Source of the DNA: a virus
Length of the DNA: 61,828 bases
Direction: 5' to 3' (one strand)
IMG/VR virus record: IMGVR_UViG_3300022821_000021
Coordinates: 1 to 61,828 of that record
Made by a program: the position numbers and the translations under genes. The notes below the pieces were generated by a model, which was not told where the DNA came from, did not search any database, and was given only the letters and a program-made list of their open reading frames with translations. How positions within the stretch are numbered: the first letter of the stretch is position 1; each line of letters begins with the position of its first letter. This document shows, one piece after another, positions 1 through 61,828 of the stretch.

Positions 1-297
1 CTTACTGAAGATTATGATATTAACCCACTATCAGAATCCACAACCGAAGAATGGCCCACATTAAATAATAAGACGGTAACATCACCCGATGCTGTGGCTG
101 CGCGCACTGCTTTACATGCAAGTTTCCGAAGTTTAAATGATAATGCCGATATCGATACAGCTACTCCGGTCGCTATGATGCCAATGCAGGATATAAATGG
201 TCGCCCGGTTGATATAAATACATTACCGGCTACCTTGCAAACCGCGCTTACGAAAGACTACTCATCCATGATAAAGGCTATGGATAAACCTAAATGA
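1..297 (+). CDS. C-terminal part of an unidentified baseplate-region protein (5' end outside window)
   Basis: The frame is open from the first base to the TGA at 295-297, so this is the last 98 codons of a longer gene. A GTG at 94 could be an internal start but is unlikely, because codons upstream of it read through. The fragment is polar and shows no motif I recognise. Its stop overlaps the ATG of the gp25 gene (ATGA), so the two are probably translationally coupled. In T4-like genomes the gene before gp25 is often another wedge protein such as gp53, but nothing in the fragment proves that. Confidence 0.75.
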   Translation, partial: LTEDYDINPLSESTTEEWPTLNNKTVTSPDAVAARTALHASFRSLNDNADIDTATPVAMMPMQDINGRPVDINTLPATLQTALTKDYSSMIKAMDKPK

Positions 298-698
298 GCA
301 CAATTAGAAAAATAAATAGACTTGATTTTGAACCCGATGTAGCAATCGGCATTGGTCTGCCGTTCGGCACCAATAATAATTTTAATTTGAACTATGAAAC
401 AAAAGAACAAGTAAAAGATAATCTCCGAAATTTACTATTAACTATTAAAGGTGAACGAGTATTTAATCCTAGATTTGGATCTGATTTATATAAAAAGATA
501 TTTGAACCAAATACACCAGCGCTTGTAAATTCAATACAAACATCTATAAAAACTAGTATTGCTGAATTTATGTCATATATTACACTTGTAGATGTATCTG
601 TAATTGAAAATGGAAACTCATTGTCTATACATGTTTCATATTCTGTGCCTGATTTTAGGTTCGATGATATATTACTCATAGATGTTAACCGAGGATAA
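294..698 (+). CDS. 25: Baseplate wedge protein, gp25/GpW lysozyme-like family
   Basis: A 134-residue protein of the usual size for phage gp25. The family signature is visible at about residues 46-65: an LLLTIKGERV stretch followed by NPRFGSDLYKKIFEP. It is known in this family as a wedge component that contacts the sheath initiation site. It overlaps the gene before it by 4 bases and is followed two bases later by the gp6 homologue, the same order as in many T4-like phages. The fold is lysozyme-like in name only in this family, and no catalytic activity is implied here. Confidence 0.93.
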   Translation: MSTIRKINRLDFEPDVAIGIGLPFGTNNNFNLNYETKEQVKDNLRNLLLTIKGERVFNPRFGSDLYKKIFEPNTPALVNSIQTSIKTSIAEFMSYITLVDVSVIENGNSLSIHVSYSVPDFRFDDILLIDVNRG

Positions 699-700
699 TA

Positions 701-2581
701 ATGGCTACTACAAAAGAAATAAAGTATTTAAATAAGACTTTTCCTGAATTTAAGAAAAATCTTGTTGATTATGCTAAGAATTATTTTCCCGATACGTATA
801 ATGATTTTACCGATGCATCACCGGGTACCATGTTTATCGAAATGGCTGCTTATGTAGGTGACGTACTTTCATTTTACACAGACTATACGTTAAAAGAAAA
901 CATGATTCAGCACGCAAGTGAACGTAAAAATTTACTTAATATTGCTCAGTCATTTGGATATAAGCCAAAGCTATCGGTAGCTTCATCCACCGATATAGAT
1001 GTATACCAATTAGTACCATCAACTGATACTGGTGGTGATGGTTCGAGTTCAAAGCCAGATTATAGATATGCGTTGTTGGTTGAAGGTGGAATGGAAGTAC
1101 AAACCGAAACAGGAACTATATTTCGTACAAGTAGAGATGTTAATTTCGCAGAATCAAGTTCGTTATCCCCAACCGAAACAACGGTATATCAACTTAATTT
1201 AACTACAGGAATTCCCGAATACTATCTACTTAAAAAAACAGTATCGGCAACTTCCGGCGAACTTAAAACATTAAATATAAGTGTAACCGACCCAAAAAAG
1301 AATTTAAAAATAAAAATAACCGATGATGATATCATTGGTATTGAAACGGTAACGGATACTGATGAAAATGTCTGGACCGAAGTACCATATTTGGCACAAG
1401 ATACTATATTTGAAGAAACAGTTAACAACTTTGATTTTGATCCTTTACTTGCACCTGATTCGGTTGCAGTACCATATATACTTTCATTAAGAAAAACCGG
1501 CCGCCGATTTATAACACGAATTACGCCGGATAATAATATGGAATTACAATTTGGTTCCGGAATATCAACGAACAGTGATATCAGTATTTTACCTAATCCA
1601 GAAAATGTTGGATCAAACTTACCGGCTTCAATCGATGGATTGGATATAGCATTTGACCCATCTAATTTCCTACGTAGTAGAACATATGGTCAGGTACCGT
1701 CATCAACAACATTAACAATAAATTATACAATTGGATATGGTATTGATGGTAACGTTCCATCTAATACGATTGTAGTAATTAATAGTAAAACTACACAACA
1801 GACAACAGAAGAACTATTAAATTCAACTACATTAGCTACAGTTGTAGCTAGCTTACAAGTAAATAATCCATCGCCGGCAACCGGCGGAAAATCAACCGAA
1901 ACATTAGAAGAAATTCGTCAAAATGCTTTGGCTTATTTTTCAACACAAAATCGAGCGGTAACCAGAGAAGATTATATTGTACGTACATATTCACTTCCTG
2001 CTAGGTATGGGTCAATCGCGAAAGCATATATAACTCAAGACCAACAGGTACTACCGTCCACCGGTTTAAGTGTAGCAAATCCGTTTGCTATGAATTTATA
2101 TGTAATCGGATATAACCAAAGTAAAAATTTAACCAACGTTTCTCGCGCGTCCAAAGAAAACTTAAGAAACTATCTATCACAGTATAGATTATTAACCGAT
2201 GCTGTCAATATTAAAAACGGATATATTATTAATATTGGCGTTGACTTTAAGGTTGTAGTTCTTCCTGGACGAAATTCGAGAGAAATCATATTAAGATGTA
2301 TCGACACATTAAAGGCATTTTTCAATATCGAAAATATGCAGTTCCGTCAACCAATAATTACAAAAGATATTGTGTTGGCATTGGCTAGTACTGATGGTGT
2401 ACAATCTGTTATAGACGTAACAATACTAAACAAATGGCGAGAAAGTGAAGGCTACTCAGGTAACAAATATAATCTAACAGCTGCAAACAGAAGTGGCATA
2501 TTATATCCTTCATTGGACCCATCTGTATTTGAAATAAAATACCCAGAACGTGACATTCGAGGTAAAGCAGTAACTTATTAA
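701..2581 (+). CDS. 6: Baseplate wedge protein gp6 (baseplate J-like)
   Basis: A 626-residue protein. The N-terminus has the typical gp6/baseplate-J opening: an FPEFKKNLVDYAKNYFPD stretch, then DASPGTMFIEMAAYVGDVLSFY at about residues 36-60, then ERKNLLNIAQSFGYKP. A second conserved block near residue 420 (TREDYIVRTYSLPARYGSIAKAY) is the J-like core region. gp6 dimers cross-link neighbouring wedges into the baseplate ring. The gene follows gp25 directly, as expected. Confidence 0.92.
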   Translation: MATTKEIKYLNKTFPEFKKNLVDYAKNYFPDTYNDFTDASPGTMFIEMAAYVGDVLSFYTDYTLKENMIQHASERKNLLNIAQSFGYKPKLSVASSTDIDVYQLVPSTDTGGDGSSSKPDYRYALLVEGGMEVQTETGTIFRTSRDVNFAESSSLSPTETTVYQLNLTTGIPEYYLLKKTVSATSGELKTLNISVTDPKKNLKIKITDDDIIGIETVTDTDENVWTEVPYLAQDTIFEETVNNFDFDPLLAPDSVAVPYILSLRKTGRRFITRITPDNNMELQFGSGISTNSDISILPNPENVGSNLPASIDGLDIAFDPSNFLRSRTYGQVPSSTTLTINYTIGYGIDGNVPSNTIVVINSKTTQQTTEELLNSTTLATVVASLQVNNPSPATGGKSTETLEEIRQNALAYFSTQNRAVTREDYIVRTYSLPARYGSIAKAYITQDQQVLPSTGLSVANPFAMNLYVIGYNQSKNLTNVSRASKENLRNYLSQYRLLTDAVNIKNGYIINIGVDFKVVVLPGRNSREIILRCIDTLKAFFNIENMQFRQPIITKDIVLALASTDGVQSVIDVTILNKWRESEGYSGNKYNLTAANRSGILYPSLDPSVFEIKYPERDIRGKAVTY

Positions 2582-2604
2582 CCTATAAATTAAAAAACCC
2601 CAAA

Positions 2605-2891
2605 ATGAAAAATCAAACTAAAACCCCCAAGAAAATAATGTTAAAATCCCTTATATCGGAATTATATTCTGATAAATTTTTAACAGCAATGATACCGTTA
2701 AGGCCACCGTCCTTAAAAAAGAAATGAAAAAGGTTGTCGCACAATTAAAGAAAAAAGGAATAGATTTGGAATCCAATTGGGATAACGCCGTTTCCGAATA
2801 TATTATGGATTTTGATGAAGGTGGTGTTAATTCATACAAAGCCTTGGTAGCCGACTTTTTAGACTACATCAAAGCGGCCGGTTATGCCTAA
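2605..2891 (+). CDS. Small protein spread over two frames (apparent -1 frameshift)
   Basis: Frame one starts at ATG 2605 (or the internal ATG 2638) and stops at 2725-2727 after 40 codons. A second frame, open from 2676, reads through an ATG at 2724 to the TAA at 2889-2891. Joined at the run of five T at 2677-2681, the two give one acidic/lysine-rich protein of about 94 residues. Without a shift there are two tiny ORFs overlapping as ATGA. The frames would be continuous if the T run were one base longer. This could be a sequencing error, a real mutation or a programmed shift. The product is not recognised. It lies between gp6 and a structural gene. Confidence 0.5.
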
Positions 2892-2908
2892 TTAAAAAGT
2901 TAAGTATT

Positions 2909-3970
2909 ATGATATATTCAATTTTCCCCACGAAAGATTCTACTTTATTCGAAGTATCGGAAAGTATGAACACAGGTATTGATGAAATTCTATTCATTGA
3001 AAAGATAGTATCTTCGTCTTTACAACCGGGTATTAGTAATACCAGAGCTACCATTCAATTTGATTTGGATGGAGTATCACAATCATTAGCAGCAGGAACT
3101 ATTGATTCAACCAATGGTATTCAATTCTACCTTAATCTATACACAACGGAAGCTACAGCAATACCATTGGAATATGGTGTTATGGCTATACCGTTATCAG
3201 AATCATGGGGTATGGGTGTTGGTAGAACTACAAACAATCCAATTACAACTGAGGGTGCAAGTTGGAAATATAGATTCGGTGAAATCGACGCAACGGAATG
3301 GTTGTCGCCTGGCGGCACCACAGGGTCAAGTGGTAATGTACATACCCAGTCATTTAATTATAACTTGACTGATATTAGAATGAGCGTATCACAGTCCGTT
3401 GCAGATTGGCTTTCAAATACAACTGAAAATAATGGCTTCCTATTATTACGTAGTGGGTCCGAAGAAACTGACGCCAATTTATATGGTTCCCTTAAGTATT
3501 TTTCAAGAGACACACATACAATATATGTTCCTAAATTAGAAGTATTATGGGACGATTCCGTATATAATACAGGAAGTCTTGATGAATTAACTGCCAGTAA
3601 CATCATATTGTATCTAAAGGACAATGCTGGTATTTACAGAGAAAATTCAAGAATTCAAATAGGTGTAGTTGGTAGGGAAACTTATCCAGTAAAAACGTAT
3701 ACCACAAGTTCGGCACAATTGGATATTAAGTACTTACCATCATCATCATACTATTCAGTAAAAGACGCGCTGACCGAAGACGTAGTTATCCCATTTGATG
3801 ATAATTATACTAAAGTAAGTTGCAATTCCAGCGGAAACTATGTTAATCTATGGTTAGACGGATTACAACCTGAAAGATACTATAGATTAGTATTTAAGAT
3901 TGAAGATAGAATTTATACTGGTCAAGTTGAATATTTCGACAATGACCACATATTTAAGGTAATCAGATAA
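2909..3970 (+). CDS. Virion structural protein, DNRLRE-like beta domain
   Basis: A 353-residue protein. Residues about 1-230 resemble DNRLRE-type beta-sandwich domains: an N-terminal KDSTLFE, a middle SWGMGVGR / WKYRFG segment, a VSQSVADWLSN helix followed by NNGFLLLRSG, and a closing FSRDTHTIYVPKLEVLW. The remaining C-terminal part is beta-rich and unrecognised. Its position between gp6 and the large tail genes points to a baseplate or tail-associated virion protein. The family assignment is by eye from the pattern of conserved residues and is tentative. Confidence 0.7.
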   Translation: MIYSIFPTKDSTLFEVSESMNTGIDEILFIEKIVSSSLQPGISNTRATIQFDLDGVSQSLAAGTIDSTNGIQFYLNLYTTEATAIPLEYGVMAIPLSESWGMGVGRTTNNPITTEGASWKYRFGEIDATEWLSPGGTTGSSGNVHTQSFNYNLTDIRMSVSQSVADWLSNTTENNGFLLLRSGSEETDANLYGSLKYFSRDTHTIYVPKLEVLWDDSVYNTGSLDELTASNIILYLKDNAGIYRENSRIQIGVVGRETYPVKTYTTSSAQLDIKYLPSSSYYSVKDALTEDVVIPFDDNYTKVSCNSSGNYVNLWLDGLQPERYYRLVFKIEDRIYTGQVEYFDNDHIFKVIR

Positions 3971-3972
3971 TT

Positions 3973-4749
3973 ATGGCATTTGTAATATCAAGCATAAGTG
4001 ATAGAATCGATATTGTATCCCGACGATCTAGTTATGCGTCGGAATCATATTATGATAATATTGATACAGATATATCACAATTATTAACTATACCGGCTCC
4101 GTCTGAATTAAGGATTCAGGCAGCTAATTATTATTTATTATATGATACAAGGGGAAATAGTAAATATCCAAATACCATCGATGATCCGTATAGATGGTTA
4201 GAAGATCCTTATTTTCCCGATGGTAATCCAACTAATTTCTTTTATGGATTTATGGCTGGTGAACATGCTTTATTTTACGTAAAGACATTAAAGCCCGAGC
4301 GCAATCTATTTACGTATAAATGGGAAGTTAATGGTGAGGAAAAGGGTACGGGTCCATCTTTAATGTTGTATAATTTATCTCCTGATGTATATATCGACAC
4401 GGAATTTAATGATAATGCACCTGATGTATTAGAAGGTGCCTACGAAGGGTTTGGCGACCTCGTAGACGTTAGCTGCATCGCTACTGATGTCCGTGGTCGG
4501 GAAACTCGTCAAAGCGCTTATTTCAAGTGTGATGACATTATGGGTATGGGTGATGGTAGATTTACTGCTCGCACTGGCGGCCGTAATACACAGAATGTAG
4601 AAGACAATATATATTATTCTAATTTACGACGAACTCTGAGACAGTATACTGATTTCGATGTTAATGTATTTAACGATGAATCGTTATCAGAAGCAGCTAG
4701 ACAATCGCCATTAACAGATGTAATAATGCCCGATGGACCTATACTTTAA
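3973..4749 (+). CDS. Unidentified virion protein, baseplate region
   Basis: A 258-residue protein starting two bases after the previous stop. It is rich in Tyr, Asp and Asn. A central segment (KWEVNGEEKGTGPSL, about residues 116-131) looks like an immunoglobulin-type beta domain, and the C-terminal 50 residues are polar. No family is recognised. The tight packing between two tail genes and the shared base composition suggest it is assembled into the baseplate or its appendages. Confidence 0.65.
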   Translation: MAFVISSISDRIDIVSRRSSYASESYYDNIDTDISQLLTIPAPSELRIQAANYYLLYDTRGNSKYPNTIDDPYRWLEDPYFPDGNPTNFFYGFMAGEHALFYVKTLKPERNLFTYKWEVNGEEKGTGPSLMLYNLSPDVYIDTEFNDNAPDVLEGAYEGFGDLVDVSCIATDVRGRETRQSAYFKCDDIMGMGDGRFTARTGGRNTQNVEDNIYYSNLRRTLRQYTDFDVNVFNDESLSEAARQSPLTDVIMPDGPIL

Positions 4750-4752
4750 TAT

Positions 4753-7700
4753 ATGGAAACTGTAGTATATAATATAAAAGATGTTGGATTAGCTAATGTA
4801 GATATTGTAAGATCTGGTGCAACAGGATTTGATATCAGTGGAACTAGAAGTAGAATTACTTCCGGCGGAACTCGTGATACGGCATTATCATATCCAATGG
4901 TTTCAATTGCAGATACTGATGTATTACGTTTGGAATTTTATTCCGAAGGTACGTTAATTGATACATTTGAAGGTATTGCAAAATCATATTTATCTGATGC
5001 AGATGGTTCATTACAGTTAGATATATACGAAATAATAGTTAATGAATTATCATTAACATCAGGTACGTTTGAAGTACAAGGGTTCATTATAGATAAGATA
5101 TCAGATTTATCCGTGATAGATATATCGCGAAATAAAACTGAAATTAAAATAAATAATTCGTTGGTTGATTTACGTGAATTGGGTACTGATCCAATTCCGT
5201 TATATATCTTTCACGTCCCAACACAAAAATCATATCCAATTGTTAATTGGGTTAATGATAAATACACTGAAGAAAAATATCTTATAGTTAAGCATACACC
5301 ACACGATAATGTATTAACTTTCCCCAGAGATATAAGACCAAAGGATGAAATTGAAATCTGGGACCAAGTTTTAAATCCATTCAATTTTAGTGTAAGAATA
5401 TCGCTGCCCGTTGTAGAAGTAAGTGAAGATTATAATGCGCTACGCGGGCCGGATTTTTACATAGATTTAAATCGTAGAGTTGGCAAGGCCACCGGGGTAT
5501 TAACCGAAGAATTAATATTAAATGCTGTTCCTGATGTAAGAAATCGAATAATAAATAAAATGTTTAGTGGTTCCATTGATACAAATGGCGCTGAATTAAA
5601 CATTGATTACCGTGACTACAGTAACTTCATACATTTTAGTTCCGCCAAACAACGATTGACAAATTTTTATTCTAAAATGAAGTCAATTGAATTGTATACG
5701 TCACAATCACAGGCAATTTCAATTGATTTAGTCGGACTATCGGGTGCCGGAGCCACATCATCATACGAATATATTCATAATAAAAGTGTGTTTGATAGAA
5801 AGGTAGATGAAGTAATTGGTAACTTCGATAGTTATGAAAATTATCTTTATTATGATTCAGCTTCAATTGAATCGGATACGTATGGCAACTACTCGCAGAC
5901 TACATGGCCAAAGGAAACTTCTATTAAGCCATATACGAACGCAAGTATATCATCATCGGCCGTCACTAATTGGTATCCAGATGCAATAGAAGTGGCATCT
6001 TTATATGATGGCAAAAATCAAAATATACTACGTGATTTATTACCATTTCACGTTAGACTTGATTCACAAAACAATGGATTTATATTGTTTGTGGATATGG
6101 TAGCGCAGCACTTTGATGTACTGTATAATTATATTGACCATTTAGTATCAATAAATAAACGAGATGAAAACGTAGATATTGGTATTTCCAAAGATTTACT
6201 ATACAGTGTACTTAAATCGATGGGATGGGAGGCTGTATCGGGATGGGACAAAGAAGAACTTTGGTCTTACTTTTTAGGGTACAATAGTAGTGGTAGTTAT
6301 CAATCGACATCATCTATTGAATATCCAACCGGCGCAACCCTAAATTACGCCGCTACGGAATCCCTATCGTACAGAGATTTAGAACTCGAACCATATTCAC
6401 GACTATTTAACAATCTGCCGTACATCTATAAAACGAAAGGTACGGAACGAAGTATAAAAGCGTTCCTTACATGCTATGGAATACCAACCAGTATTCTTAG
6501 AATACAGGAATTTGGGGGCCCTGATCCCATTAATTCAATATCTGGGTCACAACTTAGATATATTGAAATTGCTAATAATGAACTGATCACCAGCGCCAGT
6601 TATATAACTGCACCGTGGAATAATATAGAATTTTCCGGCGATGGTAGCTCTTTATTTACAACTAATTTATATTTACCCCGTACCATAGAATTCAGATTTA
6701 GAACAAATACCAAATCTACTCAGGGTATTATTGGTAAAGAAGAAGATTGGGGTATATGGATGGAACATTCATCGTCCAATGCTACTTCGAATTACGGTCG
6801 CATGCACTTTTCATTAAGTGGTAGTGATGGGTATGTATCAGCGTCAACTACTTATTCTCCTATATATGACAATGATTATTGGAGCGTATTTCTTAGACAA
6901 GAAAATAAAATAAAAGTATCAGGTACGGTTATAGATGGTCCAAATGTTGTTTGGAAATTAGATGTAAAGAAGGCCCCGAATCACGCTTCGGGAAGAATCA
7001 CTCATGCAATCAGCGCATCAATAGAATCGGACGATTTATTGGCATCAGTTAGTCAATCGTATATTGACGCATGGGGTAATGGATCTATAGAAGGTATTCA
7101 TTTAGGTGAAGTACATTCATCCGGGTCTGTGTTCGCCAACATTACCAATTATACTACATCACTAAATGGCGCCATTCAGGAATTCAAAATATGGAGAACC
7201 GAACTTCCTAATCATGTATTGGATGGTCATACACAAGCCCCAACAAGTTACTATGGAGCTACGTACAGCGAATCATATGATAATTTAGTATTCAGAATTC
7301 CAATTGGAACGGACAATAATTTAGTTCCTATATCACAAAGCGGTTTGATTTTGACATCTAGCCACCCAAGTCAAATTATGCAATATGCAGGTTCACCTAC
7401 ATATTTATCAAAGGCATATGGGTATACAACTTCAAGTTGGAATACAGTAGATGACACATATTATGTACATGTTCCTAATTCAATTGGGTTAAGACCTCAA
7501 TCATCTAAGATTAGAATAGAAGATAATAGTAATGACAATGTATTGGATCCATTTAACAGCTATGAAAGTAGCTCGTTTGATAACTATCCATTAGATTCTA
7601 ATATGATTTCTGTGGCATTTTCGCCACAAGATAATATTGACTTGGATATTGCATATCAATTCGGTGGCATCATATTGGATGATATTGTGGGCGACCCCCG

Positions 7701-8871
7701 TGATAGATTTGAGTCGGAATATAATTCTCTCAGAATACTCCGTGATACCTATTTCAAAAAATTCAACAAAGAAAACAACGTCTTTGCATTTTTGAGGCTG
7801 ATAGGTCTTTTCAATTCTGCTATATTCAAGCAAATTGAACAATTGTTGCCAGCTAGAGCCCATAAAATTGTAGGTGTGTTGATAAAACCATCCGTACTCG
7901 AACGTCCTAAGATAGTAACAGAAGCATCGTTATCATTAGAAGTGCCAACGTATTCGGCTAGTATCGATTTATATTCCGATTCTACATTCATAACAGCCGA
8001 CGATTCAGATTCTATGACATACATAGATCGCTTCGGCGGAAGCTCTATATTTTCTACGTTGACAGATACAATTCCAACGTGGGAAATAGGTGATTATGAT
8101 CGTAGATTTGGGTCAAGATATACGTATGATGAATCAACTGCATTATACGGTACTTCGTCGGTTATATTCGAATTTACTGCTCCATCTGTAGCCCCAATTG
8201 GTTCACTGTTTTTTGTTGGTAGTAATGTACAATTTTTGTACACTAGTTCAGCCGACTTCGGTACTGATACATCAAATTTAATTCACGTTGATAATACAAC
8301 CGGAACCGCCGGTGCAATGGTCAATGCACTCCGCGATGCAATAAATACTAATTCCGAATTAATTGAAATTCCTTTATCTGCTTCGTCACTAGGAGGCGGC
8401 AATATTAAAGTTTCATTTACTACATTGAATTCGCCCCGGGCCAATACTATAATAGTACATAGTGGTAGCGCTCCTAACGATGAATTGACTTCATTATCTA
8501 TCGCCAGCGGGTTCGTCGCAGGTTCTGGTAGTTTCTTTGGTCCGGTTCAATTCAAATTGAATATACGTACAATAGATGGTATACAGCCGTTTATATCTGA
8601 ATCAATACAATCGGAATTTCTATATAAGAAAAACTACTTCTATAGTAGTTCACACAGTAGGTCAAGAGATGATTCATTTTCAAGTTCATTGGAACTTTCC
8701 AGAATTCATCCGTATAATCCAAATTCATTTTACATAGGAAGTAAAGTAACTAGTGCGGACTTCAATATTGATAGCTTTGATACTATAGACGGCGGCCCGG
8801 TAGTTGAATGGAATACATTAACATCTGGAAGCGTAGCAATTGGTATTATACCACCACCATCGCCATTATAA
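4753..8871 (+). CDS. Giant baseplate protein with central lectin-like domain
   Basis: A 1372-residue protein. The segment at about residues 545-590 (NNLPYIYKTKGTERSIKAFLTCYGIP) is typical of baseplate proteins of the tail-protein-I / gp7 type. Residues about 620-820 resemble a concanavalin/LamG fold (TIEFRFRTN, IIGKEEDWGIWME, then AIQEFKIWRTELPNHV). Residues about 955-1060 (FGGIILDDIVGDPRD, YFKKFNKENNVFAFLRLIGLFN, QIEQLLPARAHKIVGVLIKP) form a second helical baseplate block. The last 300 residues are beta-rich. It probably plays the wedge role of T4 gp7, with a carbohydrate-binding-like domain inserted. That functional equivalence is inferred. Confidence 0.75.
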   Translation: METVVYNIKDVGLANVDIVRSGATGFDISGTRSRITSGGTRDTALSYPMVSIADTDVLRLEFYSEGTLIDTFEGIAKSYLSDADGSLQLDIYEIIVNELSLTSGTFEVQGFIIDKISDLSVIDISRNKTEIKINNSLVDLRELGTDPIPLYIFHVPTQKSYPIVNWVNDKYTEEKYLIVKHTPHDNVLTFPRDIRPKDEIEIWDQVLNPFNFSVRISLPVVEVSEDYNALRGPDFYIDLNRRVGKATGVLTEELILNAVPDVRNRIINKMFSGSIDTNGAELNIDYRDYSNFIHFSSAKQRLTNFYSKMKSIELYTSQSQAISIDLVGLSGAGATSSYEYIHNKSVFDRKVDEVIGNFDSYENYLYYDSASIESDTYGNYSQTTWPKETSIKPYTNASISSSAVTNWYPDAIEVASLYDGKNQNILRDLLPFHVRLDSQNNGFILFVDMVAQHFDVLYNYIDHLVSINKRDENVDIGISKDLLYSVLKSMGWEAVSGWDKEELWSYFLGYNSSGSYQSTSSIEYPTGATLNYAATESLSYRDLELEPYSRLFNNLPYIYKTKGTERSIKAFLTCYGIPTSILRIQEFGGPDPINSISGSQLRYIEIANNELITSASYITAPWNNIEFSGDGSSLFTTNLYLPRTIEFRFRTNTKSTQGIIGKEEDWGIWMEHSSSNATSNYGRMHFSLSGSDGYVSASTTYSPIYDNDYWSVFLRQENKIKVSGTVIDGPNVVWKLDVKKAPNHASGRITHAISASIESDDLLASVSQSYIDAWGNGSIEGIHLGEVHSSGSVFANITNYTTSLNGAIQEFKIWRTELPNHVLDGHTQAPTSYYGATYSESYDNLVFRIPIGTDNNLVPISQSGLILTSSHPSQIMQYAGSPTYLSKAYGYTTSSWNTVDDTYYVHVPNSIGLRPQSSKIRIEDNSNDNVLDPFNSYESSSFDNYPLDSNMISVAFSPQDNIDLDIAYQFGGIILDDIVGDPRDRFESEYNSLRILRDTYFKKFNKENNVFAFLRLIGLFNSAIFKQIEQLLPARAHKIVGVLIKPSVLERPKIVTEASLSLEVPTYSASIDLYSDSTFITADDSDSMTYIDRFGGSSIFSTLTDTIPTWEIGDYDRRFGSRYTYDESTALYGTSSVIFEFTAPSVAPIGSLFFVGSNVQFLYTSSADFGTDTSNLIHVDNTTGTAGAMVNALRDAINTNSELIEIPLSASSLGGGNIKVSFTTLNSPRANTIIVHSGSAPNDELTSLSIASGFVAGSGSFFGPVQFKLNIRTIDGIQPFISESIQSEFLYKKNYFYSSSHSRSRDDSFSSSLELSRIHPYNPNSFYIGSKVTSADFNIDSFDTIDGGPVVEWNTLTSGSVAIGIIPPPSPL

Positions 8872-8896
8872 TAAACCTACAAACAAAAATACTGTA

Positions 8897-8904
8897 TATT
8901 TATT
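8897..8904 (+). promoter_or_regulatory. Late-promoter-like element (TATTTATT variant)
   Basis: CTGTATATTTATTA lies 21 bases before the start at 8926. This is a weaker match to the recurrent TGATATTTATA. Confidence 0.45.
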
Positions 8905-8925
8905 AATAACTAAAAGGAAATTTAT

Positions 8926-9681
8926 ATGGGATATCTTGATAATACAACACTAACAATCGATGCGATATTGACTAAACGAGGTCGCCAGCTTTTGTCTAGA
9001 GGAAATCTGAATATAACTAAGTTTTCTATATCTGATGACGAAGTGGATTATAGATTGTATGATCCGTCACACGGAAACGGTAGTAACTATTATGGTGAAG
9101 CCATTGAAAAATTACCAATGTTGGAAGCATTTGCAGATGAAACTCAAATGATGAGACATAAGCTAATTACGCTTCCTCGCGGTACAACACGTCTTCCTGT
9201 CATTGGTATTGGTATTTCATCTATCAGTCTAACAACAGGTGAAAGTATTACTATAACACCAAGAGTTACAAATGATACTACAATTAGACAATCATATACC
9301 ATTACACTTGATAATTCAAAAATAGCTACTATTACCCCATCGGGTGTTACTCTTAGCGACGCTTCCGCTGCTTTCCCCGCAACACGTACTGGCGGCGACG
9401 GAACCGGCCGATTCTCTTCGGGTGACCGTGGTTTGTCTGTAATTGAAACCGGCGGGACATCAGGCGACCCAAGTGATGAAAGAATATCGGTTACTAAATT
9501 CGGCGCAACATTCACCATAACCGGAAAATCATTACTAAGAACTACAACATCTACAATTACTATTTTCGGAAATGAAACCGGAGGTTCGGTAACAATTCCT
9601 ATAACTGTAAATGTGGATAGTTTAATTGAAGGTGTATCGATTGGTACTGATACGGGTCCTGGTTCTACGGCAACCGCATAA
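8926..9681 (+). CDS. Virion protein with conserved N-terminal module and Ig-like C-terminus
   Basis: A 251-residue protein with a good AAGGAAA ribosome site about 8 bases before ATG 8926. The N-terminal 80 residues (GYLDNTTLTIDAILTKRGRQ, then KFSISDDEVDYRLYDPS) look like a conserved tail-protein module that I have seen in other large myoviruses but cannot name. The C-terminal 150 residues are Thr/Ser/Gly-rich and beta-strand-like, consistent with a bacterial-Ig-type domain (SISLTTGESITITP). It begins a new transcription unit behind a TATTTATT element at 8897-8904. Confidence 0.65.
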   Translation: MGYLDNTTLTIDAILTKRGRQLLSRGNLNITKFSISDDEVDYRLYDPSHGNGSNYYGEAIEKLPMLEAFADETQMMRHKLITLPRGTTRLPVIGIGISSISLTTGESITITPRVTNDTTIRQSYTITLDNSKIATITPSGVTLSDASAAFPATRTGGDGTGRFSSGDRGLSVIETGGTSGDPSDERISVTKFGATFTITGKSLLRTTTSTITIFGNETGGSVTIPITVNVDSLIEGVSIGTDTGPGSTATA

Positions 9682-9703
9682 TATAAAATAAACTTGAAAG
9701 AAT

Positions 9704-10774
9704 ATGTCATTTAAAACATTTGATAGCGACGATATAGTGGAAGGATTTGTATCCAGAGACCTAACATCTAATTTGTGGTCTGGTACAGTAAGTACACTTA
9801 TGGCCGCATATACATCATCAACTCAAACTGGGTCCGATTCAGGAAACTATCAGTGGTTTGTATACGATGGTCACCCGGACACGGATACAACTGCCGCTGT
9901 ACAATACAGCGTAGCCTGGGGTCATAGGCTTGGTTCCGGTTCAGCAAAATGGACAGGTGCAACCGATGGTATTACACCATCAAAGGCTGTTTATAGTCAG
10001 TTTGCCAATCTATTATTAAATCCCACAGACGGCGTATTTACAGTAGACGGAGCAGATTATAATGATATGGCGTTTATATCAGTCAACCGCGCCAGATTCA
10101 AAGAACAAATGAACCCTGGCGGGTGGGAATTAACATTGTCCGCATCGGTAGATACATTACCACCAATTACATTAATAGATGAATCATCTAGGGTAACTGC
10201 TGATTCTGTAAATGGGTCAAGCGTATATAATATTGTAAGTGGTTCTATTACTGACGGTGTATACGGCACGGTATCTACAAAATATGGAGTATTTTATCCT
10301 GAAATTGGTGTATTGGCAATGCCAACTACGCTATTGTCACAGTCTGGTATTGCTTCTACATTTGAAACAGGAAGTAACGCAAGTGGTGATAATATAAATA
10401 AAATATGGACGGCTGTTACAGGTGGTAATTCCTTCACAGGAAGGTCACAGGAAGATGTTTCGTCAACACATTATTTTGTAAGGCTTAGAAATAGTGAACT
10501 AAATTATTCTAATAATCCTACGTTCATTACCGGTTCTGGCGGATACTTACGATATTCATTTATGGATGATGACCCCGAGGTATACATTACTACAGTTGGG
10601 CTATATAATGACTCAAATGAATTATTAGCGGTAGCTAAATTAAGTAAGCCGTTTCTTAAGAATTTCGAACGTGAAACAACCGTTAGGGTGAAGCTCGATT
10701 TCGTTTGGGCTCTATTTGCAGTTGCCAGCGTTACGTTGCAAGGATTACTGCACGGCATGGCCGGCTTGTTTTGA
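9704..10774 (+). CDS. Tail/baseplate structural protein sharing a C-terminal motif with the next gene
   Basis: A 356-residue protein. The N-terminal half is unrecognised. Near the C-terminus a YITTVGLYNDSNELLAVAKL stretch is nearly identical to one at the end of the following gene, which implies a shared assembly or attachment fold. After the point where the neighbour ends, this protein continues for about 23 hydrophobic residues (VWALFAVASVTLQGLLHG...), an odd ending for a virion protein. It could be a membrane-active tail or the result of a lost stop. No enzyme motif is seen. Confidence 0.65.
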   Translation: MSFKTFDSDDIVEGFVSRDLTSNLWSGTVSTLMAAYTSSTQTGSDSGNYQWFVYDGHPDTDTTAAVQYSVAWGHRLGSGSAKWTGATDGITPSKAVYSQFANLLLNPTDGVFTVDGADYNDMAFISVNRARFKEQMNPGGWELTLSASVDTLPPITLIDESSRVTADSVNGSSVYNIVSGSITDGVYGTVSTKYGVFYPEIGVLAMPTTLLSQSGIASTFETGSNASGDNINKIWTAVTGGNSFTGRSQEDVSSTHYFVRLRNSELNYSNNPTFITGSGGYLRYSFMDDDPEVYITTVGLYNDSNELLAVAKLSKPFLKNFERETTVRVKLDFVWALFAVASVTLQGLLHGMAGLF

Positions 10775-10808
10775 TAATTAACAATTGGTGTTTAACTAGA
10801 CACTGATA

Positions 10809-10816
10809 TATTTATA
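10809..10816 (+). promoter_or_regulatory. Late-promoter-like element
   Basis: CTGATATATTTATACTA ends 20 bases before the LamG-like gene at 10837 and is in a 62-base gap after the preceding stop. Confidence 0.55.
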
Positions 10817-10836
10817 CTAAATAAGGTACACACTTT

Positions 10837-12615
10837 ATGTCTCTAGTTTTCAAAACACTCCTTCCTGAAACTAAGAACATAACTAACCATACGGCCCATA
10901 AAAATTGGGTAATTCAAAACGAAGAAACTGGTAGTTATGGGATTGTTTTCTATGAAGGGAAATATATAACAGGGTCTTTTAACACAATTGATACTTCACT
11001 GGGCGACACACCCATTGAAGAAACAACATCAAATGGTCAATATAAGCACTTGATTCATAGGTCCATTAATAACCTATATTATCAGTCTCCAAAGGACGTT
11101 GATTATCCATATGATAATCCACCCAAAACGTTTTGCTCCCGTGTTGGCCAATACAAAGAATTAAATAGAGACATAACCGTTATGTCTATTCCGTCGGGTA
11201 TTTTTGGTAATTCCATACAACCGAATACATTTAGTATAACATCCGGTTCAACTGTAATTAAAGATGATGGTAATGGAAATCTATATGATTCAACTTCACC
11301 GTCTACTTACCAAAGTATAGATGATTTATCTTTGTATATTGGATTCAACGAGGGGTATTTATATAATAATGATAATCAGGTTAATGTAACACCCGTTGAT
11401 TATGTATCTAAGTATAAAGTAGTTCCATCTGCGTATAGAATTCAATTCAAAGATGACTCTTTAAGTTCTGAATTAAGTAGAAGCTACGCTTTCTTTGGTG
11501 GCACAGGGTCATACGGTCCGGGTACAATTGAAGACCCAACTGATAATCAATTTATAGAAATAGAAAATTCAAAGGACTTTATATTTGATAGAGACTTCGC
11601 CGTTTCGTTTATGATTAGAATTCCTATATTCCAACCAACCGAAGAAAGTTATGAAGGTGGATACGAAATAGATACAGACCCGCCCGGCGAAGCCATCGCC
11701 GCTGGTTCTCCCTCAGCTACAAGACGAACATTAGTACCACACGAAGAAAATATAATTGTAACTAAGCGTGAATTTGACAACGAACATATTCCGTTTGAAA
11801 TAGCTATATCCGGTTCTACTAATAGAGATATTATTTTTAGGCGAAAGAGTAGAACCAACGGTGAAATGTTTGAATCAGCGGCATTAAAATTATCGTCTGC
11901 AACTTGGTATTCAGTATTATTTCAAAAATCAGGATCCAATTTAACAATAGGATTACAATCAACGGGCGGTGTCTATAGCTCGACAGTAGCTGATCCCGCA
12001 GATGGCGTATCGGTAACAACACCAACCAATGTACATATTGGCGGAAGGCCATATGGATATAAAAATAACTATTACGATCCAGGGCTAGCAAAACATGTAG
12101 AATATAAAAAGAACAGAAACATAATACGACCGGGTCAATTCGAAATGTCTCAATTTAGATTATGGGATTCTGCTATAGATAGTACGGCTACATCAAGTTT
12201 ATATGTATCCGAAAGTGTAACAAATATTGTAGGTAATGTGTTTTACGAACATGGTATAGCAACCATCACTCCACCAATTAATTCTATTCCGTCTGGCCAT
12301 TATCACAGTATAAAGGATTCTGAATTTGAATTATCATTCAAAGGAAGTCATGACATATCAGAGCATATTTATTTATGCCAGGTGCTAGATTCTGAATTCT
12401 CAATAACTCAAAATCCTACTACATTAGACCCAGCATCATCTTCATTCGGTATAATTAGTTCATCGTTTGTTGACTCAGAAGAATTTTCACCGTACATCAC
12501 TACGGTAGGACTATATAATGATTCAAATGAATTATTAGCCATCGGTAAATTGGCTCAGGCAGTAAAAAAGCCAATTGATTACGATATAACATTTATGATA
12601 CGATTTGATACTTAA
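10837..12615 (+). CDS. Tail structural protein with LamG/concanavalin-like domain
   Basis: A 592-residue protein beginning a unit behind a TATTTATA element. Residues about 245-450 have the pattern of a concanavalin-A-like lectin/glucanase domain: DFAVSFMIRIP, then WYSVLFQKSGSNLTIGLQS, VHIGGRPYGY and QFEMSQFRLWDSAID. The last 40 residues repeat the YITTVGLYNDSNELLA motif of the gene upstream and then stop. It is likely a baseplate-attached carbohydrate-binding or decoration protein. The product is conserved in architecture with the preceding gene at the C-terminus only. Confidence 0.68.
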   Translation: MSLVFKTLLPETKNITNHTAHKNWVIQNEETGSYGIVFYEGKYITGSFNTIDTSLGDTPIEETTSNGQYKHLIHRSINNLYYQSPKDVDYPYDNPPKTFCSRVGQYKELNRDITVMSIPSGIFGNSIQPNTFSITSGSTVIKDDGNGNLYDSTSPSTYQSIDDLSLYIGFNEGYLYNNDNQVNVTPVDYVSKYKVVPSAYRIQFKDDSLSSELSRSYAFFGGTGSYGPGTIEDPTDNQFIEIENSKDFIFDRDFAVSFMIRIPIFQPTEESYEGGYEIDTDPPGEAIAAGSPSATRRTLVPHEENIIVTKREFDNEHIPFEIAISGSTNRDIIFRRKSRTNGEMFESAALKLSSATWYSVLFQKSGSNLTIGLQSTGGVYSSTVADPADGVSVTTPTNVHIGGRPYGYKNNYYDPGLAKHVEYKKNRNIIRPGQFEMSQFRLWDSAIDSTATSSLYVSESVTNIVGNVFYEHGIATITPPINSIPSGHYHSIKDSEFELSFKGSHDISEHIYLCQVLDSEFSITQNPTTLDPASSSFGIISSSFVDSEEFSPYITTVGLYNDSNELLAIGKLAQAVKKPIDYDITFMIRFDT

Positions 12616-12618
12616 ATT

Positions 12619-13287
12619 ATGGAACCTAAAAAACAAAACTCTGAAAAACGTGTGCCCAAAGGCAACATTAAATTTTCACTACAGCTATCGGACGAACAAA
12701 AAATTGCAAAGGCCAGTGTATTAATCCATCCATTTTCATTCCTTATTGGTAAGGCTGGAAGTGGTAAGACGTTACTTGCCGTTCAAATTGCACTTGATTG
12801 TTTCTTCAAACGTACAGTAGATAAAATAATTATTACGCGACCAACGGTATCAACTGAAGATAATGGGTTTCTTCCTGGAACAGAAAAGGAAAAAATGGCG
12901 CCGTGGCTTATACCAATTCGTAGTAACATGCGTAAGGTGTATAATAAGCCTGATGTACTTGAGAAAATGGAAGTAAACGAGGACATTGAACTTGTATCAC
13001 TTGCCCACTTCCGAGGTAGAACGTTCGAAAACGCAATTTGCATAATTGATGAATTTCAAAACTTAAGTAAAGCTCAATTAGCAATGGTATTGGGTAGACT
13101 TGGTAAAGGGTCATACATGATATTTACAGGCGACCAGCAACAAGTAGACTTAAGAGACCGTAACTATTCAGCTATAAATGAATTGGCTAAATTGAAAGGT
13201 TCGGAATATATTAATATAGTACATCTACTGGATAACCACAGACACGAAGCAATTGATGATGTATTAGAAAGACTAAATGGAATATAA
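12619..13287 (+). CDS. phoH: PhoH-like P-loop ATPase
   Basis: A 222-residue protein. It has the Walker A motif GKAGSGKT at residues 43-50, the PhoH block IITRPTVSTEDNGFLPGT, the Walker B-like ICIIDEFQNL, and FTGDQQQVDLRD followed by a DNHRHEAI ending. PhoH-like ATPases are common in phages and are thought to act in nucleic-acid (probably RNA) metabolism, with the exact role unsettled. It is the first of a cluster of nucleic-acid genes set inside structural genes. Confidence 0.93.
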   Translation: MEPKKQNSEKRVPKGNIKFSLQLSDEQKIAKASVLIHPFSFLIGKAGSGKTLLAVQIALDCFFKRTVDKIIITRPTVSTEDNGFLPGTEKEKMAPWLIPIRSNMRKVYNKPDVLEKMEVNEDIELVSLAHFRGRTFENAICIIDEFQNLSKAQLAMVLGRLGKGSYMIFTGDQQQVDLRDRNYSAINELAKLKGSEYINIVHLLDNHRHEAIDDVLERLNGI

Positions 13288-13290
13288 TAC

Positions 13291-13758
13291 ATGTGGATGT
13301 TTAATAGTACGGCATTTACTGATGTTCCGCCCGGAGCCCATGGGTTTGTTTATTTAATTACAAATACTATTACCGATAGAAAATACGTAGGTAGAAAGTA
13401 TTTTACTCGGAAGTTATCGCGTCCACCGTTAAAAGGGAAAAAAAGAAAACGCGTTACTTGGTCTGAAAGTAATTGGAAAGAATATACATCATCGTCCGAT
13501 GAACTTAAGGCTGATATTGATTCGATTGGTATTGATAAGTTTTCATTTCAAATACTACATATTGGATTTAGTAAAGGTGAAGTTAATTATTTAGAAGAAA
13601 ACTACCAGCACAAATTAAATGTACTTACGTCATTACTTTCAAATGGTACGAGGGAATATTATAATTCAAGTATAGGTAGCCGTAAATTTATTGGTGTTAA
13701 GCACACTTCACCTGAAAAATCAATTATTTCTGAAAATAGTAAAGAAATGTTTGGATAA
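13291..13758 (+). CDS. GIY-YIG family endonuclease (Seg-like)
   Basis: A 155-residue protein. The first part has the GIY-YIG pattern GFVYLIT...KYVGRKYF at about residues 17-38, with a basic stretch (GKKRKR) behind it and a conserved Glu within the VNYLEENYQHK region. The short C-terminal tail (KHTSPEKSIISENS) resembles the start of a NUMOD-type DNA-binding repeat and may be cut short. Such proteins are usually free-standing homing endonucleases in T4-like phages. It lies between phoH and the primase gene with no intron visible. Confidence 0.8.
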   Translation: MWMFNSTAFTDVPPGAHGFVYLITNTITDRKYVGRKYFTRKLSRPPLKGKKRKRVTWSESNWKEYTSSSDELKADIDSIGIDKFSFQILHIGFSKGEVNYLEENYQHKLNVLTSLLSNGTREYYNSSIGSRKFIGVKHTSPEKSIISENSKEMFG

Positions 13759-13784
13759 TCGATTCTTTTTTCTTATATTTGTAT

Positions 13785-14702
13785 ATGCTGCAACAAAAAC
13801 TGGTAAGTTTATTGTCAACGGTAATTGAACCGTCAATACCGAAGGCCGATGAATATATGGTTCATTGTCCGTATTGTTTCCATAGAAAAAAGAAGCTAGC
13901 AATTAACCTTGTGAGTCATAAGTGGCATTGTTGGATATGCGCGCAAGCCGGTAACAGATTATCAACGTTGTTTTATAAGTTTGGAGCATCTGATTCGAAT
14001 CTTAAAGCTCTGATTAAATTAGTACCTAAAACGTCCTATAATATAGACGGTGATAAAAAAGAAAACAATACTACGGTTTCCCTCCCATTGGAATTTATAC
14101 CCATTACCGCCGGGTCATACAATTCAATGAACTATAGAAATGCAGTTAAATATTTAAAAAAACGTAACATTACTAAGTACGATATACTACGTTATAATAT
14201 AGGATATTGTGAAACAGGAGCATATTCGAATATGATAATATTCCCATCATATGATTCAAATGGAAAAGTTAATTTTTTTGTAGGAAGGGCATATTATGAA
14301 TCTGGGTTTAAACATAAACTCCCCAATGTAACTAAGGATATAATAGGAAACGAATTACTTATTAATTGGAATGAACCTATAAACATAGTGGAATCACCTA
14401 TAGACGCTATATCTACAGGAGACAATACAGTACCGCTATACGGTACAAATATATTATCAGAATTGAAATTAAAAATAGTACAGAATAATGTAAGTAGAAT
14501 AAACATTATACTTGACGGCGATGCAATAAAACGGTCTATTGCTCATTCTGAATATTTTATGAACAACGGAATATCCGTCCACCTAATTGGCCTTGGGGAT
14601 AAAGACCCAAACGAAATTGGAAAGAAAGGTATGGCTGACATTATTACGTCATCCACGCCAACGGATTCCTATCAAATTATGACATTAAAAATTGAAAATT
14701 AA
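13785..14702 (+). CDS. DnaG-type DNA primase (zinc finger + TOPRIM)
   Basis: A 305-residue protein from ATG 13785, with an alternative TTG start six bases earlier. The N-terminal CHC2-like zinc finger shows HCPYC at about residue 27 and KWHCWIC about 25 residues later. The TOPRIM domain shows NIVESPIDAIS with the acidic Glu near residue 202, and INIILDGDA for the second acidic motif. It would synthesise RNA primers at the phage replication fork, as T4 gp61 does. The gene ends 11 bases inside the following Mre11-Rad50 gene. Confidence 0.87.
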   Translation: MLQQKLVSLLSTVIEPSIPKADEYMVHCPYCFHRKKKLAINLVSHKWHCWICAQAGNRLSTLFYKFGASDSNLKALIKLVPKTSYNIDGDKKENNTTVSLPLEFIPITAGSYNSMNYRNAVKYLKKRNITKYDILRYNIGYCETGAYSNMIIFPSYDSNGKVNFFVGRAYYESGFKHKLPNVTKDIIGNELLINWNEPINIVESPIDAISTGDNTVPLYGTNILSELKLKIVQNNVSRINIILDGDAIKRSIAHSEYFMNNGISVHLIGLGDKDPNEIGKKGMADIITSSTPTDSYQIMTLKIEN

Positions 14703-17700
14703 TAAAATACCATACAGTTTTGATACTGTAAATAAGATATTGCATATCGCAGATATTCATATTAGGAACTATCAGCGCCATAAAGAATATAAAAGCATTT
14801 TTAAAAAGCTATATTCGATAATAGATAAATTACCTCCTGAATCGATTGTGTATGTCGGTGGTGACATAGTACATAGTAAGACTGATATATCACCGGAATT
14901 AATCAGAATTGTATCTGATTTTTTGGATGCGCTGGCATCACGTAGAACTACTATAGTCATCGCTGGTAATCACGATGCCAACCTGAATAATTTATCAAGG
15001 TTAGATGCACTGTCGCCAATCATAGAACGTATTGATAATGATAATTTACATTATTTAAAGGATTCGGGCGTTTATAAAATAGGTAATGTTCACTTTACTG
15101 TGTTTGGTATATTTGATTCACCATCTTCTTTTATAAAATCAAAAGACTTTGAGGCTGACACAAAGGTAGCTTTATTTCACGGCGCTGTTGACAAATCCGT
15201 AACTGATACGGGATATAGAGTGTCCAATAAAGATTTACCAATATCAATGTTTGATGGGTATGATATGTCTATGCTTGGTGACATTCACAAGCGCCAATTT
15301 TATAATGATGATAGTACCATATTACAGCCCGGGTCACTTATACAGCAGAATTTTGGTGAATCATATGAAAATCATGGCTGTACAATATGGGACGTTGAAA
15401 CCCGTACACCCAAATTCACTAATATTAAAAATGAATTTGGATTTTATACATTGGAAATATCCAATGGAAAATTACCCAGTATAAATGATATACCGAAATT
15501 TCCACGTATAAGAATTCGTCATTCAAATACAACGCAGGCCCAACTAAAAACAATAGTAAAGGAAATTAGAACTGTATGTAGACCTACCGATGTTATTCCT
15601 ATTCGTATGGATAAAATATCTACGTTGGGCGCAAGTAAAACATCACAGGTATTATCACGAAATATTAGAGATGTTAATTATCAAAATGAATTACTGTATG
15701 AATACATATATACTAATCACAACGTTGATGACTCGGTAATAGATGAAGTTCATAAGATTAATAAAAATCTAAATACTGGATTAAGCGGTATCGAAATAAC
15801 TAGAAATGTTAATTGGAAAGCAAAGCTATTTGAATTTTCCAACATGTTTAGTTACGGAGGAAATAACAAAATAGACTTTACGAAGGCTAACGGTATTGTA
15901 GGGCTATTTGCATCCAATCATTCTGGCAAGTCATCTATACTTGATTCACTATCATTTTGTATATTTGATAAGTGCTCTAGAGGTCGTACTGCTCTTGATA
16001 TTATGAACAATAGGAAGGCATCATTCCAGTGTAAATTTACATTTGAAATTTCCGGCCAAGACTACTTCATAGAAAGAGAAGCAAAGAAGCAAAAAAATGG
16101 ATCGGTAAAGGTACTTGTTAATTTCTGGACAATAGAATCCGGTAACATAATATCTTTAAATGGTGAACAACGTAGAGATACTAATAGATCGATTAGATCA
16201 CTACTTGGAACATACGATGACTTTGTACTAACATCACTTTCAGTGCAAAATAATAGTACCGGATTTATTGATAAATCACAAACAGAAAAGAAAGATCTCC
16301 TTGCTCAGTTTTTGGATATATCTATATTCGAGGAATTATATCAACTTGCAAACGATGAGGTGAAGGAAGTTTCGGTTTTACTGAAAACATTTAAGAACGT
16401 AGATTATGATGAACAATTAATAGATCAAGAAACCAAACTTTTATCTTTAGCATCTAATAAAATTGATGTATCTGATAAGCTTAAATTAAAAAAAGATGAA
16501 ATAAAGTCTGTTACGGATACCATAGCTAGTTTAAATAAAGATCTTATTAATCTGTCTTCTAAATTGGACATAGATAGTCTAAATGAAAATAAATCATTAG
16601 AAGAGGCAAATCTAATAACATTAGAAGAACATCTATCAGACGAAATTGAAAGTAAGGTTAACATTGAATCTAAGTTAATAGTTATCAATGATAAGCTGAA
16701 TTTAATTGATATAGATAAAATAAAAACCGAACATAAAGCATGGGAACAACATAACACAGGTCATAATACCGTAATTCAAAAGATCGAACTTTTAAAAGTA
16801 TCGGTTAAAGCTAAAATAGATAAGTTGAATGCCATAGGTCAATTCGACCCCGATTGTGATTTTTGTAAAAATACACCGTTTGTTCAAAGTGCATTCAAAA
16901 TCAAAAAGGATTTGGATAATGATAAGGGTATTGTTTCCAATCTACTATCGGACAGAGATATATTAAAGTCTAAATTGGATACATGCGCCAATAGATATTC
17001 TGATATAGAAGATTATAATAATTTAATATCAGAATTAAGTAAGTATTCCAATGTACTGATGAATATAAAATCTAATTATTCTGTTATAGAATCTAATATA
17101 GTAAAATCAAAAAGCAAAATACAATCAATTGTATCTGATATAACTCTATATGAAACACATAAGAAATCAATCATACATAACCAACGTGTTCAATTAAAGA
17201 TTGATGAGTGTATACGTAATGTTGATTTATTGGATATAGCATATGATAAGATTAATTCAGAATTACAAGATATAATAAGTGATATGAAAGTATCGACTAC
17301 AAAGGTAAGCGATATTAATAATCATATAAATCAAGCACACCAATTAGAATTGAAATTAAAAGCGTATGAATATTATCTCGATGCTGTTAAGCGTAATGGT
17401 ATACCATACACAATAATATCTGATGTATTACCTCACATTGAAAGTGAAGTAAATCAAATATTATCTCAGATAGTTGATTTTAGAATTGAGTTTAATGTTG
17501 ATGGAAAAAATATATTGACTCATATTGCGTATGGTGATGATAAATGGCCTCTTGAATTAACGTCCGGCATGGAAAAATTTGTTGCGTCATTAGCAATTCG
17601 TGTGGCCTTAATTAATATATCTAACTTACCAAGGCCTAACTTTCTTTGCGTTGATGAAGGATTTGGAAATTTGGACTCACAAAACATATCATCATTGGAT

Positions 17701-17832
17701 ACGTTATTCGATTGTTTGAAGGTCCAATTTGATTTTATATTCATTATATCTCATATTGATGTAATGCGTGACATGACAGATGACTTAATTGAAATCGATA
17801 AGATAAAAGGATTTAGTAAAGTAATATATTGA
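14692..17832 (+). CDS. Mre11-Rad50 (SbcD-SbcC, gp47-gp46) fusion protein
   Basis: One 1046-residue ORF holds both subunits of the recombination nuclease. Residues about 15-330 are an Mre11/SbcD phosphoesterase: ADIHI, VGGDIVHS, AGNHDAN, FHGAVD and GDIHKRQ are the metal-binding motifs. Residues about 370-1040 are Rad50/SbcC: Walker A NHSGKSS near residue 409, a long coiled coil broken by a CDFC zinc hook near residue 722, the ABC signature SGMEKF near 955, and Walker B FLCVDEGFGNLD near 983. In T4 the two are separate genes 47 and 46. The only start upstream of the first motif is TTG 14692, which overlaps the primase gene. Confidence 0.93.
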   Translation: MKINKIPYSFDTVNKILHIADIHIRNYQRHKEYKSIFKKLYSIIDKLPPESIVYVGGDIVHSKTDISPELIRIVSDFLDALASRRTTIVIAGNHDANLNNLSRLDALSPIIERIDNDNLHYLKDSGVYKIGNVHFTVFGIFDSPSSFIKSKDFEADTKVALFHGAVDKSVTDTGYRVSNKDLPISMFDGYDMSMLGDIHKRQFYNDDSTILQPGSLIQQNFGESYENHGCTIWDVETRTPKFTNIKNEFGFYTLEISNGKLPSINDIPKFPRIRIRHSNTTQAQLKTIVKEIRTVCRPTDVIPIRMDKISTLGASKTSQVLSRNIRDVNYQNELLYEYIYTNHNVDDSVIDEVHKINKNLNTGLSGIEITRNVNWKAKLFEFSNMFSYGGNNKIDFTKANGIVGLFASNHSGKSSILDSLSFCIFDKCSRGRTALDIMNNRKASFQCKFTFEISGQDYFIEREAKKQKNGSVKVLVNFWTIESGNIISLNGEQRRDTNRSIRSLLGTYDDFVLTSLSVQNNSTGFIDKSQTEKKDLLAQFLDISIFEELYQLANDEVKEVSVLLKTFKNVDYDEQLIDQETKLLSLASNKIDVSDKLKLKKDEIKSVTDTIASLNKDLINLSSKLDIDSLNENKSLEEANLITLEEHLSDEIESKVNIESKLIVINDKLNLIDIDKIKTEHKAWEQHNTGHNTVIQKIELLKVSVKAKIDKLNAIGQFDPDCDFCKNTPFVQSAFKIKKDLDNDKGIVSNLLSDRDILKSKLDTCANRYSDIEDYNNLISELSKYSNVLMNIKSNYSVIESNIVKSKSKIQSIVSDITLYETHKKSIIHNQRVQLKIDECIRNVDLLDIAYDKINSELQDIISDMKVSTTKVSDINNHINQAHQLELKLKAYEYYLDAVKRNGIPYTIISDVLPHIESEVNQILSQIVDFRIEFNVDGKNILTHIAYGDDKWPLELTSGMEKFVASLAIRVALINISNLPRPNFLCVDEGFGNLDSQNISSLDTLFDCLKVQFDFIFIISHIDVMRDMTDDLIEIDKIKGFSKVIY

Positions 17833-17840
17833 TACTTATA
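17833..17840 (+). promoter_or_regulatory. Late-promoter-like element (TACTTATA)
   Basis: TTGATACTTATATC overlaps the stop of the Mre11-Rad50 gene and ends 13 bases before the fibre gene at 17854. It would separate replication and structural transcripts. Confidence 0.5.
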
Positions 17841-17853
17841 TCTGGAAAATACA

Positions 17854-19527
17854 ATGCCAGGACCAGCCTTTACACATCAACCACGAGTAAATATATCCGA
17901 GCTAAGGCTTGAGTATTATTCTGCTTCCACCGTGTCGGAAATCACCGAACAAGCAGGTGGTAATGTAGCTTATAGAGTCATAGGCGGCCAACCCATAATA
18001 GAATCATCCGACTCGGTTTTCGGCCGAAATTATGTAGGCGGTAGAATTACTGTTGCTTCACCACAAGAAATGCGTCCCAACACCGGATCATCTACTATTA
18101 GTGATGGATTTGATACAAAATATGAAGCTACTATTGTTTCTATTTTGAATGATAGGTTGGCCATAGTATCACCTCCGTATACATTTAAAGTTGAATATAA
18201 TAGTAATGGTCAGGTTCCGTCTTTAAAATATGACTTCTTTCCATCGGAATTTAGTGGAAGTTCATACGAAATAACGTATAGGTCAATCATAGAATCACCG
18301 AACACCGGTTCTTTCAATTTTCAATCATATGTAAATATTGAAATTGCTGATATGATTCCTGTAATTGGAAATGTATCTTATATACGAACTTCGATGAGAA
18401 CCACTGGCCTTCGGAATTTCGATGTTATATCTGAAGATGAAGTAACAACCCAAGAATTATTTGTTAATTTAACATCAAGTAATAATCAGTTTGTAAATGT
18501 AGGGCAGATGATTTCCGCAAACAATGCAAATTATTATTGGACTTCTAGTGTAATGGGCGGACTATCGAATGTGAGTAATGGTATCGATAATTCTATTATA
18601 TTGAATTCTTACAAAATTGGTATGGCCGTTCCTACGCTTACAACGCCTGCCAGAAATGACGTATTTACTAAATTAACGTCAACTAATCCCATAGCCATTT
18701 ATAAAGATAATGAATACATTATTTCTTTTAAATTAGCCGCTAATGCTGCTAATGACTGGGACGGCACTATTATTAAATCGCCTAAGCTTGACTTCTGGTT
18801 ATCCGGCTCGGCAATTAGAGATACAAACCGTACATACGGTAGAATAATAGATGAATATAACCCAGCTACATTTGGGACAGCATCAATCAATGGTAACAAT
18901 ATTATATTTACAAACCAATTTGAATATAATACAGTAGATAATCCAGCGATTATCCCATATCCATTAAATCAAAGTCAATCATCATATATTACTAATAACG
19001 CCGTCAATGGTACGGATGTAAAGAACATTCTTGCGTATAGGTTTAAGGCTGATAAAGATGGAAATGTAACCCCTGTATTTAGATTAAACACTGGTACGTG
19101 GTATATTTCCGATGTTTCAATAAAACCGTATACATTAGATGGTAGAACCCCAACCCATTTTAAATCATTAATTAGAATTCCGTCATATCAACAAAACGAT
19201 AGAATAGATTTTAAATTGGAATTTTTAGGTAACACAAAAGAACCATCAAATGTATCTTTTCTTACTTCTAGTTTATTCTTTACTGGGTCGAACGTTTATA
19301 TGAACGGACCGGATAACTTTTTAGCAGGTAATATGTACCTTGGAAATATAGATTCATTTATGAACGGAGCAGCAGCTGGTACAAATCAATTAATGTTCCA
19401 AATATCAGGGTCTAACACATATTACGCTCAATACGGTGACGGAGAAATTAGTTCCGCCGCCACCGCATCATTCAGTGATATTACGGTAGGTGCCAGCTTA
19501 CCACCAACTCCGCCACCAACACTATAA
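17854..19527 (+). CDS. Tail/fibre structural protein
   Basis: A 557-residue protein starting 21 bases after the Rad50 stop, behind a TACTTATA element. It is rich in Asn, Ser, Thr and Tyr. A middle segment (YIISFKLAANAANDWDG, then SPKLDFWLSGSAI and NTGTWYISDVSIKPY) resembles carbohydrate-binding beta-sandwich modules, and the C-terminus ends in a proline tail (PPTPPPTL). No catalytic motif is seen. It is probably a tail appendage or baseplate-associated protein. The family is not recognised. Confidence 0.65.
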   Translation: MPGPAFTHQPRVNISELRLEYYSASTVSEITEQAGGNVAYRVIGGQPIIESSDSVFGRNYVGGRITVASPQEMRPNTGSSTISDGFDTKYEATIVSILNDRLAIVSPPYTFKVEYNSNGQVPSLKYDFFPSEFSGSSYEITYRSIIESPNTGSFNFQSYVNIEIADMIPVIGNVSYIRTSMRTTGLRNFDVISEDEVTTQELFVNLTSSNNQFVNVGQMISANNANYYWTSSVMGGLSNVSNGIDNSIILNSYKIGMAVPTLTTPARNDVFTKLTSTNPIAIYKDNEYIISFKLAANAANDWDGTIIKSPKLDFWLSGSAIRDTNRTYGRIIDEYNPATFGTASINGNNIIFTNQFEYNTVDNPAIIPYPLNQSQSSYITNNAVNGTDVKNILAYRFKADKDGNVTPVFRLNTGTWYISDVSIKPYTLDGRTPTHFKSLIRIPSYQQNDRIDFKLEFLGNTKEPSNVSFLTSSLFFTGSNVYMNGPDNFLAGNMYLGNIDSFMNGAAAGTNQLMFQISGSNTYYAQYGDGEISSAATASFSDITVGASLPPTPPPTL

Positions 19528-19530
19528 TAA

Positions 19531-20400
19531 ATGCCAATTAGATTTACAGACGATAAAATGTTTTTCATACCGAGCGGTAGTAATGGAAGTACTACGTATG
19601 AAACCGAATCAGGTAAGCCAGGTGTACCCCAGACCTCAAGCGCGGTCATGATGTTATATGGTTCCGAACCAGATAGTGTTTCATTTTATACAATAAGTGG
19701 AAGTAATAGAGAAATGGCACCGATGCTAGTTATGAGTTCATCCGGTCATATTGGTATAGGAACGGTTCCCAGCGATACATATCCTCTTACGATGTACGCG
19801 GGTGGCACATTTGATATTCTATTTACTGATGATAGGGAAAATCCTGATGGCGGCCAAAACGGCGTACGATTATCATTTAATAATAACGGTCTTCAAGTAA
19901 CAAACGCAAGTAGCTCTGCCGATTCATTCGTATCAGCATCAGCGTTTCTTGCATCGGACCCGTTGTCAACTTCCGCATTTAAGGGCAATGTCCAGCTCAG
20001 GGCAAATACTAAATTGGGTAATGATATATCTGATATTCACCAAATCAGCGGGTCAGTAAGTATAACTGGATCACTTGATATTAATGGTATATCATCAAAA
20101 GAAATTCCGATTGGTATTTGGGACATGGACGCGACGCAAAGTGTAACAATCCCACATGGTCTGGGTAATGCAGTGACAAGTATCCGTACAGCAAATGCGT
20201 CCATAATTAATGATGTACAAACAATTGGGTATTGTCTCCCATATCTGAATACATCTAATGGTAATATTGAAGCTTCTGTAGTGTCATATGATGCTACAAA
20301 TGTAACTATTTTCCGGAAAGCATCTGGAACGTTTGATAGTACCGATTTTGACGCAACCGGGTCGAATAGGGGAACTATCTTACTAGAATATGTTATTTAA
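19531..20400 (+). CDS. Tail fibre-like protein
   Basis: A 289-residue protein three bases behind the previous stop. It has the low-complexity beta pattern of phage fibres, including a SGSVSITGSLDINGISS segment at about residues 172-190, and a C-terminal domain (IPIGIWDMDATQSVTIPHGL...GTILLEYVI) that resembles receptor-facing tips. The SVSITGSLD style recurs in the two fibre scaffolds at 45.6 and 50.3 kb, so it probably belongs to the same appendage system. Confidence 0.65.
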   Translation: MPIRFTDDKMFFIPSGSNGSTTYETESGKPGVPQTSSAVMMLYGSEPDSVSFYTISGSNREMAPMLVMSSSGHIGIGTVPSDTYPLTMYAGGTFDILFTDDRENPDGGQNGVRLSFNNNGLQVTNASSSADSFVSASAFLASDPLSTSAFKGNVQLRANTKLGNDISDIHQISGSVSITGSLDINGISSKEIPIGIWDMDATQSVTIPHGLGNAVTSIRTANASIINDVQTIGYCLPYLNTSNGNIEASVVSYDATNVTIFRKASGTFDSTDFDATGSNRGTILLEYVI

Positions 20401-20409
20401 TTTTTTTGA

Positions 20410-20417
20410 TATTTATA
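20410..20417 (+). promoter_or_regulatory. Late-promoter-like element
   Basis: TTTGATATTTATATAC ends 27 bases before the GTG start of the P-loop kinase and fits the consensus exactly. Confidence 0.6.
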
Positions 20418-20444
20418 TACAAAGTTAAACGGGAGTATTGATAA

Positions 20445-21191
20445 GTGATTGTAACTGACATAAATGTATTGAATAACTTCTTATTTGAAGGCGTTAATGA
20501 CAAAGGTGTATTAAAGGCTGTTTTTATGGCTGGAGGTCCAGGATCAGGAAAGTCATTTGCTGCTGATAAAATATTCGGTGTTGATACGATTATGTCTGGT
20601 ACAAGTACCCTCGGATTGAAAGTAATAAATTCGGACATACAGTTCGAACGATTACTTAAAAAGGTACACATTGATCCAACCAAATTAGGACAAATGACAG
20701 ATAAATTATTTCAGTACTATACAACACGACCTGAATCACCCCGCATCAAAGCAAAGGAAACCGTCACTAAATTAAAAAAGATTTATGAACTTGGTAGATT
20801 GGGCATGGTATTGGATGGTACGGGTAAGGATTATAATAAAATAGCTAACGAACAAAGTCGCTTGGAATCAATTGGGTATGATACTGCTATGGTTTTTGTA
20901 AATACAGATTTAAAGACAGCACTACAAAGAAACCGACAGCGCGAACGCGTAATCAAAGATGACCTGGTCGCCGCTTATTGGAAAAAAACGCAAGCTAATA
21001 TTGGAAAGTTCCAAACTTTATTTGGTAAATATATGTACATAGTTGATAACACCGAAATAGGTGATTTTAATAAAATACATAAAAGAAAGATATCATTGAC
21101 TACTAAATTTGTTAATAAACCAATTGATAATAATATAGGTAGACAATGGATTGAAAATGAATTAAAATTGAAGAGCCTAAATATAAAATGA
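20445..21191 (+). CDS. Zeta-toxin-like P-loop nucleoside/polynucleotide kinase
   Basis: A 248-residue protein from GTG 20445, with GGGAG 14 bases upstream as ribosome site. Walker A GGPGSGKS lies at about residues 28-35, followed by VINSDIQFE, a lid-like helical segment, the GMVLDGTGKD block near residue 125, and an arginine-rich NRQRER segment near 166. This is the pattern of zeta-toxin/AAA_33 kinases, which phosphorylate small nucleotides, sugars or RNA ends. It is coupled (ATGA overlap) to the adenylyltransferase gene, so a joint pathway is likely. Toxicity is not implied. Confidence 0.8.
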   Translation: MIVTDINVLNNFLFEGVNDKGVLKAVFMAGGPGSGKSFAADKIFGVDTIMSGTSTLGLKVINSDIQFERLLKKVHIDPTKLGQMTDKLFQYYTTRPESPRIKAKETVTKLKKIYELGRLGMVLDGTGKDYNKIANEQSRLESIGYDTAMVFVNTDLKTALQRNRQRERVIKDDLVAAYWKKTQANIGKFQTLFGKYMYIVDNTEIGDFNKIHKRKISLTTKFVNKPIDNNIGRQWIENELKLKSLNIK

Positions 21192-23500
21192 ATTACGGTG
21201 AATGGATAGCACATAATATTTTATCTGAAGCGGATAGAAAATCAAATGGTATAAAGACTATAGTTGCTATATACCCAGGCCGATTTCAACCCGCTGGTAA
21301 ACATCACGTTAAAACATTCAAGTGGGTAGAAACCCTTTTTGATGAAGCATGGGTAGTAACCAGCGACAAAGTACAGTTGCCGAAGTCGCCGATGAATTTT
21401 AACGAAAAAAAGAAAATATTTAATAAGCACGGTATTCGTAAAATTATACAAGTAAAAAATCCATATCAAGCTACAGAGCTATTAAGTAAATACGACCCAG
21501 AAACAACTGCTGCTGTATTTATAGTTGGAAAAAAAGATCAGGAACGGCTTGGCAGTAAGTTTTTCTCCCCGTGGAAGGGAGTAGCATCGGTAGGATATAG
21601 AAAAGGCGCGTATACATTAATTGCTCCGCATATATCTCTTAACGTTGCTGGTTATGGTGAAATGTCGGGTACTACAATTCGCCAAGCTTTGGCTCAAGAC
21701 CCGAATACACCCGAAGCTAAAAAAACATTTAAAAGTATTATGGGATGGCACGACCATTCTATCCATAAAATGATATCAAGTAGATTACGTGTAAATGAAT
21801 TATTAGAAAAATTTATAAATAATAGTGATTTCTCGGATAGTATAACCGAAGCAAGTTTATCAAGTTTATCATCATTGGGTGATGTGGATGATGGCCCGCA
21901 GATGTGGTATCGTACAACCAATTCATATAAATCGGCAACAAATCATGTAGCAGAAAAGCTCGGAATGAAAGTAATAAATTACATAACCGGAGATTCTGAT
22001 ATGTCACTTAATAACTTATCATCTAGATTTTCACATATAACTAGATCACCATCATTTTTCCCCGCAGGTGTAGCTGGAAAGACAACTACAATTAACCAGG
22101 ACGACTTTGAATCTGTAGAAGCATTTGCAGAATGGGCAAAATATATAAAAAATATTGCGTCATCAGTGGGAATGCAATTTTTGGATTACCTTGGCGCTGA
22201 AATGTCAACTGATTATTCGGAGCCAAACACTCAGACCGATGACTTGGTATCTGAGGGGCTCCTTGTCGAGTTTCCCAATGATGATGAGGGAAAAGTACAG
22301 TGTATGGTGTGTGGGTGTATGATGAAACAAATTCAATACAGACATTTAAAATATAGCCATAATGATATGACTATGGTGGAATATAAAGATAAATACCCAA
22401 ATGCACCACTTATAGCAGACTCCGTTAAAAACACAGGTAATAAAAATCCGATGGCTAATTCCACTGTTAGGGAAACACATAAAAAAAGTGTAACCACAGA
22501 TGAATACCGAAAAAAACAAAGAATTGGTTCTACTGGCAGAATCGCAAGCGATGAAGCTAAGAAAAAAATGTCTGAAAATAATTCGATGCATTCTTCTGAA
22601 AACAAAAAAAAGGTATCGGATGGTGTTCGGAAATCATATGAGAAAGAACCATCGTTGAGAGAAAAGAGTTCGATAACTGGTAAGAAATATGGATTTGGTA
22701 ATAGTAAGACACAAGATAAAATAGCTAAAGCTCGAAATTGGACTTTATTGGAAGATAAGCCAGCATTTGAACGTTACCAAGAAAAAGTTAGACGTTTATC
22801 TAATGAAAACTATCAAACATATTTCAATGAAATACCGAATGCTAAAAAGCGGAGTAGAGATTTTCATTTAGACCATAAGTTATCAATACATGATGGCTTT
22901 AATAAAAATATTCCAGTTGAAATTATCTCTCATTATACAAACTTTGAAATGATGTGTGGTAGGTTGAATGAAAGTAAAGGGGGTAATTCAACAATATCAT
23001 TAAGAGAATTGATTGTTGATATAGAATCATCCAATCATCCAATGGGATCTCGTAATATCAAGCAATTACTCACTTGTGGCGGAGCATACGGACACATGTC
23101 GCACCCATTTGATGATAAAGAGTTAACCTTCGGTGATATGAAGCATATTATAACTACATCATTACAAGGTAATTTAAGTATGAATACAATGCCCACTGAA
23201 AAATGTATATATCCAGACGCGATATTACAGTTGAAAAACAACGGCCGAATGAAGATTTCTGATTTTGTTGACAGTGGTATAACAGATGATGTATTATCAT
23301 ATGACTCGGATACAGATTCTATTGAGTATAGACCTGTAACTAATAAATTTAATAACGGTGATTCTGATGAATGGCTTGAAATTGTACTTGATGATGATAG
23401 TATTATACAAGTAACACCTAACCATAAAATATATATAAAGAATAGAGGATTTGTTCGAGCAGATGAATTAATACTTGGAGATGATTTAACTGTTATTTGA
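21188..23500 (+). CDS. NMN adenylyltransferase-like/nucleotidyltransferase, N-terminal precursor ending in an N-intein
   Basis: A 770-residue protein. Residues about 22-175 are a cytidylyl/NMN-adenylyltransferase-like domain: VAIYPGRFQPAGKHH has the nucleotide-binding (H/T)xGH variant GKHH, and GEMSGTTIRQAL matches the ISSTxIR motif. Residues 175-355 are an unassigned linker domain. About residues 365-600 are an inserted HNH endonuclease. Residues about 601-672 return to the host protein (CGGAYGHMSHPFDD, LTFGDMKHII) and end in MPTEK. Cys673 to the stop is an N-terminal intein half. After trans-splicing, Lys672 would join the Thr-Asp-Gly of the C-extein at 24468, recreating a KTDG nucleotidyltransferase motif. 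Confidence 0.85.
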   Translation: MNYGEWIAHNILSEADRKSNGIKTIVAIYPGRFQPAGKHHVKTFKWVETLFDEAWVVTSDKVQLPKSPMNFNEKKKIFNKHGIRKIIQVKNPYQATELLSKYDPETTAAVFIVGKKDQERLGSKFFSPWKGVASVGYRKGAYTLIAPHISLNVAGYGEMSGTTIRQALAQDPNTPEAKKTFKSIMGWHDHSIHKMISSRLRVNELLEKFINNSDFSDSITEASLSSLSSLGDVDDGPQMWYRTTNSYKSATNHVAEKLGMKVINYITGDSDMSLNNLSSRFSHITRSPSFFPAGVAGKTTTINQDDFESVEAFAEWAKYIKNIASSVGMQFLDYLGAEMSTDYSEPNTQTDDLVSEGLLVEFPNDDEGKVQCMVCGCMMKQIQYRHLKYSHNDMTMVEYKDKYPNAPLIADSVKNTGNKNPMANSTVRETHKKSVTTDEYRKKQRIGSTGRIASDEAKKKMSENNSMHSSENKKKVSDGVRKSYEKEPSLREKSSITGKKYGFGNSKTQDKIAKARNWTLLEDKPAFERYQEKVRRLSNENYQTYFNEIPNAKKRSRDFHLDHKLSIHDGFNKNIPVEIISHYTNFEMMCGRLNESKGGNSTISLRELIVDIESSNHPMGSRNIKQLLTCGGAYGHMSHPFDDKELTFGDMKHIITTSLQGNLSMNTMPTEKCIYPDAILQLKNNGRMKISDFVDSGITDDVLSYDSDTDSIEYRPVTNKFNNGDSDEWLEIVLDDDSIIQVTPNHKIYIKNRGFVRADELILGDDLTVI
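22280..22995 (+). mobile_element. In-frame HNH homing-endonuclease insertion inside the adenylyltransferase gene
   Basis: A segment of about 235 codons with no stop sits between two host domains. It begins with a C2H2-like finger (CMVCGC, then YRHLKYSHND), then a NUMOD3-like lysine/serine-rich tract (GNKNPMANS, SDEAKKKMSENNSMHS), then an HNH-type core (FHLDHKLSIHDGF, NFEMMCGRLNESKGG). No intein blocks flank it, so it is either retained as an extra domain or was inserted as a free-standing gene that happens to keep frame. The borders are approximate. Confidence 0.75.
23204..23497 (+). mobile_element. N-terminal half of a split intein
   Basis: 98 residues from Cys673 of the precursor to its end. 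The splice junction is Lys-Cys at 23201-23206. Block A opens with CIYPDAILQL. The block B-like segment is VTPNHKIYI (TxxH pattern), followed by GFVRADELILGDDL, which is the usual end of an N-intein. The ORF then stops at TGA 23498. The matching C-half lies 863 bases downstream. Splicing in trans is inferred from the motifs. Confidence 0.9.
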
Positions 23501-23525
23501 TACCATCCGTTTTTCGGAAATTAGA

Positions 23526-23533
23526 TATTTATA
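23526..23533 (+). promoter_or_regulatory. Late-promoter-like element before the split-intein endonuclease
   Basis: TTAGATATTTATATAT ends only 6 bases before ATG 23540, so a transcript started about 7 bases on would have almost no leader. Confidence 0.5.
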
Positions 23534-23539
23534 TATAAT

Positions 23540-24394
23540 ATGAATAAACTTTGGAAATGTACATATTGTTCTGCAAAAATAGGTGTGATTAATAAACAAC
23601 AAATATCAAATCATTATAAGAGCTGTAATCAATATAAATTATACAAAAATAGAATCTTAACTAAAGAATTTCTGTATAATGAATATGTTAATGTTGGTAA
23701 GGCTGCTAATCAAATTTCACAAGAAATCGGAATTGGGGTAAACCCAATTATTAAAGCACTATGTAAATTTGAAATCCCAACTAGATCGGTTAAAGAATCT
23801 AATAATATGAAATTATATAGAGATCGAATAAACTCTACTAATTTAGAAAAGTATGGGGCAGTAAATCCATTAAGTAAAAATACTATACCATACCATACGA
23901 AAAACAAAACAGTATTAACTAAATATGGTGTTGATAATGTTAGAAAGGCTCCTGTGATTATTGATAAAATAAAGAAAAAACTTCGAGTTTGGCGTGACGA
24001 AAACGGCCATTCTACGTTAGGACATAAACATTCAACAGTTACCAAACTGAAAATGAGAGAAAGTAATATAAAATATCGTAATACATTGGATAAATGTAAA
24101 CAATATTGTTATAACAAAAATTCAATTTCGATTCTTGAAGCCAAAGCTAAAGAACTCGGAATAACTGATATACAACACGCTGAAAATGGCGGCGAATTTC
24201 AAATTTGTGGCTATTTTGTGGATGGGTATAGTAAAGAAACTAATACAGTTTTTGAGTATGATGAAAAATATCATTTCAGAAACGGTAAATTAAAAGATAA
24301 AAATATTCAACGTCAATATATTATAATGAATGAATTGAATTGTAAATTTATACGGATTAATTATGAAAATAAAATCTATCACGAAAGTAAATAA
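23540..24394 (+). CDS. Homing endonuclease between the split-intein halves (Vsr-like / EDxHD type)
   Basis: A 284-residue protein. The N-terminus has a C2HC-type finger (CTYCSAKIG, HYKSC) and a helix-turn-helix-like segment (GKAANQISQEIGIGVNPIIK). A NUMOD-like NLEKYGAVNPLSK repeat follows. The C-terminal nuclease shows VFEYDEKYHF with Glu, Asp and His, then KDKNIQRQYIIMNELNCKFIRI, the pattern of Vsr-related homing nucleases. Its last 32 bases overlap the start of the C-intein gene. A late-promoter-like TATTTATA ends only 6 bases before ATG 23540, so its own transcript would be nearly leaderless. Confidence 0.82.
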   Translation: MNKLWKCTYCSAKIGVINKQQISNHYKSCNQYKLYKNRILTKEFLYNEYVNVGKAANQISQEIGIGVNPIIKALCKFEIPTRSVKESNNMKLYRDRINSTNLEKYGAVNPLSKNTIPYHTKNKTVLTKYGVDNVRKAPVIIDKIKKKLRVWRDENGHSTLGHKHSTVTKLKMRESNIKYRNTLDKCKQYCYNKNSISILEAKAKELGITDIQHAENGGEFQICGYFVDGYSKETNTVFEYDEKYHFRNGKLKDKNIQRQYIIMNELNCKFIRINYENKIYHESK

Positions 24395-24467
24395 GCTACA
24401 AACTAGATATGATATTCAAGTTGAAGGCCGCAAGTGTTATTATGCTAATGGTATTTTAGTGCATAAT
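24363..24467 (+). mobile_element. C-terminal half of the split intein
   Basis: The first 35 codons of the downstream precursor, ending in His34-Asn35 with Thr36 as the +1 nucleophile. The length and the YDIQVEG...ANGILVHN pattern are typical of C-inteins. It starts at an ATG inside the end of the endonuclease gene, so the endonuclease and the C-half overlap by 32 bases. Together with the 98-residue N-half the intein totals 133 residues. Confidence 0.9.
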
Positions 24468-25535
24468 ACTGATGGTCAAAATTTATTTATTACTTGGGCT
24501 AATGGTAAGTTAATGGCAGCAAGAAATACCGGTGACTTAAAACGTGGTGGTATGGACTATAAAGCAATTGCTGCAAAATTCGCAGGACGTGGTAATATAG
24601 AAAAAGCTTTTACTCTTGCTATGAAAGATTTATCTTCGGCCATATCATCCATAAATGATAAGCAACGACAGAAAATATTTGATAACGGTGGTAATTGGGT
24701 AAACATGGAAATCATTTATCCACCATCTGAAAATGTTATTTCATATGATGCACCATATCTTCAATTCCACAATGTATTACAGTATTCTGGTAGCCAAGCT
24801 AATGGCGAAGTAAAGGATGGCGCTCGTATGTTGGCCGGTATGATTAAGCAGGTAAATAAGAATTTACAAAAAAACTTTGCTATCATTGGTCCCAATGTAC
24901 TGAAGCTTCTTAAAAATAAAGACTTCGCCGAAAAGAGTTCGTATTATATTTCTAAAGTAGATACTCTCAGAAAGAAATTTAAATTGTTAGATACGTCAAC
25001 CCTCGCTGAATATCATCAAGCTTGGTGGGAAGCTTTCATAGAATCTAAATTTGGTGCTCTTGACAATAATATTAAAGTAGGATTGGTAAATCGCTGGGCC
25101 TTCTTTGACAAAAGTTTTAGGTTAAATCGCCAAAATATACCTGATGAAGCCGTTCTTGCGAAAGCAATTGAATTTGATAAAGGGTCACATTCAGATCAAG
25201 TAAAGAAAAATATGTTTCCATTTGAAGTATTGTTTTTTGAACTCGGCGTAGACGTACTTAAAAACGTAGAGAGTTTCCTCGCTGTTAATCCAGATAAGGC
25301 TGTACAGAATATACGCAATCAAGTTGCCAAAGCAATTACAGATGTTCGAAAGGGTGGTGATTTAAAGAAACTTAAAAGAATAGATACGCAATTGGCTAGA
25401 ATCAAAGCAATTGGTGGATTTGATACTATTATTCCATCCGAAGGATTGGTATTTGTATCCAATGGTAAGACTTATAAATTAACCGGCAGCTTCGGCCCCG
25501 TGAATCAAATAGCAGGATTAATGAATTTTGATTAA
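24363..25535 (+). CDS. C-terminal precursor: C-intein half plus KxDG nucleotidyltransferase (ligase-like) extein
   Basis: A 390-residue protein. Residues 1-35 are a C-intein: YDIQVEGRKCYYANGILVHN contains block F and the terminal His-Asn of block G. Residue Thr36 is the first extein residue. The extein starts TDGQNLFITW and has AARNTGDL, VNMEIIYPPSENVISYD near residue 125 and, at the end, EGLVFVSNGKTYKLTGSFGP. With the upstream Lys these read as motifs I, III, IV and V of the covalent nucleotidyltransferase (ATP/NAD ligase, capping enzyme) superfamily. The substrate is unknown. RNA or DNA ligation is the likeliest chemistry. Confidence 0.85.
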   Translation: MKIKSITKVNKLQTRYDIQVEGRKCYYANGILVHNTDGQNLFITWANGKLMAARNTGDLKRGGMDYKAIAAKFAGRGNIEKAFTLAMKDLSSAISSINDKQRQKIFDNGGNWVNMEIIYPPSENVISYDAPYLQFHNVLQYSGSQANGEVKDGARMLAGMIKQVNKNLQKNFAIIGPNVLKLLKNKDFAEKSSYYISKVDTLRKKFKLLDTSTLAEYHQAWWEAFIESKFGALDNNIKVGLVNRWAFFDKSFRLNRQNIPDEAVLAKAIEFDKGSHSDQVKKNMFPFEVLFFELGVDVLKNVESFLAVNPDKAVQNIRNQVAKAITDVRKGGDLKKLKRIDTQLARIKAIGGFDTIIPSEGLVFVSNGKTYKLTGSFGPVNQIAGLMNFD

Positions 25536-26067
25536 ATTAATAGACATATTAAACGAAATTCCAAAGAACAAATGGATGCAAGTGGATTCCGACAAATATT
25601 CGGATGATTTAATATCAGTTGTGCAAACAGCTTATAGTAAAACTCCAAAGGTATCTTTTATTAACACCAAGCGTGATTTGGCTGAACCGGACTGGCATTC
25701 AATTGACATTGATAATGATCCTGATATAGATGCAACTATATTTTACCGTAATCATAGATCAGGTGAACCGTGGAAAGGAAGTAAAATACAAGGTATCGGC
25801 CATGATGGATCTCGTAAGGCAATTGATAAAGTATTAGTTGAACTTAAAAAGTTATTAACTAAGCCTGGTTATTGGGTAGAAGCCTCAGATGCCTTAGAAC
25901 ATGTATTATATAAATCAAGTGTTTCGTATATAGAAGACGAATCATTTCTACAAAAATTATTTCCGAAATCAGATCTAAAGCTAACCGGTGATAGAAGAAA
26001 ATATATTCGTATATTAACCGGTGGTAAAAAAATAAAAGAAACCGTATTCGGTAAACCAAAAGTTTAA
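25528..26067 (+). CDS. Conserved phage protein of unknown function
   Basis: A 179-residue protein starting at TTG 25528, overlapping the ligase-like gene by 8 bases. No other start precedes the conserved MIKLIDILNEIP-type opening. The core is notably well ordered: IDIDNDPDIDATIFYRNHR, then KIQGIGHDGSRKAIDKV, and a GDRRKYIRILTGGKKI ending. I have an impression of homologues in other T4-like marine phages and of a GNAT-like acetyltransferase shape, but no motif proves that. The overlap suggests coupling to the nucleotidyltransferase. Confidence 0.7.
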   Translation: MIKLIDILNEIPKNKWMQVDSDKYSDDLISVVQTAYSKTPKVSFINTKRDLAEPDWHSIDIDNDPDIDATIFYRNHRSGEPWKGSKIQGIGHDGSRKAIDKVLVELKKLLTKPGYWVEASDALEHVLYKSSVSYIEDESFLQKLFPKSDLKLTGDRRKYIRILTGGKKIKETVFGKPKV

Positions 26068-26071
26068 AATT

Positions 26072-26623
26072 ATGGCAATTAAAGGAGTTCCATCCCACAA
26101 AGCAGAACGTATGAGAAATATCGTTATGGGGAAATATACAACCAAAACTAAAATCCAAACGGGGTATAATGCCATTAGGCAGAACACACCAAGAATTGAA
26201 GGTGATGTATGGGACGAGGCAGGAAAGCAGTGGACTATTAAAAATGGTATAAAGAAAACAGTTACTAAATTAAGTAAAGCCAGAAGTATTATTCAAAGAC
26301 CAGTATCATGTCCTAAGTGTACCGGCTCCATGAATGATCAGATTTCTAAGTATTATTGGAATGTACTACAGATGTGTGGTAGTTGTGTATCCAAATTTCA
26401 TACTAAACTTAAGATTGACGGCAAGTGGGATGAATATGTAAATCAAACTAGAAAAGATAACCTTGATTTTTGGTTATCAGAAATTAAAGATGAGTATTCC
26501 GAATGGTTGGATACGTCAGCAAAGTCATATATTTCCGAAGCAGGGCACGTTGAAAAATGGGCCAACAAGCAGTCAAATTTAACGGACTTTGAAGATAAAC
26601 TAAAAAACATGGAAACTGAATAA
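26072..26623 (+). CDS. Putative zinc-ribbon protein
   Basis: A 183-residue protein. CPKC at about residue 79 and CGSC about 27 residues later form a probable zinc ribbon. The C-terminal third is helical and charged (NLTDFEDKLKNMETE). It overlaps the next gene by one base (TAATG). The N-terminal 60 residues are basic, compatible with nucleic-acid or head-interior binding. The family is not recognised. Confidence 0.68.
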   Translation: MAIKGVPSHKAERMRNIVMGKYTTKTKIQTGYNAIRQNTPRIEGDVWDEAGKQWTIKNGIKKTVTKLSKARSIIQRPVSCPKCTGSMNDQISKYYWNVLQMCGSCVSKFHTKLKIDGKWDEYVNQTRKDNLDFWLSEIKDEYSEWLDTSAKSYISEAGHVEKWANKQSNLTDFEDKLKNMETE

Positions 26624-26979
26624 TGCCTACACAAAAAGAAATGATTCAATCGTTATATGACGATATAAATAATAGAAAAGAAAATGGAGAATGGGAAGCA
26701 AATGACTTCCCAACCATTCAACGCTCGTTATCCTCTCTTTCATCTGATGTAAAGCGGATAGAAACGCGATTACTAAATCCTGATGATGGTATAATTGTAA
26801 AGGTGAATGAAAATACATCGAACATAGAAACGACCGTACAAAAGCTTAAAGCCGTTGATACACTGACAAGTAAAATGGGCCATGTAACGGAATGGAAAGG
26901 TAGTGTTCAAAAAGCACTATGGGTAGCTTATGCAGCTATAGTAGGTATGATTATTAAAATAGCAAACGATTTGTTTTAA
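26623..26979 (+). CDS. Coiled-coil protein with C-terminal membrane anchor (XhlA-like)
   Basis: A 118-residue protein. Residues about 25-90 are heptad-like (SLSSLSSDVKRIETRLL, NTSNIETTVQKLKAV). The last 22 residues (ALWVAYAAIVGMIIKIANDL) form one transmembrane helix. This layout matches the haemolysin XhlA type, which partners holins in some phages. It stands directly before a one-helix microprotein and a holin, so a lysis role is likely but inferred. Confidence 0.65.
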   Translation: MPTQKEMIQSLYDDINNRKENGEWEANDFPTIQRSLSSLSSDVKRIETRLLNPDDGIIVKVNENTSNIETTVQKLKAVDTLTSKMGHVTEWKGSVQKALWVAYAAIVGMIIKIANDLF

Positions 26980-26981
26980 TA

Positions 26982-27059
26982 ATGAATGCACTTGGATGGA
27001 TATTTGTAATGGTTATAATAAGTGTAATCATTGAATTATTCATTCAAACGAAACAATAA
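26982..27059 (+). CDS. 25-residue single-helix membrane microprotein
   Basis: ATG 26982 to TAA 27057-27059 encodes 25 residues, of which about 18 (LGWIFVMVIISVIIELFI) form one hydrophobic helix ending in a short polar tail. It starts two bases behind the XhlA-like gene and ends 17 bases before the holin. Its size and its place in a run of membrane genes make translation plausible, but there is no homology evidence. Confidence 0.45.
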   Translation: MNALGWIFVMVIISVIIELFIQTKQ

Positions 27060-27076
27060 TAAATAGGAGATATGAT

Positions 27077-27589
27077 ATGTTAGGAGGACTTTTAACCTCA
27101 GCTGGTTCAGAATTAATTGAAAAGGTTGGTGGTATTATAGACGATGTAGTTACTACTAAAGAAGAAAAACTACAAGTCAAATCAGAATTTAAGAAGATGG
27201 TATTGAATGCGGAGGCACAAGCTGCCAACAACGTAACTGCTCGTTGGGAAGCCGATATGACATCCGATAACAAACTATCAAAAAACATACGGCCCGTTGC
27301 ATTGATTTTCTTAACGGTTGTATTTGTATTCATTACGTTTTTTGACGGCAATGTAGGTCAATTTACGTTGGATGATGCTTATAAGCCAATATATCAAACG
27401 TTATTGTTAACAGTCTACGGTGCATATTTTGCAGGTAGAACCTATGAAAAATCACACGCTGTGAATAATAACGTGTCTGTGTATGATAAAATAGATATGG
27501 AAATGGAACTAACAGACGAAGATTTTAATAAAAAGCCAACACGTAGACGTAGACGTAGAGCAGCCAGAGCAGCTGAAGCAGCTGAATAA
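27077..27589 (+). CDS. Holin of the 3-TM phage holin family
   Basis: A 170-residue protein with a strong TAGGAG ribosome site 8 bases before ATG 27077. The N-terminal part is amphipathic (EKVGGIIDDVVTTKEEKLQ). A TSDNKLSKNIRPVALIFL segment leads into the first clear membrane helix (about residues 74-90), and IYQTLLLTVYGAYFAGRTYE gives the second. These features match the 3TM holin family, whose members let endolysin reach the wall. The C-terminus is a cytoplasmic tail with six consecutive Arg and an Ala/Glu run. No endolysin gene is seen in this window. Confidence 0.82.
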   Translation: MLGGLLTSAGSELIEKVGGIIDDVVTTKEEKLQVKSEFKKMVLNAEAQAANNVTARWEADMTSDNKLSKNIRPVALIFLTVVFVFITFFDGNVGQFTLDDAYKPIYQTLLLTVYGAYFAGRTYEKSHAVNNNVSVYDKIDMEMELTDEDFNKKPTRRRRRRAARAAEAAE

Positions 27590-27597
27590 ATAGAAAT

Positions 27598-29619
27598 ATG
27601 AGCAATCCTAATTTAAAACAGCTTATAGCATCGGAGTACAAAAAGTGTGCAGCTGATCCAATATACTTTATGCGTAAGTATTGTCATATTCAGCACCCAA
27701 CACAGGGCAAAATGCTGTTTAATCTTTATCCATTTCAAGAAAAAGCATTAGATGATATTCAATCTCATAGATATGAAATTATATTAAAGTCTAGGCAGCT
27801 TGGTATATCTACGCTTGTTGCTGGATACGCATTACACCAAATGACATTCAAAGAAGACTTTAACGTACTTGTAATTGCTACATCAAGGGATGTAGCAAAA
27901 AACATGGTTACTAAAGTTCGTGTCATGTATGACTATTTACCATCTTGGTTAAAAGAACAAACGGATACAGATAATAAATTGTCGCTTAGATTCAAAAACG
28001 GGTCTCAAATAAAAGCCATTTCATCGACTCCGCAATCAGGAAGATCGGAAGCGCTTTCGCTTCTTATTTTTGATGAAGCAGCGTTCATTGATTATATCGA
28101 TGATATTTGGATTGCAGCGCAACAAACATTGGCTACTGGTGGTAGGTGTATTGCATTATCAACACCAAACGGTACTGGTAATTGGTTTCATAAGCAATGG
28201 AAGTTCTCAGAAGAGGGTTCAACCAAAGCCCAGTTTAATTCACTTAGACTCCATTGGTCAGTACACCCAGATAGAGACCAATCTTGGAGAGACGAACAAG
28301 ACGAATTATTAGGTGAAAGAGCGGCAGCTCAAGAATGCGATTGTTTGTGGGGCGAAAGCCGAATTAAAGTACGTGATTCTAAAACCAAAGAAGAATTTTA
28401 TATTACATTATCGGAACTTTATAATACAAATATGATATTTAAACAGAACTTACAGTATGAAATATCAACGCCAAGTGGATATCAGCCATTTACTGGTATC
28501 CGTAAATTAGAAAAAGCTTCTCATTACGTTATATCATTATCCAATAATATCGTTTTAAAATGTTCTACTACGCATCCATTTATGTATAATGGCGCGGAAA
28601 TATTAGCAAATAAATTGGAAGTAGGATCTCTAATTGATTCCGATGTACCGGATACACAATATGTAACCGTAGTAAACATACAATTGATACATAAATCCAT
28701 TGAATTATATGATATAGTTGAAGTAGATAATGGTAATATCTTTAATGTGGATGGTGTGGTTTCTCATAATTGTGATTTTATTTCATCTGGTAACACACTT
28801 ATACGTGGTGAATTAATAAAGTGGTATGAAGATAACCAAGTTTCCGAACCAAAAGAAAAAAGAGGTCCTGGCGGTGAATTGTGGGTATGGAAAGACCCCG
28901 ATTACTCACGCGATTATATGTTGGTAGCTGACGTTGCAAGGGGTGACGCATCAGATTATTCTGCGTTTCACGTAGTAGATGTTGAAGCGTGTGAGCAGGT
29001 AGCTGAATATAAGGGGCTAATTGGAACAAAAGAATTCGGTAATATGATGGTCAACGTGGCCACCGAATACAATAATGCGCTTTTGGTTATTGAAAATGCA
29101 AATATTGGTTGGGCAGCGATACAACCTGCAATCGACAGAGAATATAATAATTTATATTACACGTACAGACACGAAGGAGTTACGGACGCCGCGGTACAAT
29201 TGGAAAAAGGATATGATATAAAAGATAAGGCGCAAATGACGCCAGGATTTACAACGTCCGGCAAAACCCGCCCGCTTTTGATATCAAAACTTGATATGTA
29301 TAGTAGAGAAAAATCATGTATTATCAAATCTCAACGATTAGTTGATGAATGGTACATGTTTATTTGGAAAGGATCAAGATGTGAAGCTCAACGTGGGTAT
29401 AATGATGACCTAACAATGGCATGGTCAATAGGATTATATATCAGAGACTATGCACTTAAACTTCGTAATGACGGCATAGAACTCAATAAAAATTCACTTA
29501 GATTATTTCAGAAAGTAGGTGGCCCATCGGGCGTTTACACCGGCAACAATGCAAATGCTCATAATTCATTGAATATGAATGTGAACGGAAACGAAGAAAG
29601 CTTGAAGTGGCTATTATAA
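27598..29619 (+). CDS. 17: Terminase large subunit gp17 interrupted by a mini-intein
   Basis: A 673-residue precursor. The ATPase domain has the adapted Walker A SRQLGIST near residue 65, Walker B LLIFDEAAFI near 157 and the coupling motif ALSTPNGTGN. The RNase-H-like nuclease has VADVARGDASDYSAF, VIENANIGW and GYNDDLTMAW as acidic motifs. Between the two domains residues 249-391 are an intein, and removing it restores AQECD-CDFISSGNTLI, the usual T4-type terminase sequence. The motor cuts and packages concatemeric DNA through the portal encoded next door. The small subunit is not in the window. Confidence 0.95.
   Translation: MSNPNLKQLIASEYKKCAADPIYFMRKYCHIQHPTQGKMLFNLYPFQEKALDDIQSHRYEIILKSRQLGISTLVAGYALHQMTFKEDFNVLVIATSRDVAKNMVTKVRVMYDYLPSWLKEQTDTDNKLSLRFKNGSQIKAISSTPQSGRSEALSLLIFDEAAFIDYIDDIWIAAQQTLATGGRCIALSTPNGTGNWFHKQWKFSEEGSTKAQFNSLRLHWSVHPDRDQSWRDEQDELLGERAAAQECDCLWGESRIKVRDSKTKEEFYITLSELYNTNMIFKQNLQYEISTPSGYQPFTGIRKLEKASHYVISLSNNIVLKCSTTHPFMYNGAEILANKLEVGSLIDSDVPDTQYVTVVNIQLIHKSIELYDIVEVDNGNIFNVDGVVSHNCDFISSGNTLIRGELIKWYEDNQVSEPKEKRGPGGELWVWKDPDYSRDYMLVADVARGDASDYSAFHVVDVEACEQVAEYKGLIGTKEFGNMMVNVATEYNNALLVIENANIGWAAIQPAIDREYNNLYYTYRHEGVTDAAVQLEKGYDIKDKAQMTPGFTTSGKTRPLLISKLDMYSREKSCIIKSQRLVDEWYMFIWKGSRCEAQRGYNDDLTMAWSIGLYIRDYALKLRNDGIELNKNSLRLFQKVGGPSGVYTGNNANAHNSLNMNVNGNEESLKWLL
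28342..28770 (+). mobile_element. Mini-intein in the terminase gene
   Basis: 143 residues without an endonuclease domain. It opens with CLWGESRIKV and has STTHPF (block B, TxxH) followed by AEILANKLEVGSLI. It closes with ELYDIVEVDNGNIFNVDGVV and Ser-His-Asn, and the +1 extein residue is Cys. The intact block set suggests self-splicing is functional. The insertion point is the hinge between the ATPase and nuclease domains. Confidence 0.93.
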
Positions 29620-29634
29620 AATAAAAATAAAAAC

Positions 29635-31407
29635 ATGGTAGATAAAACTTTTTTTGGTAGGCTCGAAACAATGTTTTCAACATCAACTCTGGTGGTGAAA
29701 GGAAAAGAGGGTCTCCAGGTAGTTGATATTAATAAAGTCCAGGCTACCGATAAGCTAGCCACCAATAGATTAGTTGACAGATATAATCGATTACATCAAA
29801 GTTCGCAGGCTCTTGGATATAATCAAAAATCTAATTATCATACACAACGATTAATTTTGTTTAGTGACTATGAAACTATGGATCAAGATCCTATCATATC
29901 ATCGGCTCTTGACATATATTCAGAAGAATCTACACTTAGAGATGAATTTGGTGATATTCTAACTATAAAAAGTTCGAATAGTAAAATAGAAGAAACGTTA
30001 AATAATCTATTTTATAATATAATGAATATTGAATTCAATCTATATCCCTGGTGTAGAAACATGTGTAAGTATGGTGATTTTTATTTGAAATTAGAAATAG
30101 TAGAAGAACTTGGTATTATTAATGTAATTCCAATTTCAACATATGAAATGCTTAGGGAAGAAGACTTAGATCCAAATAACCCTGAATATGTTAGGTTTAC
30201 ACAAGACCCAACTATTGGCGGCCAAGCCGGCGGCGGTATGGGTAGGTCACTTGTACAGTCACAACGTAGATTTGAAAACTATGAAGTAGCACATTTTAGA
30301 TTACTATCAGACGCCAATTTTTTACCATATGGTAAATCTATGGTAGAACCGGCCAGAAAAATATGGAAGCAGCTCACATTGATGGAAGATTCAATGATGA
30401 TTCATAGAATTATGAGAGCTCCCGAAAAGCGAATATTTAAAATTGACATTGGTAATATCCCTCCTAATGAAGTGGATACCCACATGCAAAATATTATTAA
30501 TCAAACAAAGAAAGCCCCATACATAGATAAAAATACAGGCCAATACGACCTTAAGTTTAATTTATCAAATATGATGGAAGACTATTATCTTCCAGTACGT
30601 GGCGGTCAAACAGGTACCGAAATAGATACTCTTCCTGGAATGGAATGGAGTGGTATTGATGACATAAATTATCTAAAAGAAAAAATGTTTGCGGCTCTTA
30701 AAATACCAAAGGCATTTATTGGATATGAGGAAGGTGTTGACGGTAAAGCAACTTTAGCTGCAATGGATGTTCGATTTGCAAGAACCATCGAGCGTATTCA
30801 ACGAATTATGGTAAGTGAATTAACCAAAGTTGCTATAGTACATTTGTATTCTCAGGGATACAAAGATGCTGATTTGGTTGACTTTGAATTGAATTTGACA
30901 AACTCATCTACAATTCACGAACAAGAAATGATTGAATTGTGGTCACAAAAAACTGATTTGGCACAATCGCTCCGTGATAATAAACTATTGTCTGAAAAAT
31001 GGATATATGAAAATATATGGAAATTATCAGATGATGATATTACCAAAGAAAAGGCCAATGTAGTTGAAGATACAAAACGTAAGTTTATACTAACTTCAAT
31101 TGAAAATGAAGGCATGGATCCTTCTAAAGATGACACATCAGCCACACCGGTCCCAACCGATACACCTAATGATGATACTGATTTCGGTGGTAGACCAAAA
31201 GAAGGCCCTAAGTTTGGCACTCAAGATTCTGCGCGTGGCAGAGACCCAGTGGGTGATGAAACACGGGCAAGGGATGCAAAAAACAAAGACCGCTCTATAA
31301 GTGAAGCTGAAAAACGATATATAGCAAAATCATTGTTTAATAAAAAATCAGATGACAAGAAAATAGGTGGAATGTTAAACGAAGACAATATACTGGAAAA
31401 AGTATAA
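29635..31407 (+). CDS. 20: Portal vertex protein gp20
   Basis: A 590-residue protein, close to T4 gp20 in length and sequence pattern: MDQDPIISSALDIYSEES, then AHFRLLSDANFLPYGKS, VEPARKIWKQLTLMEDSMM, then HRIMRAPEKRIFKIDIGN and a PKAFIGYEEG segment. Twelve copies form the portal ring through which terminase pumps DNA. The last 80 residues are Asp/Lys-rich and likely disordered. It follows the terminase by 15 bases, the normal late-gene order. Confidence 0.93.
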   Translation: MVDKTFFGRLETMFSTSTLVVKGKEGLQVVDINKVQATDKLATNRLVDRYNRLHQSSQALGYNQKSNYHTQRLILFSDYETMDQDPIISSALDIYSEESTLRDEFGDILTIKSSNSKIEETLNNLFYNIMNIEFNLYPWCRNMCKYGDFYLKLEIVEELGIINVIPISTYEMLREEDLDPNNPEYVRFTQDPTIGGQAGGGMGRSLVQSQRRFENYEVAHFRLLSDANFLPYGKSMVEPARKIWKQLTLMEDSMMIHRIMRAPEKRIFKIDIGNIPPNEVDTHMQNIINQTKKAPYIDKNTGQYDLKFNLSNMMEDYYLPVRGGQTGTEIDTLPGMEWSGIDDINYLKEKMFAALKIPKAFIGYEEGVDGKATLAAMDVRFARTIERIQRIMVSELTKVAIVHLYSQGYKDADLVDFELNLTNSSTIHEQEMIELWSQKTDLAQSLRDNKLLSEKWIYENIWKLSDDDITKEKANVVEDTKRKFILTSIENEGMDPSKDDTSATPVPTDTPNDDTDFGGRPKEGPKFGTQDSARGRDPVGDETRARDAKNKDRSISEAEKRYIAKSLFNKKSDDKKIGGMLNEDNILEKV

Positions 31408-31412
31408 CACTA

Positions 31413-31420
31413 TATTTATA
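31413..31420 (+). promoter_or_regulatory. Late-promoter-like element
   Basis: ACTATATTTATATC just behind the portal stop, 30 bases before the gene at 31451. Confidence 0.55.
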
Positions 31421-31450
31421 TCAGAGTATACTTACATAAGGTAGACCTTC

Positions 31451-32302
31451 ATGAATACAAAGCATAAAAAATACAAAAATACTGGTATTTTATTTGAGTT
31501 ATTGGTAAGACAAATTACCAATGACACACTTGATAACGTAGATAATTCTCCGGCCATACGTATAGTTAGAGAATTCTTTAAATCTGATAATATACTCAGA
31601 AAAGAACTCTTATTGTACCAAGCACTACAGAAAGCTACTTTCAATACAGAAGAAAAAGCCAATCGGTTTATCGATGCGGTATTGGAACAATATGGTAAAT
31701 TAAACAAAAGTACGTTACGACGCCAAAAATACAATTTAATTAAAGAAATACGAAATAGCTTTGATGAAATTGTATTTTTTAAAACCAAAATACCTAATTA
31801 CAAAGTAAATGCATCTACATACCGTCTGTTCGAAAATACGTTTTCATCGCCTGTGGATAAAATAAACGTTCGATATTCGTTAGTAGAAACCATAACAGGT
31901 ACCCAACCTGCAAGTGATAATGTACAAGATGCTGTAATAGAAGAATATAATAAGCAGGATAAAGACCTACGGGCCCTAACATACAAAATACTTGTAAGTA
32001 AGTTTAATGATAAGTATGGTGATTTAGATGAAAATCAAAAGTCGATTTTAAGAGAATACATTAATAATGTAACCAATACTACTAAGCTTAAAACATATAT
32101 TAATAGCTGCGTCAATGACGTAAATAAAAAGCTAAATTATTATATAAATAAAGTTGACGATAATATATTAAAAATAAAATTATCTGAAGTCAAAAACCAA
32201 TTTAACAATATTAAAGACGATGACGTTGTTAGGGATAAGCACATCTTATCTGTAATGTGTTCGTATGAATTACTAAGGGAACTGAATAATGAAATTAAGT
32301 GA
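31451..32302 (+). CDS. Helical prohead-region protein of unknown function
   Basis: A 283-residue, highly helical, Lys/Asn/Asp-rich protein starting 43 bases after the portal gene, behind a TATTTATA element. The N-terminus (HKKYKNTGILFELLVRQIT) and the ILRKELLLYQALQ segment look like a conserved phage protein found between portal and protease genes. No motif assigns a function. It overlaps the next gene by 14 bases. A core or scaffold-associated role is inferred from position alone. Confidence 0.7.
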   Translation: MNTKHKKYKNTGILFELLVRQITNDTLDNVDNSPAIRIVREFFKSDNILRKELLLYQALQKATFNTEEKANRFIDAVLEQYGKLNKSTLRRQKYNLIKEIRNSFDEIVFFKTKIPNYKVNASTYRLFENTFSSPVDKINVRYSLVETITGTQPASDNVQDAVIEEYNKQDKDLRALTYKILVSKFNDKYGDLDENQKSILREYINNVTNTTKLKTYINSCVNDVNKKLNYYINKVDDNILKIKLSEVKNQFNNIKDDDVVRDKHILSVMCSYELLRELNNEIK

Positions 32303-33098
32303 AACATTAGACGCTAAATTTAAATTGTTGTTAGAAGCAGACGATATTGATGACGTTGAAGATATTGAAGATGAAGATTCAGTAGAAGAAATCAGTACAA
32401 CCGCTGGCGCTGGAGCATATAATACTCCAAAGGCCTTTGGTAAGGCTAAGAAAAAAGATATAGAATCTGCCGGATATAAGCAGGTGAAAAAACTAAAAGA
32501 AAAAACCGCTCTTAGAAAAGATGATGAAACATCACCAATGACAATGTACAAAAGAATGATGGCCGAACTATATGATATTGATTCTAAATCAATTATTAAA
32601 GAATACGCTGGCGTATTCAGCGTTGATGATTTAGTTTATAACAAAAGAACTAAGACAATTGGTATTGTAAGACTTGCAGATGATAAATCAGGTGAAGTAA
32701 AAACCGATGCAGACGGTAATGTAAATGTAGATGAATTGGAAAAATTTAATCCAATTAAATTTAACCACCAATCAAAAGCTAAAGCAGCGCCATCTACTAA
32801 AAAAGAAATAATTAAGAGGGGATTGTTTAATCCATTCAAAAGTGAATCAGTAGTTAATGAAGCCAGATACAAAGATTATAAATCTGATGAATCAACATCA
32901 TCAAAGCAAAAAGTTAATATTGCAATCAAAGAAATAAATCTAAAATTATTTGAAATAGAACATACCATTAACCAGAATCTAAAGTTAAAAAAGGAAGATG
33001 GTGTGGGTAAAGATGGATATTGGAAGCCAACTAGATCTAACTTGAAAAAGATATCTGAAAAGATGTATAGAATAAGTGAAAAACTAAGAAAATTCTAA
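32289..33098 (+). CDS. Prohead core-type protein
   Basis: A 269-residue protein. The acidic N-terminus (DDIDDVEDIEDEDSVEEI) is followed by TTAGAGAYNTPKAFGK, a stretch typical of internal head proteins in large myoviruses. The middle is basic (TRSNLKKISEKMYRISEKL at the end is helical). Several LxE/IxE-like sites could be cut by the gp21 protease. Its place between portal and protease corresponds to T4 genes 67 and 68. No sequence identity to them is claimed. Confidence 0.65.
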   Translation: MKLSETLDAKFKLLLEADDIDDVEDIEDEDSVEEISTTAGAGAYNTPKAFGKAKKKDIESAGYKQVKKLKEKTALRKDDETSPMTMYKRMMAELYDIDSKSIIKEYAGVFSVDDLVYNKRTKTIGIVRLADDKSGEVKTDADGNVNVDELEKFNPIKFNHQSKAKAAPSTKKEIIKRGLFNPFKSESVVNEARYKDYKSDESTSSKQKVNIAIKEINLKLFEIEHTINQNLKLKKEDGVGKDGYWKPTRSNLKKISEKMYRISEKLRKF

Positions 33099-33099
33099 T

Positions 33100-33237
33100 A
33101 TGAAGTCAAAGAAAACTCATATTGTAGAAGAACTGACAAGTAAGGATATAAAAAGAATCCAAGCTATAATACGAAAGGAAGTAGCGGAAGTTTTTTTTGA
33201 TTTATATGTAAAACGATCTGTATGGAAAACACCATGA
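33100..33237 (+). CDS. 45-residue conserved small protein before the prohead protease
   Basis: ATG 33100 to TGA 33235-33237. The product is basic and helical (LTSKDIKRIQAIIRKEVAEV, then FDLYVKRSVWK). Its stop overlaps the ATG of the protease gene as ATGA, implying coupled translation. Small proteins with this RxIxRKEVAxxxFDLYxKR pattern occur at the same place in other T4-like phages as I remember them, so it is likely real. The function is unknown, possibly a head-core piece. Confidence 0.65.
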   Translation: MKSKKTHIVEELTSKDIKRIQAIIRKEVAEVFFDLYVKRSVWKTP

Positions 33238-33869
33238 AAACTTTATTAATTGATTATACTACCTTTGAAATATCTCCCGCAATGGTGTTGGAGTCAGAGC
33301 AAAAAAATAATGGTAAGGTTATAGTAACTGGCGTAATCCAACGTGCTGAAGCTCCTAACCAAAACGGTAGGGTATATCCTAAGCGAATATTAGAGCGTGA
33401 AGTTATCAAATATATTGGTAGAGAAATAAAAGAAAATCGTGCACTCGGTGAACTTGACCATCCGGAATCATCGGTAGTTAATCTAAAAAACGTATCCCAT
33501 ATATTTAGAAATATATGGTGGGAAGGTAATGATGTTATAGGTAAAGTTGAAGTACTGTCAACTCCATCCGGAAATATTTTAAGAGAACTATTGAAAAGTC
33601 AAGTAGCACTTGGTATTAGTTCCAGAGGAATGGGTTCGGTTGAAGCTACTGGCCGACAAGATACGGTAACTGTTAAAGATGATTTTGACCTTGTGTGTTG
33701 GGATTTCGTAAGTAATCCATCTACTCATGGTGCATTTATGGCACCAAATGGTATATCTGAATCTGTAGTATCTTCCGCAACTGATCGATATTTAAAAATA
33801 AATACATTGGTGTCAGACATATTATGTGAATTAACTTGCCAATGTTCAATACCAACGAGTACTAAATAA
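33234..33869 (+). CDS. 21: Prohead core protease gp21
   Basis: A 211-residue protein from ATG 33234; an upstream in-frame ATG at 33222 would add four residues, but the ATGA overlap favours 33234. The family signatures are VIQRAEAPNQNGRVYPKRIL, the catalytic His in ELDHPES (residue 76) and the Ser in LGISSRGMGS (129 or 130). The enzyme cleaves scaffold, core and capsid N-termini after (I/L)xE-type sites during head maturation. It sits two genes before bS21 and upstream of scaffold and capsid, as in T4. Confidence 0.93.
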   Translation: MKTLLIDYTTFEISPAMVLESEQKNNGKVIVTGVIQRAEAPNQNGRVYPKRILEREVIKYIGREIKENRALGELDHPESSVVNLKNVSHIFRNIWWEGNDVIGKVEVLSTPSGNILRELLKSQVALGISSRGMGSVEATGRQDTVTVKDDFDLVCWDFVSNPSTHGAFMAPNGISESVVSSATDRYLKINTLVSDILCELTCQCSIPTSTK

Positions 33870-34873
33870 TGAAACCTAATAGTAGATTTGTGAAACACAT
33901 AGCTGATATGACTGCAACTAGAGTTACAGCTGTTAATAAATTTATAGTTGATAATAATCTGGATGCTGAAGCACTATTTAGCTATATAGTAAACGGACCT
34001 CACAAAAAGGGAAGAGCTATGGCCAAAATGGATTTTTCATCGGCGTTGTCTGGTAAACCAGGAAATGAATATGAGCGTGAATTTATATCTAAGTTTAAGT
34101 TAAAAGAATCTATTAATAAAAAATCCAATTTATCAGAAATAGATATAGGTGATAAATTTAAGCATAAGCATTTGGATGGCTATTCTGCTGAAATTTTAGA
34201 TTTTACCAATAAAGGGTATAAGGTTAAGCAAACAGAACCAAGAGGTAAAAAGCTAATAACTAAAACTACATTTTTTCCAAAAGTAGATTTTGATGTAAAT
34301 AAAGGTGTATGGACGCCAATTAAGGAATCAAATAATATTTTGTTGGCCAATTTAATCGAAGCCACTCCCACATCAGATACTAAGAAGTTTTTAAAGGGAA
34401 TGCAAAAAATCAAACTAGAAAAGTCATTTTCAAAAATGTATATGCCTGGTAATGATTATATTTGGTGGGATAGAGCATCCCAAAAGCTTTATTTTGTAGA
34501 TTACGAAGGTGATTACATGGAACTTAGAAATAAACATACGAAGATAGAACTAATGAAACATTTAAAAGATAAGAACATAACCGTTGAATCTATGGATAAA
34601 TTATTACCAACTCTTAAGGATATACTTAATGAAGCATCCCAAGTATCTCTTAATGAATTACCAGCAAAAGCACAAACAAAAGCTAAAAAAATAGTAAAGC
34701 TATTTTACAACAATAAAGATTTTGATTTATTTGATGGTATTCACGGACATATTGTAGTCATCGATACCGGTATAAGAGGTGGCCGCCTGGCATCCAGCGA
34801 TTTAAAATCATTACTTAGTATTGGTATACGTTGGGTTGACGGCAAAGAAGATAGTATATCAGTCGGATTTTAA
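33869..34873 (+). CDS. Unidentified head-region protein
   Basis: A 334-residue protein overlapping the protease stop by one base. Residues about 90-150 could be a small SH3-like barrel (LSEIDIGDKFKHKHLDGYSA). A tryptophan-rich YIWWDRASQKLYFVDYEGDY segment lies at 192-211, and the end reads IRWVDGKEDSISVGF. The N-terminus contains a helix pair that would suit a core protein. The family is not recognised. Its position between protease and scaffold suggests a capsid-interior or accessory protein. Confidence 0.65.
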   Translation: MKPNSRFVKHIADMTATRVTAVNKFIVDNNLDAEALFSYIVNGPHKKGRAMAKMDFSSALSGKPGNEYEREFISKFKLKESINKKSNLSEIDIGDKFKHKHLDGYSAEILDFTNKGYKVKQTEPRGKKLITKTTFFPKVDFDVNKGVWTPIKESNNILLANLIEATPTSDTKKFLKGMQKIKLEKSFSKMYMPGNDYIWWDRASQKLYFVDYEGDYMELRNKHTKIELMKHLKDKNITVESMDKLLPTLKDILNEASQVSLNELPAKAQTKAKKIVKLFYNNKDFDLFDGIHGHIVVIDTGIRGGRLASSDLKSLLSIGIRWVDGKEDSISVGF

Positions 34874-34901
34874 AATAATAAAATACAAAAAGTATAAAAA
34901 T

Positions 34902-35186
34902 ATGAAATACAAAAGTTATAACACATATGGTAATTCCAACTCAGTTGGTGTACCAACCGGCGGATTAGATACCGCATTAAAAATATGGAAGCGCAATTCA
35001 AAAGAAAGCGACATATTTACAAAATTAAAAAAGAAGTCATACTATGAAAAGAAATCTGCATCTAAAAGGGAACGAAACAATAGAGCAGTATTCTATCAGA
35101 AATGTGACGCTGACCGCATTAAATTAGACAGAAAAAAGTCTACTTGCTGGTCTGATTCGTATATTGTATTACTTGCCAATGATTAA
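34902..35186 (+). CDS. Phage-encoded ribosomal protein bS21 homologue
   Basis: A 94-residue protein from ATG 34902. Upstream in-frame codons overlap the previous gene and lack homology. Residues about 24-70 match bS21: a LDTALKIWKRN helix, EsDIFTKLKKKSYYEKKSAS, then KRERNNRAVFYQ. bS21 sits on the 30S platform near the anti-Shine-Dalgarno end of 16S rRNA and influences initiation. The C-terminal 25 residues, with two Cys, are an extension beyond cellular bS21. It lies in the head operon, 137 bases before the scaffold gene. A role in steering host ribosomes toward phage mRNA is inferred. Confidence 0.8.
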   Translation: MKYKSYNTYGNSNSVGVPTGGLDTALKIWKRNSKESDIFTKLKKKSYYEKKSASKRERNNRAVFYQKCDADRIKLDRKKSTCWSDSYIVLLAND

Positions 35187-35206
35187 GGGTTTGTAGAAAT
35201 ACTGTA

Positions 35207-35214
35207 TACTTATA
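35207..35214 (+). promoter_or_regulatory. Late-promoter-like element for scaffold and capsid
   Basis: CTGTATACTTATATG after the bS21 gene, 109 bases before the scaffold start. It would give a long leader holding the 35221 hairpin. Confidence 0.5.
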
Positions 35215-35220
35215 TGTACA

Positions 35221-35267
35221 CTGCGTAAAATATATTATTTTTTTATATAATATCAATCGCAGTTTTT
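35221..35267 (+). promoter_or_regulatory. Hairpin in the scaffold-capsid leader, followed by a T run
   Basis: CTGCG at 35221-35225 pairs with CGCAG at 35258-35262, and an inner ATATTAT (35232-35238) pairs with ATAATAT (35247-35253). Five T follow at 35263-35267. It lies just downstream of a TACTTATA element and about 60 bases before the scaffold gene. It may stabilise the 5' end, attenuate, or end readthrough from bS21. The 137-base gap (35187-35323) holds nothing else clear except this and the SD. Confidence 0.5.
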
Positions 35268-35323
35268 ATCCCATTGTAGCTCTCAATAGCTATATTTCCA
35301 AATTAAATTAAGGAGAATTTAAA

Positions 35324-36160
35324 ATGTCAAAAGACCTTTTAAAAGAAGCAATTGCTGACGCTAAAGCTGTTAGAGAAACTGCAATCGCAAACGCAAAATT
35401 AGTATTAGAAGAAACTTTTTCACCAAAAATCAAAGACATGATTTCAGCACATTTGAACGAAATGGATGATGATGATGTAGAAGATTTAGAAGATGATGAT
35501 CTTGAATTAGATGAAACTACAGAAGTAGCAGAAGATGTTACCGAAGTAAATGAATCTGATGACGAAGATGATGAAAAGGAAGATTCAAAGCCAGCAGAAG
35601 ACGATGACGATTCTGATTTAGAACTTGAATCTATTATCCGTGAGCTTGAAGAAGCTGAAGATGTAGCCACAGTACATGAATCTGACGTTGAAGATGATGC
35701 TGATGAAGAAAGCGATGACGAAGACGATGAATTGGATTTAGATGAAATCCTTCGCGAATTGGCCGAAGATGATTCTGTAGATGAAAGTAATGAAACTGCG
35801 ACGATGGAAACTGACTTGCAAGAAGCATACGACACAATCAGAACATTGAAAGATACACTTAACGAAGTAAACATTCTAAATGCTAAATTATTGTTCTCTA
35901 ATAAGTTGTTTAGATTACATAATCTTGATGAAAGTCAAAAGATGAGAATAATCGAAAACTTTGATGACGCTGATACACTTAAAGAAATTAAGTTGGTGTA
36001 CAAAACACTATCTCAATCGATGTCCAAAGCACCATCAAAGAAAGTTAAAATCGCTGAAGGCCTCGCGTCTAAGCCGATTGCCTCAACAAAACCAAAAGAA
36101 ATCATTACAGAAAGTAACGATTTTTCAGACCGCATGAAAAAGCTTGCAGGTCTAATCTAA
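35324..36160 (+). CDS. 22: Prohead scaffold/core protein gp22
   Basis: A 278-residue protein with a strong AAGGAGA site before ATG 35324. Residues about 45-165 are almost entirely Asp/Glu with Ser/Val, as in gp22-type cores. The N-terminus (KEAIADAKAVRETAIANAKL) and the region 170-235 (DLQEAYDTIRTLKDTLNEV, LLFSNKLFRLHNLDESQKM) are helical scaffold segments. The C-terminus ends DRMKKLAGLI, a common gp22-type ending. It is adjacent to the capsid gene. It should be degraded by gp21 during maturation. Confidence 0.88.
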   Translation: MSKDLLKEAIADAKAVRETAIANAKLVLEETFSPKIKDMISAHLNEMDDDDVEDLEDDDLELDETTEVAEDVTEVNESDDEDDEKEDSKPAEDDDDSDLELESIIRELEEAEDVATVHESDVEDDADEESDDEDDELDLDEILRELAEDDSVDESNETATMETDLQEAYDTIRTLKDTLNEVNILNAKLLFSNKLFRLHNLDESQKMRIIENFDDADTLKEIKLVYKTLSQSMSKAPSKKVKIAEGLASKPIASTKPKEIITESNDFSDRMKKLAGLI

Positions 36161-36181
36161 AAAACAGGAGAATTATTCATA

Positions 36182-37840
36182 ATGAATAAGAATATTTCAG
36201 AGCTCTTACAAGACTCAAACAAAACGTTTCGCGCTCAACGTGAACAAACACGTGCATACGTTGACAAATGGGCTCAATCGGGTCTATTGGAAGGTATCGA
36301 TGCTGAATATGAAAAGCATAATACCGCTATTCTATTAGAAAACCAGGCCCGTCAGTTGATGTATGAAGCATCTACTACTAATGCAGGTGAAAGTAACTCT
36401 AAAGAAGATTGGAATGGTGTAGCCCTTCCGCTTGTTAGACGTATTTTCGGCCAAATTAGTGCTAAAGAATTCGTTTCGGTTCAACCGATGAACTTGCCTT
36501 CAGGTCTAATTTTCTATTTGGATTTCAAATACGGTACTACACAAGACGGTAGTAGATTCACACAAGGTGCTGATATCATGGGTAACACCAGTGCATCATC
36601 AACGCCTTCAGGTGGTTTGTATGGAAAAGGTAAAGGTGGTTATTCGCTTAAGGCTGTAACCGCTAGTGCTGTAACCGTTACTACCGCTGCATCTGCATCA
36701 TGGGATGAAGTTGGGTTTGACGCTGCATTGTCAGCATCAGTAGCCGGTGGACTTATCGCTAAGATTTCACTTCCTCTAAGTGCGCTTAGCACCGATGTAG
36801 ATGTGAACGCTGTACAACACTTCGTTGTTGTTAGTGGGTCAATCATCGTTGATTCAACAAACTTACCTACTTATAACTTCGTTACTGACGCAAGTGGAAA
36901 TAGAACATACAACCAAGCTAACGCTGTGTCTGCATCGTTCTTCACTACACAAGCACTCGGTGCCGCTGTTCAAGCAAGTTCGGTAACTGTTACTTATTTC
37001 AACGATACTCGTAACGCTTACTCACGTGGCGATTTCGAAGATTCTGATCCAATTCAAGGTCCAACATCTGGTACGAACTTAAACATTCCAGAAATCAACG
37101 TTGAACTACGTCAAGAAGCTATCATAGCTAAGACACGTAAGTTGAAAGTTGTTTGGTCACCAGAATTCGCTCAAGACCTTAACGCTTATCACAGTATCGA
37201 TGCTGAAGCTGAATTAACTTCAATGCTTTCAGAATATGTTGCTATGGAAATTGACTTGGAAATCTTGTCAATGATTGAACAAGCAGCATTGCACATCGAC
37301 CAATGGTCAGCAGATTTAGGTTTCACTCTAAGTGGTACAGGCGCATCGGCAGCAGCAACTTCGGTTGGGGCAGCAGCGGCTTACACACAACAAACATGGT
37401 ATCAAACTCTTGGTACTAAAGTACAGAAGATTAGTAACAAGATTTACCAGTCTACCATGAGAGGAAACGCTAACTTTATTGTAGTTTCACCTGAAGTATC
37501 AACTATCTTGGAATCTATTCCTGGATATGCAGCTACTACAGATGGTACAGCTACAACATACGCAATGGGTGTTACTAAGGTTGGTTCGTTGGCCAATAGA
37601 TTCACTGTATACAAGAATCCATATTTCTTAGACAATGTTCTATTAATGGGATTCCGTGGTGCACAATTCTTGGAAACAGGTGCAGTTTATGCTCCATATA
37701 TTCCATTGATTATGACTCCTCTTGTATATGACCCAACTAACTTTACACCACGTAAAGGGGTTATGACACGTTACGCGAAAAAGGTAGTCCGTCCGGAATT
37801 TTTTGGGAAAATATATATCGGTGGCTTAGATACTGTTTAA
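36182..37840 (+). CDS. 23: Major capsid protein gp23
   Basis: A 552-residue protein of HK97 fold by homology. Signatures are VALPLVRRIFGQISAKEFVS and QPMNLPSGLIFYLDFKYG at about residues 80-120, and the C-terminal ARKVVRPEFFGKIYIGGL-like ending. A GGAG site lies 12 bases upstream. By position (T4 cleaves after Glu65), the likely maturation cut is after Glu62 in QLMYEA. The codon choice is noticeably richer in preferred C-ending codons than in neighbours, consistent with very high expression. A terminator follows. Confidence 0.95.
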   Translation: MNKNISELLQDSNKTFRAQREQTRAYVDKWAQSGLLEGIDAEYEKHNTAILLENQARQLMYEASTTNAGESNSKEDWNGVALPLVRRIFGQISAKEFVSVQPMNLPSGLIFYLDFKYGTTQDGSRFTQGADIMGNTSASSTPSGGLYGKGKGGYSLKAVTASAVTVTTAASASWDEVGFDAALSASVAGGLIAKISLPLSALSTDVDVNAVQHFVVVSGSIIVDSTNLPTYNFVTDASGNRTYNQANAVSASFFTTQALGAAVQASSVTVTYFNDTRNAYSRGDFEDSDPIQGPTSGTNLNIPEINVELRQEAIIAKTRKLKVVWSPEFAQDLNAYHSIDAEAELTSMLSEYVAMEIDLEILSMIEQAALHIDQWSADLGFTLSGTGASAAATSVGAAAAYTQQTWYQTLGTKVQKISNKIYQSTMRGNANFIVVSPEVSTILESIPGYAATTDGTATTYAMGVTKVGSLANRFTVYKNPYFLDNVLLMGFRGAQFLETGAVYAPYIPLIMTPLVYDPTNFTPRKGVMTRYAKKVVRPEFFGKIYIGGLDTV

Positions 37841-37870
37841 TCCTAACCCGATTAAAATATGAAAATAAAA

Positions 37871-37897
37871 AGGGAGAACTTCGGTTCTCCTTTTTTT
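37871..37897 (+). terminator. Rho-independent terminator after the capsid gene
   Basis: A perfect 7-bp stem GGAGAAC (37873-37879) and GTTCTCC (37884-37890) closed by a TTCG tetraloop is followed by seven T. It stands 30 bases behind the gp23 stop and before a new promoter-like element at 37911. Confidence 0.93.
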
Positions 37898-37910
37898 GTA
37901 CCTAATTTGA

Positions 37911-37918
37911 TATTTATA
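37911..37918 (+). promoter_or_regulatory. Late-promoter-like element after the capsid terminator
   Basis: TTTGATATTTATAATA follows the terminator by 13 bases and precedes ATG 37932 by 13. The terminator-promoter pair marks a unit border. Confidence 0.65.
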
Positions 37919-37931
37919 ATAGGGAAATAAT

Positions 37932-38330
37932 ATGGCAGCAGGAAACTATACATTCATAATAGAACAAGGTACTACAGTAGACTTTAGAATCGATTACAAA
38001 GATTCAACAGGGTCCGCTATTGACCTTACTGACTATGAAGCTAGGATGCAAATCAGAGATTCTAAGAAAGGTTCGAACTTGTACGCAAGTTTATCATCTT
38101 CTTTAACTACATGTGGTACGGGATTAAATTTAACCCCTACATCAGCATCAGCAACATTACCTAAAACATCTGGTAGTATAGGTGTATATATATCGGCGTA
38201 TTCATCCAGTCAATTCACGTTCGATAGAGCATACTATGATATAGAAATATATAGTGGGTCTGGTAATTGTGAATATGTATCCAGAATATTAGAAGGAAAA
38301 ATAAAACTATCCAAAGAGGTAACGTATTAA
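37932..38330 (+). CDS. Small beta-rich virion protein downstream of capsid
   Basis: A 132-residue protein. Its start (FIIEQGTTVDFRIDYKDSTG, then DLTDYEARMQIRD) matches a beta-domain widely seen in phage structural proteins, sometimes at the N-terminus of tail-tip or decoration proteins. The end reads RILEGKIKLSKEVTY. It is the first gene after the capsid terminator and behind its own TATTTATA element, so it may be head decoration or a fibre-base protein. Which one cannot be decided here. Confidence 0.68.
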   Translation: MAAGNYTFIIEQGTTVDFRIDYKDSTGSAIDLTDYEARMQIRDSKKGSNLYASLSSSLTTCGTGLNLTPTSASATLPKTSGSIGVYISAYSSSQFTFDRAYYDIEIYSGSGNCEYVSRILEGKIKLSKEVTY

Positions 38331-38560
38331 TGAATGTTTGTAAATGTGGTTGTGGTGGTACTACAAATAGTACCTGGTGTCGGGGTCATTGGCTCCGTGT
38401 AAATGATAGGTCCAGTATTATTAAAAAAAGAAATGCATCATCCTATCTTAATGCACAAAAAAATATAACATCGAATACCATTATTCCGGTGAAACGCGGA
38501 AAATCGATTAAACAAATAAATTCAATTCTCAAAAAAATTAATAAGGAACTAAGTAAGTGA
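38330..38560 (+). CDS. Small zinc-finger protein, possible homing-endonuclease remnant
   Basis: A 76-residue basic protein overlapping the previous stop (TAATG) and the next start (GTGA). CKCGCGGTT...WCRGHWLRV at residues 4-24 is the zinc-binding opening found at the N-terminus of many phage HNH homing endonucleases. The nuclease body is absent and the rest is Lys/Ile-rich (KQINSILKKINKEL). It is either a shortened relic kept in frame or a small DNA-binding protein. Confidence 0.55.
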   Translation: MNVCKCGCGGTTNSTWCRGHWLRVNDRSSIIKKRNASSYLNAQKNITSNTIIPVKRGKSIKQINSILKKINKELSK

Positions 38561-39714
38561 GTGTATCAATTCCAATTTGGCCAGGTAGTTCATCATTTTA
38601 TCCAGGAGATACTCCGTTTGGATTATATGATAGTGACACTACGTTTCAATGTGATGCCGAAGCCGTGGCCGTTTGGGCTGCAAAACGTCTTGGATATCCT
38701 ATAGTAGATATTGAATTACAGGCGTGTTCATTTTATGCTGTCTTCGAGGAAGCTGTAAATGAATATGGTGCTCAAGTCAATCAATTTAATATACGTGAAA
38801 ACCTATTGAATTTAAAGGGTGCATCAACCGGTTCCAATCTAACTCATAGAAACATAACACCTAACCTGTCACGTATTATAGACATTAGTAAAACTTATGG
38901 TAGTGAAGGTGGTTCTGGGGGAGATGTCACGTATAAGAGCGGCTCAATCAACGTGGTGGGTGGTAAACAGACCTATGACCTACAGGCACTTTGGGCCGAT
39001 GTATCGGAAAGTGGAAATAGAATAGAAGTTAAACGTGTGTTTCATGAAGCATCGCCTGCTATAACACGATTCTTTGACCCATATATGGGCTCCGGCCAAG
39101 GAACATCTCAAATGCTATCGGGATTCGGTTGGGGGCAATTTAGTCCCGCAGTTAATTATTTAATGATGCCGATGTATGATGACTTACTAAGAATGCAGTC
39201 TATTGAATTTAATGATACAATTAGACGATCTGCTTTTAGTTTCAATATAAAAAATAATCAAGTAACTATATTCCCGCGACCAACAAGTACATCAAATTAC
39301 GATCTTTGGTTCCATTATATAGTTAACAGTGACCGGTCAAATCCATTCGGACCAACAGGCGGTCAAGGTGAAATATCAGACTATTCGAATGTGCCATATG
39401 ATAACATGGTATACTCTCAAATAAATGACCCTGGAAAACAATGGATACGTAAGTATACAGTTGCGTTAGTTAAAGAATTATTAGGTAACATAAGAAGTAA
39501 GTATAGTTCTATTCCTATTCCAGGGGCTGATGTAACGCTTGACGGTGATACACTTCGTACAGAAGGCGCAACTGAAAAGGAAAATCTTGTAGCTCAATTG
39601 AGAGAAGATTTAGAAGCTGCTTCAAGTAGAAATACAATGGAACAGCAAAAAGATATATCTGAATTTCAACAAGATACTTTAGGTCGAATTCCACTTGGTA
39701 TATACTTAGGATAA
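38557..39714 (+). CDS. 13: Neck protein, gp13-like
   Basis: A 385-residue protein starting at GTG 38557 overlapping the previous stop. Residues about 20-75 (AEAVAVWAAKRLGYPIVDIELQ, then VNEYGAQVNQFNIRENLLNLKG) and the C-terminal block (KELLGNIRSKYSSIPIPG, VTLDGDTLRTEGATEKENLV, LREDLE) match neck proteins of cyanophage-type T4 relatives. gp13 with gp14 seals the filled head and docks the tail. The order capsid - 13 - 14 - 15 supports it. Confidence 0.72.
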   Translation: MSVSIPIWPGSSSFYPGDTPFGLYDSDTTFQCDAEAVAVWAAKRLGYPIVDIELQACSFYAVFEEAVNEYGAQVNQFNIRENLLNLKGASTGSNLTHRNITPNLSRIIDISKTYGSEGGSGGDVTYKSGSINVVGGKQTYDLQALWADVSESGNRIEVKRVFHEASPAITRFFDPYMGSGQGTSQMLSGFGWGQFSPAVNYLMMPMYDDLLRMQSIEFNDTIRRSAFSFNIKNNQVTIFPRPTSTSNYDLWFHYIVNSDRSNPFGPTGGQGEISDYSNVPYDNMVYSQINDPGKQWIRKYTVALVKELLGNIRSKYSSIPIPGADVTLDGDTLRTEGATEKENLVAQLREDLEAASSRNTMEQQKDISEFQQDTLGRIPLGIYLG

Positions 39715-39721
39715 AATTATA

Positions 39722-40240
39722 ATGTGTGCAATGTATGGTGGCGAAAGGGATATCTCTCTTTTCAGACATTTAAATAAAGAACTTATCAATAACATCATCG
39801 ATGTTACTGTAGATGTATTTAAGCTATCCATCACAGATGTACAAGAAAGTCTATATGATGAAGCTATAAATAAAGTATATAAGCAGCCTGTTAGAATACC
39901 ATGTTTAATTGGTAGAGATGATCAACAATGGAATTCAGATGACTTCGGGTCAGATGTAAACCAATCCATGACATTTGCATTTTTACGTGACACGTTAAAA
40001 GATGACGCGGACATTGTTATGGAAATAGGTGATATTATAAAATGGAATGAAAATTTCTGGGAAGTAGGTGGGATTATTGAAAATCAATTTGTGGTAGGAA
40101 AGAATCCTGATACTGATCATGTTGGTGGTACATTTGGTGGCAATCATTCAATCATATGTAGTGCTCATTTAACAAGACGTTCAAATCTTTCAATTGAAAG
40201 AACAAACACTGGAAATCCAGATAATCTATATTACAGCTAA
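39722..40240 (+). CDS. 14: Neck protein, gp14-like
   Basis: A 172-residue protein. GGERDISLFRHLNKELIN near the N-terminus and a central VRIPCLIGRDDQ, then EIGDIIKWNENFWEVGGII segment, resemble neck and head-completion proteins of T4 relatives. It starts at ATG 39722, with a second ATG at 39731 closer to the conserved part. It overlaps the gp15-like gene by one base. Assignment leans on position between gp13- and gp15-like genes. Confidence 0.65.
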   Translation: MCAMYGGERDISLFRHLNKELINNIIDVTVDVFKLSITDVQESLYDEAINKVYKQPVRIPCLIGRDDQQWNSDDFGSDVNQSMTFAFLRDTLKDDADIVMEIGDIIKWNENFWEVGGIIENQFVVGKNPDTDHVGGTFGGNHSIICSAHLTRRSNLSIERTNTGNPDNLYYS

Positions 40241-41640
40241 TGGCAAAGAAACCAACTGCAAACAAGTCTAAACAAGAAACGGTAAATAGAGCCAATGTTA
40301 TTAGAAGAAATGATGACGTTGCAAATATTACCGTAGGACTTTACGAGCATGATGAAGCCGTGAAGTATTATATAGATAATCATATAAAGCCACATGTAGT
40401 TGATAGTAATAACGAATCATCAATGGTGCCTGTTATCTATGGCAGCCCAGAAAGATGGAAATCAGTACAAAAAACTACATTCTATAGAGATAAAGAAGGA
40501 AAGACACAAGTACCTCTTATCATGTATAAGCGCACATCCATTGAAAAGGATAGAAGTTTATCACGTAATGTAGATGCAAATAATCCTCAAATTCATCAGT
40601 ACATAACAAACCAACGTTCACCGGTTAATAAGTATGATGACATAGATAGGTTAATTGGTAGAATTCCAGTAAGGGAATTACATAGAGTTGTTGTTCCTGA
40701 TTATGTAACTTTAACATATGAATTTATTATTTGGACTGATTTCATCGGCCAAATGAATAAAATTATTGAAGCTATAAATTATGCAGAAGGCGCCTTCTGG
40801 GGCGACCCAAAACGTTTTATTTTTTCAACAGCAATTGATAATTTTTCAAACACGGTAGAAGTAAATCAAGGTGAAGATAGAGCAATTCGAACTTCATTTT
40901 CGTTACAATTACGTGGATATATTATACCTGATAATATACAGAAAGCTGCCACAGAACAAAGTCAAAAGGTATTTACCAGAGCCGTTGTTCATTTTGGTGA
41001 AAGTGTAGATGGTAATTTGATTACTCAAAACAACTCATTGCTTACAGTAGGCGGCGGCCAACCAAACGGTACCGGGGTAGGCGGGAATGCAACAATTAAT
41101 ATTAATGGTGTGTTGTATTCACTTGTTCCTGCATCTACAACCGAAGACATACCTGTTATTAATACTGCAGCCGATCCAGTCGGAGAAATAAGCGCGAGTA
41201 ATGTATTAATCGATGATGTTACATTTTCAGTATTGAATCCAGATTCAAGTGTAATTACTTCATCTCAATTCGTATATAGCTCAAGTTATGAAATTGACAT
41301 TAACAGTTATTGTTACCCCGCCCAATTATCATTAAGTTTTCCCGATGGAACAACTGATTCATATAGTATTGCTTCATCGGGAAGTCTAGCAGTCAGTATA
41401 GACCCTGAACTCGTAATTTCATTGGCTGGAACGGAAACAACATATACATTCATATCACCTGCTTGGTCTGGTTCATATACAGTAACGTCACAAAGTTTAG
41501 CAGGTGCCGGCTCAATATCAACTGTTGTAGTTGATGGCAATCCAGCATCTGGTTCATTTATTTCTCAATCTATTGCAGCATCGGTTTCATCTAGTTTTAG
41601 TATTTCCGGTTCTGTTACATCGGTTACACTTACATTTTAA
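40240..41640 (+). CDS. 15: Tail completion/sheath stabiliser gp15-like with C-terminal extension
   Basis: A 466-residue protein. Residues about 60-250 follow T4 gp15: VPVIYGSPERWKSVQ, then IPVRELHRVVVPDYVTLTYE, FIIWTDFIGQMNKIIEAINY, FIFSTAIDN and FSLQLRGYIIP. gp15 caps the tail tube and sheath. Beyond residue 270 come about 195 residues of Gly/Ser/Thr-rich beta sequence not present in T4 gp15, ending FSISGSVTSVTLTF. That ending resembles a micro-ORF just downstream. The extension may hold whiskers or adhesins. Confidence 0.72.
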   Translation: MAKKPTANKSKQETVNRANVIRRNDDVANITVGLYEHDEAVKYYIDNHIKPHVVDSNNESSMVPVIYGSPERWKSVQKTTFYRDKEGKTQVPLIMYKRTSIEKDRSLSRNVDANNPQIHQYITNQRSPVNKYDDIDRLIGRIPVRELHRVVVPDYVTLTYEFIIWTDFIGQMNKIIEAINYAEGAFWGDPKRFIFSTAIDNFSNTVEVNQGEDRAIRTSFSLQLRGYIIPDNIQKAATEQSQKVFTRAVVHFGESVDGNLITQNNSLLTVGGGQPNGTGVGGNATININGVLYSLVPASTTEDIPVINTAADPVGEISASNVLIDDVTFSVLNPDSSVITSSQFVYSSSYEIDINSYCYPAQLSLSFPDGTTDSYSIASSGSLAVSIDPELVISLAGTETTYTFISPAWSGSYTVTSQSLAGAGSISTVVVDGNPASGSFISQSIAASVSSSFSISGSVTSVTLTF

Positions 41641-41646
41641 TCCACT

Positions 41647-41763
41647 ATGAATTTACACAGAATCTTATTTATTAATCAAGGTAGGAAGCCGGCCTCAGCA
41701 CGTTTGGCAGATATTACGTTCGACATCACGGGCACGGTTACTACCTTAACTTTGGAGTTCTAA
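41647..41763 (+). CDS. 38-codon micro-ORF, possible transferred tail of a foreign upstream gene
   Basis: ATG 41647 to TAA 41761-41763. The last 14 residues FDITGTVTTLTLEF resemble the last 14 of the gp15-like gene just upstream (FSISGSVTSVTLTF). The DNA is more GC-rich than the gp15 gene and overlaps the next adhesin ATG as TAATG. It may be untranslated: a relic of a donor phage's upstream gene carried in with the adhesin cassette. Confidence 0.4.
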   Translation: MNLHRILFINQGRKPASARLADITFDITGTVTTLTLEF

Positions 41764-42578
41764 TGGCGAAGCGATACTACCTTTTTGGGCATGAGGCAGC
41801 GCCAGCGTTCACGCCGATACTTGATACGTATCCAGGCGCGAATCTTGCGTATTCAAGTGCAAGAAAACTAAAAAATACAGCTACTTACGCTTATAAACTA
41901 TCCAATTCTTCTGGCACATTGGATGTAGGATTTATAGGTGAAGATGTGGATGACGTGTTGGCGCAAACATTTTCCAACCTTGACGGCGGGATTACCTATG
42001 TTGATATAATTTACGACCAGTCTGGTAATGCTAGGGACGCTGTTTTCTTAGCCGGGAAAAAGCCATATTTCAAAAACGGAGTGTTTTATGATGTTTCCGG
42101 GAAGCCTGCCATAAGTGCTGAACTAGGCACTATGTACTATGATTATCCATCTTCTTTTGTTACCAATGCTCTTTTTTGTGCTATAAAACCAGTCGCCCAA
42201 TCCGCACAGAATTACATATTGTCCGGCGCATTGCTTTCATATGGCTACTCAATTGGCGGTACCTCTGCCGGGAGGTTCCCATTCGTCGCAAAGGGGGCAC
42301 AAAATTTGTTTTCAATTGACACTGTTGCTAGTAATTCCCCCTACATAGAGACCTTTGTAAACTATGGGCCAACCAATAGCATCTACATAAACAATTCCCA
42401 AACAACTAATTCCGATGTCATAAAAGACATCACAATAACTTCTCTTTTTAGGCCACCATCTTCAATTGGCCGTGGGTTCAGGTCTTGTATGGCCGAGATA
42501 ATTACGTACGAAACAGACCAATTTTCAAACGAGGCCGGGATTAGGGCAAACATCAACAATTACTACACGATTTATTAA
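41763..42578 (+). CDS. Receptor-binding/adhesin cassette, arabinofuranosidase-type lectin fold
   Basis: A 271-residue protein. LDTYPGANLAYSSARKLKN, IGFIGEDVDDVLAQTF-like text and VDIIYDQSGNARDAVF match the N-terminal part of AbfB-type arabinofuranosidase domains, which occur often in phage tail adhesins. The N-terminal GHEAAPAF is shared with the gene at 43137. The base composition is richer in GC than surrounding genes. It is probably a tail-bound carbohydrate-recognition protein. Catalysis is not evident. Confidence 0.65.
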   Translation: MAKRYYLFGHEAAPAFTPILDTYPGANLAYSSARKLKNTATYAYKLSNSSGTLDVGFIGEDVDDVLAQTFSNLDGGITYVDIIYDQSGNARDAVFLAGKKPYFKNGVFYDVSGKPAISAELGTMYYDYPSSFVTNALFCAIKPVAQSAQNYILSGALLSYGYSIGGTSAGRFPFVAKGAQNLFSIDTVASNSPYIETFVNYGPTNSIYINNSQTTNSDVIKDITITSLFRPPSSIGRGFRSCMAEIITYETDQFSNEAGIRANINNYYTIY

Positions 42579-42587
42579 AATCAAATC

Positions 42588-42635
42588 ATGGCATTTACAT
42601 TAGAACAAAGGCGTACACTTTCGCTGGACAAGAAA
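42588..42635 (+). repeat. Direct repeat, copy 1 (partner at 43860-43907)
   Basis: The 48-base copies differ at two positions and each marks the 3' edge of an adhesin cassette. The region after them (TTATAATCAAT to TGATATTTATA) is also conserved, so recombination could use the whole block. Confidence 0.85.
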
Positions 42636-42671
42636 ACCACCGAACGCATCGCGGGCACCATGAAGAACTGA
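42588..42671 (+). CDS. 27-residue micro-ORF, copy 1 of a repeated element
   Basis: ATG 42588 to TGA 42669-42671. The product MAFTLEQRRTLSLDKK plus 11 residues is nearly identical to the micro-ORF at 43860. The first 48 bases of each copy differ at two sites. It stands at the 3' end of an adhesin cassette and precedes a TATTTATA element. It may be a short attachment peptide, or the residual start of a gene whose body was lost. Confidence 0.45.
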   Translation: MAFTLEQRRTLSLDKKTTERIAGTMKN

Positions 42672-42690
42672 TTATAATCAATCTAATTGA

Positions 42691-42698
42691 TATTTATA
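42691..42698 (+). promoter_or_regulatory. Late-promoter-like element
   Basis: ATTGATATTTATATAA, 11 bases before ATG 42710. Its upstream flank TTATAATCAAT is repeated at 43966. Confidence 0.6.
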
Positions 42699-42709
42699 TA
42701 AAATAACAA

Positions 42710-43135
42710 ATGTCTTTAATAATACGCGTAAATAATATACCAACCGGTTCAATTAATGTGAATAATACTCCATTCACTACAATAATACCAACCGGGTCAG
42801 TTAATATACAAGTAGTAAATGGAACAGGATCATTAGTAGGTGAATTATCAGGGTCTCAATGGCTAGTACCTGACGTACATTATGTTGATATGATTTCATT
42901 GGGATCGAATACATCATATGCAACGACAGCATCATTTAGAGATTCATCAACGCTTACAGTTGCAACACAATCAATTGTTAATGGAACTATTGATTCCGGT
43001 TCATTATACATTTCAAGTTCAAATGGATTAAGTGAATTTATATCACAAAGTATTTCAGATGGTGATGCAATTCAATTCAATTATACACCAACCGATACAG
43101 GTTCGGTATTTAAGGTTCTTTTAAATTTAGAATAA
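42710..43135 (+). CDS. Small Ser/Thr-rich fibre-like protein
   Basis: A 141-residue protein starting 11 bases after a TATTTATA element. It repeats PTGSxNV-type units (PTGSINVNN, PTGSVNIQVVNGTGS) and ends in a beta domain. The base composition is AT-rich like the older part of the genome, unlike the cassettes on both sides. It is probably a fibre or adhesin-adapter. The family is not recognised. Confidence 0.6.
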   Translation: MSLIIRVNNIPTGSINVNNTPFTTIIPTGSVNIQVVNGTGSLVGELSGSQWLVPDVHYVDMISLGSNTSYATTASFRDSSTLTVATQSIVNGTIDSGSLYISSSNGLSEFISQSISDGDAIQFNYTPTDTGSVFKVLLNLE

Positions 43136-43136
43136 T

Positions 43137-43850
43137 ATGGCGAGAATTTATCATTCATGGCATGGGCATGAGGCAACGCCACCTTTTGCGAATGACTATT
43201 CATTTTACGAGTCTTCGATTTGGAGAATGACGGGTGCGACTTGTTTAGCAAATGTTGCCCCCGGCGATTCGTGGGCCTTATCAATGTGGATTAAAACATC
43301 TGTTGCATTTGCTACTGAATTGCCATTTTTGACAATGGTATCCACGCCGGGTGCCGGTTATTGGCGGCTTCGTTTTGCCCCGACCTATATCTATTTTGAC
43401 CACCTTGTACAATTTGGCGGCAACCTAAGAAACAGGATAATAACAAGTTATGGGATAAATGACAACACTTGGCACCATGTGGCTGTTATTGCTAATAGCT
43501 ACACATACGACTTTGCCGATGTTGATTTATATATTGATGGTCTTGCGGTGGGCAGTAAATTCACCCAGATCACGCCCGCATCGCTGCCTTGGTCAGCAAC
43601 GGGGGATGCTGAGATATTGGCGTCGAGCAAATCAGGGGAGATATATTTAGACGAGTGGGCATTTTTTGACTATGCCCCGGCCATTGCGGACCTATACAAT
43701 GGCGGCACCCCCGGCAATTTAGACCTACTCCCGACCAGCCCGTTAAACTGGCTGAGGGGCGAAAACAACCTAACAGATTCCGGCACTTTAGCAGACACAA
43801 TAACCCAGGTTAGTACCAACCCGCCAATCTACTCAACTGACGTACCATAA
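43137..43850 (+). CDS. LamG/concanavalin-like adhesin cassette
   Basis: A 237-residue protein one base after the previous stop. It carries the lectin pattern ALSMWIKTSVAFATELPFLT, TWHHVAVIANSY, DLYIDGLAVGS and EIYLDEWAFFDYAPA. The opening WHGHEATPPF matches the N-terminus of the 41763 gene, although the rest differs. GC content is clearly higher than that of flanking genes. It is likely a sugar-binding tail protein acquired as a module. Confidence 0.68.
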   Translation: MARIYHSWHGHEATPPFANDYSFYESSIWRMTGATCLANVAPGDSWALSMWIKTSVAFATELPFLTMVSTPGAGYWRLRFAPTYIYFDHLVQFGGNLRNRIITSYGINDNTWHHVAVIANSYTYDFADVDLYIDGLAVGSKFTQITPASLPWSATGDAEILASSKSGEIYLDEWAFFDYAPAIADLYNGGTPGNLDLLPTSPLNWLRGENNLTDSGTLADTITQVSTNPPIYSTDVP

Positions 43851-43859
43851 TCTAACATC

Positions 43860-43907
43860 ATGGCATTTACATTAGAACAACGGCGGACACTTTCGCTGGA
43901 CAAGAAA
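43860..43907 (+). repeat. Direct repeat, copy 2 (partner at 42588-42635)
   Basis: The second copy of the 48-base block, at the right edge of the LamG cassette. Its first 14 bases also begin the gene at 48066. Confidence 0.85.
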
Positions 43908-43952
43908 TTTACCGAGAACGTCGCAGGGACAATGAAAAGACCCTATTTATAA
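43860..43952 (+). CDS. 30-residue micro-ORF, copy 2 of a repeated element
   Basis: ATG 43860 to TAA 43950-43952. The first 16 residues equal those of the micro-ORF at 42588. The C-terminus diverges and its stop overlaps a TATTTATA that precedes the proper promoter-like site at 43966. It again follows an adhesin cassette, so the micro-ORF travels as the cassette's right border. Confidence 0.45.
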   Translation: MAFTLEQRRTLSLDKKFTENVAGTMKRPYL

Positions 43953-43965
43953 TCAATTTCACTGA

Positions 43966-43973
43966 TATTTATA
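43966..43973 (+). promoter_or_regulatory. Late-promoter-like element
   Basis: ACTGATATTTATAATA, 24 bases before the glycoside hydrolase. A second TATTTATA at 43944-43951 lies inside the end of the micro-ORF. Confidence 0.6.
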
Positions 43974-43997
43974 ATAAAGCAAAACTAAAGTTAATAG

Positions 43998-45527
43998 ATG
44001 ATAAAATTAAAACAACAATCAGGTGTAACAACGTATTTAAATTACGGATCAAGTAATACATTATATAATCCAGTAAGACCTGGTAATTACGTCAATCGAT
44101 TATTAAACATAAAACTACATCGACACTTTGTTGATAATCGTAGATATGTTGCAGGAGGTGGCCCTCCTGGATTCAATGTAGATAGTATTAATCAATTTAT
44201 GCCAGCACGTATGCCTCAGGGCTTTTGGACCGACGAATACCTACAGCTATTAAAAGACGCAGGTGTTGAAAATATATGGTCATTACAAGGTAAGTTTCCG
44301 TTTCAAGATACAATAGGTACACCTTCCAAAGTAATGCCAATCAATGAAGCAGATTATCCAGATCAGGGTAATCCTGGTGTATGGTTTGAACTTGGAAAAT
44401 ACGCCGGACAAGTGGCAATTAGATACGCAGATGATTCATCAGCATTTATTGACTCAGCTGATGTATGGCAACATGACCCTAATTCTATTACTAATCTCCA
44501 TCCAAGTTATTTAAGTAACACACCAAAGGCAGGTATGGGACTAGTTCAAATTATCCAAGTATTAAACGAACCAAACGTAAACCCCGATTGGATAGGTGCA
44601 ACAAATAGTATTACAGCCGAAGGAACAGCAGCAGCTTATTACGCAGTTTATACTGAAGTTCGTAAGTACTCTCAAACAATTAAGATAGTGACCGGTCCTC
44701 CAATTGGAATTAAAAATGATAGGGAATTCCTACGTAGAATGCTAGACCATTTGAAAGTATTATTCGGTGGTAAAGTACCATCCGATGTTTATATTTCGTT
44801 CCATTGGTACATGCGAGAACTTAACCAAAATCAAGGGCAAGGTGGTACTGACACAGGCGCTTCTCCTGAATTTGTTGATGCATACGAACTAGGACTATGG
44901 GTAAATGACCTCTGCCATGAATTTGATATTGCAGGTTGGTATTGTACTGAAACCGGCTGGTCATCATCGCCCAATATAGATACAAGTAAAAATGCAGCTC
45001 CTATACAGGAAGGATTCACACAATTGGAATCTCATGGTGTATTAATGACGCGATTAGTATTAATGTGGAGTTCATTGGATAAGCATATGGCTACTACGTT
45101 TTGGCATTGTAAGGATGCATATGATTCGGGTGCATATTTTAACGGCGGATTGTTATATAAGGATGCTGAATCAACACGTAAGCCATCACTTAGAATATAT
45201 GAAGACTTTATTTCAAGTTGGGGTGAATATGACGTTACAGGATACTATCCAAATTCATTAACTAATGAATATTATGCTACGTTACTTGGACCTACCGGCG
45301 ATTTTATTACGTTGGGTTGGAGCGATAAAGATAATTCTGGAGAACTTACACCAGACCCAACCATTGTATCTACAGTCATTTTGCCTGACCCAGTACCGAC
45401 AGGTAGCCTACCTCCAACAGGAAGTGAAAAACCTACTATTGAAGTTGATTTCACATCATTGAAATCTATTACATTTGAAACTGAAACTGAAAATATTAGA
45501 TTCGTAATATCAGGCTCAGTCGTTTAA
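43998..45527 (+). CDS. Virion-associated glycoside hydrolase (clan GH-A TIM barrel)
   Basis: A 509-residue protein. The acid/base Glu is in QVLNEPNVNPDW (Glu191) and the probable nucleophile in CTETGWSS (Glu318), the arrangement of GH-A retaining glycosidases. SFHWYMREL and FWHCKDAYDSGAYFNGGLLY are barrel-end segments. Residues about 445-509 are a proline linker and a short beta tail ending VISGSVV. There is no signal peptide, as expected for a structural enzyme. It would degrade capsule or exopolysaccharide during adsorption. The exact family and substrate are unknown. Confidence 0.82.
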   Translation: MIKLKQQSGVTTYLNYGSSNTLYNPVRPGNYVNRLLNIKLHRHFVDNRRYVAGGGPPGFNVDSINQFMPARMPQGFWTDEYLQLLKDAGVENIWSLQGKFPFQDTIGTPSKVMPINEADYPDQGNPGVWFELGKYAGQVAIRYADDSSAFIDSADVWQHDPNSITNLHPSYLSNTPKAGMGLVQIIQVLNEPNVNPDWIGATNSITAEGTAAAYYAVYTEVRKYSQTIKIVTGPPIGIKNDREFLRRMLDHLKVLFGGKVPSDVYISFHWYMRELNQNQGQGGTDTGASPEFVDAYELGLWVNDLCHEFDIAGWYCTETGWSSSPNIDTSKNAAPIQEGFTQLESHGVLMTRLVLMWSSLDKHMATTFWHCKDAYDSGAYFNGGLLYKDAESTRKPSLRIYEDFISSWGEYDVTGYYPNSLTNEYYATLLGPTGDFITLGWSDKDNSGELTPDPTIVSTVILPDPVPTGSLPPTGSEKPTIEVDFTSLKSITFETETENIRFVISGSVV

Positions 45528-45591
45528 TAGTTTCCGTATGAATACTATAGTTACTACGCTATATTTTGTGTAGTTAATTAATATAAATTGA

Positions 45592-45599
45592 TATTTATA
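45592..45599 (+). promoter_or_regulatory. Late-promoter-like element
   Basis: ATTGATATTTATATGT, 33 bases before the fibre scaffold, in a 105-base gap otherwise holding only a weak hairpin near 45554-45573. Confidence 0.6.
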
Positions 45600-45632
45600 T
45601 GTAAATCAATATATTGGGATACCTACGCATAA

Positions 45633-47351
45633 ATGTCTAATAGTGTAAATGTAAATACTACAAGTAATATAGTGACCGTAATAAACGGTTTAGATACTGT
45701 TATTACGGTAGTTGAACTTGGACCGCAGGGACCAACAGGACCGCAAGGGCCATCCGGATCCGCATCAGGAGTTATAACTGGGTCATTATTAGTTACTGCC
45801 TCTGCCGCCAGTAACGTAATCACTTTTACGAAAGGTAACGCAACTACATTTGATATTACAGTTGATACGGGATCGGCTGCTACAATAGATACTGGTTCCT
45901 TTGTTACTAATTCGCAGACATCATCAATGTCTGTATTGTCGGCATCATATGCTCCTGATGATTATGATTGGAATGATGATGGCACGTTTTTAACTGCATC
46001 ACGTAATGTTATACTTCAGGGTTCATTTTCGGCATCTAGTTTTTTATTCGGTAGTCTATCGGATTCAACCGATAAATCTAAAATTGTAACCTACGGAGAT
46101 TTCGGTAGATTGAACTATATGGATTCGGGAAGTATTTTATTCTCCGATCAATCATCGTCAATGACGGTGTTATCAGCCTCACACGCAGTAACAGCATCTT
46201 ATGCTTTAAGTGGCGGATCAGGAGCAACATTCCCATATACAGGAAGTGCGATAATAAGCGGTTCATTAACTGTAACAGGAAGTGTATCTGTAGCAGGTGA
46301 TGTACAAATTAATGATGGATATAAATACAAAACTTTTTATGCCTCAGAATTATATGGTGATGGTGCAACATTTTATGTAAATGCTAATACCCCAGGACAA
46401 GAAACAATAATAAGTGTTAATGCATTAGATGATATTCAACTAAAAGCAAAGACAATAATATTAAGTGGTTCGACTACAGTTGTAATCGATGGGCCTGCGT
46501 TGATACCATTATATACAAACATTAGTGATTTAGGCCATACGGCCGCAATATGGAATACAGTATATGGAACTACATTTAGTGGGTCTGTATTTAGTGGGTC
46601 ACATGTGGGTGATGGTTCTGGTTTAACTGGAATAGCTTCCGCATCATACAGTGACACAGCCGTTACAGCATCTTATATTCTAAATGCAGTTACAGCATCA
46701 TACGTATTAAACGCCGTTTCAGCATCATATGCTCCATCCGCCGGCGGTGGTTCAGATACAGATTGGTATCAGTCAGGTTCGTACTTAACAGCATCAGCTG
46801 ATATTGACATAACAGGTTCAATATATTTATCAGGGTCAGTTGTATCACATTCAATACTAACGCTTGAAGGATCAGGGTCAGCTAATCCAGTATTCTTGGT
46901 TAAGGGTACATCCGGCGAATTATTCAGTATCACAGACAGTTTAACGGGTTCTCTATTCTCAGTAAATAATGAATATGGTTTACCGATATTAGAAGTTGAT
47001 TCGAATGACGAAACATATATTGGAACATATAATGCACGTTCATTATATACGACAGCATTAATATCATCAACTACATCGTCTGTTACGGAATCAGTATTTT
47101 CAATTAGTACATCTTCATATGAAGGAGCATTCTTCGATTATACAGTATCGTCGGCATCTAACGCACGTGCCGGAAATATAACAGCAATATGGAATAATGG
47201 CACCGCGTCATTCAATGAAGTAACTACAGCTGATATTGGCGTTACATCTAATGTATTTTTATCGGCTGAAATTTCTGCATCTCAACTTCACTTATTAAGT
47301 AAGACAGATACAGATAGTTGGAAAATCAAAACAATCGTAAGGTCAATATAA
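45633..47351 (+). CDS. Fibre scaffold with collagen-like and ASYA repeats
   Basis: A 572-residue protein. A short collagen-like run GPQGPTGPQGPSG lies near residue 30. Many SASYA / TASYV / GS-type turns follow, including VLSASYAPDDYDW and AVTASYILNAVTASYVLN, and a GDGSGLTGIASASY segment. The C-terminal 150 residues are a compact tip (SGELFSITDSLTGSLFSVNN, ending WKIKTIVRSI). It is a long trimeric-type fibre onto which the neighbouring lectin and enzyme proteins could attach. It shares style with the gene at 50346. Confidence 0.72.
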   Translation: MSNSVNVNTTSNIVTVINGLDTVITVVELGPQGPTGPQGPSGSASGVITGSLLVTASAASNVITFTKGNATTFDITVDTGSAATIDTGSFVTNSQTSSMSVLSASYAPDDYDWNDDGTFLTASRNVILQGSFSASSFLFGSLSDSTDKSKIVTYGDFGRLNYMDSGSILFSDQSSSMTVLSASHAVTASYALSGGSGATFPYTGSAIISGSLTVTGSVSVAGDVQINDGYKYKTFYASELYGDGATFYVNANTPGQETIISVNALDDIQLKAKTIILSGSTTVVIDGPALIPLYTNISDLGHTAAIWNTVYGTTFSGSVFSGSHVGDGSGLTGIASASYSDTAVTASYILNAVTASYVLNAVSASYAPSAGGGSDTDWYQSGSYLTASADIDITGSIYLSGSVVSHSILTLEGSGSANPVFLVKGTSGELFSITDSLTGSLFSVNNEYGLPILEVDSNDETYIGTYNARSLYTTALISSTTSSVTESVFSISTSSYEGAFFDYTVSSASNARAGNITAIWNNGTASFNEVTTADIGVTSNVFLSAEISASQLHLLSKTDTDSWKIKTIVRSI

Positions 47352-48049
47352 TGTCCGGAGTAATTGGCATACGAGACATACCACCCAGAAATGGTCTGAT
47401 GTTATATTATGATTATGGTAATCCACGATGCTATCCCGGCACCGGCACAGATGTTTTTGATTTATCGGTTAATGGCAATCATGGCGAAATAATGCTTAAT
47501 GGACTAATATCTACCGACTTTGGCGGAGTGTTTAGGATGCCCGGTGTAGACGACAAAATCACTACACCGTATCACGCAACCTTGCACCCAACGACAGGTA
47601 TGACTGTTGTGTTTTTTGTTAAGAGTCCATTTACAAACGTAAACGTTGGCGGGGTAGGTGTACTGGGAGGCGGCGGAAATCGAGGGTGGGCGCTGGGTAA
47701 TTCATTAACTGACGCTGCCCGGTTCTACGTTGCCGAAACCGTATCAACGCTCAGAAATTCCGGCGTCGCCACATTTGACGTGTCCGACCGCTGGGTGATG
47801 ATGTCAGGCAGATACGACCCTTCAAATTATATCGACTATGGCGTAAACGCCGTACAAGTGTCTGTAAACACTACGAGCGCTCCCGCTAATACGATCGACA
47901 ATGGTAACGACTTCCAAGTTGGCGAACGCGGGCAAAACGCCGGAGAAATTGATGGTGACATTGGCCCCACGCTTATTTATAATCGTCCAATCACAGACTC
48001 AGAACTAACACGAATTTTTAACATATTTAAGCACCGCTTCGGAATTTAA
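47351..48049 (+). CDS. LamG-like adhesin cassette
   Basis: A 232-residue protein from ATG 47351 (TAATG overlap). An upstream in-frame ATG at 47318 lies inside the fibre gene and is not needed. The pattern is LMLYYDYGNPRCYPGTGT, DLSVNGNHGEI, TGMTVVFFVKSP, WVMMSGRYD and PTLIYNRPITDSELTRIFN, the layout of concanavalin-like lectin/glucanase domains. GC content is high in places, as in the other cassettes. No catalytic residues are evident. Confidence 0.68.
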   Translation: MSGVIGIRDIPPRNGLMLYYDYGNPRCYPGTGTDVFDLSVNGNHGEIMLNGLISTDFGGVFRMPGVDDKITTPYHATLHPTTGMTVVFFVKSPFTNVNVGGVGVLGGGGNRGWALGNSLTDAARFYVAETVSTLRNSGVATFDVSDRWVMMSGRYDPSNYIDYGVNAVQVSVNTTSAPANTIDNGNDFQVGERGQNAGEIDGDIGPTLIYNRPITDSELTRIFNIFKHRFGI

Positions 48050-48065
48050 TAAAAGAAAACAGTTT

Positions 48066-48764
48066 ATGGCATTTACATTCGGACCAAGATTATCATCAGT
48101 ATTTACAAATAACTATGCAGCCGTATCTAATGGTTCACAACAAATACGACCTCCCATTGGATGGTCTGGTTTCAATGATAATACCCCATTCGCAACTAGT
48201 TTTTGGTTAAAAATACCAGTTGGTTCAGCTACATCTGGATTTATAGCTAACATCGGTGCACCGGCAGCCATTCCAAGAATAGGATTTACTTCAAATGTAG
48301 CTTCAAATTTTGGGTCTTATATACAAGTAACAACATCAACTGGAATATCAACAATTAGAACTAGAGATAATTCACATAGGGACGGTAATTGGCACCATCA
48401 TTTATGGTGTTACGATGGGACAGGTGATTTAGGCGTTTTTGGTAAGTGGACGCTCTATCAAGACGGGGCTTTGTTGGCATTCGTCGGCCCAGATAGTAAT
48501 GGTTCAGGGACAAGTAATGAAATTTTAACGGGGGGCTCTGTATTAAGTTCTAATAACACGGGATATTATATCGACGAATTTGCAATATTTAATTCCAACC
48601 CATCTGCTGAAGTGATATATAATGGTGGGTTACCAGGTGATCTTACTTCATTATCACCTTTAAATTGGTGGCGCCTTGAAAACGATTCTATTGATTCAGG
48701 AATAAGAGCCGAAATTTCTATATTAACAGCATTATCTACATTTACTACAGATATACCATCATAA
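48066..48764 (+). CDS. LamG-like adhesin
   Basis: A 232-residue protein. FATSFWLKIPVGSATSGFIA, NWHHHLWCYDGTG, WTLYQDGALLAFVGPDS and YYIDEFAIFNSNPSAEVIYN mark a LamG-like domain, and SLSPLNWWRLEND matches the end of the 43137 gene (LLPTSPLNWLRGEN). Its first 14 bases (ATGGCATTTACATT) equal those of the two micro-ORFs. The composition is AT-rich, so it seems resident or long ameliorated. Confidence 0.68.
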   Translation: MAFTFGPRLSSVFTNNYAAVSNGSQQIRPPIGWSGFNDNTPFATSFWLKIPVGSATSGFIANIGAPAAIPRIGFTSNVASNFGSYIQVTTSTGISTIRTRDNSHRDGNWHHHLWCYDGTGDLGVFGKWTLYQDGALLAFVGPDSNGSGTSNEILTGGSVLSSNNTGYYIDEFAIFNSNPSAEVIYNGGLPGDLTSLSPLNWWRLENDSIDSGIRAEISILTALSTFTTDIPS

Positions 48765-48776
48765 ACGGATAATACA

Positions 48777-49193
48777 ATGACAACAATAGGCGGACCAAGA
48801 ATATCACAAGCTCAAACCCAAGTAAGATTAAGTCAGCAATCAGGTGTAACAACGTATTTAAATTATGGGTCAGGTAATGAATTGTATGATCCACGTGATA
48901 CATCAAATTATGTTAATCGATTATTAAATATAAAACTACATAGACATTTCGTAGATAATCGCAGATATGTAGCAGGCGGCGGAACCGCTGCTTCCAATTC
49001 GGCTAGCGCTAACATATTCATACCACAAAGAATGCCTCAAGGCTACTTTACCGATGAGTATTTACAGATGTTAACTGATAATGGTGTTGAAACAATGTGG
49101 TCATTACAGGGTAAATTTCCATTTCAAGACACGATTGGTTCCCCAACAAAAGTAATGCCTATTAACGAAGCAGATTATAGTGTAATTTATTAG
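48777..49193 (+). pseudogene. Truncated duplicate of the glycoside hydrolase at 43998
   Basis: 138 residues. From SQQSGVTTYLNYGS to PINEADY it follows the first 110 or so residues of the 43998 enzyme closely (RLLNIKLHRHFVDNRRYVA, SLQGKFPFQDTIG), then stops after four unrelated codons. Both catalytic Glu residues are missing, so it cannot be an active enzyme. The N-terminal part of the barrel may instead be kept as an attachment domain. A leading 14-residue piece (TTIGGPRISQAQTQ) is new. Confidence 0.8.
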
Positions 49194-49204
49194 TTTGTCG
49201 ATGA

Positions 49205-49212
49205 TATTTATA
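49205..49212 (+). promoter_or_regulatory. Late-promoter-like element
   Basis: GATGATATTTATATAAG, 29 bases before ATG 49242 of the second glycoside hydrolase and 12 bases behind the truncated duplicate. Confidence 0.6.
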
Positions 49213-49241
49213 TAAGATAACAACTAAAAAGGATGATGATT

Positions 49242-50336
49242 ATGGGCTTTTGGAAACACTTTATGAATTGGTGGAATAGTAATAACACACCTGTAGATCC
49301 ACCTGTGGAACCACCTGTGGAACCACCTGTGGAACCACCTGTGGAACCACCAGTATCACTCGATGTATTTTATCACGGTGTATGCGCCCAAGGTTCATTT
49401 AGAAGTAAAGTACACAAAACAAAAAACGCTACAACTATAGCAACACGTATTGCCAATTCACTAAGTTTAATGAATGTCAAAAGTGTTAGAATTCCATCTG
49501 GAACGCCAACTGTAGGATATTGGATTACAGGTGAAGGTTACGGTGAAAGTAAGTACGCTGGCTTTAAGGGCGTAGATAATCCTCCCGTTCCCGCCGGCGA
49601 ACCAAATTATTTTAAAATCTGTATTGAAGCAGCTAAGCAAGCGGGATGTGGTGTTTGGTTAACCATACATGTACATATGGATAAGGATGACATTAAAGAA
49701 GTCATTGATTACGTAATGGAAAACGATGTTGAAATTCATGGCGTTGGTATCAGTAATGAACCGTATGCACCTGAAATGTATCAAGCCGATCTTCCATCAG
49801 AAGAAATCCCAGCGTACCCACAAAAAATTCAATGGCTACGAGAATTAGGATTTGAAGGATACATTGGTGTACCTACATTAGTTGGTCTTGGCCGTTCCGG
49901 CCGTGAAGCTCGCGCCAAAGAATATAATGATTTATTGATTGCAGCAATCCCTGTTAGTAGGTTCAATGACCCAGCTGAAAAGTTGTGTTTAGAAATCCAC
50001 CCATATTTCGCACCAGATAATTTTGATACGTATACACCAGTACAATACATGGATTGGTTCATGTCGCAGTTAGATTCTATTTACACAAGTAATGTAAAAG
50101 TATCGATTACTGAATGGGCTAAGAAAAATCAACATCAATTTGATGCACAAACGACAGGCCGTGTTATAAATGATTACTTAGATTATTTCCAAAACACGCT
50201 GGGTGATCGTGTAGTCGGTGCATATTATCAATCTCTTGGTGGCCAACCCACTCAAGGGTTGTATGATTACGAAAACGATGAATTAACAGCACAAGGTAAT
50301 GCATTTAAGATATTGTCAGATGCAGTAACAACGTAA
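49242..50336 (+). CDS. Second glycoside hydrolase (GH-A type) with PPVE linker
   Basis: A 364-residue protein. AAAGGA eight bases upstream selects ATG 49242; ATG 49233 and 49236 lie inside that site. A short amphipathic start (GFWKHFMNWWNSN) is joined by a (PPVE)n linker to the catalytic barrel, with acid/base Glu in GVGISNEPYAP and the likely nucleophile in VSITEWAKKN. LEIHPYFAPDNF fits the active-site His/Tyr strand. It is a probable polysaccharide depolymerase on the virion. The PPVE hinge would let it swing. The family is not assigned. Confidence 0.78.
   Translation: MGFWKHFMNWWNSNNTPVDPPVEPPVEPPVEPPVEPPVSLDVFYHGVCAQGSFRSKVHKTKNATTIATRIANSLSLMNVKSVRIPSGTPTVGYWITGEGYGESKYAGFKGVDNPPVPAGEPNYFKICIEAAKQAGCGVWLTIHVHMDKDDIKEVIDYVMENDVEIHGVGISNEPYAPEMYQADLPSEEIPAYPQKIQWLRELGFEGYIGVPTLVGLGRSGREARAKEYNDLLIAAIPVSRFNDPAEKLCLEIHPYFAPDNFDTYTPVQYMDWFMSQLDSIYTSNVKVSITEWAKKNQHQFDAQTTGRVINDYLDYFQNTLGDRVVGAYYQSLGGQPTQGLYDYENDELTAQGNAFKILSDAVTT
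49289..49353 (+). repeat. Tandem 12-base repeats encoding PPVE
   Basis: About five copies of a CCACCTGTGGAA unit, four of them exact in sequence, code for the proline hinge of the glycoside hydrolase. The last unit drifts to CCACCAGTATCA. Near-identical tandem copies suggest recent slippage and possible length variation between relatives. Confidence 0.9.
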
Positions 50337-50345
50337 CGGATAACT

Positions 50346-51944
50346 ATGGGTGATTTTGTACTACGTAGTGGTAGCTTTTCCGGTTCATTTAAGGGTGATG
50401 GTTCTCAGTTAACCGGAACTGGAGGTGGAGGCGGGTCTGGTATATTTATTCAGACAGGTTCATTTTATGCTACTACCAACGAAATACAAATAACAGGTTC
50501 AGTAAACGTATCCAATGGTATTACAGGTTCATTTGATTGGAATGGGTTAGATTCAATCCCCGCCGGAATACTTTCTAGCTCTGAACAAATAGCATCTGAA
50601 ATAACCGGTGCATTTAACGCAGATTCATCTTCATTTAGTATACGGATTTCTACTAATGAAACTAATGTTACAACATTAAATAGTGCGGGATTAATTTCAA
50701 GTTCAGTACAATTTAATGCAATAACAGCACCATTCACTGGTTCATTTACGGGTTCATTTACTGGTGATGGATCCGGTTTAACAAGCGTTGAATCATCATC
50801 ATATGCAGAATCATCATCATATGCAGACACGGGATCATATATAGAATCAGCGTCATATGCAGAATCATCTTCATACACAATATCTGCTTCATGGGCACCC
50901 ACTGGGTCAAATATATCCATATTTTTACCAACGGGATCAAATTACGCTACAACAAATAATTTAGAACTATCCGGTTCATTTACGGTAAGCGGATCAACCG
51001 GATTTACTAATATAGGTCCCAGTATATTAACGGGCCCAGCACATGTTACAGGCTCAGTTAATATTACAGGTTCACATGATGTAACGGGTGACGGCTCTGA
51101 TATTTTACGCGTTCGTAATAGTGACGGTGATACATTATTCAGAGTCCAAGATACAGTAGGTGGTGTATTACTTGATGTTCAAACCACAACGGGCCAAACA
51201 TTATTTAGTGTTGGTAATACCAATACATTTGTTAGTAAATCATTGATAGTTGATGGTGTTATATCATGCAGTGCGTATATATCTACTAGTGCAAATGTGG
51301 TGGCCCATTCATTCACAGGATCAAATGAAATATCAGCCGTATATGATTTATTTGGTGTAACGCGGTCGCTATCAGAAGGCGCGAATCATGTAATCAAATG
51401 GGATAATGCGTTACAAAAATATACAAATGGACCGTTAGTTATATTTAGTGGGTTCAACGTGTCATCATCAGATCCTGTGGGTCTCGTAGGTTTTGATTCA
51501 CTAGCACTTACTAATGATGACACTATAAACTTTATTGGTGCCAGCGGCAGCAAAAATGGTAGTGTGTTGGATATTCAATTCGACACCGGCCTCGATCGTA
51601 TCGATAGTCAACGTATACAAGCAAATAGAACTATTAGATATATGAGTGGGTCGATCCACCCACCCGATGAAAATACAACTGGAAATATTGTACTGACTAA
51701 TTTTTCCCCTGAAACCCATGTGGCAAGCGGTAGTGTAAATTATAAATTACCGTCGCCATCGGCCGCAACAAACGGCCGCCGGTATACATTTTATCAATTA
51801 CTAGCTGGAGAAAAATTAGAAATAACTGCATCTTCAAATGTAGGATTAATGGACACAACAGGTCCGTTTAAAGTTGATGTAATTTTATCATCAGGCAACG
51901 CGGCCAATTATTTAATTTCGAGTCAAAGTTTAAATATATTTTAA
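50346..51944 (+). CDS. Second fibre scaffold protein
   Basis: A 532-residue protein. It opens with SGSFSGSFKGDGSQLTGTGG and contains FTGSFTGSFTGDGSGLTS and a run of ESSSYAESSSYADTGSY-type turns, then ITGS beta repeats (NVSNGITGS, SVNITGSHDVTGDGS). The C-terminal 190 residues are a globular tip (NGRRYTFYQLLAGEKLEITA). It is a paralogue in style of the 45633 fibre and again precedes an enzyme gene, suggesting a fibre-plus-enzyme pairing. Confidence 0.72.
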   Translation: MGDFVLRSGSFSGSFKGDGSQLTGTGGGGGSGIFIQTGSFYATTNEIQITGSVNVSNGITGSFDWNGLDSIPAGILSSSEQIASEITGAFNADSSSFSIRISTNETNVTTLNSAGLISSSVQFNAITAPFTGSFTGSFTGDGSGLTSVESSSYAESSSYADTGSYIESASYAESSSYTISASWAPTGSNISIFLPTGSNYATTNNLELSGSFTVSGSTGFTNIGPSILTGPAHVTGSVNITGSHDVTGDGSDILRVRNSDGDTLFRVQDTVGGVLLDVQTTTGQTLFSVGNTNTFVSKSLIVDGVISCSAYISTSANVVAHSFTGSNEISAVYDLFGVTRSLSEGANHVIKWDNALQKYTNGPLVIFSGFNVSSSDPVGLVGFDSLALTNDDTINFIGASGSKNGSVLDIQFDTGLDRIDSQRIQANRTIRYMSGSIHPPDENTTGNIVLTNFSPETHVASGSVNYKLPSPSAATNGRRYTFYQLLAGEKLEITASSNVGLMDTTGPFKVDVILSSGNAANYLISSQSLNIF

Positions 51945-51947
51945 TGT

Positions 51948-53726
51948 ATGGCTGAATTTACGACTAATGTAGTATCTAAAGGTATATTTGAACCAGATAC
52001 ATACGTAATAGGAAATAATACAGGTCAATTAGATACGGTAGTAGCCCTACTTAACAGCGGCAGTATCCAGAGAATATTCTACACGGCCACAGCTAGTGAT
52101 GAATTTCCTACGTCATCTACTTGGAGCGCGTCGAATTATGCTACTATTAATTCCGATATAGAGGCTACTGCTGTAGGGGATAGACAAGCTAAGTTCTTGG
52201 AATTCATTAATGATGTTACTGGAAGTAGAGGATATAGCGGACTAACTAGAACTAATGCAAAGGGATACGCCCAGCTTTTATATATGGACGTATACCCAGC
52301 ATATGGGTTTTCACCATTACAATCAACTAATTCAACATCAAGCTTTGGCGATCCCACCGTCGCCGCGCCGATATTACTTTATTTCCACGGCGGAGGCTTT
52401 GACGTAGGGTATTCTAATTTCGAGGCCACTCCAGATGAAACCATTAATCAGTTTCGCCGGGCCGGAATCCATTGTATAACGGTGGAATATAGACGGGGAT
52501 GGACCGCAGTTACTGGGTCTTTATTTAATCTTACAGATGTACAATCACCGGAAAGATTATTGGGTGTAACGTCGACTCTTATGGGGTATAGTCTTACCGA
52601 CCAAAATACAACGCCGCCGTCATTTAGTATTGATAATGGAACTGAATTTTTACAAACTGCGTTGGGAACATCTGGTATGGCAACGATAGACGCCATCGAT
52701 GCATGGGATTGGGTTGATGATAATATTCAAACAGTATTACCAAACGCAATTAAAAAATACATTATACAGGGTAATTCAGCAGGCGGCGCCCAGACCGCAC
52801 AACTTACATTTGCAAATGATTTAGGTAATAATAAATTAAATCGCTTGGAAAAAAAGGTAATTGGGTCCATAGAATCATTTGGATCATATACTGCATCCGT
52901 GGAAATGGACACTATAATACGTAATCGTGAAATACCATATCCAGTAATTATGCAAAGCGCTGGAGCAGACAAGCTCGTACCATTTAGAGATAACCATTTA
53001 TTTTATCAGACAAACGCGCCTGTTGCCAAAGGAACATACGATCAATATGCCACTTTAAGTGAGAGTAATAAAAATGTCTATTGGTATAATACACCACTTG
53101 GCGGCCACGGCTATGATAATTGGGACGTAACTTTTAATTTACTCGGTACTGATGATTTACGTGAAGTAGAATATGTGAACTTTGCATTAAATATAATTAA
53201 TAAAAGTATTGGCGGCGAAACCCTACCACCGTCTCATTGGGTTACTAGGGTTGATACAACATTGGTTCTATTAAGTTCATCGTTACAATACCCCGGACCT
53301 GGATACTATACCAGTTTAACAGAAGATAGCGATATATTTTCATTGTATAATACAGCGTCTATGTTTTATGATATACCATTTACCAAAGGAATATCAACTC
53401 CCTGGTTTTACACAAGTTCTACCGTGGAAGGTACGTTTGAAACACAAAGTGTATCTTTGGTTTTAAGTAATTCTACTGGGCTTGCTATTGAATATGTAAT
53501 GTCTGAATCAGCACGTAGGCATCAAATAGCATCTAATGCCATTGGCCAAAAAATACTTCAAACTAATAACGAATCATTTCCAAGTAACTATACGGACTAT
53601 TCGTTACATCACTATGGCGATATAAATGGAACGGCAGTAAGTAAGGACTTTCATACATACGCTGAAATGTCAACATCAATTGCATCAGCATCCACCGCCA
53701 TAACACCCACAGATCCATTTCTGTGA
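51948..53726 (+). CDS. Virion alpha/beta-hydrolase (carbohydrate esterase-like)
   Basis: A 592-residue protein. LLYFHGGGFDVGYS carries the HGGG oxyanion loop. VEYRRGW is the usual strand after it. IIQGNSAGGAQTAQ holds the nucleophile Ser277. MQSAGADKLVPFRDN gives the Asp region, and NTPLGGHGYDNW gives the catalytic His. This is the hormone-sensitive-lipase/type-B-esterase pattern. The C-terminal 170 residues are a beta-rich attachment or binding domain. It probably removes O-acetyl or similar groups from host surface sugars, working with the glycosidases nearby. Confidence 0.83.
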   Translation: MAEFTTNVVSKGIFEPDTYVIGNNTGQLDTVVALLNSGSIQRIFYTATASDEFPTSSTWSASNYATINSDIEATAVGDRQAKFLEFINDVTGSRGYSGLTRTNAKGYAQLLYMDVYPAYGFSPLQSTNSTSSFGDPTVAAPILLYFHGGGFDVGYSNFEATPDETINQFRRAGIHCITVEYRRGWTAVTGSLFNLTDVQSPERLLGVTSTLMGYSLTDQNTTPPSFSIDNGTEFLQTALGTSGMATIDAIDAWDWVDDNIQTVLPNAIKKYIIQGNSAGGAQTAQLTFANDLGNNKLNRLEKKVIGSIESFGSYTASVEMDTIIRNREIPYPVIMQSAGADKLVPFRDNHLFYQTNAPVAKGTYDQYATLSESNKNVYWYNTPLGGHGYDNWDVTFNLLGTDDLREVEYVNFALNIINKSIGGETLPPSHWVTRVDTTLVLLSSSLQYPGPGYYTSLTEDSDIFSLYNTASMFYDIPFTKGISTPWFYTSSTVEGTFETQSVSLVLSNSTGLAIEYVMSESARRHQIASNAIGQKILQTNNESFPSNYTDYSLHHYGDINGTAVSKDFHTYAEMSTSIASASTAITPTDPFL

Positions 53727-53734
53727 TATTTAAT
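53727..53734 (+). promoter_or_regulatory. Degenerate late-promoter-like element
   Basis: TGTGATATTTAATAAT overlaps the esterase stop. It keeps TGATATTTA but lacks the final TATA form, and sits 4 bases before ATG 53739. Confidence 0.3.
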
Positions 53735-53738
53735 AATA

Positions 53739-55649
53739 ATGATTCCTATAGTTATAGCTGTAGTAATTGTAATTGTAATTATGATAATAATAAACAGTAA
53801 AACCGACATAAGTGGCGTTACCATCACTAATATATCAGATTTTATAACATTAGAGCAGGGTACATTAGAATCTGAATATCTTCCGGTATCATTTGCATAC
53901 GCAGGGTACCCGGGTAACTATGATAATGCAAGCGTAATTGCCACATTCGCATCCACCAGCGGCCAACAAGCGGAAGTATATACACATCCATTTTATTATG
54001 AAAATGATGGTGAAACATATACGGCCAATACTAGATTTCCAGATGGAATATATAATGTAACGGTAGCAATAGATACTGAAATTCCAACTGTACAAAATGA
54101 TGTAATTGAGTATAGCTCTAGTTGGTTAATGACTGATTTCATTAGGGACCATCCCACTGAACCTCAATTAGCATTAAAAGGTGGCCAAGCATTTTATCCC
54201 GCTGGATTTAATGCCCAATACGGTACAACGTTATATACGCCCGGTGATCCAGAATACGTTTCGGGTTCCGCCAACTTTGACCCCGCAGACTATACCGTAC
54301 TTATAGATTCAATGTCAAATTATCCCGATGAGTGGAACTATCTTAGATTTAACTTTAGTAATGATTTACATTTATTGGATAATCAGGATACAAATGGTAT
54401 ACCAGGAACTATAAGTAGATTCGCGGCCAATGCCATAAATGATATAAATGTTGCATGTGATGCGGCGGGAATTGGAACATGGAATGTATTTTTTCATAGA
54501 GGTGGCCTAAATCAAATGTTACTATTATGGGATGATGCACCCAGCGCGTTTTCCGATCAGGTAACAGCATCATGGAATTCAGAATGGTCATCGTCAATAT
54601 GGTATGAAGATAACAACGGTCCATTAAATCACCCCCGAGATTTAACTACTACTGATACCGCAACCGATTATTTTAAAAATTCACTACGATATTCAATAGC
54701 TCGGTGGGGATATCGTACTGGATGGATGATTCGTGAATTATGTGCTGAAGTTTATTTATTCGGCCACAATTATGATACAACATTACCAACCGGCAAAGCG
54801 GATTTGGAATCATGGTATGAGGGTATGAAAACATACATGGAATCTATCGACCCATATGGTCAGTGGATAGCCACAGGCGATGGTGGAACAGGCACCGAAC
54901 AACACACAGGTGCTAATATGGATGTTAGGTGTTCACATCTACACCACAATCCTCCAGTTAAACCCAAGATTATCAGTATAAGCGCAGATTCAGAAAACTT
55001 ATATGCTGTATACAATCACTATACCCATCCAAATTCTGATTATATTGACCTTACAACTGCTAAATATATTAATGGTTCGATGGGAAATGGTCAGTGGATA
55101 GCAGCTAATATAGAATCCGATAAGACTTCGGAATTATTTGGTATTACCAGAGCATTACATGATAAACATGCATATTGGGAAAACGCATTTTCTGGAGCAT
55201 GTGGCGTCGGATGTTCATGGGATATTAATAATCATTTAGCTACGGTTAATACACCAGCCATGAATTACGCATCTATTAGATTTGCTAAATCCGCTAGTTT
55301 TCATGAAGAAACACACAGTGCAATAAATAACTTAACAACGGATACTGGGTATTATGCGATGGCTATGCAAAATGAAAACAAGACCGCCGCGTATATATTT
55401 GATATACAAAGTGGTAGTGCCGACATTTCTTCATCATATTATTTAACAGCGTCTGCTGAATGTCCTGCTCGAACGGGTGTATCAGTATCTATTCCAGTAT
55501 CTTTTACCGGTGGATTTGATGCAAGGCCATTTGATTGCGATACTTCAATTGAAGATACTGTAATAACCGGTACAGTTTCATCTAATACTGCTAGTGTTAC
55601 GCTACCCTCATTTAACAGAGCTATAGCATTAATAGTTCAACCGACATAA
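53739..55649 (+). CDS. Putative glycoside hydrolase with N-terminal membrane helix
   Basis: A 636-residue protein. Residues 1-20 (MIPIVIAVVIVIVIMIIINS) form one strong membrane helix. Residues about 25-110 resemble the DUF5060-type beta domain before glycosidases. The barrel follows: LALKGGQAFYPAGFNAQYGT, WNYLRFNFSNDLHL, NVFFHRGG, SIARWGYRTGWMIRELCAE, then QWIATGDGG. In related enzymes the last of the ARWGY motifs reads WELxNE; here it reads RELCAE, with the acid Glu kept but Asn replaced by Ala. It may be a glycosidase or a binding protein built on one. Confidence 0.65.
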   Translation: MIPIVIAVVIVIVIMIIINSKTDISGVTITNISDFITLEQGTLESEYLPVSFAYAGYPGNYDNASVIATFASTSGQQAEVYTHPFYYENDGETYTANTRFPDGIYNVTVAIDTEIPTVQNDVIEYSSSWLMTDFIRDHPTEPQLALKGGQAFYPAGFNAQYGTTLYTPGDPEYVSGSANFDPADYTVLIDSMSNYPDEWNYLRFNFSNDLHLLDNQDTNGIPGTISRFAANAINDINVACDAAGIGTWNVFFHRGGLNQMLLLWDDAPSAFSDQVTASWNSEWSSSIWYEDNNGPLNHPRDLTTTDTATDYFKNSLRYSIARWGYRTGWMIRELCAEVYLFGHNYDTTLPTGKADLESWYEGMKTYMESIDPYGQWIATGDGGTGTEQHTGANMDVRCSHLHHNPPVKPKIISISADSENLYAVYNHYTHPNSDYIDLTTAKYINGSMGNGQWIAANIESDKTSELFGITRALHDKHAYWENAFSGACGVGCSWDINNHLATVNTPAMNYASIRFAKSASFHEETHSAINNLTTDTGYYAMAMQNENKTAAYIFDIQSGSADISSSYYLTASAECPARTGVSVSIPVSFTGGFDARPFDCDTSIEDTVITGTVSSNTASVTLPSFNRAIALIVQPT

Positions 55650-55652
55650 TGA

Positions 55653-55660
55653 TACTTATA
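55653..55660 (+). promoter_or_regulatory. Late-promoter-like element (TACTTATA)
   Basis: AATGATACTTATATAT, 29 bases before the coiled-coil gene at 55690. Confidence 0.5.
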
Positions 55661-55689
55661 TATAGAATTTTAAAATAAAAAAAATAAAA

Positions 55690-55929
55690 ATGAAGTTAAC
55701 ACAGGAAGAATTAGCCACAGTAACAGAAATACGCGAACGATATAATGTCATTTCGTATGAACTTGGTAAAATATCAATAGATCGTATTGAACTAGATAGA
55801 AAACAAAATACACTAACTATTGATTTAAATAAACTTAGACAAGATGAAACCAATGCAGCTCAAGTACTAACTGATAAGTATGGCTCAGGTACTATTGACA
55901 TTGATAGTGGGGAATTTATATCAAGTTGA
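55690..55929 (+). CDS. Small coiled-coil protein before the sheath gene
   Basis: A 79-residue protein, almost all heptad-like (TQEELATVTEIRERYNVIS, DRIELDRKQNTLTID) and ending YGSGTIDIDSGEFISS. Similar short proteins occur near tail genes of T4-like marine phages as I recall. No function is known. It has its own promoter-like element at 55653 and ends about 90 bases before the sheath gene. Confidence 0.68.
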   Translation: MKLTQEELATVTEIRERYNVISYELGKISIDRIELDRKQNTLTIDLNKLRQDETNAAQVLTDKYGSGTIDIDSGEFISS

Positions 55930-55963
55930 TATTATAGTGGTAGTGGTTTGTAGAATAGTTATA

Positions 55964-55971
55964 TATTTATA
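55964..55971 (+). promoter_or_regulatory. Late-promoter-like element before the sheath gene
   Basis: GTTATATATTTATATAG, 51 bases before the sheath ATG. The 93-base gap has nothing else clear except the GGAG ribosome site. Confidence 0.55.
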
Positions 55972-56022
55972 TAGTGAATAGTACTCTAATTAGAGGAACA
56001 AACAACATAACGGAGATTATAA

Positions 56023-57750
56023 ATGGCAGAAAAAATAGTTAGTCCTGGTGTATTTACTAGAGAGAATGATTTATCTTTTATACCACAGGGTGTTTCGGAA
56101 ATAGGTGCTGCTATAGTTGGCCCTACCGTAAAAGGTCCAGCAATGATACCAATCACAGTTAATTCGTTTTCCGAATATGCTGCAAAATTTGGTACTACGT
56201 TTCAAAGTGGTAGTAAATACTACGAATATTTTACCAGCTTAACCGCTGATTACTATCTACGTAACTCCGGTGCATTAACTGTTGTTAGAATTCTAAGCGG
56301 AAGTTATACACCAGCAACAGCCAGTGTGTATTATGGAACGCCTTCATCAACCGCATCGTTTAAATTGACAACATTTGGCGATGGCGCGATTATGAATTCC
56401 GCCGGAACCATTGGTACTAATGAAGCATTGGCTAATGGTACTGAAAATAATTTACGATACGAAGTATCAAACGTAAATAATGAAACAGGTACATTTACCC
56501 TGTCTGTTAGACGTGGCGATGATACTGAAAATAGAAAGATATATTTAGAACAATTTAATAATATATCACTTGACCCGAATTCAACCAATTATATAGCACG
56601 TGCTATAGGTGATCAATATTACACATTAATGGATGCATCTACAAGTGATCCATTTATTCAGTTAACAGGCGATTATCCACCTATTTCAAATTATGTTCGT
56701 GTATCGGCTGTGGTTGATACTGTGGATTATTTGGATACTAATGGTAACGTCCGCGTCCCTGCCGCGTCCGCTTCGCTTCCAACTGCCGGTTCGGGGTCAG
56801 ATGGTGGAGCTATGTCCGCCGGATCAGATGGTGAAGTAACTCACCCACAGCAATTCTTTTCTGCTTCATATGCAACCAACGTCCAAGGATATGACCCAAA
56901 TACCGCATATGCTCCTGCAATTCGATTACTAAAGAATTCAGATGAATATGATATTAACTTGATGGTTGCACCTGGTGTTACCCTTCAAGACCACGGTACT
57001 ACCGTTTCATTAATGCAAACAGTAGCAGAAGAACGGGGTGACCTTTTCCTTGTAATTGACCCTGTAGCACATGGTCAAACTACATTGGCCACAGTTACGT
57101 CACAGGCAAATAACTTAATTTCATCATACGCAGCTACATACTGGCCTTGGGTTAAGATGTCTGCGCCTAGAATTAATAAAAACGTTTGGGTTCCACCTTC
57201 GGTTGTTATGCCAGGTGTATTATCATATAATGATTCAGTTTCTGCCGAATGGTTTGCCCCCGCTGGTTTAACTCGTGGTGGTATTGACGTTGCTGTAGAA
57301 GCAGAACGTAAGTTGACTAAAGCTAACCGTGATACGTTGTATGATGGTAGAATTAATCCAATTGCAACATTCCCAGGACAAGGAATTACAGTATTCGGTC
57401 AAAAGACACTTCAAAAGAAAGCTACATCACTTGACCGTGTTAATGTACGTAGATTGTTAATTAACCTTAAGAAGTTTATTGCATCTACATCACGTTTCTT
57501 AGTATTCGAAAATAACACATCGGCTCTTAGAAATAGATTCTTGGCAACTGTTAATCCATATATGGAATCAGTACAACAAGGTCAGGGCCTTTATGCATTC
57601 CGTGTTATAATGGACGAAACCAACAATACTCCTGATGTAATTGATCGTAATATACTTAAAGGTGATATTTACATCCAACCAGCACGTGCAGCAGAATTTA
57701 TTATCATTGATTTTTCGATATTGCCGACAGGTGCTCAATTTGGCGATTAA
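56023..57750 (+). CDS. 18: Tail sheath protein gp18
   Basis: A 575-residue protein with a GGAG site before ATG 56023. The family start SPGVFTRENDLSFIPQG leads into IGAAIVGPTVKGPAMIP. The contractile core shows NKNVWVPPSVVMPGVLSYND, WFAPAGLTRGGIDVAVEAER, DRVNVRRLLINLKKFIAST and the ending EFIIIDFSILPTGAQFGD. Sheath hexamers stack around the gp19 tube and contract at infection. An endonuclease gene separates it from the tube gene. Confidence 0.95.
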   Translation: MAEKIVSPGVFTRENDLSFIPQGVSEIGAAIVGPTVKGPAMIPITVNSFSEYAAKFGTTFQSGSKYYEYFTSLTADYYLRNSGALTVVRILSGSYTPATASVYYGTPSSTASFKLTTFGDGAIMNSAGTIGTNEALANGTENNLRYEVSNVNNETGTFTLSVRRGDDTENRKIYLEQFNNISLDPNSTNYIARAIGDQYYTLMDASTSDPFIQLTGDYPPISNYVRVSAVVDTVDYLDTNGNVRVPAASASLPTAGSGSDGGAMSAGSDGEVTHPQQFFSASYATNVQGYDPNTAYAPAIRLLKNSDEYDINLMVAPGVTLQDHGTTVSLMQTVAEERGDLFLVIDPVAHGQTTLATVTSQANNLISSYAATYWPWVKMSAPRINKNVWVPPSVVMPGVLSYNDSVSAEWFAPAGLTRGGIDVAVEAERKLTKANRDTLYDGRINPIATFPGQGITVFGQKTLQKKATSLDRVNVRRLLINLKKFIASTSRFLVFENNTSALRNRFLATVNPYMESVQQGQGLYAFRVIMDETNNTPDVIDRNILKGDIYIQPARAAEFIIIDFSILPTGAQFGD

Positions 57751-57755
57751 AAAGT

Positions 57756-58591
57756 ATGAACGGAATTATAGCAATAAGTAAAGAAAAATCTAATCGTGGT
57801 ACTCCAAAACGAGTTAAAAAAATATGTGAATGGACTAATATAGAATTTTGGATAGATTGGAAATATAGACACCAGCGATTTAAAGATATTAAAACAATGC
57901 ATGATTGGAGATCGGCGACAGCGCATGAAATTGTAAATTGTTTGAATTGCGGAACTTCGTTCGAACGATATAAAAATTGGAAACATCGTAGTTCCGGGAA
58001 ACCAGCCCAGTATTGTTCAAATTACTGCAGTGTTTCATCAATTGAAAAAAGAAAGAAATTACAAGTCTGGGCTAACAGTGAAAAAAATCATTGGAATACT
58101 AAAAATGCCAAGATAAAGTTAGACGGACCAAATTGAAAAGATATGGGGATGAGAATTACAATAATCCAGAATTGAATAAAAAAACAATGATGGAAAAGTA
58201 TGGTGTTCCATATGCAGTATATTTACCACACGTACAATCGAACGGAAAATCAATTTCAAATGGACAGCGACAGCTATATGAAATAGTTAAACAAAAATAT
58301 AGTGATGCTAAACTTGAATGTTTCTTAAAAGATGTTGCCATATCAGTAGATATATTTATACCAAGTGAAAATAAAGTTATAGAATATTTTGGTGATTATT
58401 GGCACTGTAATCCAATAAAGTATGATAAAGATTATTACCACACACAAATTCACAAGATAGCTGAAGATATATGGAAATCTGACTTAGATAGAATTGAATT
58501 GTTAAAATCTAATGGATATGTTGTTGGCATAATATGGGAATCCGATTTTAATAAAGATAAATCTAAAATTAATGATACTTATATACAGTAA
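57756..58591 (+). pseudogene. Frameshifted homing endonuclease between sheath and tube genes
   Basis: The first frame (57756-58136) has a zinc finger CLNCGTSFERYKNWKHRSS...YCSNYC and stops at TGA 58134. The second frame, open from 58103 to 58591, reads VRRTKLKRYGDENYNNPEL and then a Vsr-like nuclease (NKVIEYFGDYWHCNP, IWKSDLDRIELLKSNGY, GIIWESDF). In intact relatives the TKLKRYG stretch is preceded in frame by the N-terminal part, so a -1 shift between about 58103 and 58133 broke it. Reinitiation at TTG 58133 remains possible. No intron is seen. Confidence 0.75.
58576..58583 (+). promoter_or_regulatory. Late-promoter-like element before the tail tube gene
   Basis: AATGATACTTATATACAG lies in the last codons of the broken endonuclease, 30 bases before the tube ATG. 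The element lets gp19 be expressed independently of the insertion. Confidence 0.5.
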
Positions 58592-58613
58592 TTAAAACAA
58601 AGGAATAAGAATA

Positions 58614-59102
58614 ATGCCAGAACTAATTGATCCTAATGAGCTAATGTTCCGTACATTTCAGCCAAAACAGAATCATAGATTTATTATGTATGTTGATGGA
58701 ATCCCATCGTTTATGATCAAAGGTGCGGCAAGACCAAACTTTACTACTAACAAAGTAACATTAGATCATATAAATACAAAACGACATGTAACTGGTAAGA
58801 CTGAATGGCAGGATATCGAATTGACATTGTATGATCCAATTGTACCATCTGGTGCACAAGCGGTAATGGAATGGATGAGGTTACATTATGAATCAGTAAC
58901 AGGCCGTGCAGGCTACGCTGACTTCTATAAAAAGGATATTACTATTAACGTCTTAGGACCACTTGGTGATAAGGTAGAAGAATGGACACTTAAAGGAGCA
59001 TTTATATTGAATATGACTCCTTCTGCTATGGATTGGGCTGAAGACGCATTTTCAACAATTACTCTTTCGCTCTCCTATGATTTTGCAATTTTACAATTCT
59101 AA
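58614..59102 (+). CDS. 19: Tail tube protein gp19
   Basis: A 162-residue protein, the size of T4 gp19, with an AAAGGA site before ATG 58614. Family segments are QPKQNHRFIMYVDGIPSFMI, AARPNFTTNKVTLDHINTKR and EWQDIELTLYDPIVPSGAQ, then the ending STITLSLSYDFAILQF. It forms the inner tube through which DNA passes. The gene is separated from gp18 only by the broken endonuclease. Confidence 0.95.
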   Translation: MPELIDPNELMFRTFQPKQNHRFIMYVDGIPSFMIKGAARPNFTTNKVTLDHINTKRHVTGKTEWQDIELTLYDPIVPSGAQAVMEWMRLHYESVTGRAGYADFYKKDITINVLGPLGDKVEEWTLKGAFILNMTPSAMDWAEDAFSTITLSLSYDFAILQF

Positions 59103-59119
59103 TTAAACGAAAATAAGTT

Positions 59120-59953
59120 ATGTCAACAGAATTATCAAATGATGCGCTAAAAGCGCAAGTCGCTGCCCAGTATACCAAAACAGAATTAAAGTTTCCTACT
59201 GAAATAATCGATTTACCGTCAAAAGGCCTCCTATATCCAGAAGGCCATCCTTTACGATCGGGTATGGTCGAAATGAAATATATGACTGCCCGTGAGGAAG
59301 ATATACTTTCAACACCGTCATTAATAAAAAAAGGAATAGTTTTAGACAAATTATTCGAATCATTGATAATTAGTAACGGTGAAGGTGTATCGTTTAATTA
59401 TAGAGATTTGGTTTTAGGTGATAAGAACGCGATAATGGTTGCATCCCGAGTACTTGGATATGGTAAGTTATACGGCGTTTCAATTATTATTCCTAAGTTA
59501 GATGACCCGCATGAAGTTGAAATAGACCTCACCACATTAAAAGATAAAGAATTTGATGAAGATTTGTTTACAGAGCATGGTAATAACGTACCATTTCTAT
59601 TACCGAATTCTAATAAGCAAATTACATTTAAGATATTAGATGGTCATGCCGAAGCAGCTATAAAGAGTGACTTAACGCGGCAGGCTAAAAAGAATACATC
59701 TGGAATAGAAAGAACCAACTCCACTAGAATGAAGCACATAATAACTTCTGTAGATGGCGATGATTCCCGTTCGACTATTAATGATTTTGTAGATACGTAT
59801 TTACTTTCAAGTGATTCTATATTACTAAAGGAATATATACAAAAAATCCAACCTGATGTAGATTTGAGGATAAAAGTAGAAATAGAAGATGAGGAAATAT
59901 CAGAATTCTTTGATATACCCATCGGCATTGACTTTTTTTGGCCAGGGGCTTGA
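59120..59953 (+). CDS. 26: Baseplate hub protein, gp26/T4 baseplate family
   Basis: A 277-residue protein. FPTEIIDLPSKGLLYPEGHP, then GMVEMKYMTAREEDILSTPS and IKKGIVLDKLFESLI, is the signature of T4-type hub protein gp26. A long acidic central segment and an FFDIPIGIDFFWPG ending follow. It acts in hub assembly beneath the tail tube. It overlaps the start of the next small gene, suggesting coupled expression. Confidence 0.88.
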   Translation: MSTELSNDALKAQVAAQYTKTELKFPTEIIDLPSKGLLYPEGHPLRSGMVEMKYMTAREEDILSTPSLIKKGIVLDKLFESLIISNGEGVSFNYRDLVLGDKNAIMVASRVLGYGKLYGVSIIIPKLDDPHEVEIDLTTLKDKEFDEDLFTEHGNNVPFLLPNSNKQITFKILDGHAEAAIKSDLTRQAKKNTSGIERTNSTRMKHIITSVDGDDSRSTINDFVDTYLLSSDSILLKEYIQKIQPDVDLRIKVEIEDEEISEFFDIPIGIDFFWPGA

Positions 59954-60170
59954 ATACAGGCCCATTCTGCACCAACAAATATTTGGTCTGATATTCCACG
60001 GTAAGGGTGGTTTTACTTGGCAAGATGTGTATAATATGCCCATTTGGCTAAGGAAGTTTTATATTACTCAGTCTGTAGAATTCTATGAGGAAGTGAATTC
60101 CAGCACTGAAGATGGTCAATCTATAGCAATGGATGATTCTGTTAAATCATTACTTAATACACAGCAGTAA
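59928..60170 (+). CDS. Small hub-region protein (possible gp51-like assembly factor)
   Basis: An 80-residue protein if TTG 59928 is used. ATG 59889 would add 13 residues that look out of place. The core is EYRPILHQQIFGLIFHGKGG, then FTWQDVYNMPIWLRKFYI. Small proteins of this shape follow gp26 in other T4 relatives and may correspond to the hub assembly catalyst gp51, but identity is weak by eye. It overlaps the gp26 gene by 26 bases. Confidence 0.68.
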   Translation: MTFFGQGLEYRPILHQQIFGLIFHGKGGFTWQDVYNMPIWLRKFYITQSVEFYEEVNSSTEDGQSIAMDDSVKSLLNTQQ

Positions 60171-60189
60171 TAGAATTCACCTGCCGTGA

Positions 60190-60197
60190 TATTTATA
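60190..60197 (+). promoter_or_regulatory. Late-promoter-like element
   Basis: CGTGATATTTATATCAA, 14 bases before ATG 60212, ahead of the tape-measure unit. Confidence 0.6.
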
Positions 60198-60211
60198 TCA
60201 AAGGAATTACT

Positions 60212-60409
60212 ATGAATAGCTTGATTACCAGATTTATATTTTCGCTAGTAGATATTAACCCATCTAAGTTAGCTAAGAAATTTGATGCGCAAGATAGTGA
60301 ATTACAGTCCGAAATTGCTGATTTGAAGCGTGAGGTAGACGCTCTTGTTCAAAGTACGGACGAATTTTTAAAAAAATATAAAGAAGACTTAAAGAACGCT
60401 GGTAAGTAA
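60212..60409 (+). CDS. Small helical protein before the tape measure
   Basis: A 65-residue protein 14 bases after a TATTTATA element, with AAAGGA upstream. One long helix (DSELQSEIADLKREVDALVQ) suggests a coiled coil, preceded by a hydrophobic start (SLITRFIFSLVDI). No family is recognised. Its position suggests a hub or tape-measure chaperone. Confidence 0.65.
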   Translation: MNSLITRFIFSLVDINPSKLAKKFDAQDSELQSEIADLKREVDALVQSTDEFLKKYKEDLKNAGK

Positions 60410-60423
60410 TACGGACTGAATAG

Positions 60424-61828
60424 ATGCCATCAAAAAATCCAATAAATGACCTGTCGGCCATTCAATCTCAAATTGAGCAGCTTCAAACTTTACTGACAAA
60501 AGTTCAGAATAATGGTGTTGAAACTGAAGGCCAGCTTAATGCTCTTATAAAAAAAGAAACTGAACTATTAAAGGAAAAGCTAAAGTTACAATCTAAAGCA
60601 GTAGATTTGGCCGCAAAAGCTAAAGATATGTTTACAGACCAGGCTAAGATATTCAATGGTCCGCTACTTAAGGGAGCACAGAAACTTGATGCCCAATTAC
60701 GTAGATTACCAATGGGTGATAAGCTTGCCGACTTGTTACAGATAGAAAAGGGCATAGGCCGTATGACGCAAGCATTGGGTGACGCGTATGTGAAAAATAA
60801 AATGGCTGGTCTAAGTTCATTTAAGGCTATTATGAATGCTGGTAAAATGGCATTTGCTATGATAACTAGGGCAATTGCAGCAACAGGCATCGGATTATTG
60901 GTATTGGCAGCCGCTGCCCTACTTAAATTGTTCGCGGCAAATGAAAAGAAAGTTCAACGAATTAGAATGGAATTCGGTGTGACGGAAAAATCCGCCAGAG
61001 GATTAAACCTAATGCTATCGAAGAACGGTAAGCTACGTGACCAACAACTGGGAACGTTAACTGCAATGTCAAGTGAACTTGGGTTTATGCCCAAAGTGAC
61101 TAAGTACATGGTTGCTGACGTAACAAAGTTGACTCGTCAATTCAAATTAAGTAATGATGAAGCCGGGCAATTACTTGCATATACACTAGCTACAGGTCAA
61201 AACGTCAGTGAATTTAATTCTCAATTGGAATCTGTACTTGATGCTGAAAATAAAAGAAATACCATTCAAGTAGATGCACGCTCGGTAACTAAGGATTTAG
61301 TCAAATTATCAGCGGGTGTAAGGATGCAATATAAGGGCCAAACTGCCGAATTGATTAAGCAAGTGGCAATAACAAAACGTATTGGTATTAACTTCGAACG
61401 TGCCAGATCAGTTGCTCTTGGATTCTTGGACATAGGTTCATCATTAGAATCGCAATTTACGCTAGAAGCACTTACGGGCCAATCATTCAACTTAGATAAA
61501 ACCAGAGCATTGGCTTTAAATGACCCTGCTAAAGCTGTTCAATCGGTTATAGATCAGTTTGGCCCGTTCCTACGAAATGCGAATCTACTTGAACAGGAAG
61601 CATTCGCATCCGCAGCTGGACTATCGTTTGATGAACTGTCTAAGGCTGTTGAAATGCAAGAAATAGCAGCTTCGCATGGGTCTGAAGCCGTAGCAGCTAA
61701 GTTAGAAGAACTTAGAACTCCACAAGAAAAAATTCAAGATGCAGTTATTGGTATACAAGACGCAATATTGAAAAAGATAGTACCAGCGCTTGATCGTATG
61801 GCACGAAGTCGATTATTTGGAGGTAAAG
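60424..61828 (+). CDS. Tail tape-measure-like protein, 3' end outside the window
   Basis: Open from ATG 60424 to the last base (468 codons seen). The N-terminal 130 residues are coiled coil (AIQSQIEQLQTLLTKVQNN, ETELLKEKLKLQ). Residues about 137-175 are strongly hydrophobic (AFAMITRAIAATGIG, LVLAAAALLKLF), as in tape measures that enter the host membrane. The remainder is helical. It follows hub genes, where T4 has gp29. It lacks the stop, so its true length is unknown. Confidence 0.75.
   Translation, partial: MPSKNPINDLSAIQSQIEQLQTLLTKVQNNGVETEGQLNALIKKETELLKEKLKLQSKAVDLAAKAKDMFTDQAKIFNGPLLKGAQKLDAQLRRLPMGDKLADLLQIEKGIGRMTQALGDAYVKNKMAGLSSFKAIMNAGKMAFAMITRAIAATGIGLLVLAAAALLKLFAANEKKVQRIRMEFGVTEKSARGLNLMLSKNGKLRDQQLGTLTAMSSELGFMPKVTKYMVADVTKLTRQFKLSNDEAGQLLAYTLATGQNVSEFNSQLESVLDAENKRNTIQVDARSVTKDLVKLSAGVRMQYKGQTAELIKQVAITKRIGINFERARSVALGFLDIGSSLESQFTLEALTGQSFNLDKTRALALNDPAKAVQSVIDQFGPFLRNANLLEQEAFASAAGLSFDELSKAVEMQEIAASHGSEAVAAKLEELRTPQEKIQDAVIGIQDAILKKIVPALDRMARSRLFGGK

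What the first reader, a model, noticed from the sequence alone, without database searches (positions are those of the whole stretch)
21188..25535. Fractured gene: split intein with a homing endonuclease gene between its halves
The N-precursor ends in a 98-residue N-intein and a stop. A complete Vsr-like endonuclease gene follows, and its end overlaps a second precursor that begins with a 35-residue C-intein ending His-Asn. Block A, TxxH block B, block F and the terminal His-Asn are all readable. This fits the fractured-gene arrangement known from marine metagenomes, where an endonuclease mobilises a split intein. It shows a phage gene expressed from two pieces with protein trans-splicing required.
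Basis: partly seen in the sequence, partly recalled or inferred. Interest (0 to 1): 0.9.

Follow-up and report, generated by a model that had tools for sequence, protein, structure and literature searches.

The report
Phage gene broken by split intein
A phage enzyme gene has been broken in two by a selfish DNA-cutting gene sitting inside a protein-splicing element, so the enzyme should only form when its two halves are spliced together, and relatives of this phage preserve the stages of invasion, decay and loss of the cutter.

Summary
A 98-residue N-intein, a complete endonuclease gene and a 35-residue C-intein interrupt one gene, a fractured gene in the sense of Dassa et al. 2009. The intein sits directly after the lysine of a KxDG motif (TEK|TDG) in a ligase-like domain fused to an NMN-adenylyltransferase-like domain. 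Relatives carry the same gene uninterrupted. Two contigs, about 99.8% identical over 5.9 kb of shared sequence, differ by presence or absence of the element. The endonuclease's predicted fold resembles I-Bth0305I (prob 0.99, E 0.037), and the intein is nearest NrdJ-1.

All four combinations of the two insertions exist.

At the intein site, related contigs show intact fractured genes, an endonuclease with a stop codon, split inteins whose endonuclease is deleted with remnants left, and contiguous inteins. Trans-splicing and homing themselves are inferred, not shown. The arrangement is known; the extein site, the double invasion and the endonuclease remnants appear new to me, but the 2009 paper could not be opened.

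The parts
21188..23500 (+). N-precursor ORF, 770 aa: leader, adenylyltransferase-like domain, HNH insert, start of ligase-like domain, N-intein
21188..21229 (+). leader MNYGEWIAHNILSE, resembles a T4-type capsid targeting sequence ending LxE|A (inferred)
   Evidence: protease gene in the window; CTS described in PMC7411985
21266..21790 (+). nucleotidylyltransferase (NMNAT/PPAT-like) domain, approximate limits
   Evidence: Pfam CTP_transf_like in 25 of 26 relatives; fold matches prob 1.0
22271..23077 (+). 807-nt in-frame insert: zinc finger + NUMOD3-like + HNH-type endonuclease, no splicing element found
   Evidence: exact boundaries by alignment with insert-free relatives; ROS_MUCR finger and NUMOD3; absent in L003 and L004
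23078..23203 (+). start of ligase-like domain, GGAYGHM...TEK; last codon is the KxDG lysine
23204..23497 (+). N-intein, 98 aa (Cys1, TPNH)
   Evidence: TIGR01445; profile matches NrdJ-1 intein 8UBS, E=1.5e-16
23502..23533 (+). control element after the N-intein stop: CCATCNGTTTTTTC-like block and ATATTTATA promoter-like box
   Evidence: present in 11 of 13 fractured loci checked; ATATTTATA lies within 60 nt upstream of an ORF start in 10 of 12 copies, binomial P=6e-12
23540..24394 (+). free-standing Vsr/EDxHD-type homing endonuclease gene, 284 aa
   Evidence: fold match to I-Bth0305I 3R3P prob 0.99, E 0.037, and Vsr 1VSR prob 0.63; family alignment; dN/dS about 0.21
24363..25535 (+). C-precursor ORF, 390 aa; start overlaps the end of the endonuclease gene
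   Evidence: overlapping start conserved in most relatives
24363..24467 (+). C-intein, 35 aa, ends His-Asn
   Evidence: TIGR01443 above cut-off; 11 relatives
24468..25532 (+). C-extein: remainder of ligase-like domain, +1 residue Thr (TDGQN..., SEGLVF, YKLTG)

Best explanation
A two-domain phage enzyme gene (adenylyltransferase-like + ligase-like) has been invaded at the codon after the lysine of its KxDG motif by a split intein that carries a free-standing Vsr/EDxHD-type homing endonuclease gene between its halves. The endonuclease is expected to cut intein-free alleles at this conserved site, and repair copies the whole cassette in. The endonuclease has its own promoter-like element and its end overlaps the C-precursor start, so it and the C-half are probably co-expressed. 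The two precursors should associate through the intein halves and be joined by Cys1/Asn/Thr+1 chemistry, which restores EKTDG. Separately, an HNH-type endonuclease gene inserted in frame at the domain boundary and is simply translated as part of the protein. Shown here: anatomy, homology, alternative alleles, endonuclease remnants. Inferred: trans-splicing, DNA cleavage, homing, ligase activity.
For: Intein models match both halves. Continuous homologues read EKTDG across the junction. L003 and L005 are identical over 127 nt upstream and differ at 4 of 1065 nt of the C-extein and 6 of 4592 nt downstream, yet L003 has intein+endonuclease and no HNH while L005 has the HNH and no intein. Five of the 8 differences within the shared gene lie within 12 nt of an insertion junction (P=3e-6), as co-conversion would give. 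Same arrangement in 22 other contigs. The same endonuclease family lies between the halves of atypically split TerL inteins and free-standing in other genes. Endonuclease fold. Purifying selection on intein halves and endonuclease. HNH is 98.9% identical between L002 and L005 while the C-extein is 85.4%.
Against: No splicing, cleavage or homing was observed. The Foldseek match to I-Bth0305I has E=0.037, and no sequence profile reached a Vsr family. Several dS values are near saturation (about 2). The ligase-like assignment is weak. The empty and occupied alleles come from metagenome assemblies.
Confidence: 0.92

Rival explanations
1. The two halves are joined at RNA level: the endonuclease lies in a group I or II intron inside a contiguous intein.
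For: Vsr-like endonucleases are known from group I introns as well as inteins (own knowledge).
Against: No Rfam intron match at gathering or relaxed threshold. The endonuclease frame runs into the C-intein frame, leaving no room for a 3' intron core. HEG-free split relatives keep only 15-87 nt between the halves.
Confidence: 0.02
2. The element is dead: the two halves no longer splice and the enzyme functions as two separate pieces or not at all.
For: No activity data. Some relatives have lost or inactivated the endonuclease.
Against: Catalytic intein residues are invariant across 11 loci, dN/dS of intein halves and exteins is low, and the cut falls at the KxDG lysine, so unspliced halves should lack that active site.
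Confidence: 0.06
3. The HNH region is a native domain of the host protein rather than a second mobile insertion.
For: It is in frame and lies in a linker of variable length and content.
Against: Clean 807-nt presence/absence in otherwise identical flanks (L003 vs L005), absent in most homologues, and 98.9% identical between alleles whose flanks are 85% identical. It recurs at the same boundary in distant relatives and at an N-terminal fusion in L189.
Confidence: 0.04

Closest known systems
Fractured genes of Dassa et al. 2009 (gp41, NrdA, NrdJ, IMPDH and others; doi 10.1093/nar/gkp095)
   Same: Conserved enzyme gene broken by a split intein with a free-standing Vsr-like endonuclease gene between the halves, in phages; control elements accompany the endonuclease (the paper's content is from own knowledge; it was not readable here)
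   Different: Host gene is an adenylyltransferase/ligase-like fusion, split at the KxDG lysine; a second HNH insertion in the same gene; strain-level empty alleles and endonuclease remnants documented
NrdJ-1 natural split intein (PDB 8UBS)
   Same: Nearest solved intein to the N-half profile, E=1.5e-16
   Different: Different extein, and +1 Thr here
I-Bth0305I / EDxHD homing endonucleases (PDB 3R3P; PMC3943268)
   Same: Best nuclease fold match of the C-terminal domain; N-terminal DNA-binding region
   Different: No detectable sequence similarity; between intein halves, not in a group I intron
AceL-TerL / GOS-TerL atypical split inteins (PMC11766414)
   Same: Related phages carry the same endonuclease family between the halves of atypically split TerL inteins
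   Different: Different gene and split position; the window's own TerL intein is contiguous
Aeh1 nrdA split by mobE (Friedrich et al. 2007, as cited in PMC10448857)
   Same: Endonuclease insertion breaks an essential phage gene
   Different: Pieces there work without an intein

Membership tests
Fractured gene (Dassa et al. 2009) | Conserved enzyme gene broken in two, each part fused to one half of a split intein | tested here: met
Fractured gene (Dassa et al. 2009) | Free-standing endonuclease gene between the halves | tested here: met
   ORF 23540-24394; 22 further contigs carry the arrangement
Fractured gene (Dassa et al. 2009) | Protein trans-splicing | not testable with these tools
   needs expression; catalytic residues conserved
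Class 1 intein | Cys/Ser at position 1, block B TxxH, C-terminal His-Asn, +1 Cys/Ser/Thr | tested here: met
   Cys1, TPNH and HN conserved in 11 loci; +1 Thr at every occupied ligase site examined
EDxHD (Vsr-like) homing endonuclease | Vsr/I-Bth0305I catalytic fold | tested here: inconclusive
   Foldseek 3R3P prob 0.99 but E 0.037; 1VSR prob 0.63; no sequence-profile match
EDxHD (Vsr-like) homing endonuclease | Site-specific DNA cleavage of the empty allele | not testable with these tools
   indirect: presence/absence pair and clustering of differences at junctions
HNH homing endonuclease (insert) | HNH catalytic motif with homing-type DNA-binding modules | tested here: inconclusive
   conserved HLDHK...N...H pattern; ROS_MUCR finger 6/6, NUMOD3 3/6 at E 0.011, no Pfam HNH match; phrog_5104 of unknown function
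Covalent nucleotidyltransferase / polynucleotide ligase (C-domain) | KxDG motif I and motifs Ia, III, IV (EGxV), V | tested here: inconclusive
   K406xDG409, R425, E487, E731G732, K743 invariant in 26; hhalign to T4 Rnl2 pairs both catalytic lysines but E=0.0046 and one of 20 shuffles nearly equals it; no Pfam or PDB sequence match

The most novel reading that the evidence does not exclude
The host gene encodes a capsid-targeted polyprotein: each enzyme domain follows a leader ending (L/I)xE that the phage's prohead protease removes, and the packaged enzymes are delivered with the DNA. The HNH gene colonised that proteolytic boundary because an in-frame insertion there is tolerated without splicing. 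The split intein keeps the ligase-like active site unmade until trans-splicing. Over time the endonuclease is deleted and the gene stays split, a route by which permanently split inteins arise.
Probability: 0.3. Interest if true: 0.75.

Novelty: new variant of a known kind. Interest (0 to 1): 0.6.

Why it matters
The arrangement is known, but this site gives what the 2009 description appears to lack: near-identical phages with and without the element, and a graded series at one position (empty; fractured with intact endonuclease; endonuclease with a stop codon; split intein with only endonuclease remnants; contiguous intein). L231 keeps the 5' control block and about the last 40 nt of the endonuclease between two still-split halves, which argues that endonuclease-free split inteins can arise by insertion followed by loss. 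It also adds Cys1/Thr+1 natural split inteins from the NrdJ-1 neighbourhood, inserted at the KxDG lysine, which could be tested as splicing tools.

Tried and rejected
An intron between the halves: no Rfam match at either threshold. Assembly artefact: rejected by recurrence in distinct contigs. Sequence-profile searches of the endonuclease against the PDB gave only chance matches. A structure of the whole uninterrupted protein (L004) was poor (pLDDT 60): its fold search identified only the adenylyltransferase domain, so the C-domain's ligase identity rests on motifs and a weak profile alignment. I suspected that contiguous inteins L187 and L243 are re-fused former split inteins. L187 is sister to fractured L101 in both trees (0.89 and 1.00), but the supposed 3' endonuclease scar in L187 is not distinguishable from chance by alignment, so this is left open. 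The Dassa 2009 paper is not held, so I could not check whether this enzyme is among its eight types.

Full report
WHAT IS THERE. The N-half passes NCBI's intein N-terminal model and the C-half the C-terminal model, both above curated cut-offs. Pfam's Intein_splicing covers positions 3-93 in one half and 122-155 in the other, below its cut-off. A profile of 11 N-halves finds the natural split intein NrdJ-1 at E=1.5e-16. Cys1, TPNH, block F and the terminal His-Asn are conserved across the 11 loci; the +1 residue is Thr at every occupied site examined.

THE HOST GENE. Uninterrupted relatives are abundant: most of 80 viral loci carry one continuous gene that reads EKTDGQ across the insertion point. 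Its first domain is a nucleotidylyltransferase of the NMNAT/PPAT type. The second domain has no Pfam or PDB sequence match, but K406xDG409, R425, E487, E731G732 and K743 are invariant in 26 sequences, the pattern of covalent nucleotidyltransferases. A profile alignment with the T4 RNA ligase 2 family pairs the catalytic lysines, though only weakly. I treat it as ligase-like, not proven. The intein sits immediately after that lysine.

THE SECOND INSERTION. Alignment with insert-free relatives shows that 22271-23077 (807 nt, 269 codons) is a clean in-frame insertion with a ROS/MucR-type zinc finger, a NUMOD3-like motif in some members, and a conserved HLDHK...N...H pattern. I found no intein blocks or intron in it. 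All four combinations exist: both (window, L002, L099-L101), intein only (L003 and others), HNH only (L005, L076-L078, L175-L177 and others), neither (L004 and others).

EVIDENCE OF MOBILITY. L003 and L005 are nearly the same phage: 127/127 nt upstream, 1061/1065 nt of the C-extein and 4586/4592 nt downstream are identical. L003 has the intein and endonuclease without the HNH, L005 the reverse. Five of the 8 differences within the shared gene lie within 12 nt of an insertion junction (P=3e-6), as expected from co-conversion. The HNH segment is 98.9% identical between L002 and L005 while the C-extein is 85.4%, so it moved recently between alleles.

THE ENDONUCLEASE. The predicted structure (pLDDT 81) has the I-Bth0305I catalytic domain as its best nuclease match (prob 0.99, E 0.037), with Vsr lower. 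The family (29 aligned) occurs at the same ligase-like site, between halves of atypically split TerL inteins, and beside DNA polymerase, IMPDH, recombination-nuclease and structural genes (neighbour names read from the sequence, not searched). Between the N-intein stop and the endonuclease start lies a CCATCNGTTTTTTC-like block, and in most loci an ATATTTATA-like box: both in 11 of 13 loci checked. In the window ATATTTATA occurs 12 times, always on the coding strand, and 10 copies lie within 60 nt of an ORF start (P=6e-12), so it is very likely the phage's promoter box. In most fractured loci the end of the endonuclease gene overlaps the C-intein start.

THE CYCLE AT ONE SITE. The same position shows: empty genes; fractured genes with intact endonuclease (window and 20 other contigs); an endonuclease with an in-frame TAG (L099, and L100 with the same sequence); split inteins without an endonuclease (L231, L241, L255, L257); and contiguous mini-inteins of about 136-139 residues (L187, L190, and L243 of similar length). 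In L231 the 62-nt gap consists of the 5' control block joined to about the last 40 nt of the endonuclease gene (71 nt including the C-intein start are 87% identical to L097, E=3e-21), a deletion remnant. L241 keeps a shorter remnant and is nested among fractured loci in intein and host-domain trees. The intermediates are therefore best read as endonuclease loss with the split retained. Whether contiguous L187 is a re-fusion remains open.

A POSSIBLE CONTEXT. The domain boundary reads xE|GG, nearly always with Leu or Ile two residues before the Glu, in every insert-free relative examined (62 of 67 unique contexts end in Glu); the five exceptions all carry the HNH and read LL[TQ]C|GG. Further HNH carriers mostly read LLxC|GG too, with two exceptions. 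The window encodes a T4-gp21-type prohead protease (E=7.5e-35), and its major head protein and scaffold candidates carry [LI]xE|[AG] sites. The N-terminus and the pre-boundary segment both look like (x)LGxWLAxQIL.E leaders. T4 internal proteins have such leaders (PMC7411985). This suggests a packaged, protease-processed two-enzyme protein; it is inference only.

COMPARISON. Arrangement, host type and endonuclease type match the fractured genes of Dassa et al. 2009, which could not be read here; what I say of its content is from memory. Relatives of the phage carry AceL-TerL-like split TerL inteins (PMC11766414). The stages match the general homing cycle (PMC7765530). Apparently new are the extein and its insertion point, the double invasion with an unspliced in-frame HNH, the strain-level empty alleles and the endonuclease remnants.

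Noticed in passing
window 28342-28770: The terminase large subunit (ORF 27598-29619) carries a contiguous 143-residue intein at the AceL-TerL-type site (ECD|CLWG...SHN|CDF); several relatives have it split with the same endonuclease family between the halves (e.g. L071, L103, L108, L110).
   Followed up: partly
window 22268-23080 and relatives: The domain boundary is [LI]xE|GG except in carriers of the HNH insert, which mostly read LL[TQLM]C|GG downstream: the HNH seems to destroy a putative prohead-protease site.
   Followed up: partly
window 20445-21191: Kinase/zeta-toxin-like P-loop protein directly upstream with an N-terminal FLFE|G motif; with the ligase-like domain it may form a repair pair.
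   Followed up: no
window 57756-58591: Two overlapping ORFs with endonuclease matches (HNH/homing, PHROGs) between tail sheath and a structural gene, possibly a frameshifted homing endonuclease.
   Followed up: no
window 13291-13758: 155-aa protein matching PHROG 'NAD synthetase' and several homing endonuclease families; probably a small nuclease.
   Followed up: no
window, 12 sites (e.g. 20409, 23525, 31412, 37910): ATATTTATA box, coding strand only, mostly 15-60 nt upstream of ORF starts; likely the phage promoter box.
   Followed up: yes
window 43998-45527 and 48777-49193: Two ORFs share a near-identical segment (QQSGVTTYLNYGS...NYVNRLLNIKLH), apparently duplicated structural modules.
   Followed up: no
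L189:3314-6094: The same HNH family fused in frame upstream of an adenylyltransferase-like domain (...KIKNIVVMSGRFQPF).
   Followed up: no
L191:3254-5710: HNH insert before LLLC|GGAAGHMKHPFD in a different KxDG-type protein (KIDGVNAS), suggesting the boundary motif is shared by another ligase-like family.
   Followed up: no

What the first reader, a model, noticed from the sequence alone, without database searches (positions are those of the whole stretch)
23195..24482. Split intein sits exactly inside the presumed catalytic KxDG motif
Joining the exteins gives MPTEK-TDGQN, so the intein lies directly after the lysine of KTDG. That motif is motif I of covalent nucleotidyltransferases (ligases and capping enzymes). 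The C-extein also shows motif III-like MEIIYPP, motif IV EGLVF and motif V KLTG segments. The enzyme should therefore be dead until trans-splicing, which makes the intein a possible activity switch.
Basis: partly seen in the sequence, partly recalled or inferred. Interest (0 to 1): 0.85.

Follow-up and report, generated by a model that had tools for sequence, protein, structure and literature searches.

The report
Split intein inside phage RNA-ligase-like enzyme
A marine phage gene for an unrecognised RNA-ligase-like enzyme is broken into two pieces by a self-splicing protein element placed exactly beside the enzyme's predicted catalytic lysine, most likely because that spot is a conserved target for a mobile element rather than because the phage uses it as a switch.

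Summary
The N-part ORF ends its extein at K672. The C-part resumes at T of TDGQN, and a split intein with all expected splicing residues lies between them, together with a free-standing endonuclease ORF. At least 115 relatives read EK|TDGQN without a gap, and K, D and G are invariant in 52 diverse homologues. A confident fold model (pLDDT 84) of an uninterrupted homologue matches polynucleotide ligases first, led by Naegleria RNA ligase (Z 8.8) and T4 Rnl2 (7.9). The lysine sits in register with known catalytic lysines. No Pfam, PHROG, NCBIfam or PDB sequence family names this domain, so the host enzyme appears to be an undescribed ligase-superfamily family.

The "activity switch" reading is not supported. 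The site is occupied in only 7 loci found: split inteins with or without an endonuclease, and one contiguous mini-intein. Intein and endonuclease are both under purifying selection. The site is the second most conserved of 40 possible C/S/T junctions, the general rule for inteins. It is best read as a "fractured gene", a known kind, at a new site in a new host family.

Side finding: relatives expose the ligase domain at Gly-Gly via a prohead-protease-like site or an internal start codon.

The parts
20445..21191 (+). P-loop kinase (AAA_33 / zeta-toxin / polynucleotide-kinase-like), overlaps the start of the fractured gene
   Evidence: Pfam AAA_33 6.7e-7, Zeta_toxin 5.5e-6; PHROG polynucleotide kinase 3e-4; upstream in 40 of 78 related loci
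21188..23203 (+). N-extein (672 aa): NMNAT/PPAT-like nucleotidylyltransferase domain, middle domain, HNH insert, first 42 residues of ligase-like domain ending in predicted catalytic K672
   Evidence: CTP_transf_like 7e-4; profile hit to M. jannaschii NMNAT 1f9a 2.7e-4
22271..23077 (+). Second, independent in-frame mobile insert (zinc-finger + HNH endonuclease-like) between LLVE and GGAYGHM of the interdomain linker; not an intein
   Evidence: empty in L002 and L006, present without the intein in L004; diverged HNH inserts in the same linker in L076-L078 and L178; no group I intron found
23204..23497 (+). Split intein, N-terminal half (98 aa: C1 ... TPNH ...), stop at 23498-23500
   Evidence: Pfam Intein_splicing; homologous halves at the same site in 6 other loci
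23540..24394 (+). Free-standing homing-endonuclease-like ORF (284 aa) between the halves, C-terminal DUF559-like nuclease region
   Evidence: counterparts between the halves in L003 (53% id) and L006 (51%); DUF559-annotated hit; dN/dS 0.22 for L003 vs L006
24363..24467 (+). Split intein, C-terminal half (35 aa, ...YYANGILVHN), overlapping the endonuclease ORF end by 32 nt in another frame
   Evidence: Pfam Intein_splicing profile 122-155
24468..25532 (+). C-extein (355 aa): rest of ligase-like domain with motifs Ia (ARN), III (MEIIYPP), IV (EGLVF), V (YKLTG), ending about 18 residues after motif V
33222..33869 (+). T4 gp21-like prohead protease (context for the putative L/I-x-E site before the ligase domain in relatives)
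   Evidence: PHROG 207 5.2e-54; 36% identity to T4 gp21, E=6e-30

Best explanation
This is a fractured gene. A mobile split intein, with a free-standing homing endonuclease gene between its halves, interrupts a phage multidomain enzyme (NMNAT-like nucleotidylyltransferase + RNA-ligase-like covalent nucleotidyltransferase) exactly between the predicted catalytic Lys and the next residue of motif I (K|TDG). The two ORFs are translated separately (shown: separate ORFs in different frames). The intein halves associate and trans-splice, using C1, the TPNH block, HN and +1 Thr (inferred from conserved residues and purifying selection). This joins ...TEK to TDGQN... and restores an uninterrupted ligase motif I as found in empty-site relatives (shown by sequence). 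The restored lysine then takes AMP (or GMP) from a nucleotide cofactor and passes it to a nucleic-acid end, most likely RNA, for end sealing (inferred from fold and motifs). The element sits there because motif I is nearly unmutable, which makes it a stable homing target that cannot be lost imprecisely (inferred).
For: Precise junction and splice residues. Occupied sites: 7 loci - window/L001, L003, L006 and L172 with an endonuclease ORF, L176 and L177 split without one, L178 contiguous. All four combinations of intein and HNH insert occur: L002 neither, L004 HNH only, L006 intein only, L003/window both, so they move independently. dN/dS for L003 vs L006: N-intein 0.09, endonuclease 0.22, C-extein 0.19. 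Junction ranks 2nd most conserved of 40 C/S/T sites. Ligase: E41 K42 D44 G45 R61 E123 E367 G368 K379 invariant across 52 homologues, and the same motifs hold in relatives at 36-39% identity. Model pLDDT 84.3, pTM 0.81. The top 36 VIA rows are all polynucleotide ligases, first unrelated row Z 5.9. Profile alignment places EK[TL]DGQN on EKIHGTN of T4 Rnl2 (P=0.0018; unrelated domain P=0.31).
Against: Trans-splicing and homing are not demonstrated. No sequence family detects the ligase domain, and Foldseek E-values to solved ligases are only 5.6e-3 at best. Motif V lacks the second lysine of K-x-K (Y-K-L-T), and a large helical insertion lies between motifs IIIa and IV, so chemistry or substrate could differ from known ligases. 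The endonuclease's target was not tested.
Confidence: 0.85

Rival explanations
1. Activity switch: the split intein is kept because conditional trans-splicing times activation of the ligase during infection.
For: The break separates the catalytic lysine from all other motifs, so activity needs splicing. Inteins persist without a linked endonuclease in L176, L177 and L178. N-intein is under strong purifying selection. Conditional splicing has been reported for other inteins (for example mycobacterial DnaB, abstract of PMC7360933 seen; the paper was not read further).
Against: Most relatives lack it. Occupied alleles show three architectures including an unsplit one. The endonuclease is also under selection. 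Purifying selection on an intein is expected simply because the host gene needs splicing. No sensor feature was found.
Confidence: 0.06
2. Genes-in-pieces without splicing: the two halves assemble non-covalently into a working enzyme and the intein remnants are dead.
For: A functional gene-in-pieces after endonuclease insertion is described for Aeh1 NrdA (cited in PMC3653736).
Against: All seven inteins keep C1, TPNH, HN and +1 T, and N-intein dN/dS is 0.09. A break next to the covalent nucleophile, with unspliced intein halves attached, would be hard to tolerate.
Confidence: 0.04
3. The intein part is as in the best explanation, but the host domain is a covalent nucleotidyltransferase that is not a polynucleotide ligase: for example a capping-like guanylyltransferase, or an enzyme that transfers AMP to a protein or small molecule together with its NMNAT-like partner.
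For: Motif V lacks the second lysine; the domain ends about 18 residues after motif V with no OB-fold; it is fused to an NMNAT/PPAT-like domain; capping enzymes appear among weaker structural matches.
Against: Best structural matches are RNA ligases; the upstream kinase neighbour in about half the loci fits end repair.
Confidence: 0.25

Closest known systems
Fractured genes with split inteins and free-standing homing endonucleases (Dassa et al. 2009, NAR 37:2560; known to me and cited in held papers, text not held)
   Same: Gene split at a conserved site by a split intein; endonuclease ORF between the halves on the same strand; environmental phage-like origin
   Different: New host gene family and new insertion site, as far as I could find. 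The same site also has split alleles without endonuclease, one contiguous mini-intein, and a second endonuclease type (L172).
T4 RNA ligase 2 / Naegleria RNA ligase / TbREL1 (Rnl2-like ligases)
   Same: Fold match Z 7.2-8.8; motif I EKxxG with a following N (Rnl2 E34-K35-I-H-G-T-N40 vs EK-T-D-G-Q-N); motif III Glu, IV EG, V Lys
   Different: About 12-15% identity. Motif V is K-x-T, not K-x-K. Large helical insertion between IIIa and IV. No C-terminal domain. Fused to an NMNAT-like domain.
Inteins in catalytic sites such as VMA-a/b (PMC2814812)
   Same: Insertion in the most conserved catalytic element; precursor expected inactive
   Different: Here the -1 extein residue is itself the predicted covalent nucleophile of the host enzyme
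Phage polyvalent multidomain proteins (PMC5512222)
   Same: Multidomain phage proteins with varied enzymatic domains (L090 adds an HD domain, L176 and L086 a ParB-like domain)
   Different: A pairing of NMNAT-like and ligase-like domains is not described in the passages read

Membership tests
Fractured gene (split intein + free-standing endonuclease) | Two intein halves on separate ORFs carrying all splicing residues | tested here: met
   C1, TPNH, HN, +1T; complementary parts of Intein_splicing
Fractured gene (split intein + free-standing endonuclease) | Endonuclease gene between the halves | tested here: met
   ORF 23540-24394; counterparts in L003 and L006, different one in L172
Fractured gene (split intein + free-standing endonuclease) | Endonuclease belongs to the Vsr-related family reported with fractured genes | tested here: inconclusive
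   Only weak DUF559/REase-type matches; no informative solved relative
Fractured gene (split intein + free-standing endonuclease) | Intein-free alleles exist at the same site | tested here: met
   115 of 116 scanned empty loci encode relatives
Fractured gene (split intein + free-standing endonuclease) | Trans-splicing restores the host protein | not testable with these tools
   needs expression
Covalent nucleotidyltransferase superfamily (ligases, capping enzymes) | Motif I KxxG/KxDG with invariant Lys | tested here: met
   invariant in 52 homologues; in register with known catalytic lysines
Covalent nucleotidyltransferase superfamily (ligases, capping enzymes) | Motifs Ia (Arg), III (Glu), IV (EG), V (Lys) | tested here: met
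   R61, E123, E367-G368, K379 invariant
Covalent nucleotidyltransferase superfamily (ligases, capping enzymes) | Nucleotidyltransferase fold | tested here: met
   Z 8.8-6.2 to the first 36 rows, all ligases; first unrelated row Z 5.9; Foldseek E only 5.6e-3; predicted model only
Covalent nucleotidyltransferase superfamily (ligases, capping enzymes) | Lysine-NMP intermediate | not testable with these tools
   needs biochemistry
T4 Rnl2 family proper | Motif V K-x-K (K225, K227 of T4 Rnl2, PMC3149579) | tested here: not met
   family has invariant K379-x-T381; therefore not filed as Rnl2
T4 Rnl2 family proper | Sequence-profile match to RNA ligase families | tested here: not met
   PF09414 E=0.011 in one of 47 members only; hhalign probability 15%
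Regulatory (conditional) intein | Splicing responds to a condition and changes host activity | not testable with these tools
   no assay possible
Regulatory (conditional) intein | Intein retained across functional homologues | tested here: not met
   present in 7 loci, absent in more than 115
T4-type prohead protease substrate | L/I-x-E cleavage motif at the domain boundary | tested here: not met
   E in 122 of 166 related loci, but the window allele has LLTC at this point; proposed for relatives only, as inference

The most novel reading that the evidence does not exclude
The ligase domain is a head-packaged or separately released enzyme whose mature N-terminus is Gly-Gly, made by prohead-protease cleavage at L/I-x-E|GG in some phages and by an internal Shine-Dalgarno/ATG start in others. 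In the intein-bearing phages the split intein in motif I additionally holds this enzyme inactive until trans-splicing, making splicing a timing device in a virion-delivered RNA repair or counter-defence system.
Probability: 0.05. Interest if true: 0.85.

Novelty: new member of a known kind. Interest (0 to 1): 0.5.

Why it matters
It adds a new host family and insertion site to fractured genes. In seven alleles it offers contiguous, split-without-endonuclease and split-with-endonuclease (two types) states at one exact codon junction, a natural series for testing how split inteins arise and persist. New natural split inteins with a Lys -1 and Thr +1 junction may also be useful for protein engineering.

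Tried and rejected
Pfam, PHROGs, NCBIfam and PDB sequence searches for the ligase domain: nothing usable. First fold model from 47 close homologues was only moderate (pLDDT 67); replaced by a model from a more diverse set. Search for cellular homologues: one MAG contig only, 48% identity, contig 3.2 kb, likely viral. Direct endonuclease search in viral contigs: only the same phage and one partial hit. Group I intron at the HNH insert: Rfam gave one sub-threshold snoRNA match, taken as chance. I first took the conserved LLxEGG before the ligase domain as a universal prohead-protease site. Counting all loci showed E in 122, M in 37 and C in 7, so that claim was reduced to relatives only. gp41-1 intein letters were recalled from memory, used only as a yardstick (23% identity), and carry no weight. 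Papers on inteins in RNA ligases: none found.
Full report
Observation. The N-part ORF, 21188-23500, ends its extein at K672 (nt 23203) and then carries 98 residues of intein. The C-part ORF, 24363-25535, begins with 35 residues of intein ending HN and resumes at T (nt 24468). The halves match complementary parts of the Pfam intein splicing domain. An ORF of 284 aa lies between them in another frame and overlaps the C-part start by 32 nt.

Uninterrupted relatives. In IMG/VR, 156 pattern matches encode relatives of the C-extein, and nearly all whose sequence covers the site read TEK/SEK-TDGQN straight through. K, D and G of the motif never vary in 52 non-redundant homologues.

Is it a covalent nucleotidyltransferase? 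By sequence no library recognises the domain. An AlphaFold2 model of the L002 domain from 52 diverse homologues is confident (pLDDT 84.3, pTM 0.81). VIA-align ranks 36 polynucleotide-ligase rows first: Naegleria RNA ligase Z 8.8 (186 residues, 4.0 A), T4 Rnl2 7.9, T4 Rnl1 7.7, Trl1 7.7, TbREL1 7.4, ASFV ligase 7.0. The first unrelated row is RumA at 5.9. Foldseek alone is weaker (best E 5.6e-3, T4 Rnl1). In the earlier, poorer model the alignments to ligases begin directly after K42, and the numbering puts K42 on the catalytic lysine of T4 Rnl2 (K35, PMC3149579), Palaeococcus ligase (K92, in the entry title), T4 Rnl1 (K99, in the entry title), T7 ligase and TbREL1 (the last two residue numbers are from my own knowledge). 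Profile-profile alignment independently puts EK[TL]DGQN on EKIHGTN of the T4 Rnl2 family (P=0.0018 against 0.31 for an unrelated domain), although the reported probability is low (15%). Motif Ia R61, motif III E123, motif IV E367-G368 and motif V K379 are invariant. Two departures: motif V is K-x-T rather than K-x-K, and about 200 mostly helical residues lie between motifs IIIa and IV. I therefore place it in the superfamily as RNA-ligase-like, and not in the Rnl2 family.

The intein. Seven occupied loci were found by scanning for HN|TDGQN: window/L001, L003, L006 and L172 are split with an endonuclease ORF between the halves (that of L172 is of a different type); L176 and L177 are split with only about 60-70 nt between the halves; L178 is a contiguous mini-intein. 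All keep C1, TPNH, HN and +1 T. A separate in-frame HNH insert in the linker upstream (22271-23077) segregates independently: L002 has neither element, L004 HNH only, L006 intein only, L003 and the window both. For L003 against L006, dN/dS is 0.09 for the N-intein, 0.22 for the endonuclease and 0.19 for the C-extein, so both splicing and endonuclease appear to be under selection. The junction is the second most conserved of the 40 positions where a C, S or T follows. This matches the general finding that inteins sit in conserved, often catalytic sites (PMC2814812, PMC7765530). The large sister group with EKLDG (62 of 81 domains) lacks a usable +1 residue, consistent with its being free of this intein.

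Switch or parasite? The halves cannot be expected to act before splicing, since the lysine and the remaining motifs are on different chains. But that holds for any active-site intein. Sporadic occurrence, mixed architectures and a selected endonuclease point to a homing element. A regulatory role is not excluded, because some alleles persist without an endonuclease.

Context. The N-extein starts with an NMNAT/PPAT-like nucleotidylyltransferase domain (GRFQPxGxHH ... SGTxIR; profile hit to M. jannaschii NMNAT). A P-loop kinase gene precedes it in 40 of 78 loci. Terminase, portal, a gp21-like prohead protease and the major head protein follow. In relatives the ligase domain starts at GG[AS]xGHM. 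The residue before is E in 122 loci, forming L/I-x-E|GG, the T4 gp21 motif (PMC9026906). In 37 loci it is an in-frame ATG, with a Shine-Dalgarno-like sequence in 24 of 25 unique contexts (14 of 100 for the E alleles), and it is C in 7. Both main forms would give a protein beginning Gly-Gly, which suggests the ligase works as a separate protein. The window allele carries C there, at the end of the HNH insert, so for this phage that step is unresolved.

Verdict. It is a new member of the fractured-gene kind at a new site, in a host enzyme family that appears undescribed.

Noticed in passing
window 28342-28770: The terminase large subunit (27598-29619) carries a contiguous 143-aa mini-intein (CLWGES...VVSHN|CDF). 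The related L003 and L006 terminases are shorter open frames (535 aa, against 677 here), suggesting they lack it.
   Followed up: partly
window 22271-23077; L003, L004, L076-L078, L178: In-frame zinc-finger plus HNH endonuclease-like insert in the linker before the ligase domain, without intein or recognised intron, at the same linker in diverged phages; several of these alleles end in LLxC|GG instead of LLxE|GG.
   Followed up: partly
L094, L100, L105, L125, L128-L142 and others (37 loci), just before GGAYGHM: In-frame AAGGAG-N9-ATG internal start exactly at the ligase domain boundary inside a long open polyprotein frame, where other relatives have an L/I-x-E prohead-protease-like site: two apparent routes to the same Gly-Gly N-terminus.
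   Followed up: partly
L087/L089 and L172: Standalone ligase-domain genes whose short N-terminal peptides (MKFLKSYEEFLNENLILE|GG; MKTKILNFNQFLTEKYEVKLYESLLLE|GG) resemble T4 capsid targeting sequences (resemblance recalled from memory).
   Followed up: no
L090:2-5092: About 1700-aa phage polyprotein joining HD hydrolase, NMNAT-like and ligase-like domains with long linkers.
   Followed up: no

Follow-up and report, generated by a model that had tools for sequence, protein, structure and literature searches.

A near-invariant DNA edge follows different adhesin cores in a predicted T4-like phage and a putative crAss-like phage

In a 61.8-kb virus record, which we analysed over its whole length and refer to as the window, two neighbouring adhesin genes with different cores are each followed by the truncated start of a longer gene. 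We found the same edge behind both of the tandem adhesin genes of a second record, IMGVR_UViG_3300035698_005399, which appears to be a crAss-like phage, while the window belongs to a predicted T4-like phage. Transfer of the adhesin cores is well supported. In the explanation that we favour, with a probability of about 60%, the cores were acquired laterally from a shared GC-richer donor pool by homologous recombination at shared edges, a mechanism to which the pattern of breakpoints points. The data thus suggest that two unrelated kinds of phage draw interchangeable adhesin genes from a common pool.

Family matches of the capsid, portal, sheath and tube proteins identify the phage of the window, at the sequence level, as T4-like. 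Judged by the capsid, its nearest isolates include Microcystis phage Mel-JY01 and Flavobacterium phage immuto. Both adhesin genes lie just downstream of a putative gp15-like gene (40240-41640, named from its location and from the T4-type gene order) and within a region of adhesin-like genes (Table 1). The short ORF ahead of the first cassette has an AT-rich start and a GC-rich remainder (GC 0.55 at 41681-41740 versus 0.33 at 41601-41660). A search for relatives of this ORF found none, and it is a possible remnant of an earlier import. The gene between the cassettes had no match in family searches. Its stop codon abuts the start of adhesin 2, so that the promoter-like site at 42689 probably serves both genes in one transcript. 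Elsewhere in the window we noted homing-endonuclease-like genes of the SegE GIY-YIG and HNH types (13291-13758, 23540-24394 and 57756-58591); the genes at 27598 and 21188-25535 appear to carry intein-like insertions. For the tail-region genes at 49233-50336 and 51948-53726, matches to a GH5 cellulase and, below the cut-off, to an alpha/beta-hydrolase suggest polysaccharide-active tail enzymes.

Table 1. Features of the two adhesin cassettes and their borders (positions in the window)
Feature	Position	Strand	Remark
Short GC-rich ORF, 37 aa	41650-41760	+	just 5' of cassette 1
Adhesin 1, 271 aa	41763-42578	+	leader MAKRYYLF, then GHEAAPAF, arabinofuranosidase-B-like core
5' edge copy 1 (TGGGCATGAGGCAGCGCCAGCGTT)	41786-41809	+	direct repeat; 13-nt exact match to crAss-like cassette 1
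51-nt shared block copy 1	42585-42635	+	near-identical in four copies, two unrelated phages
Micro-ORF 1, 27 aa	42588-42671	+	truncated start of longer gene; crAss-like copy at least 47 codons
TTATAATCAAT plus promoter-like GATATTTATA, copy 1	42672-42698	+	phage side of junction
Phage gene, 141 aa	42710-43135	+	low GC, between cassettes
Adhesin 2, 237 aa	43137-43850	+	leader MARIYHSWH, then GHEATPPF, LamG core
5' edge copy 2 (TGGGCATGAGGCAACGCCACCTTT)	43163-43186	+	direct repeat; 15-nt exact match to crAss-like cassette 1
51-nt shared block copy 2	43857-43907	+	near-identical in four copies, two unrelated phages
Micro-ORF 2, 30 aa	43860-43952	+	truncated start, divergent allele of same donor gene
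TTATAATCAAT plus promoter-like GATATTTATA, copy 2	43947-43973	+	

The preliminary description of this locus had assigned a LamG and an arabinofuranosidase-type fold to the two adhesins, and our searches agree that the cores differ. The product of the gene at 43137 matched Pfam Laminin_G_3 (PF13385) with an E value of 2e-9 and 38.2 bits, above the curated cut-off of 27.6. The product of the gene at 41763 itself had no Pfam match, to ArabFuran-catal (PF09206) or any other family. Three aligned relatives did match that family (best 6.6e-10), and the family profile matched arabinofuranosidase B (1wd3, 2.6e-6). Because the relatives match PF09206 and the window protein does not, we call it arabinofuranosidase-B-like only. 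Predicted structure models were poor (pLDDT 45 and 58), and a Foldseek search with the LamG model returned jelly-roll lectin folds, laminin-G-type ones among them, at low TM-scores; the LamG call therefore rests on the sequence match. In IMG/VR, the core at 41763 had no close relative and that at 43137 had one, at 26%. Their carbohydrate-binding-type folds and their position in the tail region suggest that the cores bind host receptors. Tailed phages depend on adhesins for their host range.

A rise in GC content inside the cassettes had also been described. It holds for third codon positions (GC3 0.42 for 41763 and 0.48 for 43137, genome mean 0.26, sd 0.058), and codon usage is likewise strongly non-uniform, with z values of -3.5 and -3.6. 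A third GC-rich gene lies at 47351-48049 (GC3 0.44, LamG-like, PF13385); it has an AT-rich leader, MSGVIGIRDIPPRNG, and is without any copy of the edge. The start of the gene after it, ATGGCATTTACATT, equals the micro-ORF's first 14 nt, whether by coincidence or not.

The GHEAxPxF opening common to both adhesins is a 24-nt repeat at the DNA level, the copies being 88% identical. This 5' edge is short, with exact matches of 13-15 nt, and the second crAss-like cassette has a degenerate version of it. Elsewhere, GHEATPPF turned up in 12 genome contigs and a single IMG/VR contig (L009), about as often as estimated for chance, and the reading frames were unrelated. Downstream of the adhesins lies an 89-nt repeat (42576-42664 and 43848-43936, 82% identical), beyond which a 50-nt repeat opens with TTATAATCAAT (42672 and 43947). 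The near-identical micro-ORF reported after each gene (MAFTLEQRRTLSLDKK) is there, its first 16 residues being the same in both copies. Chance would give 0.02 matches in the window for the degenerate pattern of the micro-ORF start and 0.00 for the TTATAATCAAT...TATTTATA pattern.

Searched across IMG/VR, the degenerate pattern of the micro-ORF start hit one other contig, IMGVR_UViG_3300035698_005399, and a second IMG/VR search with peptide patterns returned this contig only. In the collections searched, the edge was carried by only these two phages. Whole-record nucleotide comparison with the window matched the cassette edges and nothing else. The capsid relatives of this record are uncultured phages and Flavobacterium Fpv, Bacteroides, Cellulophaga and Azobacteroides phages, the named ones of which we take to be crAss-like; its terminase and portal match phage families. 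These relatives and families support its assignment to the crAss-like phages. Two tandem LamG adhesin genes, with the edge after each, are located at the end of the record. Both begin with a phage-specific leader, MPKFGLG(V/I)NLEK(N/K)NSG, followed by HEAT in adhesin 1 and YGATPPFAN in adhesin 2. The ORF in the edge stops after 16 codons in copy 1; in copy 2 it reaches the contig end after at least 47 codons. For the gene upstream, a search for relatives found only itself. The GC3 values of the two adhesins, 0.43 and 0.55, are the highest in that genome (0.21, sd 0.067).

All four adhesins thus have top or near-top GC3 in their own genome and deviant codon use; they are foreign by composition. 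As in a mosaic receptor-binding module shared between unrelated phages, the related DNA lies in phages whose capsid relatives differ, and the module is foreign by both GC3 and codon usage. It is extremely unlikely that misjoined metagenome contigs produced the shared edge. Although the crAss-like contig ends inside its last edge copy, both window copies are interior with phage genes on either side, the four cores differ, and exact matches between pairs of copies reach at most 24-51 nt, which is short for misjoining.

In the 51-nt block, ATCATGGCATTTACATTAGAACAA is common to all four copies, and any two of them differ at 1-3 positions within the first 48 nt of the ORF. Window copy 2 and the long crAss-like copy differ at 1 of 48 positions and then at 11 of 30 (Fisher P=6e-5), or, counting third positions, at 1 of 16 in the block and then at 6 of 10. 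Past codon 16, the same count, 11 of 30, separates window copy 2 from window copy 1, and the short crAss-like copy consists of unrelated sequence from the base where window copy 2 diverges. Identity therefore collapses at the block end in two of the four copies, whereas window copy 1 equals the long crAss-like copy over the 30 nt past codon 16. The two crAss-like leaders differ at 6 of 36 nt and their blocks at 1 of 48. A block that is common while both sides vary is the pattern expected from recombination in the block or from selection on it; selection, not recombination, could account for its conservation.

Simple duplication within the window was rejected as a full account, because window copy 1 differs from a crAss-like copy at 2 of 78 positions but from window copy 2, which lies 1.27 kb off, at 13 of 78. 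The micro-ORF is more plausibly the 5' remnant of a donor gene than a gene in its own right, since it spans 16, 27, 30 and at least 47 codons in the four copies. A functional small protein conserved alongside the adhesin, such as a cofactor, is very unlikely: three copies agree in all of the first 16 residues and the fourth comes close, but the lengths differ widely, one copy ends at codon 16, and conservation is seen in the DNA for 16 codons and then lost.

The varying right ends are also what one would expect if the edges were passenger scars with no role in exchange, left by separate illegitimate transfers of an adhesin and the start of the next gene from one donor lineage, so that the common edge would mark shared origin only. 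The import in a relative of the window phage (see below) has a different micro-ORF, which means that a downstream scar can arise without the 51-nt block, and no recombinase was found in either record (the records may be incomplete). We nevertheless regard such scars as a rather unlikely explanation: the cores are of different folds or subfamilies, so that one donor locus cannot supply all of them, and the block begins four imports in two phages and is far better conserved than either flank.

The promoter-like element GATATTTATA had been described together with TTATAATCAAT as part of the repeat after each micro-ORF. We found 8 copies of it in the window (for example at 37909, 42689, 43964, 45590 and 49203) where about 1 is expected, all of them on the coding strand and most no more than about 50 nt 5' of a gene start. 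The motif is also present in a relative, L016, and does not follow the edge copies in the crAss-like phage. It is probably a promoter motif that belongs to the phage, and we rejected it as a cassette edge. Since this promoter-like element is phage-wide and the phage's own, the cassette ends before it, and only TTATAATCAAT is special to the two junctions. Being common to both, TTATAATCAAT may mark a duplicated insertion point.

Under homologous recombination at shared edges, each cassette would consist of a phage-specific leader, a foreign core and a downstream scar. The leader peptide would anchor the adhesin to the virion, and the foreign core would begin at about TGGGCATGAGGC. The scar would represent the first codons of the gene that came after the adhesin in the donor, with the 51-nt block as common edge; the donor would then be GC-richer and have an adhesin ahead of a gene starting MAFTLEQRRTLSLDKK. 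Homologous recombination of the annealing type, acting in the edges, could add or replace cores: the short 5' edge would keep leader and core in one reading frame, and the 51-nt block would serve as the other arm. The core has no promoter-like site of its own, and the resident downstream promoter would then drive the next gene. A broader version, in which a mobile cassette with a conserved linker allows Crassvirales and T4-like phages to place adhesins, swapped or stacked, in frame after their own leaders by recombination at the linker, is a tentative possibility. The exchange by slotting in that was first proposed is thus upheld as far as the same downstream edge recurs with other cores in an unrelated phage; that the edges are actively used is our interpretation.

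Searches for the downstream donor gene found none in phage records or, by peptide pattern, in species genomes, and searches without positive control found none in plasmids or in 782 genomes of two phyla. The pattern ERIAGTMK/ENVAGTMK, taken from the rest of the gene, returned 11 contigs, among them one homologue (L001). In the collections searched, no population with alternative cores at one slot was seen.

Alternatively, the 51-nt block might be the site of a recombinase encoded elsewhere, in an integron-like cassette system. The unit is indeed one gene plus a short downstream element, in tandem in the crAss-like phage, and the boundary is sharp at one base in two copies. We consider this quite unlikely, as the left edge lies inside a coding region and neither record (both may be incomplete) contained a tyrosine or serine recombinase or a resolvase family match. 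Moreover, single-strand DNA folding of the four borders was weak throughout (z -0.12, -0.03, -1.38 and -1.64) and, judged by the number of shuffles, did not exceed that of shuffled sequence in three of the four; an attC-like hairpin is not supported.

A search with the gp15-like protein gave 66 loci in IMG/VR. Of these, L016 and L035 come closest; between 38.5 and 41.0 kb of the window they match it at about 71%. Past that stretch, L016 has no nucleotide similarity to the window until the counterpart of 54.0-55.4 kb. It carries a collagen-like fibre gene directly after the gp15-like gene, and the edge was absent from its contig. The closest relative thus has other genes at the slot, as the preliminary description led one to expect. 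L016 has a GC-rich gene of its own at 19735-20805 (GC3 0.51 versus a median of 0.22), which encodes a DUF285 protein with an AT-rich leader, is followed by a different micro-ORF, MASEIQIKKALANNTTKTQPSITK, and is the clearest adhesin-like GC3 outlier among 689 ORFs of relatives. We regard it as a comparable, parallel import with its own scar. GC-rich DUF285/PKD-like genes were located at this site and at 2728-3960 of L105. The leader MAFTFGPRL is common to the LamG-like window gene at 48066 and to the L016 gene at 16807, which has a different core. Given this leader and the L016 import, a leader with an exchangeable core appears to be a broader habit of the lineage, the imports with the 51-nt edge forming one particular family. 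Within the window, a 138-aa ORF (48777-49193) resembles a truncated second copy of the 5' part (43998-44400) of the 509-aa gene at 43998, the two having long peptides in common, such as NYVNRLLNIKLHRHFVDNRRYVAGGG. This partial duplication looks like another sign of recombination in the region.

Although adhesins are documented to move between unrelated phages, the DNA usually keeps no trace of the route. In the two phage groups compared here, a short, near-invariant edge that shows a sharp identity boundary is still present after each of four different cores. The edge (the 51-nt block; TGGGCATGAGGCAAC) can serve as a probe for the donor pool and for alternative cores per slot in environmental reads.

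Our literature search found general precedents and no described edge of this kind. Invertible tail-fibre segments, as in Mu and P1, and diversity-generating retroelements vary adhesins; PMC10579305 cites both. In the cassettes described here the edges are direct and not inverted repeats, and no serine recombinase that could accompany an invertible segment was found in either record. Unlike in diversity-generating retroelements, the differences lie between whole cores and not at scattered adenines; neither record (both may be incomplete) contained a reverse transcriptase. Integron gene cassettes, consisting of a gene plus attC, are similar in that one gene with a short downstream element occurs in tandem and lacks a promoter-like site of its own; they differ in that we found no attC-like folding here, no integrase in either record (both may be incomplete), and a left edge that lies within a coding region.

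In T-even gp38 adhesins, conserved glycine-rich motifs alternate with hypervariable segments (PMC12529663), which likewise places variable receptor-binding segments within conserved borders. Those borders are structural parts of one protein family, whereas here the downstream border lies outside the adhesin gene and the folds differ. Host-recognition modules are common to the distantly related tailed Alteromonas phages A5, V22 and P24 (PMC10579305); receptor-binding genes have moved between morphologically distinct phages there, and recombination was proposed. In those phages whole fibre-plus-chaperone modules are homologous, while here a short, near-invariant DNA edge is shared and the cores differ. 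Transfer of receptor-binding modules (PMC10579305) and conserved motifs bordering variable gp38 segments (PMC12529663) are therefore already known; what is new is a near-invariant edge, derived from a truncated downstream gene, that accompanies different adhesin cores in a predicted T4-like and a putative crAss-like phage.
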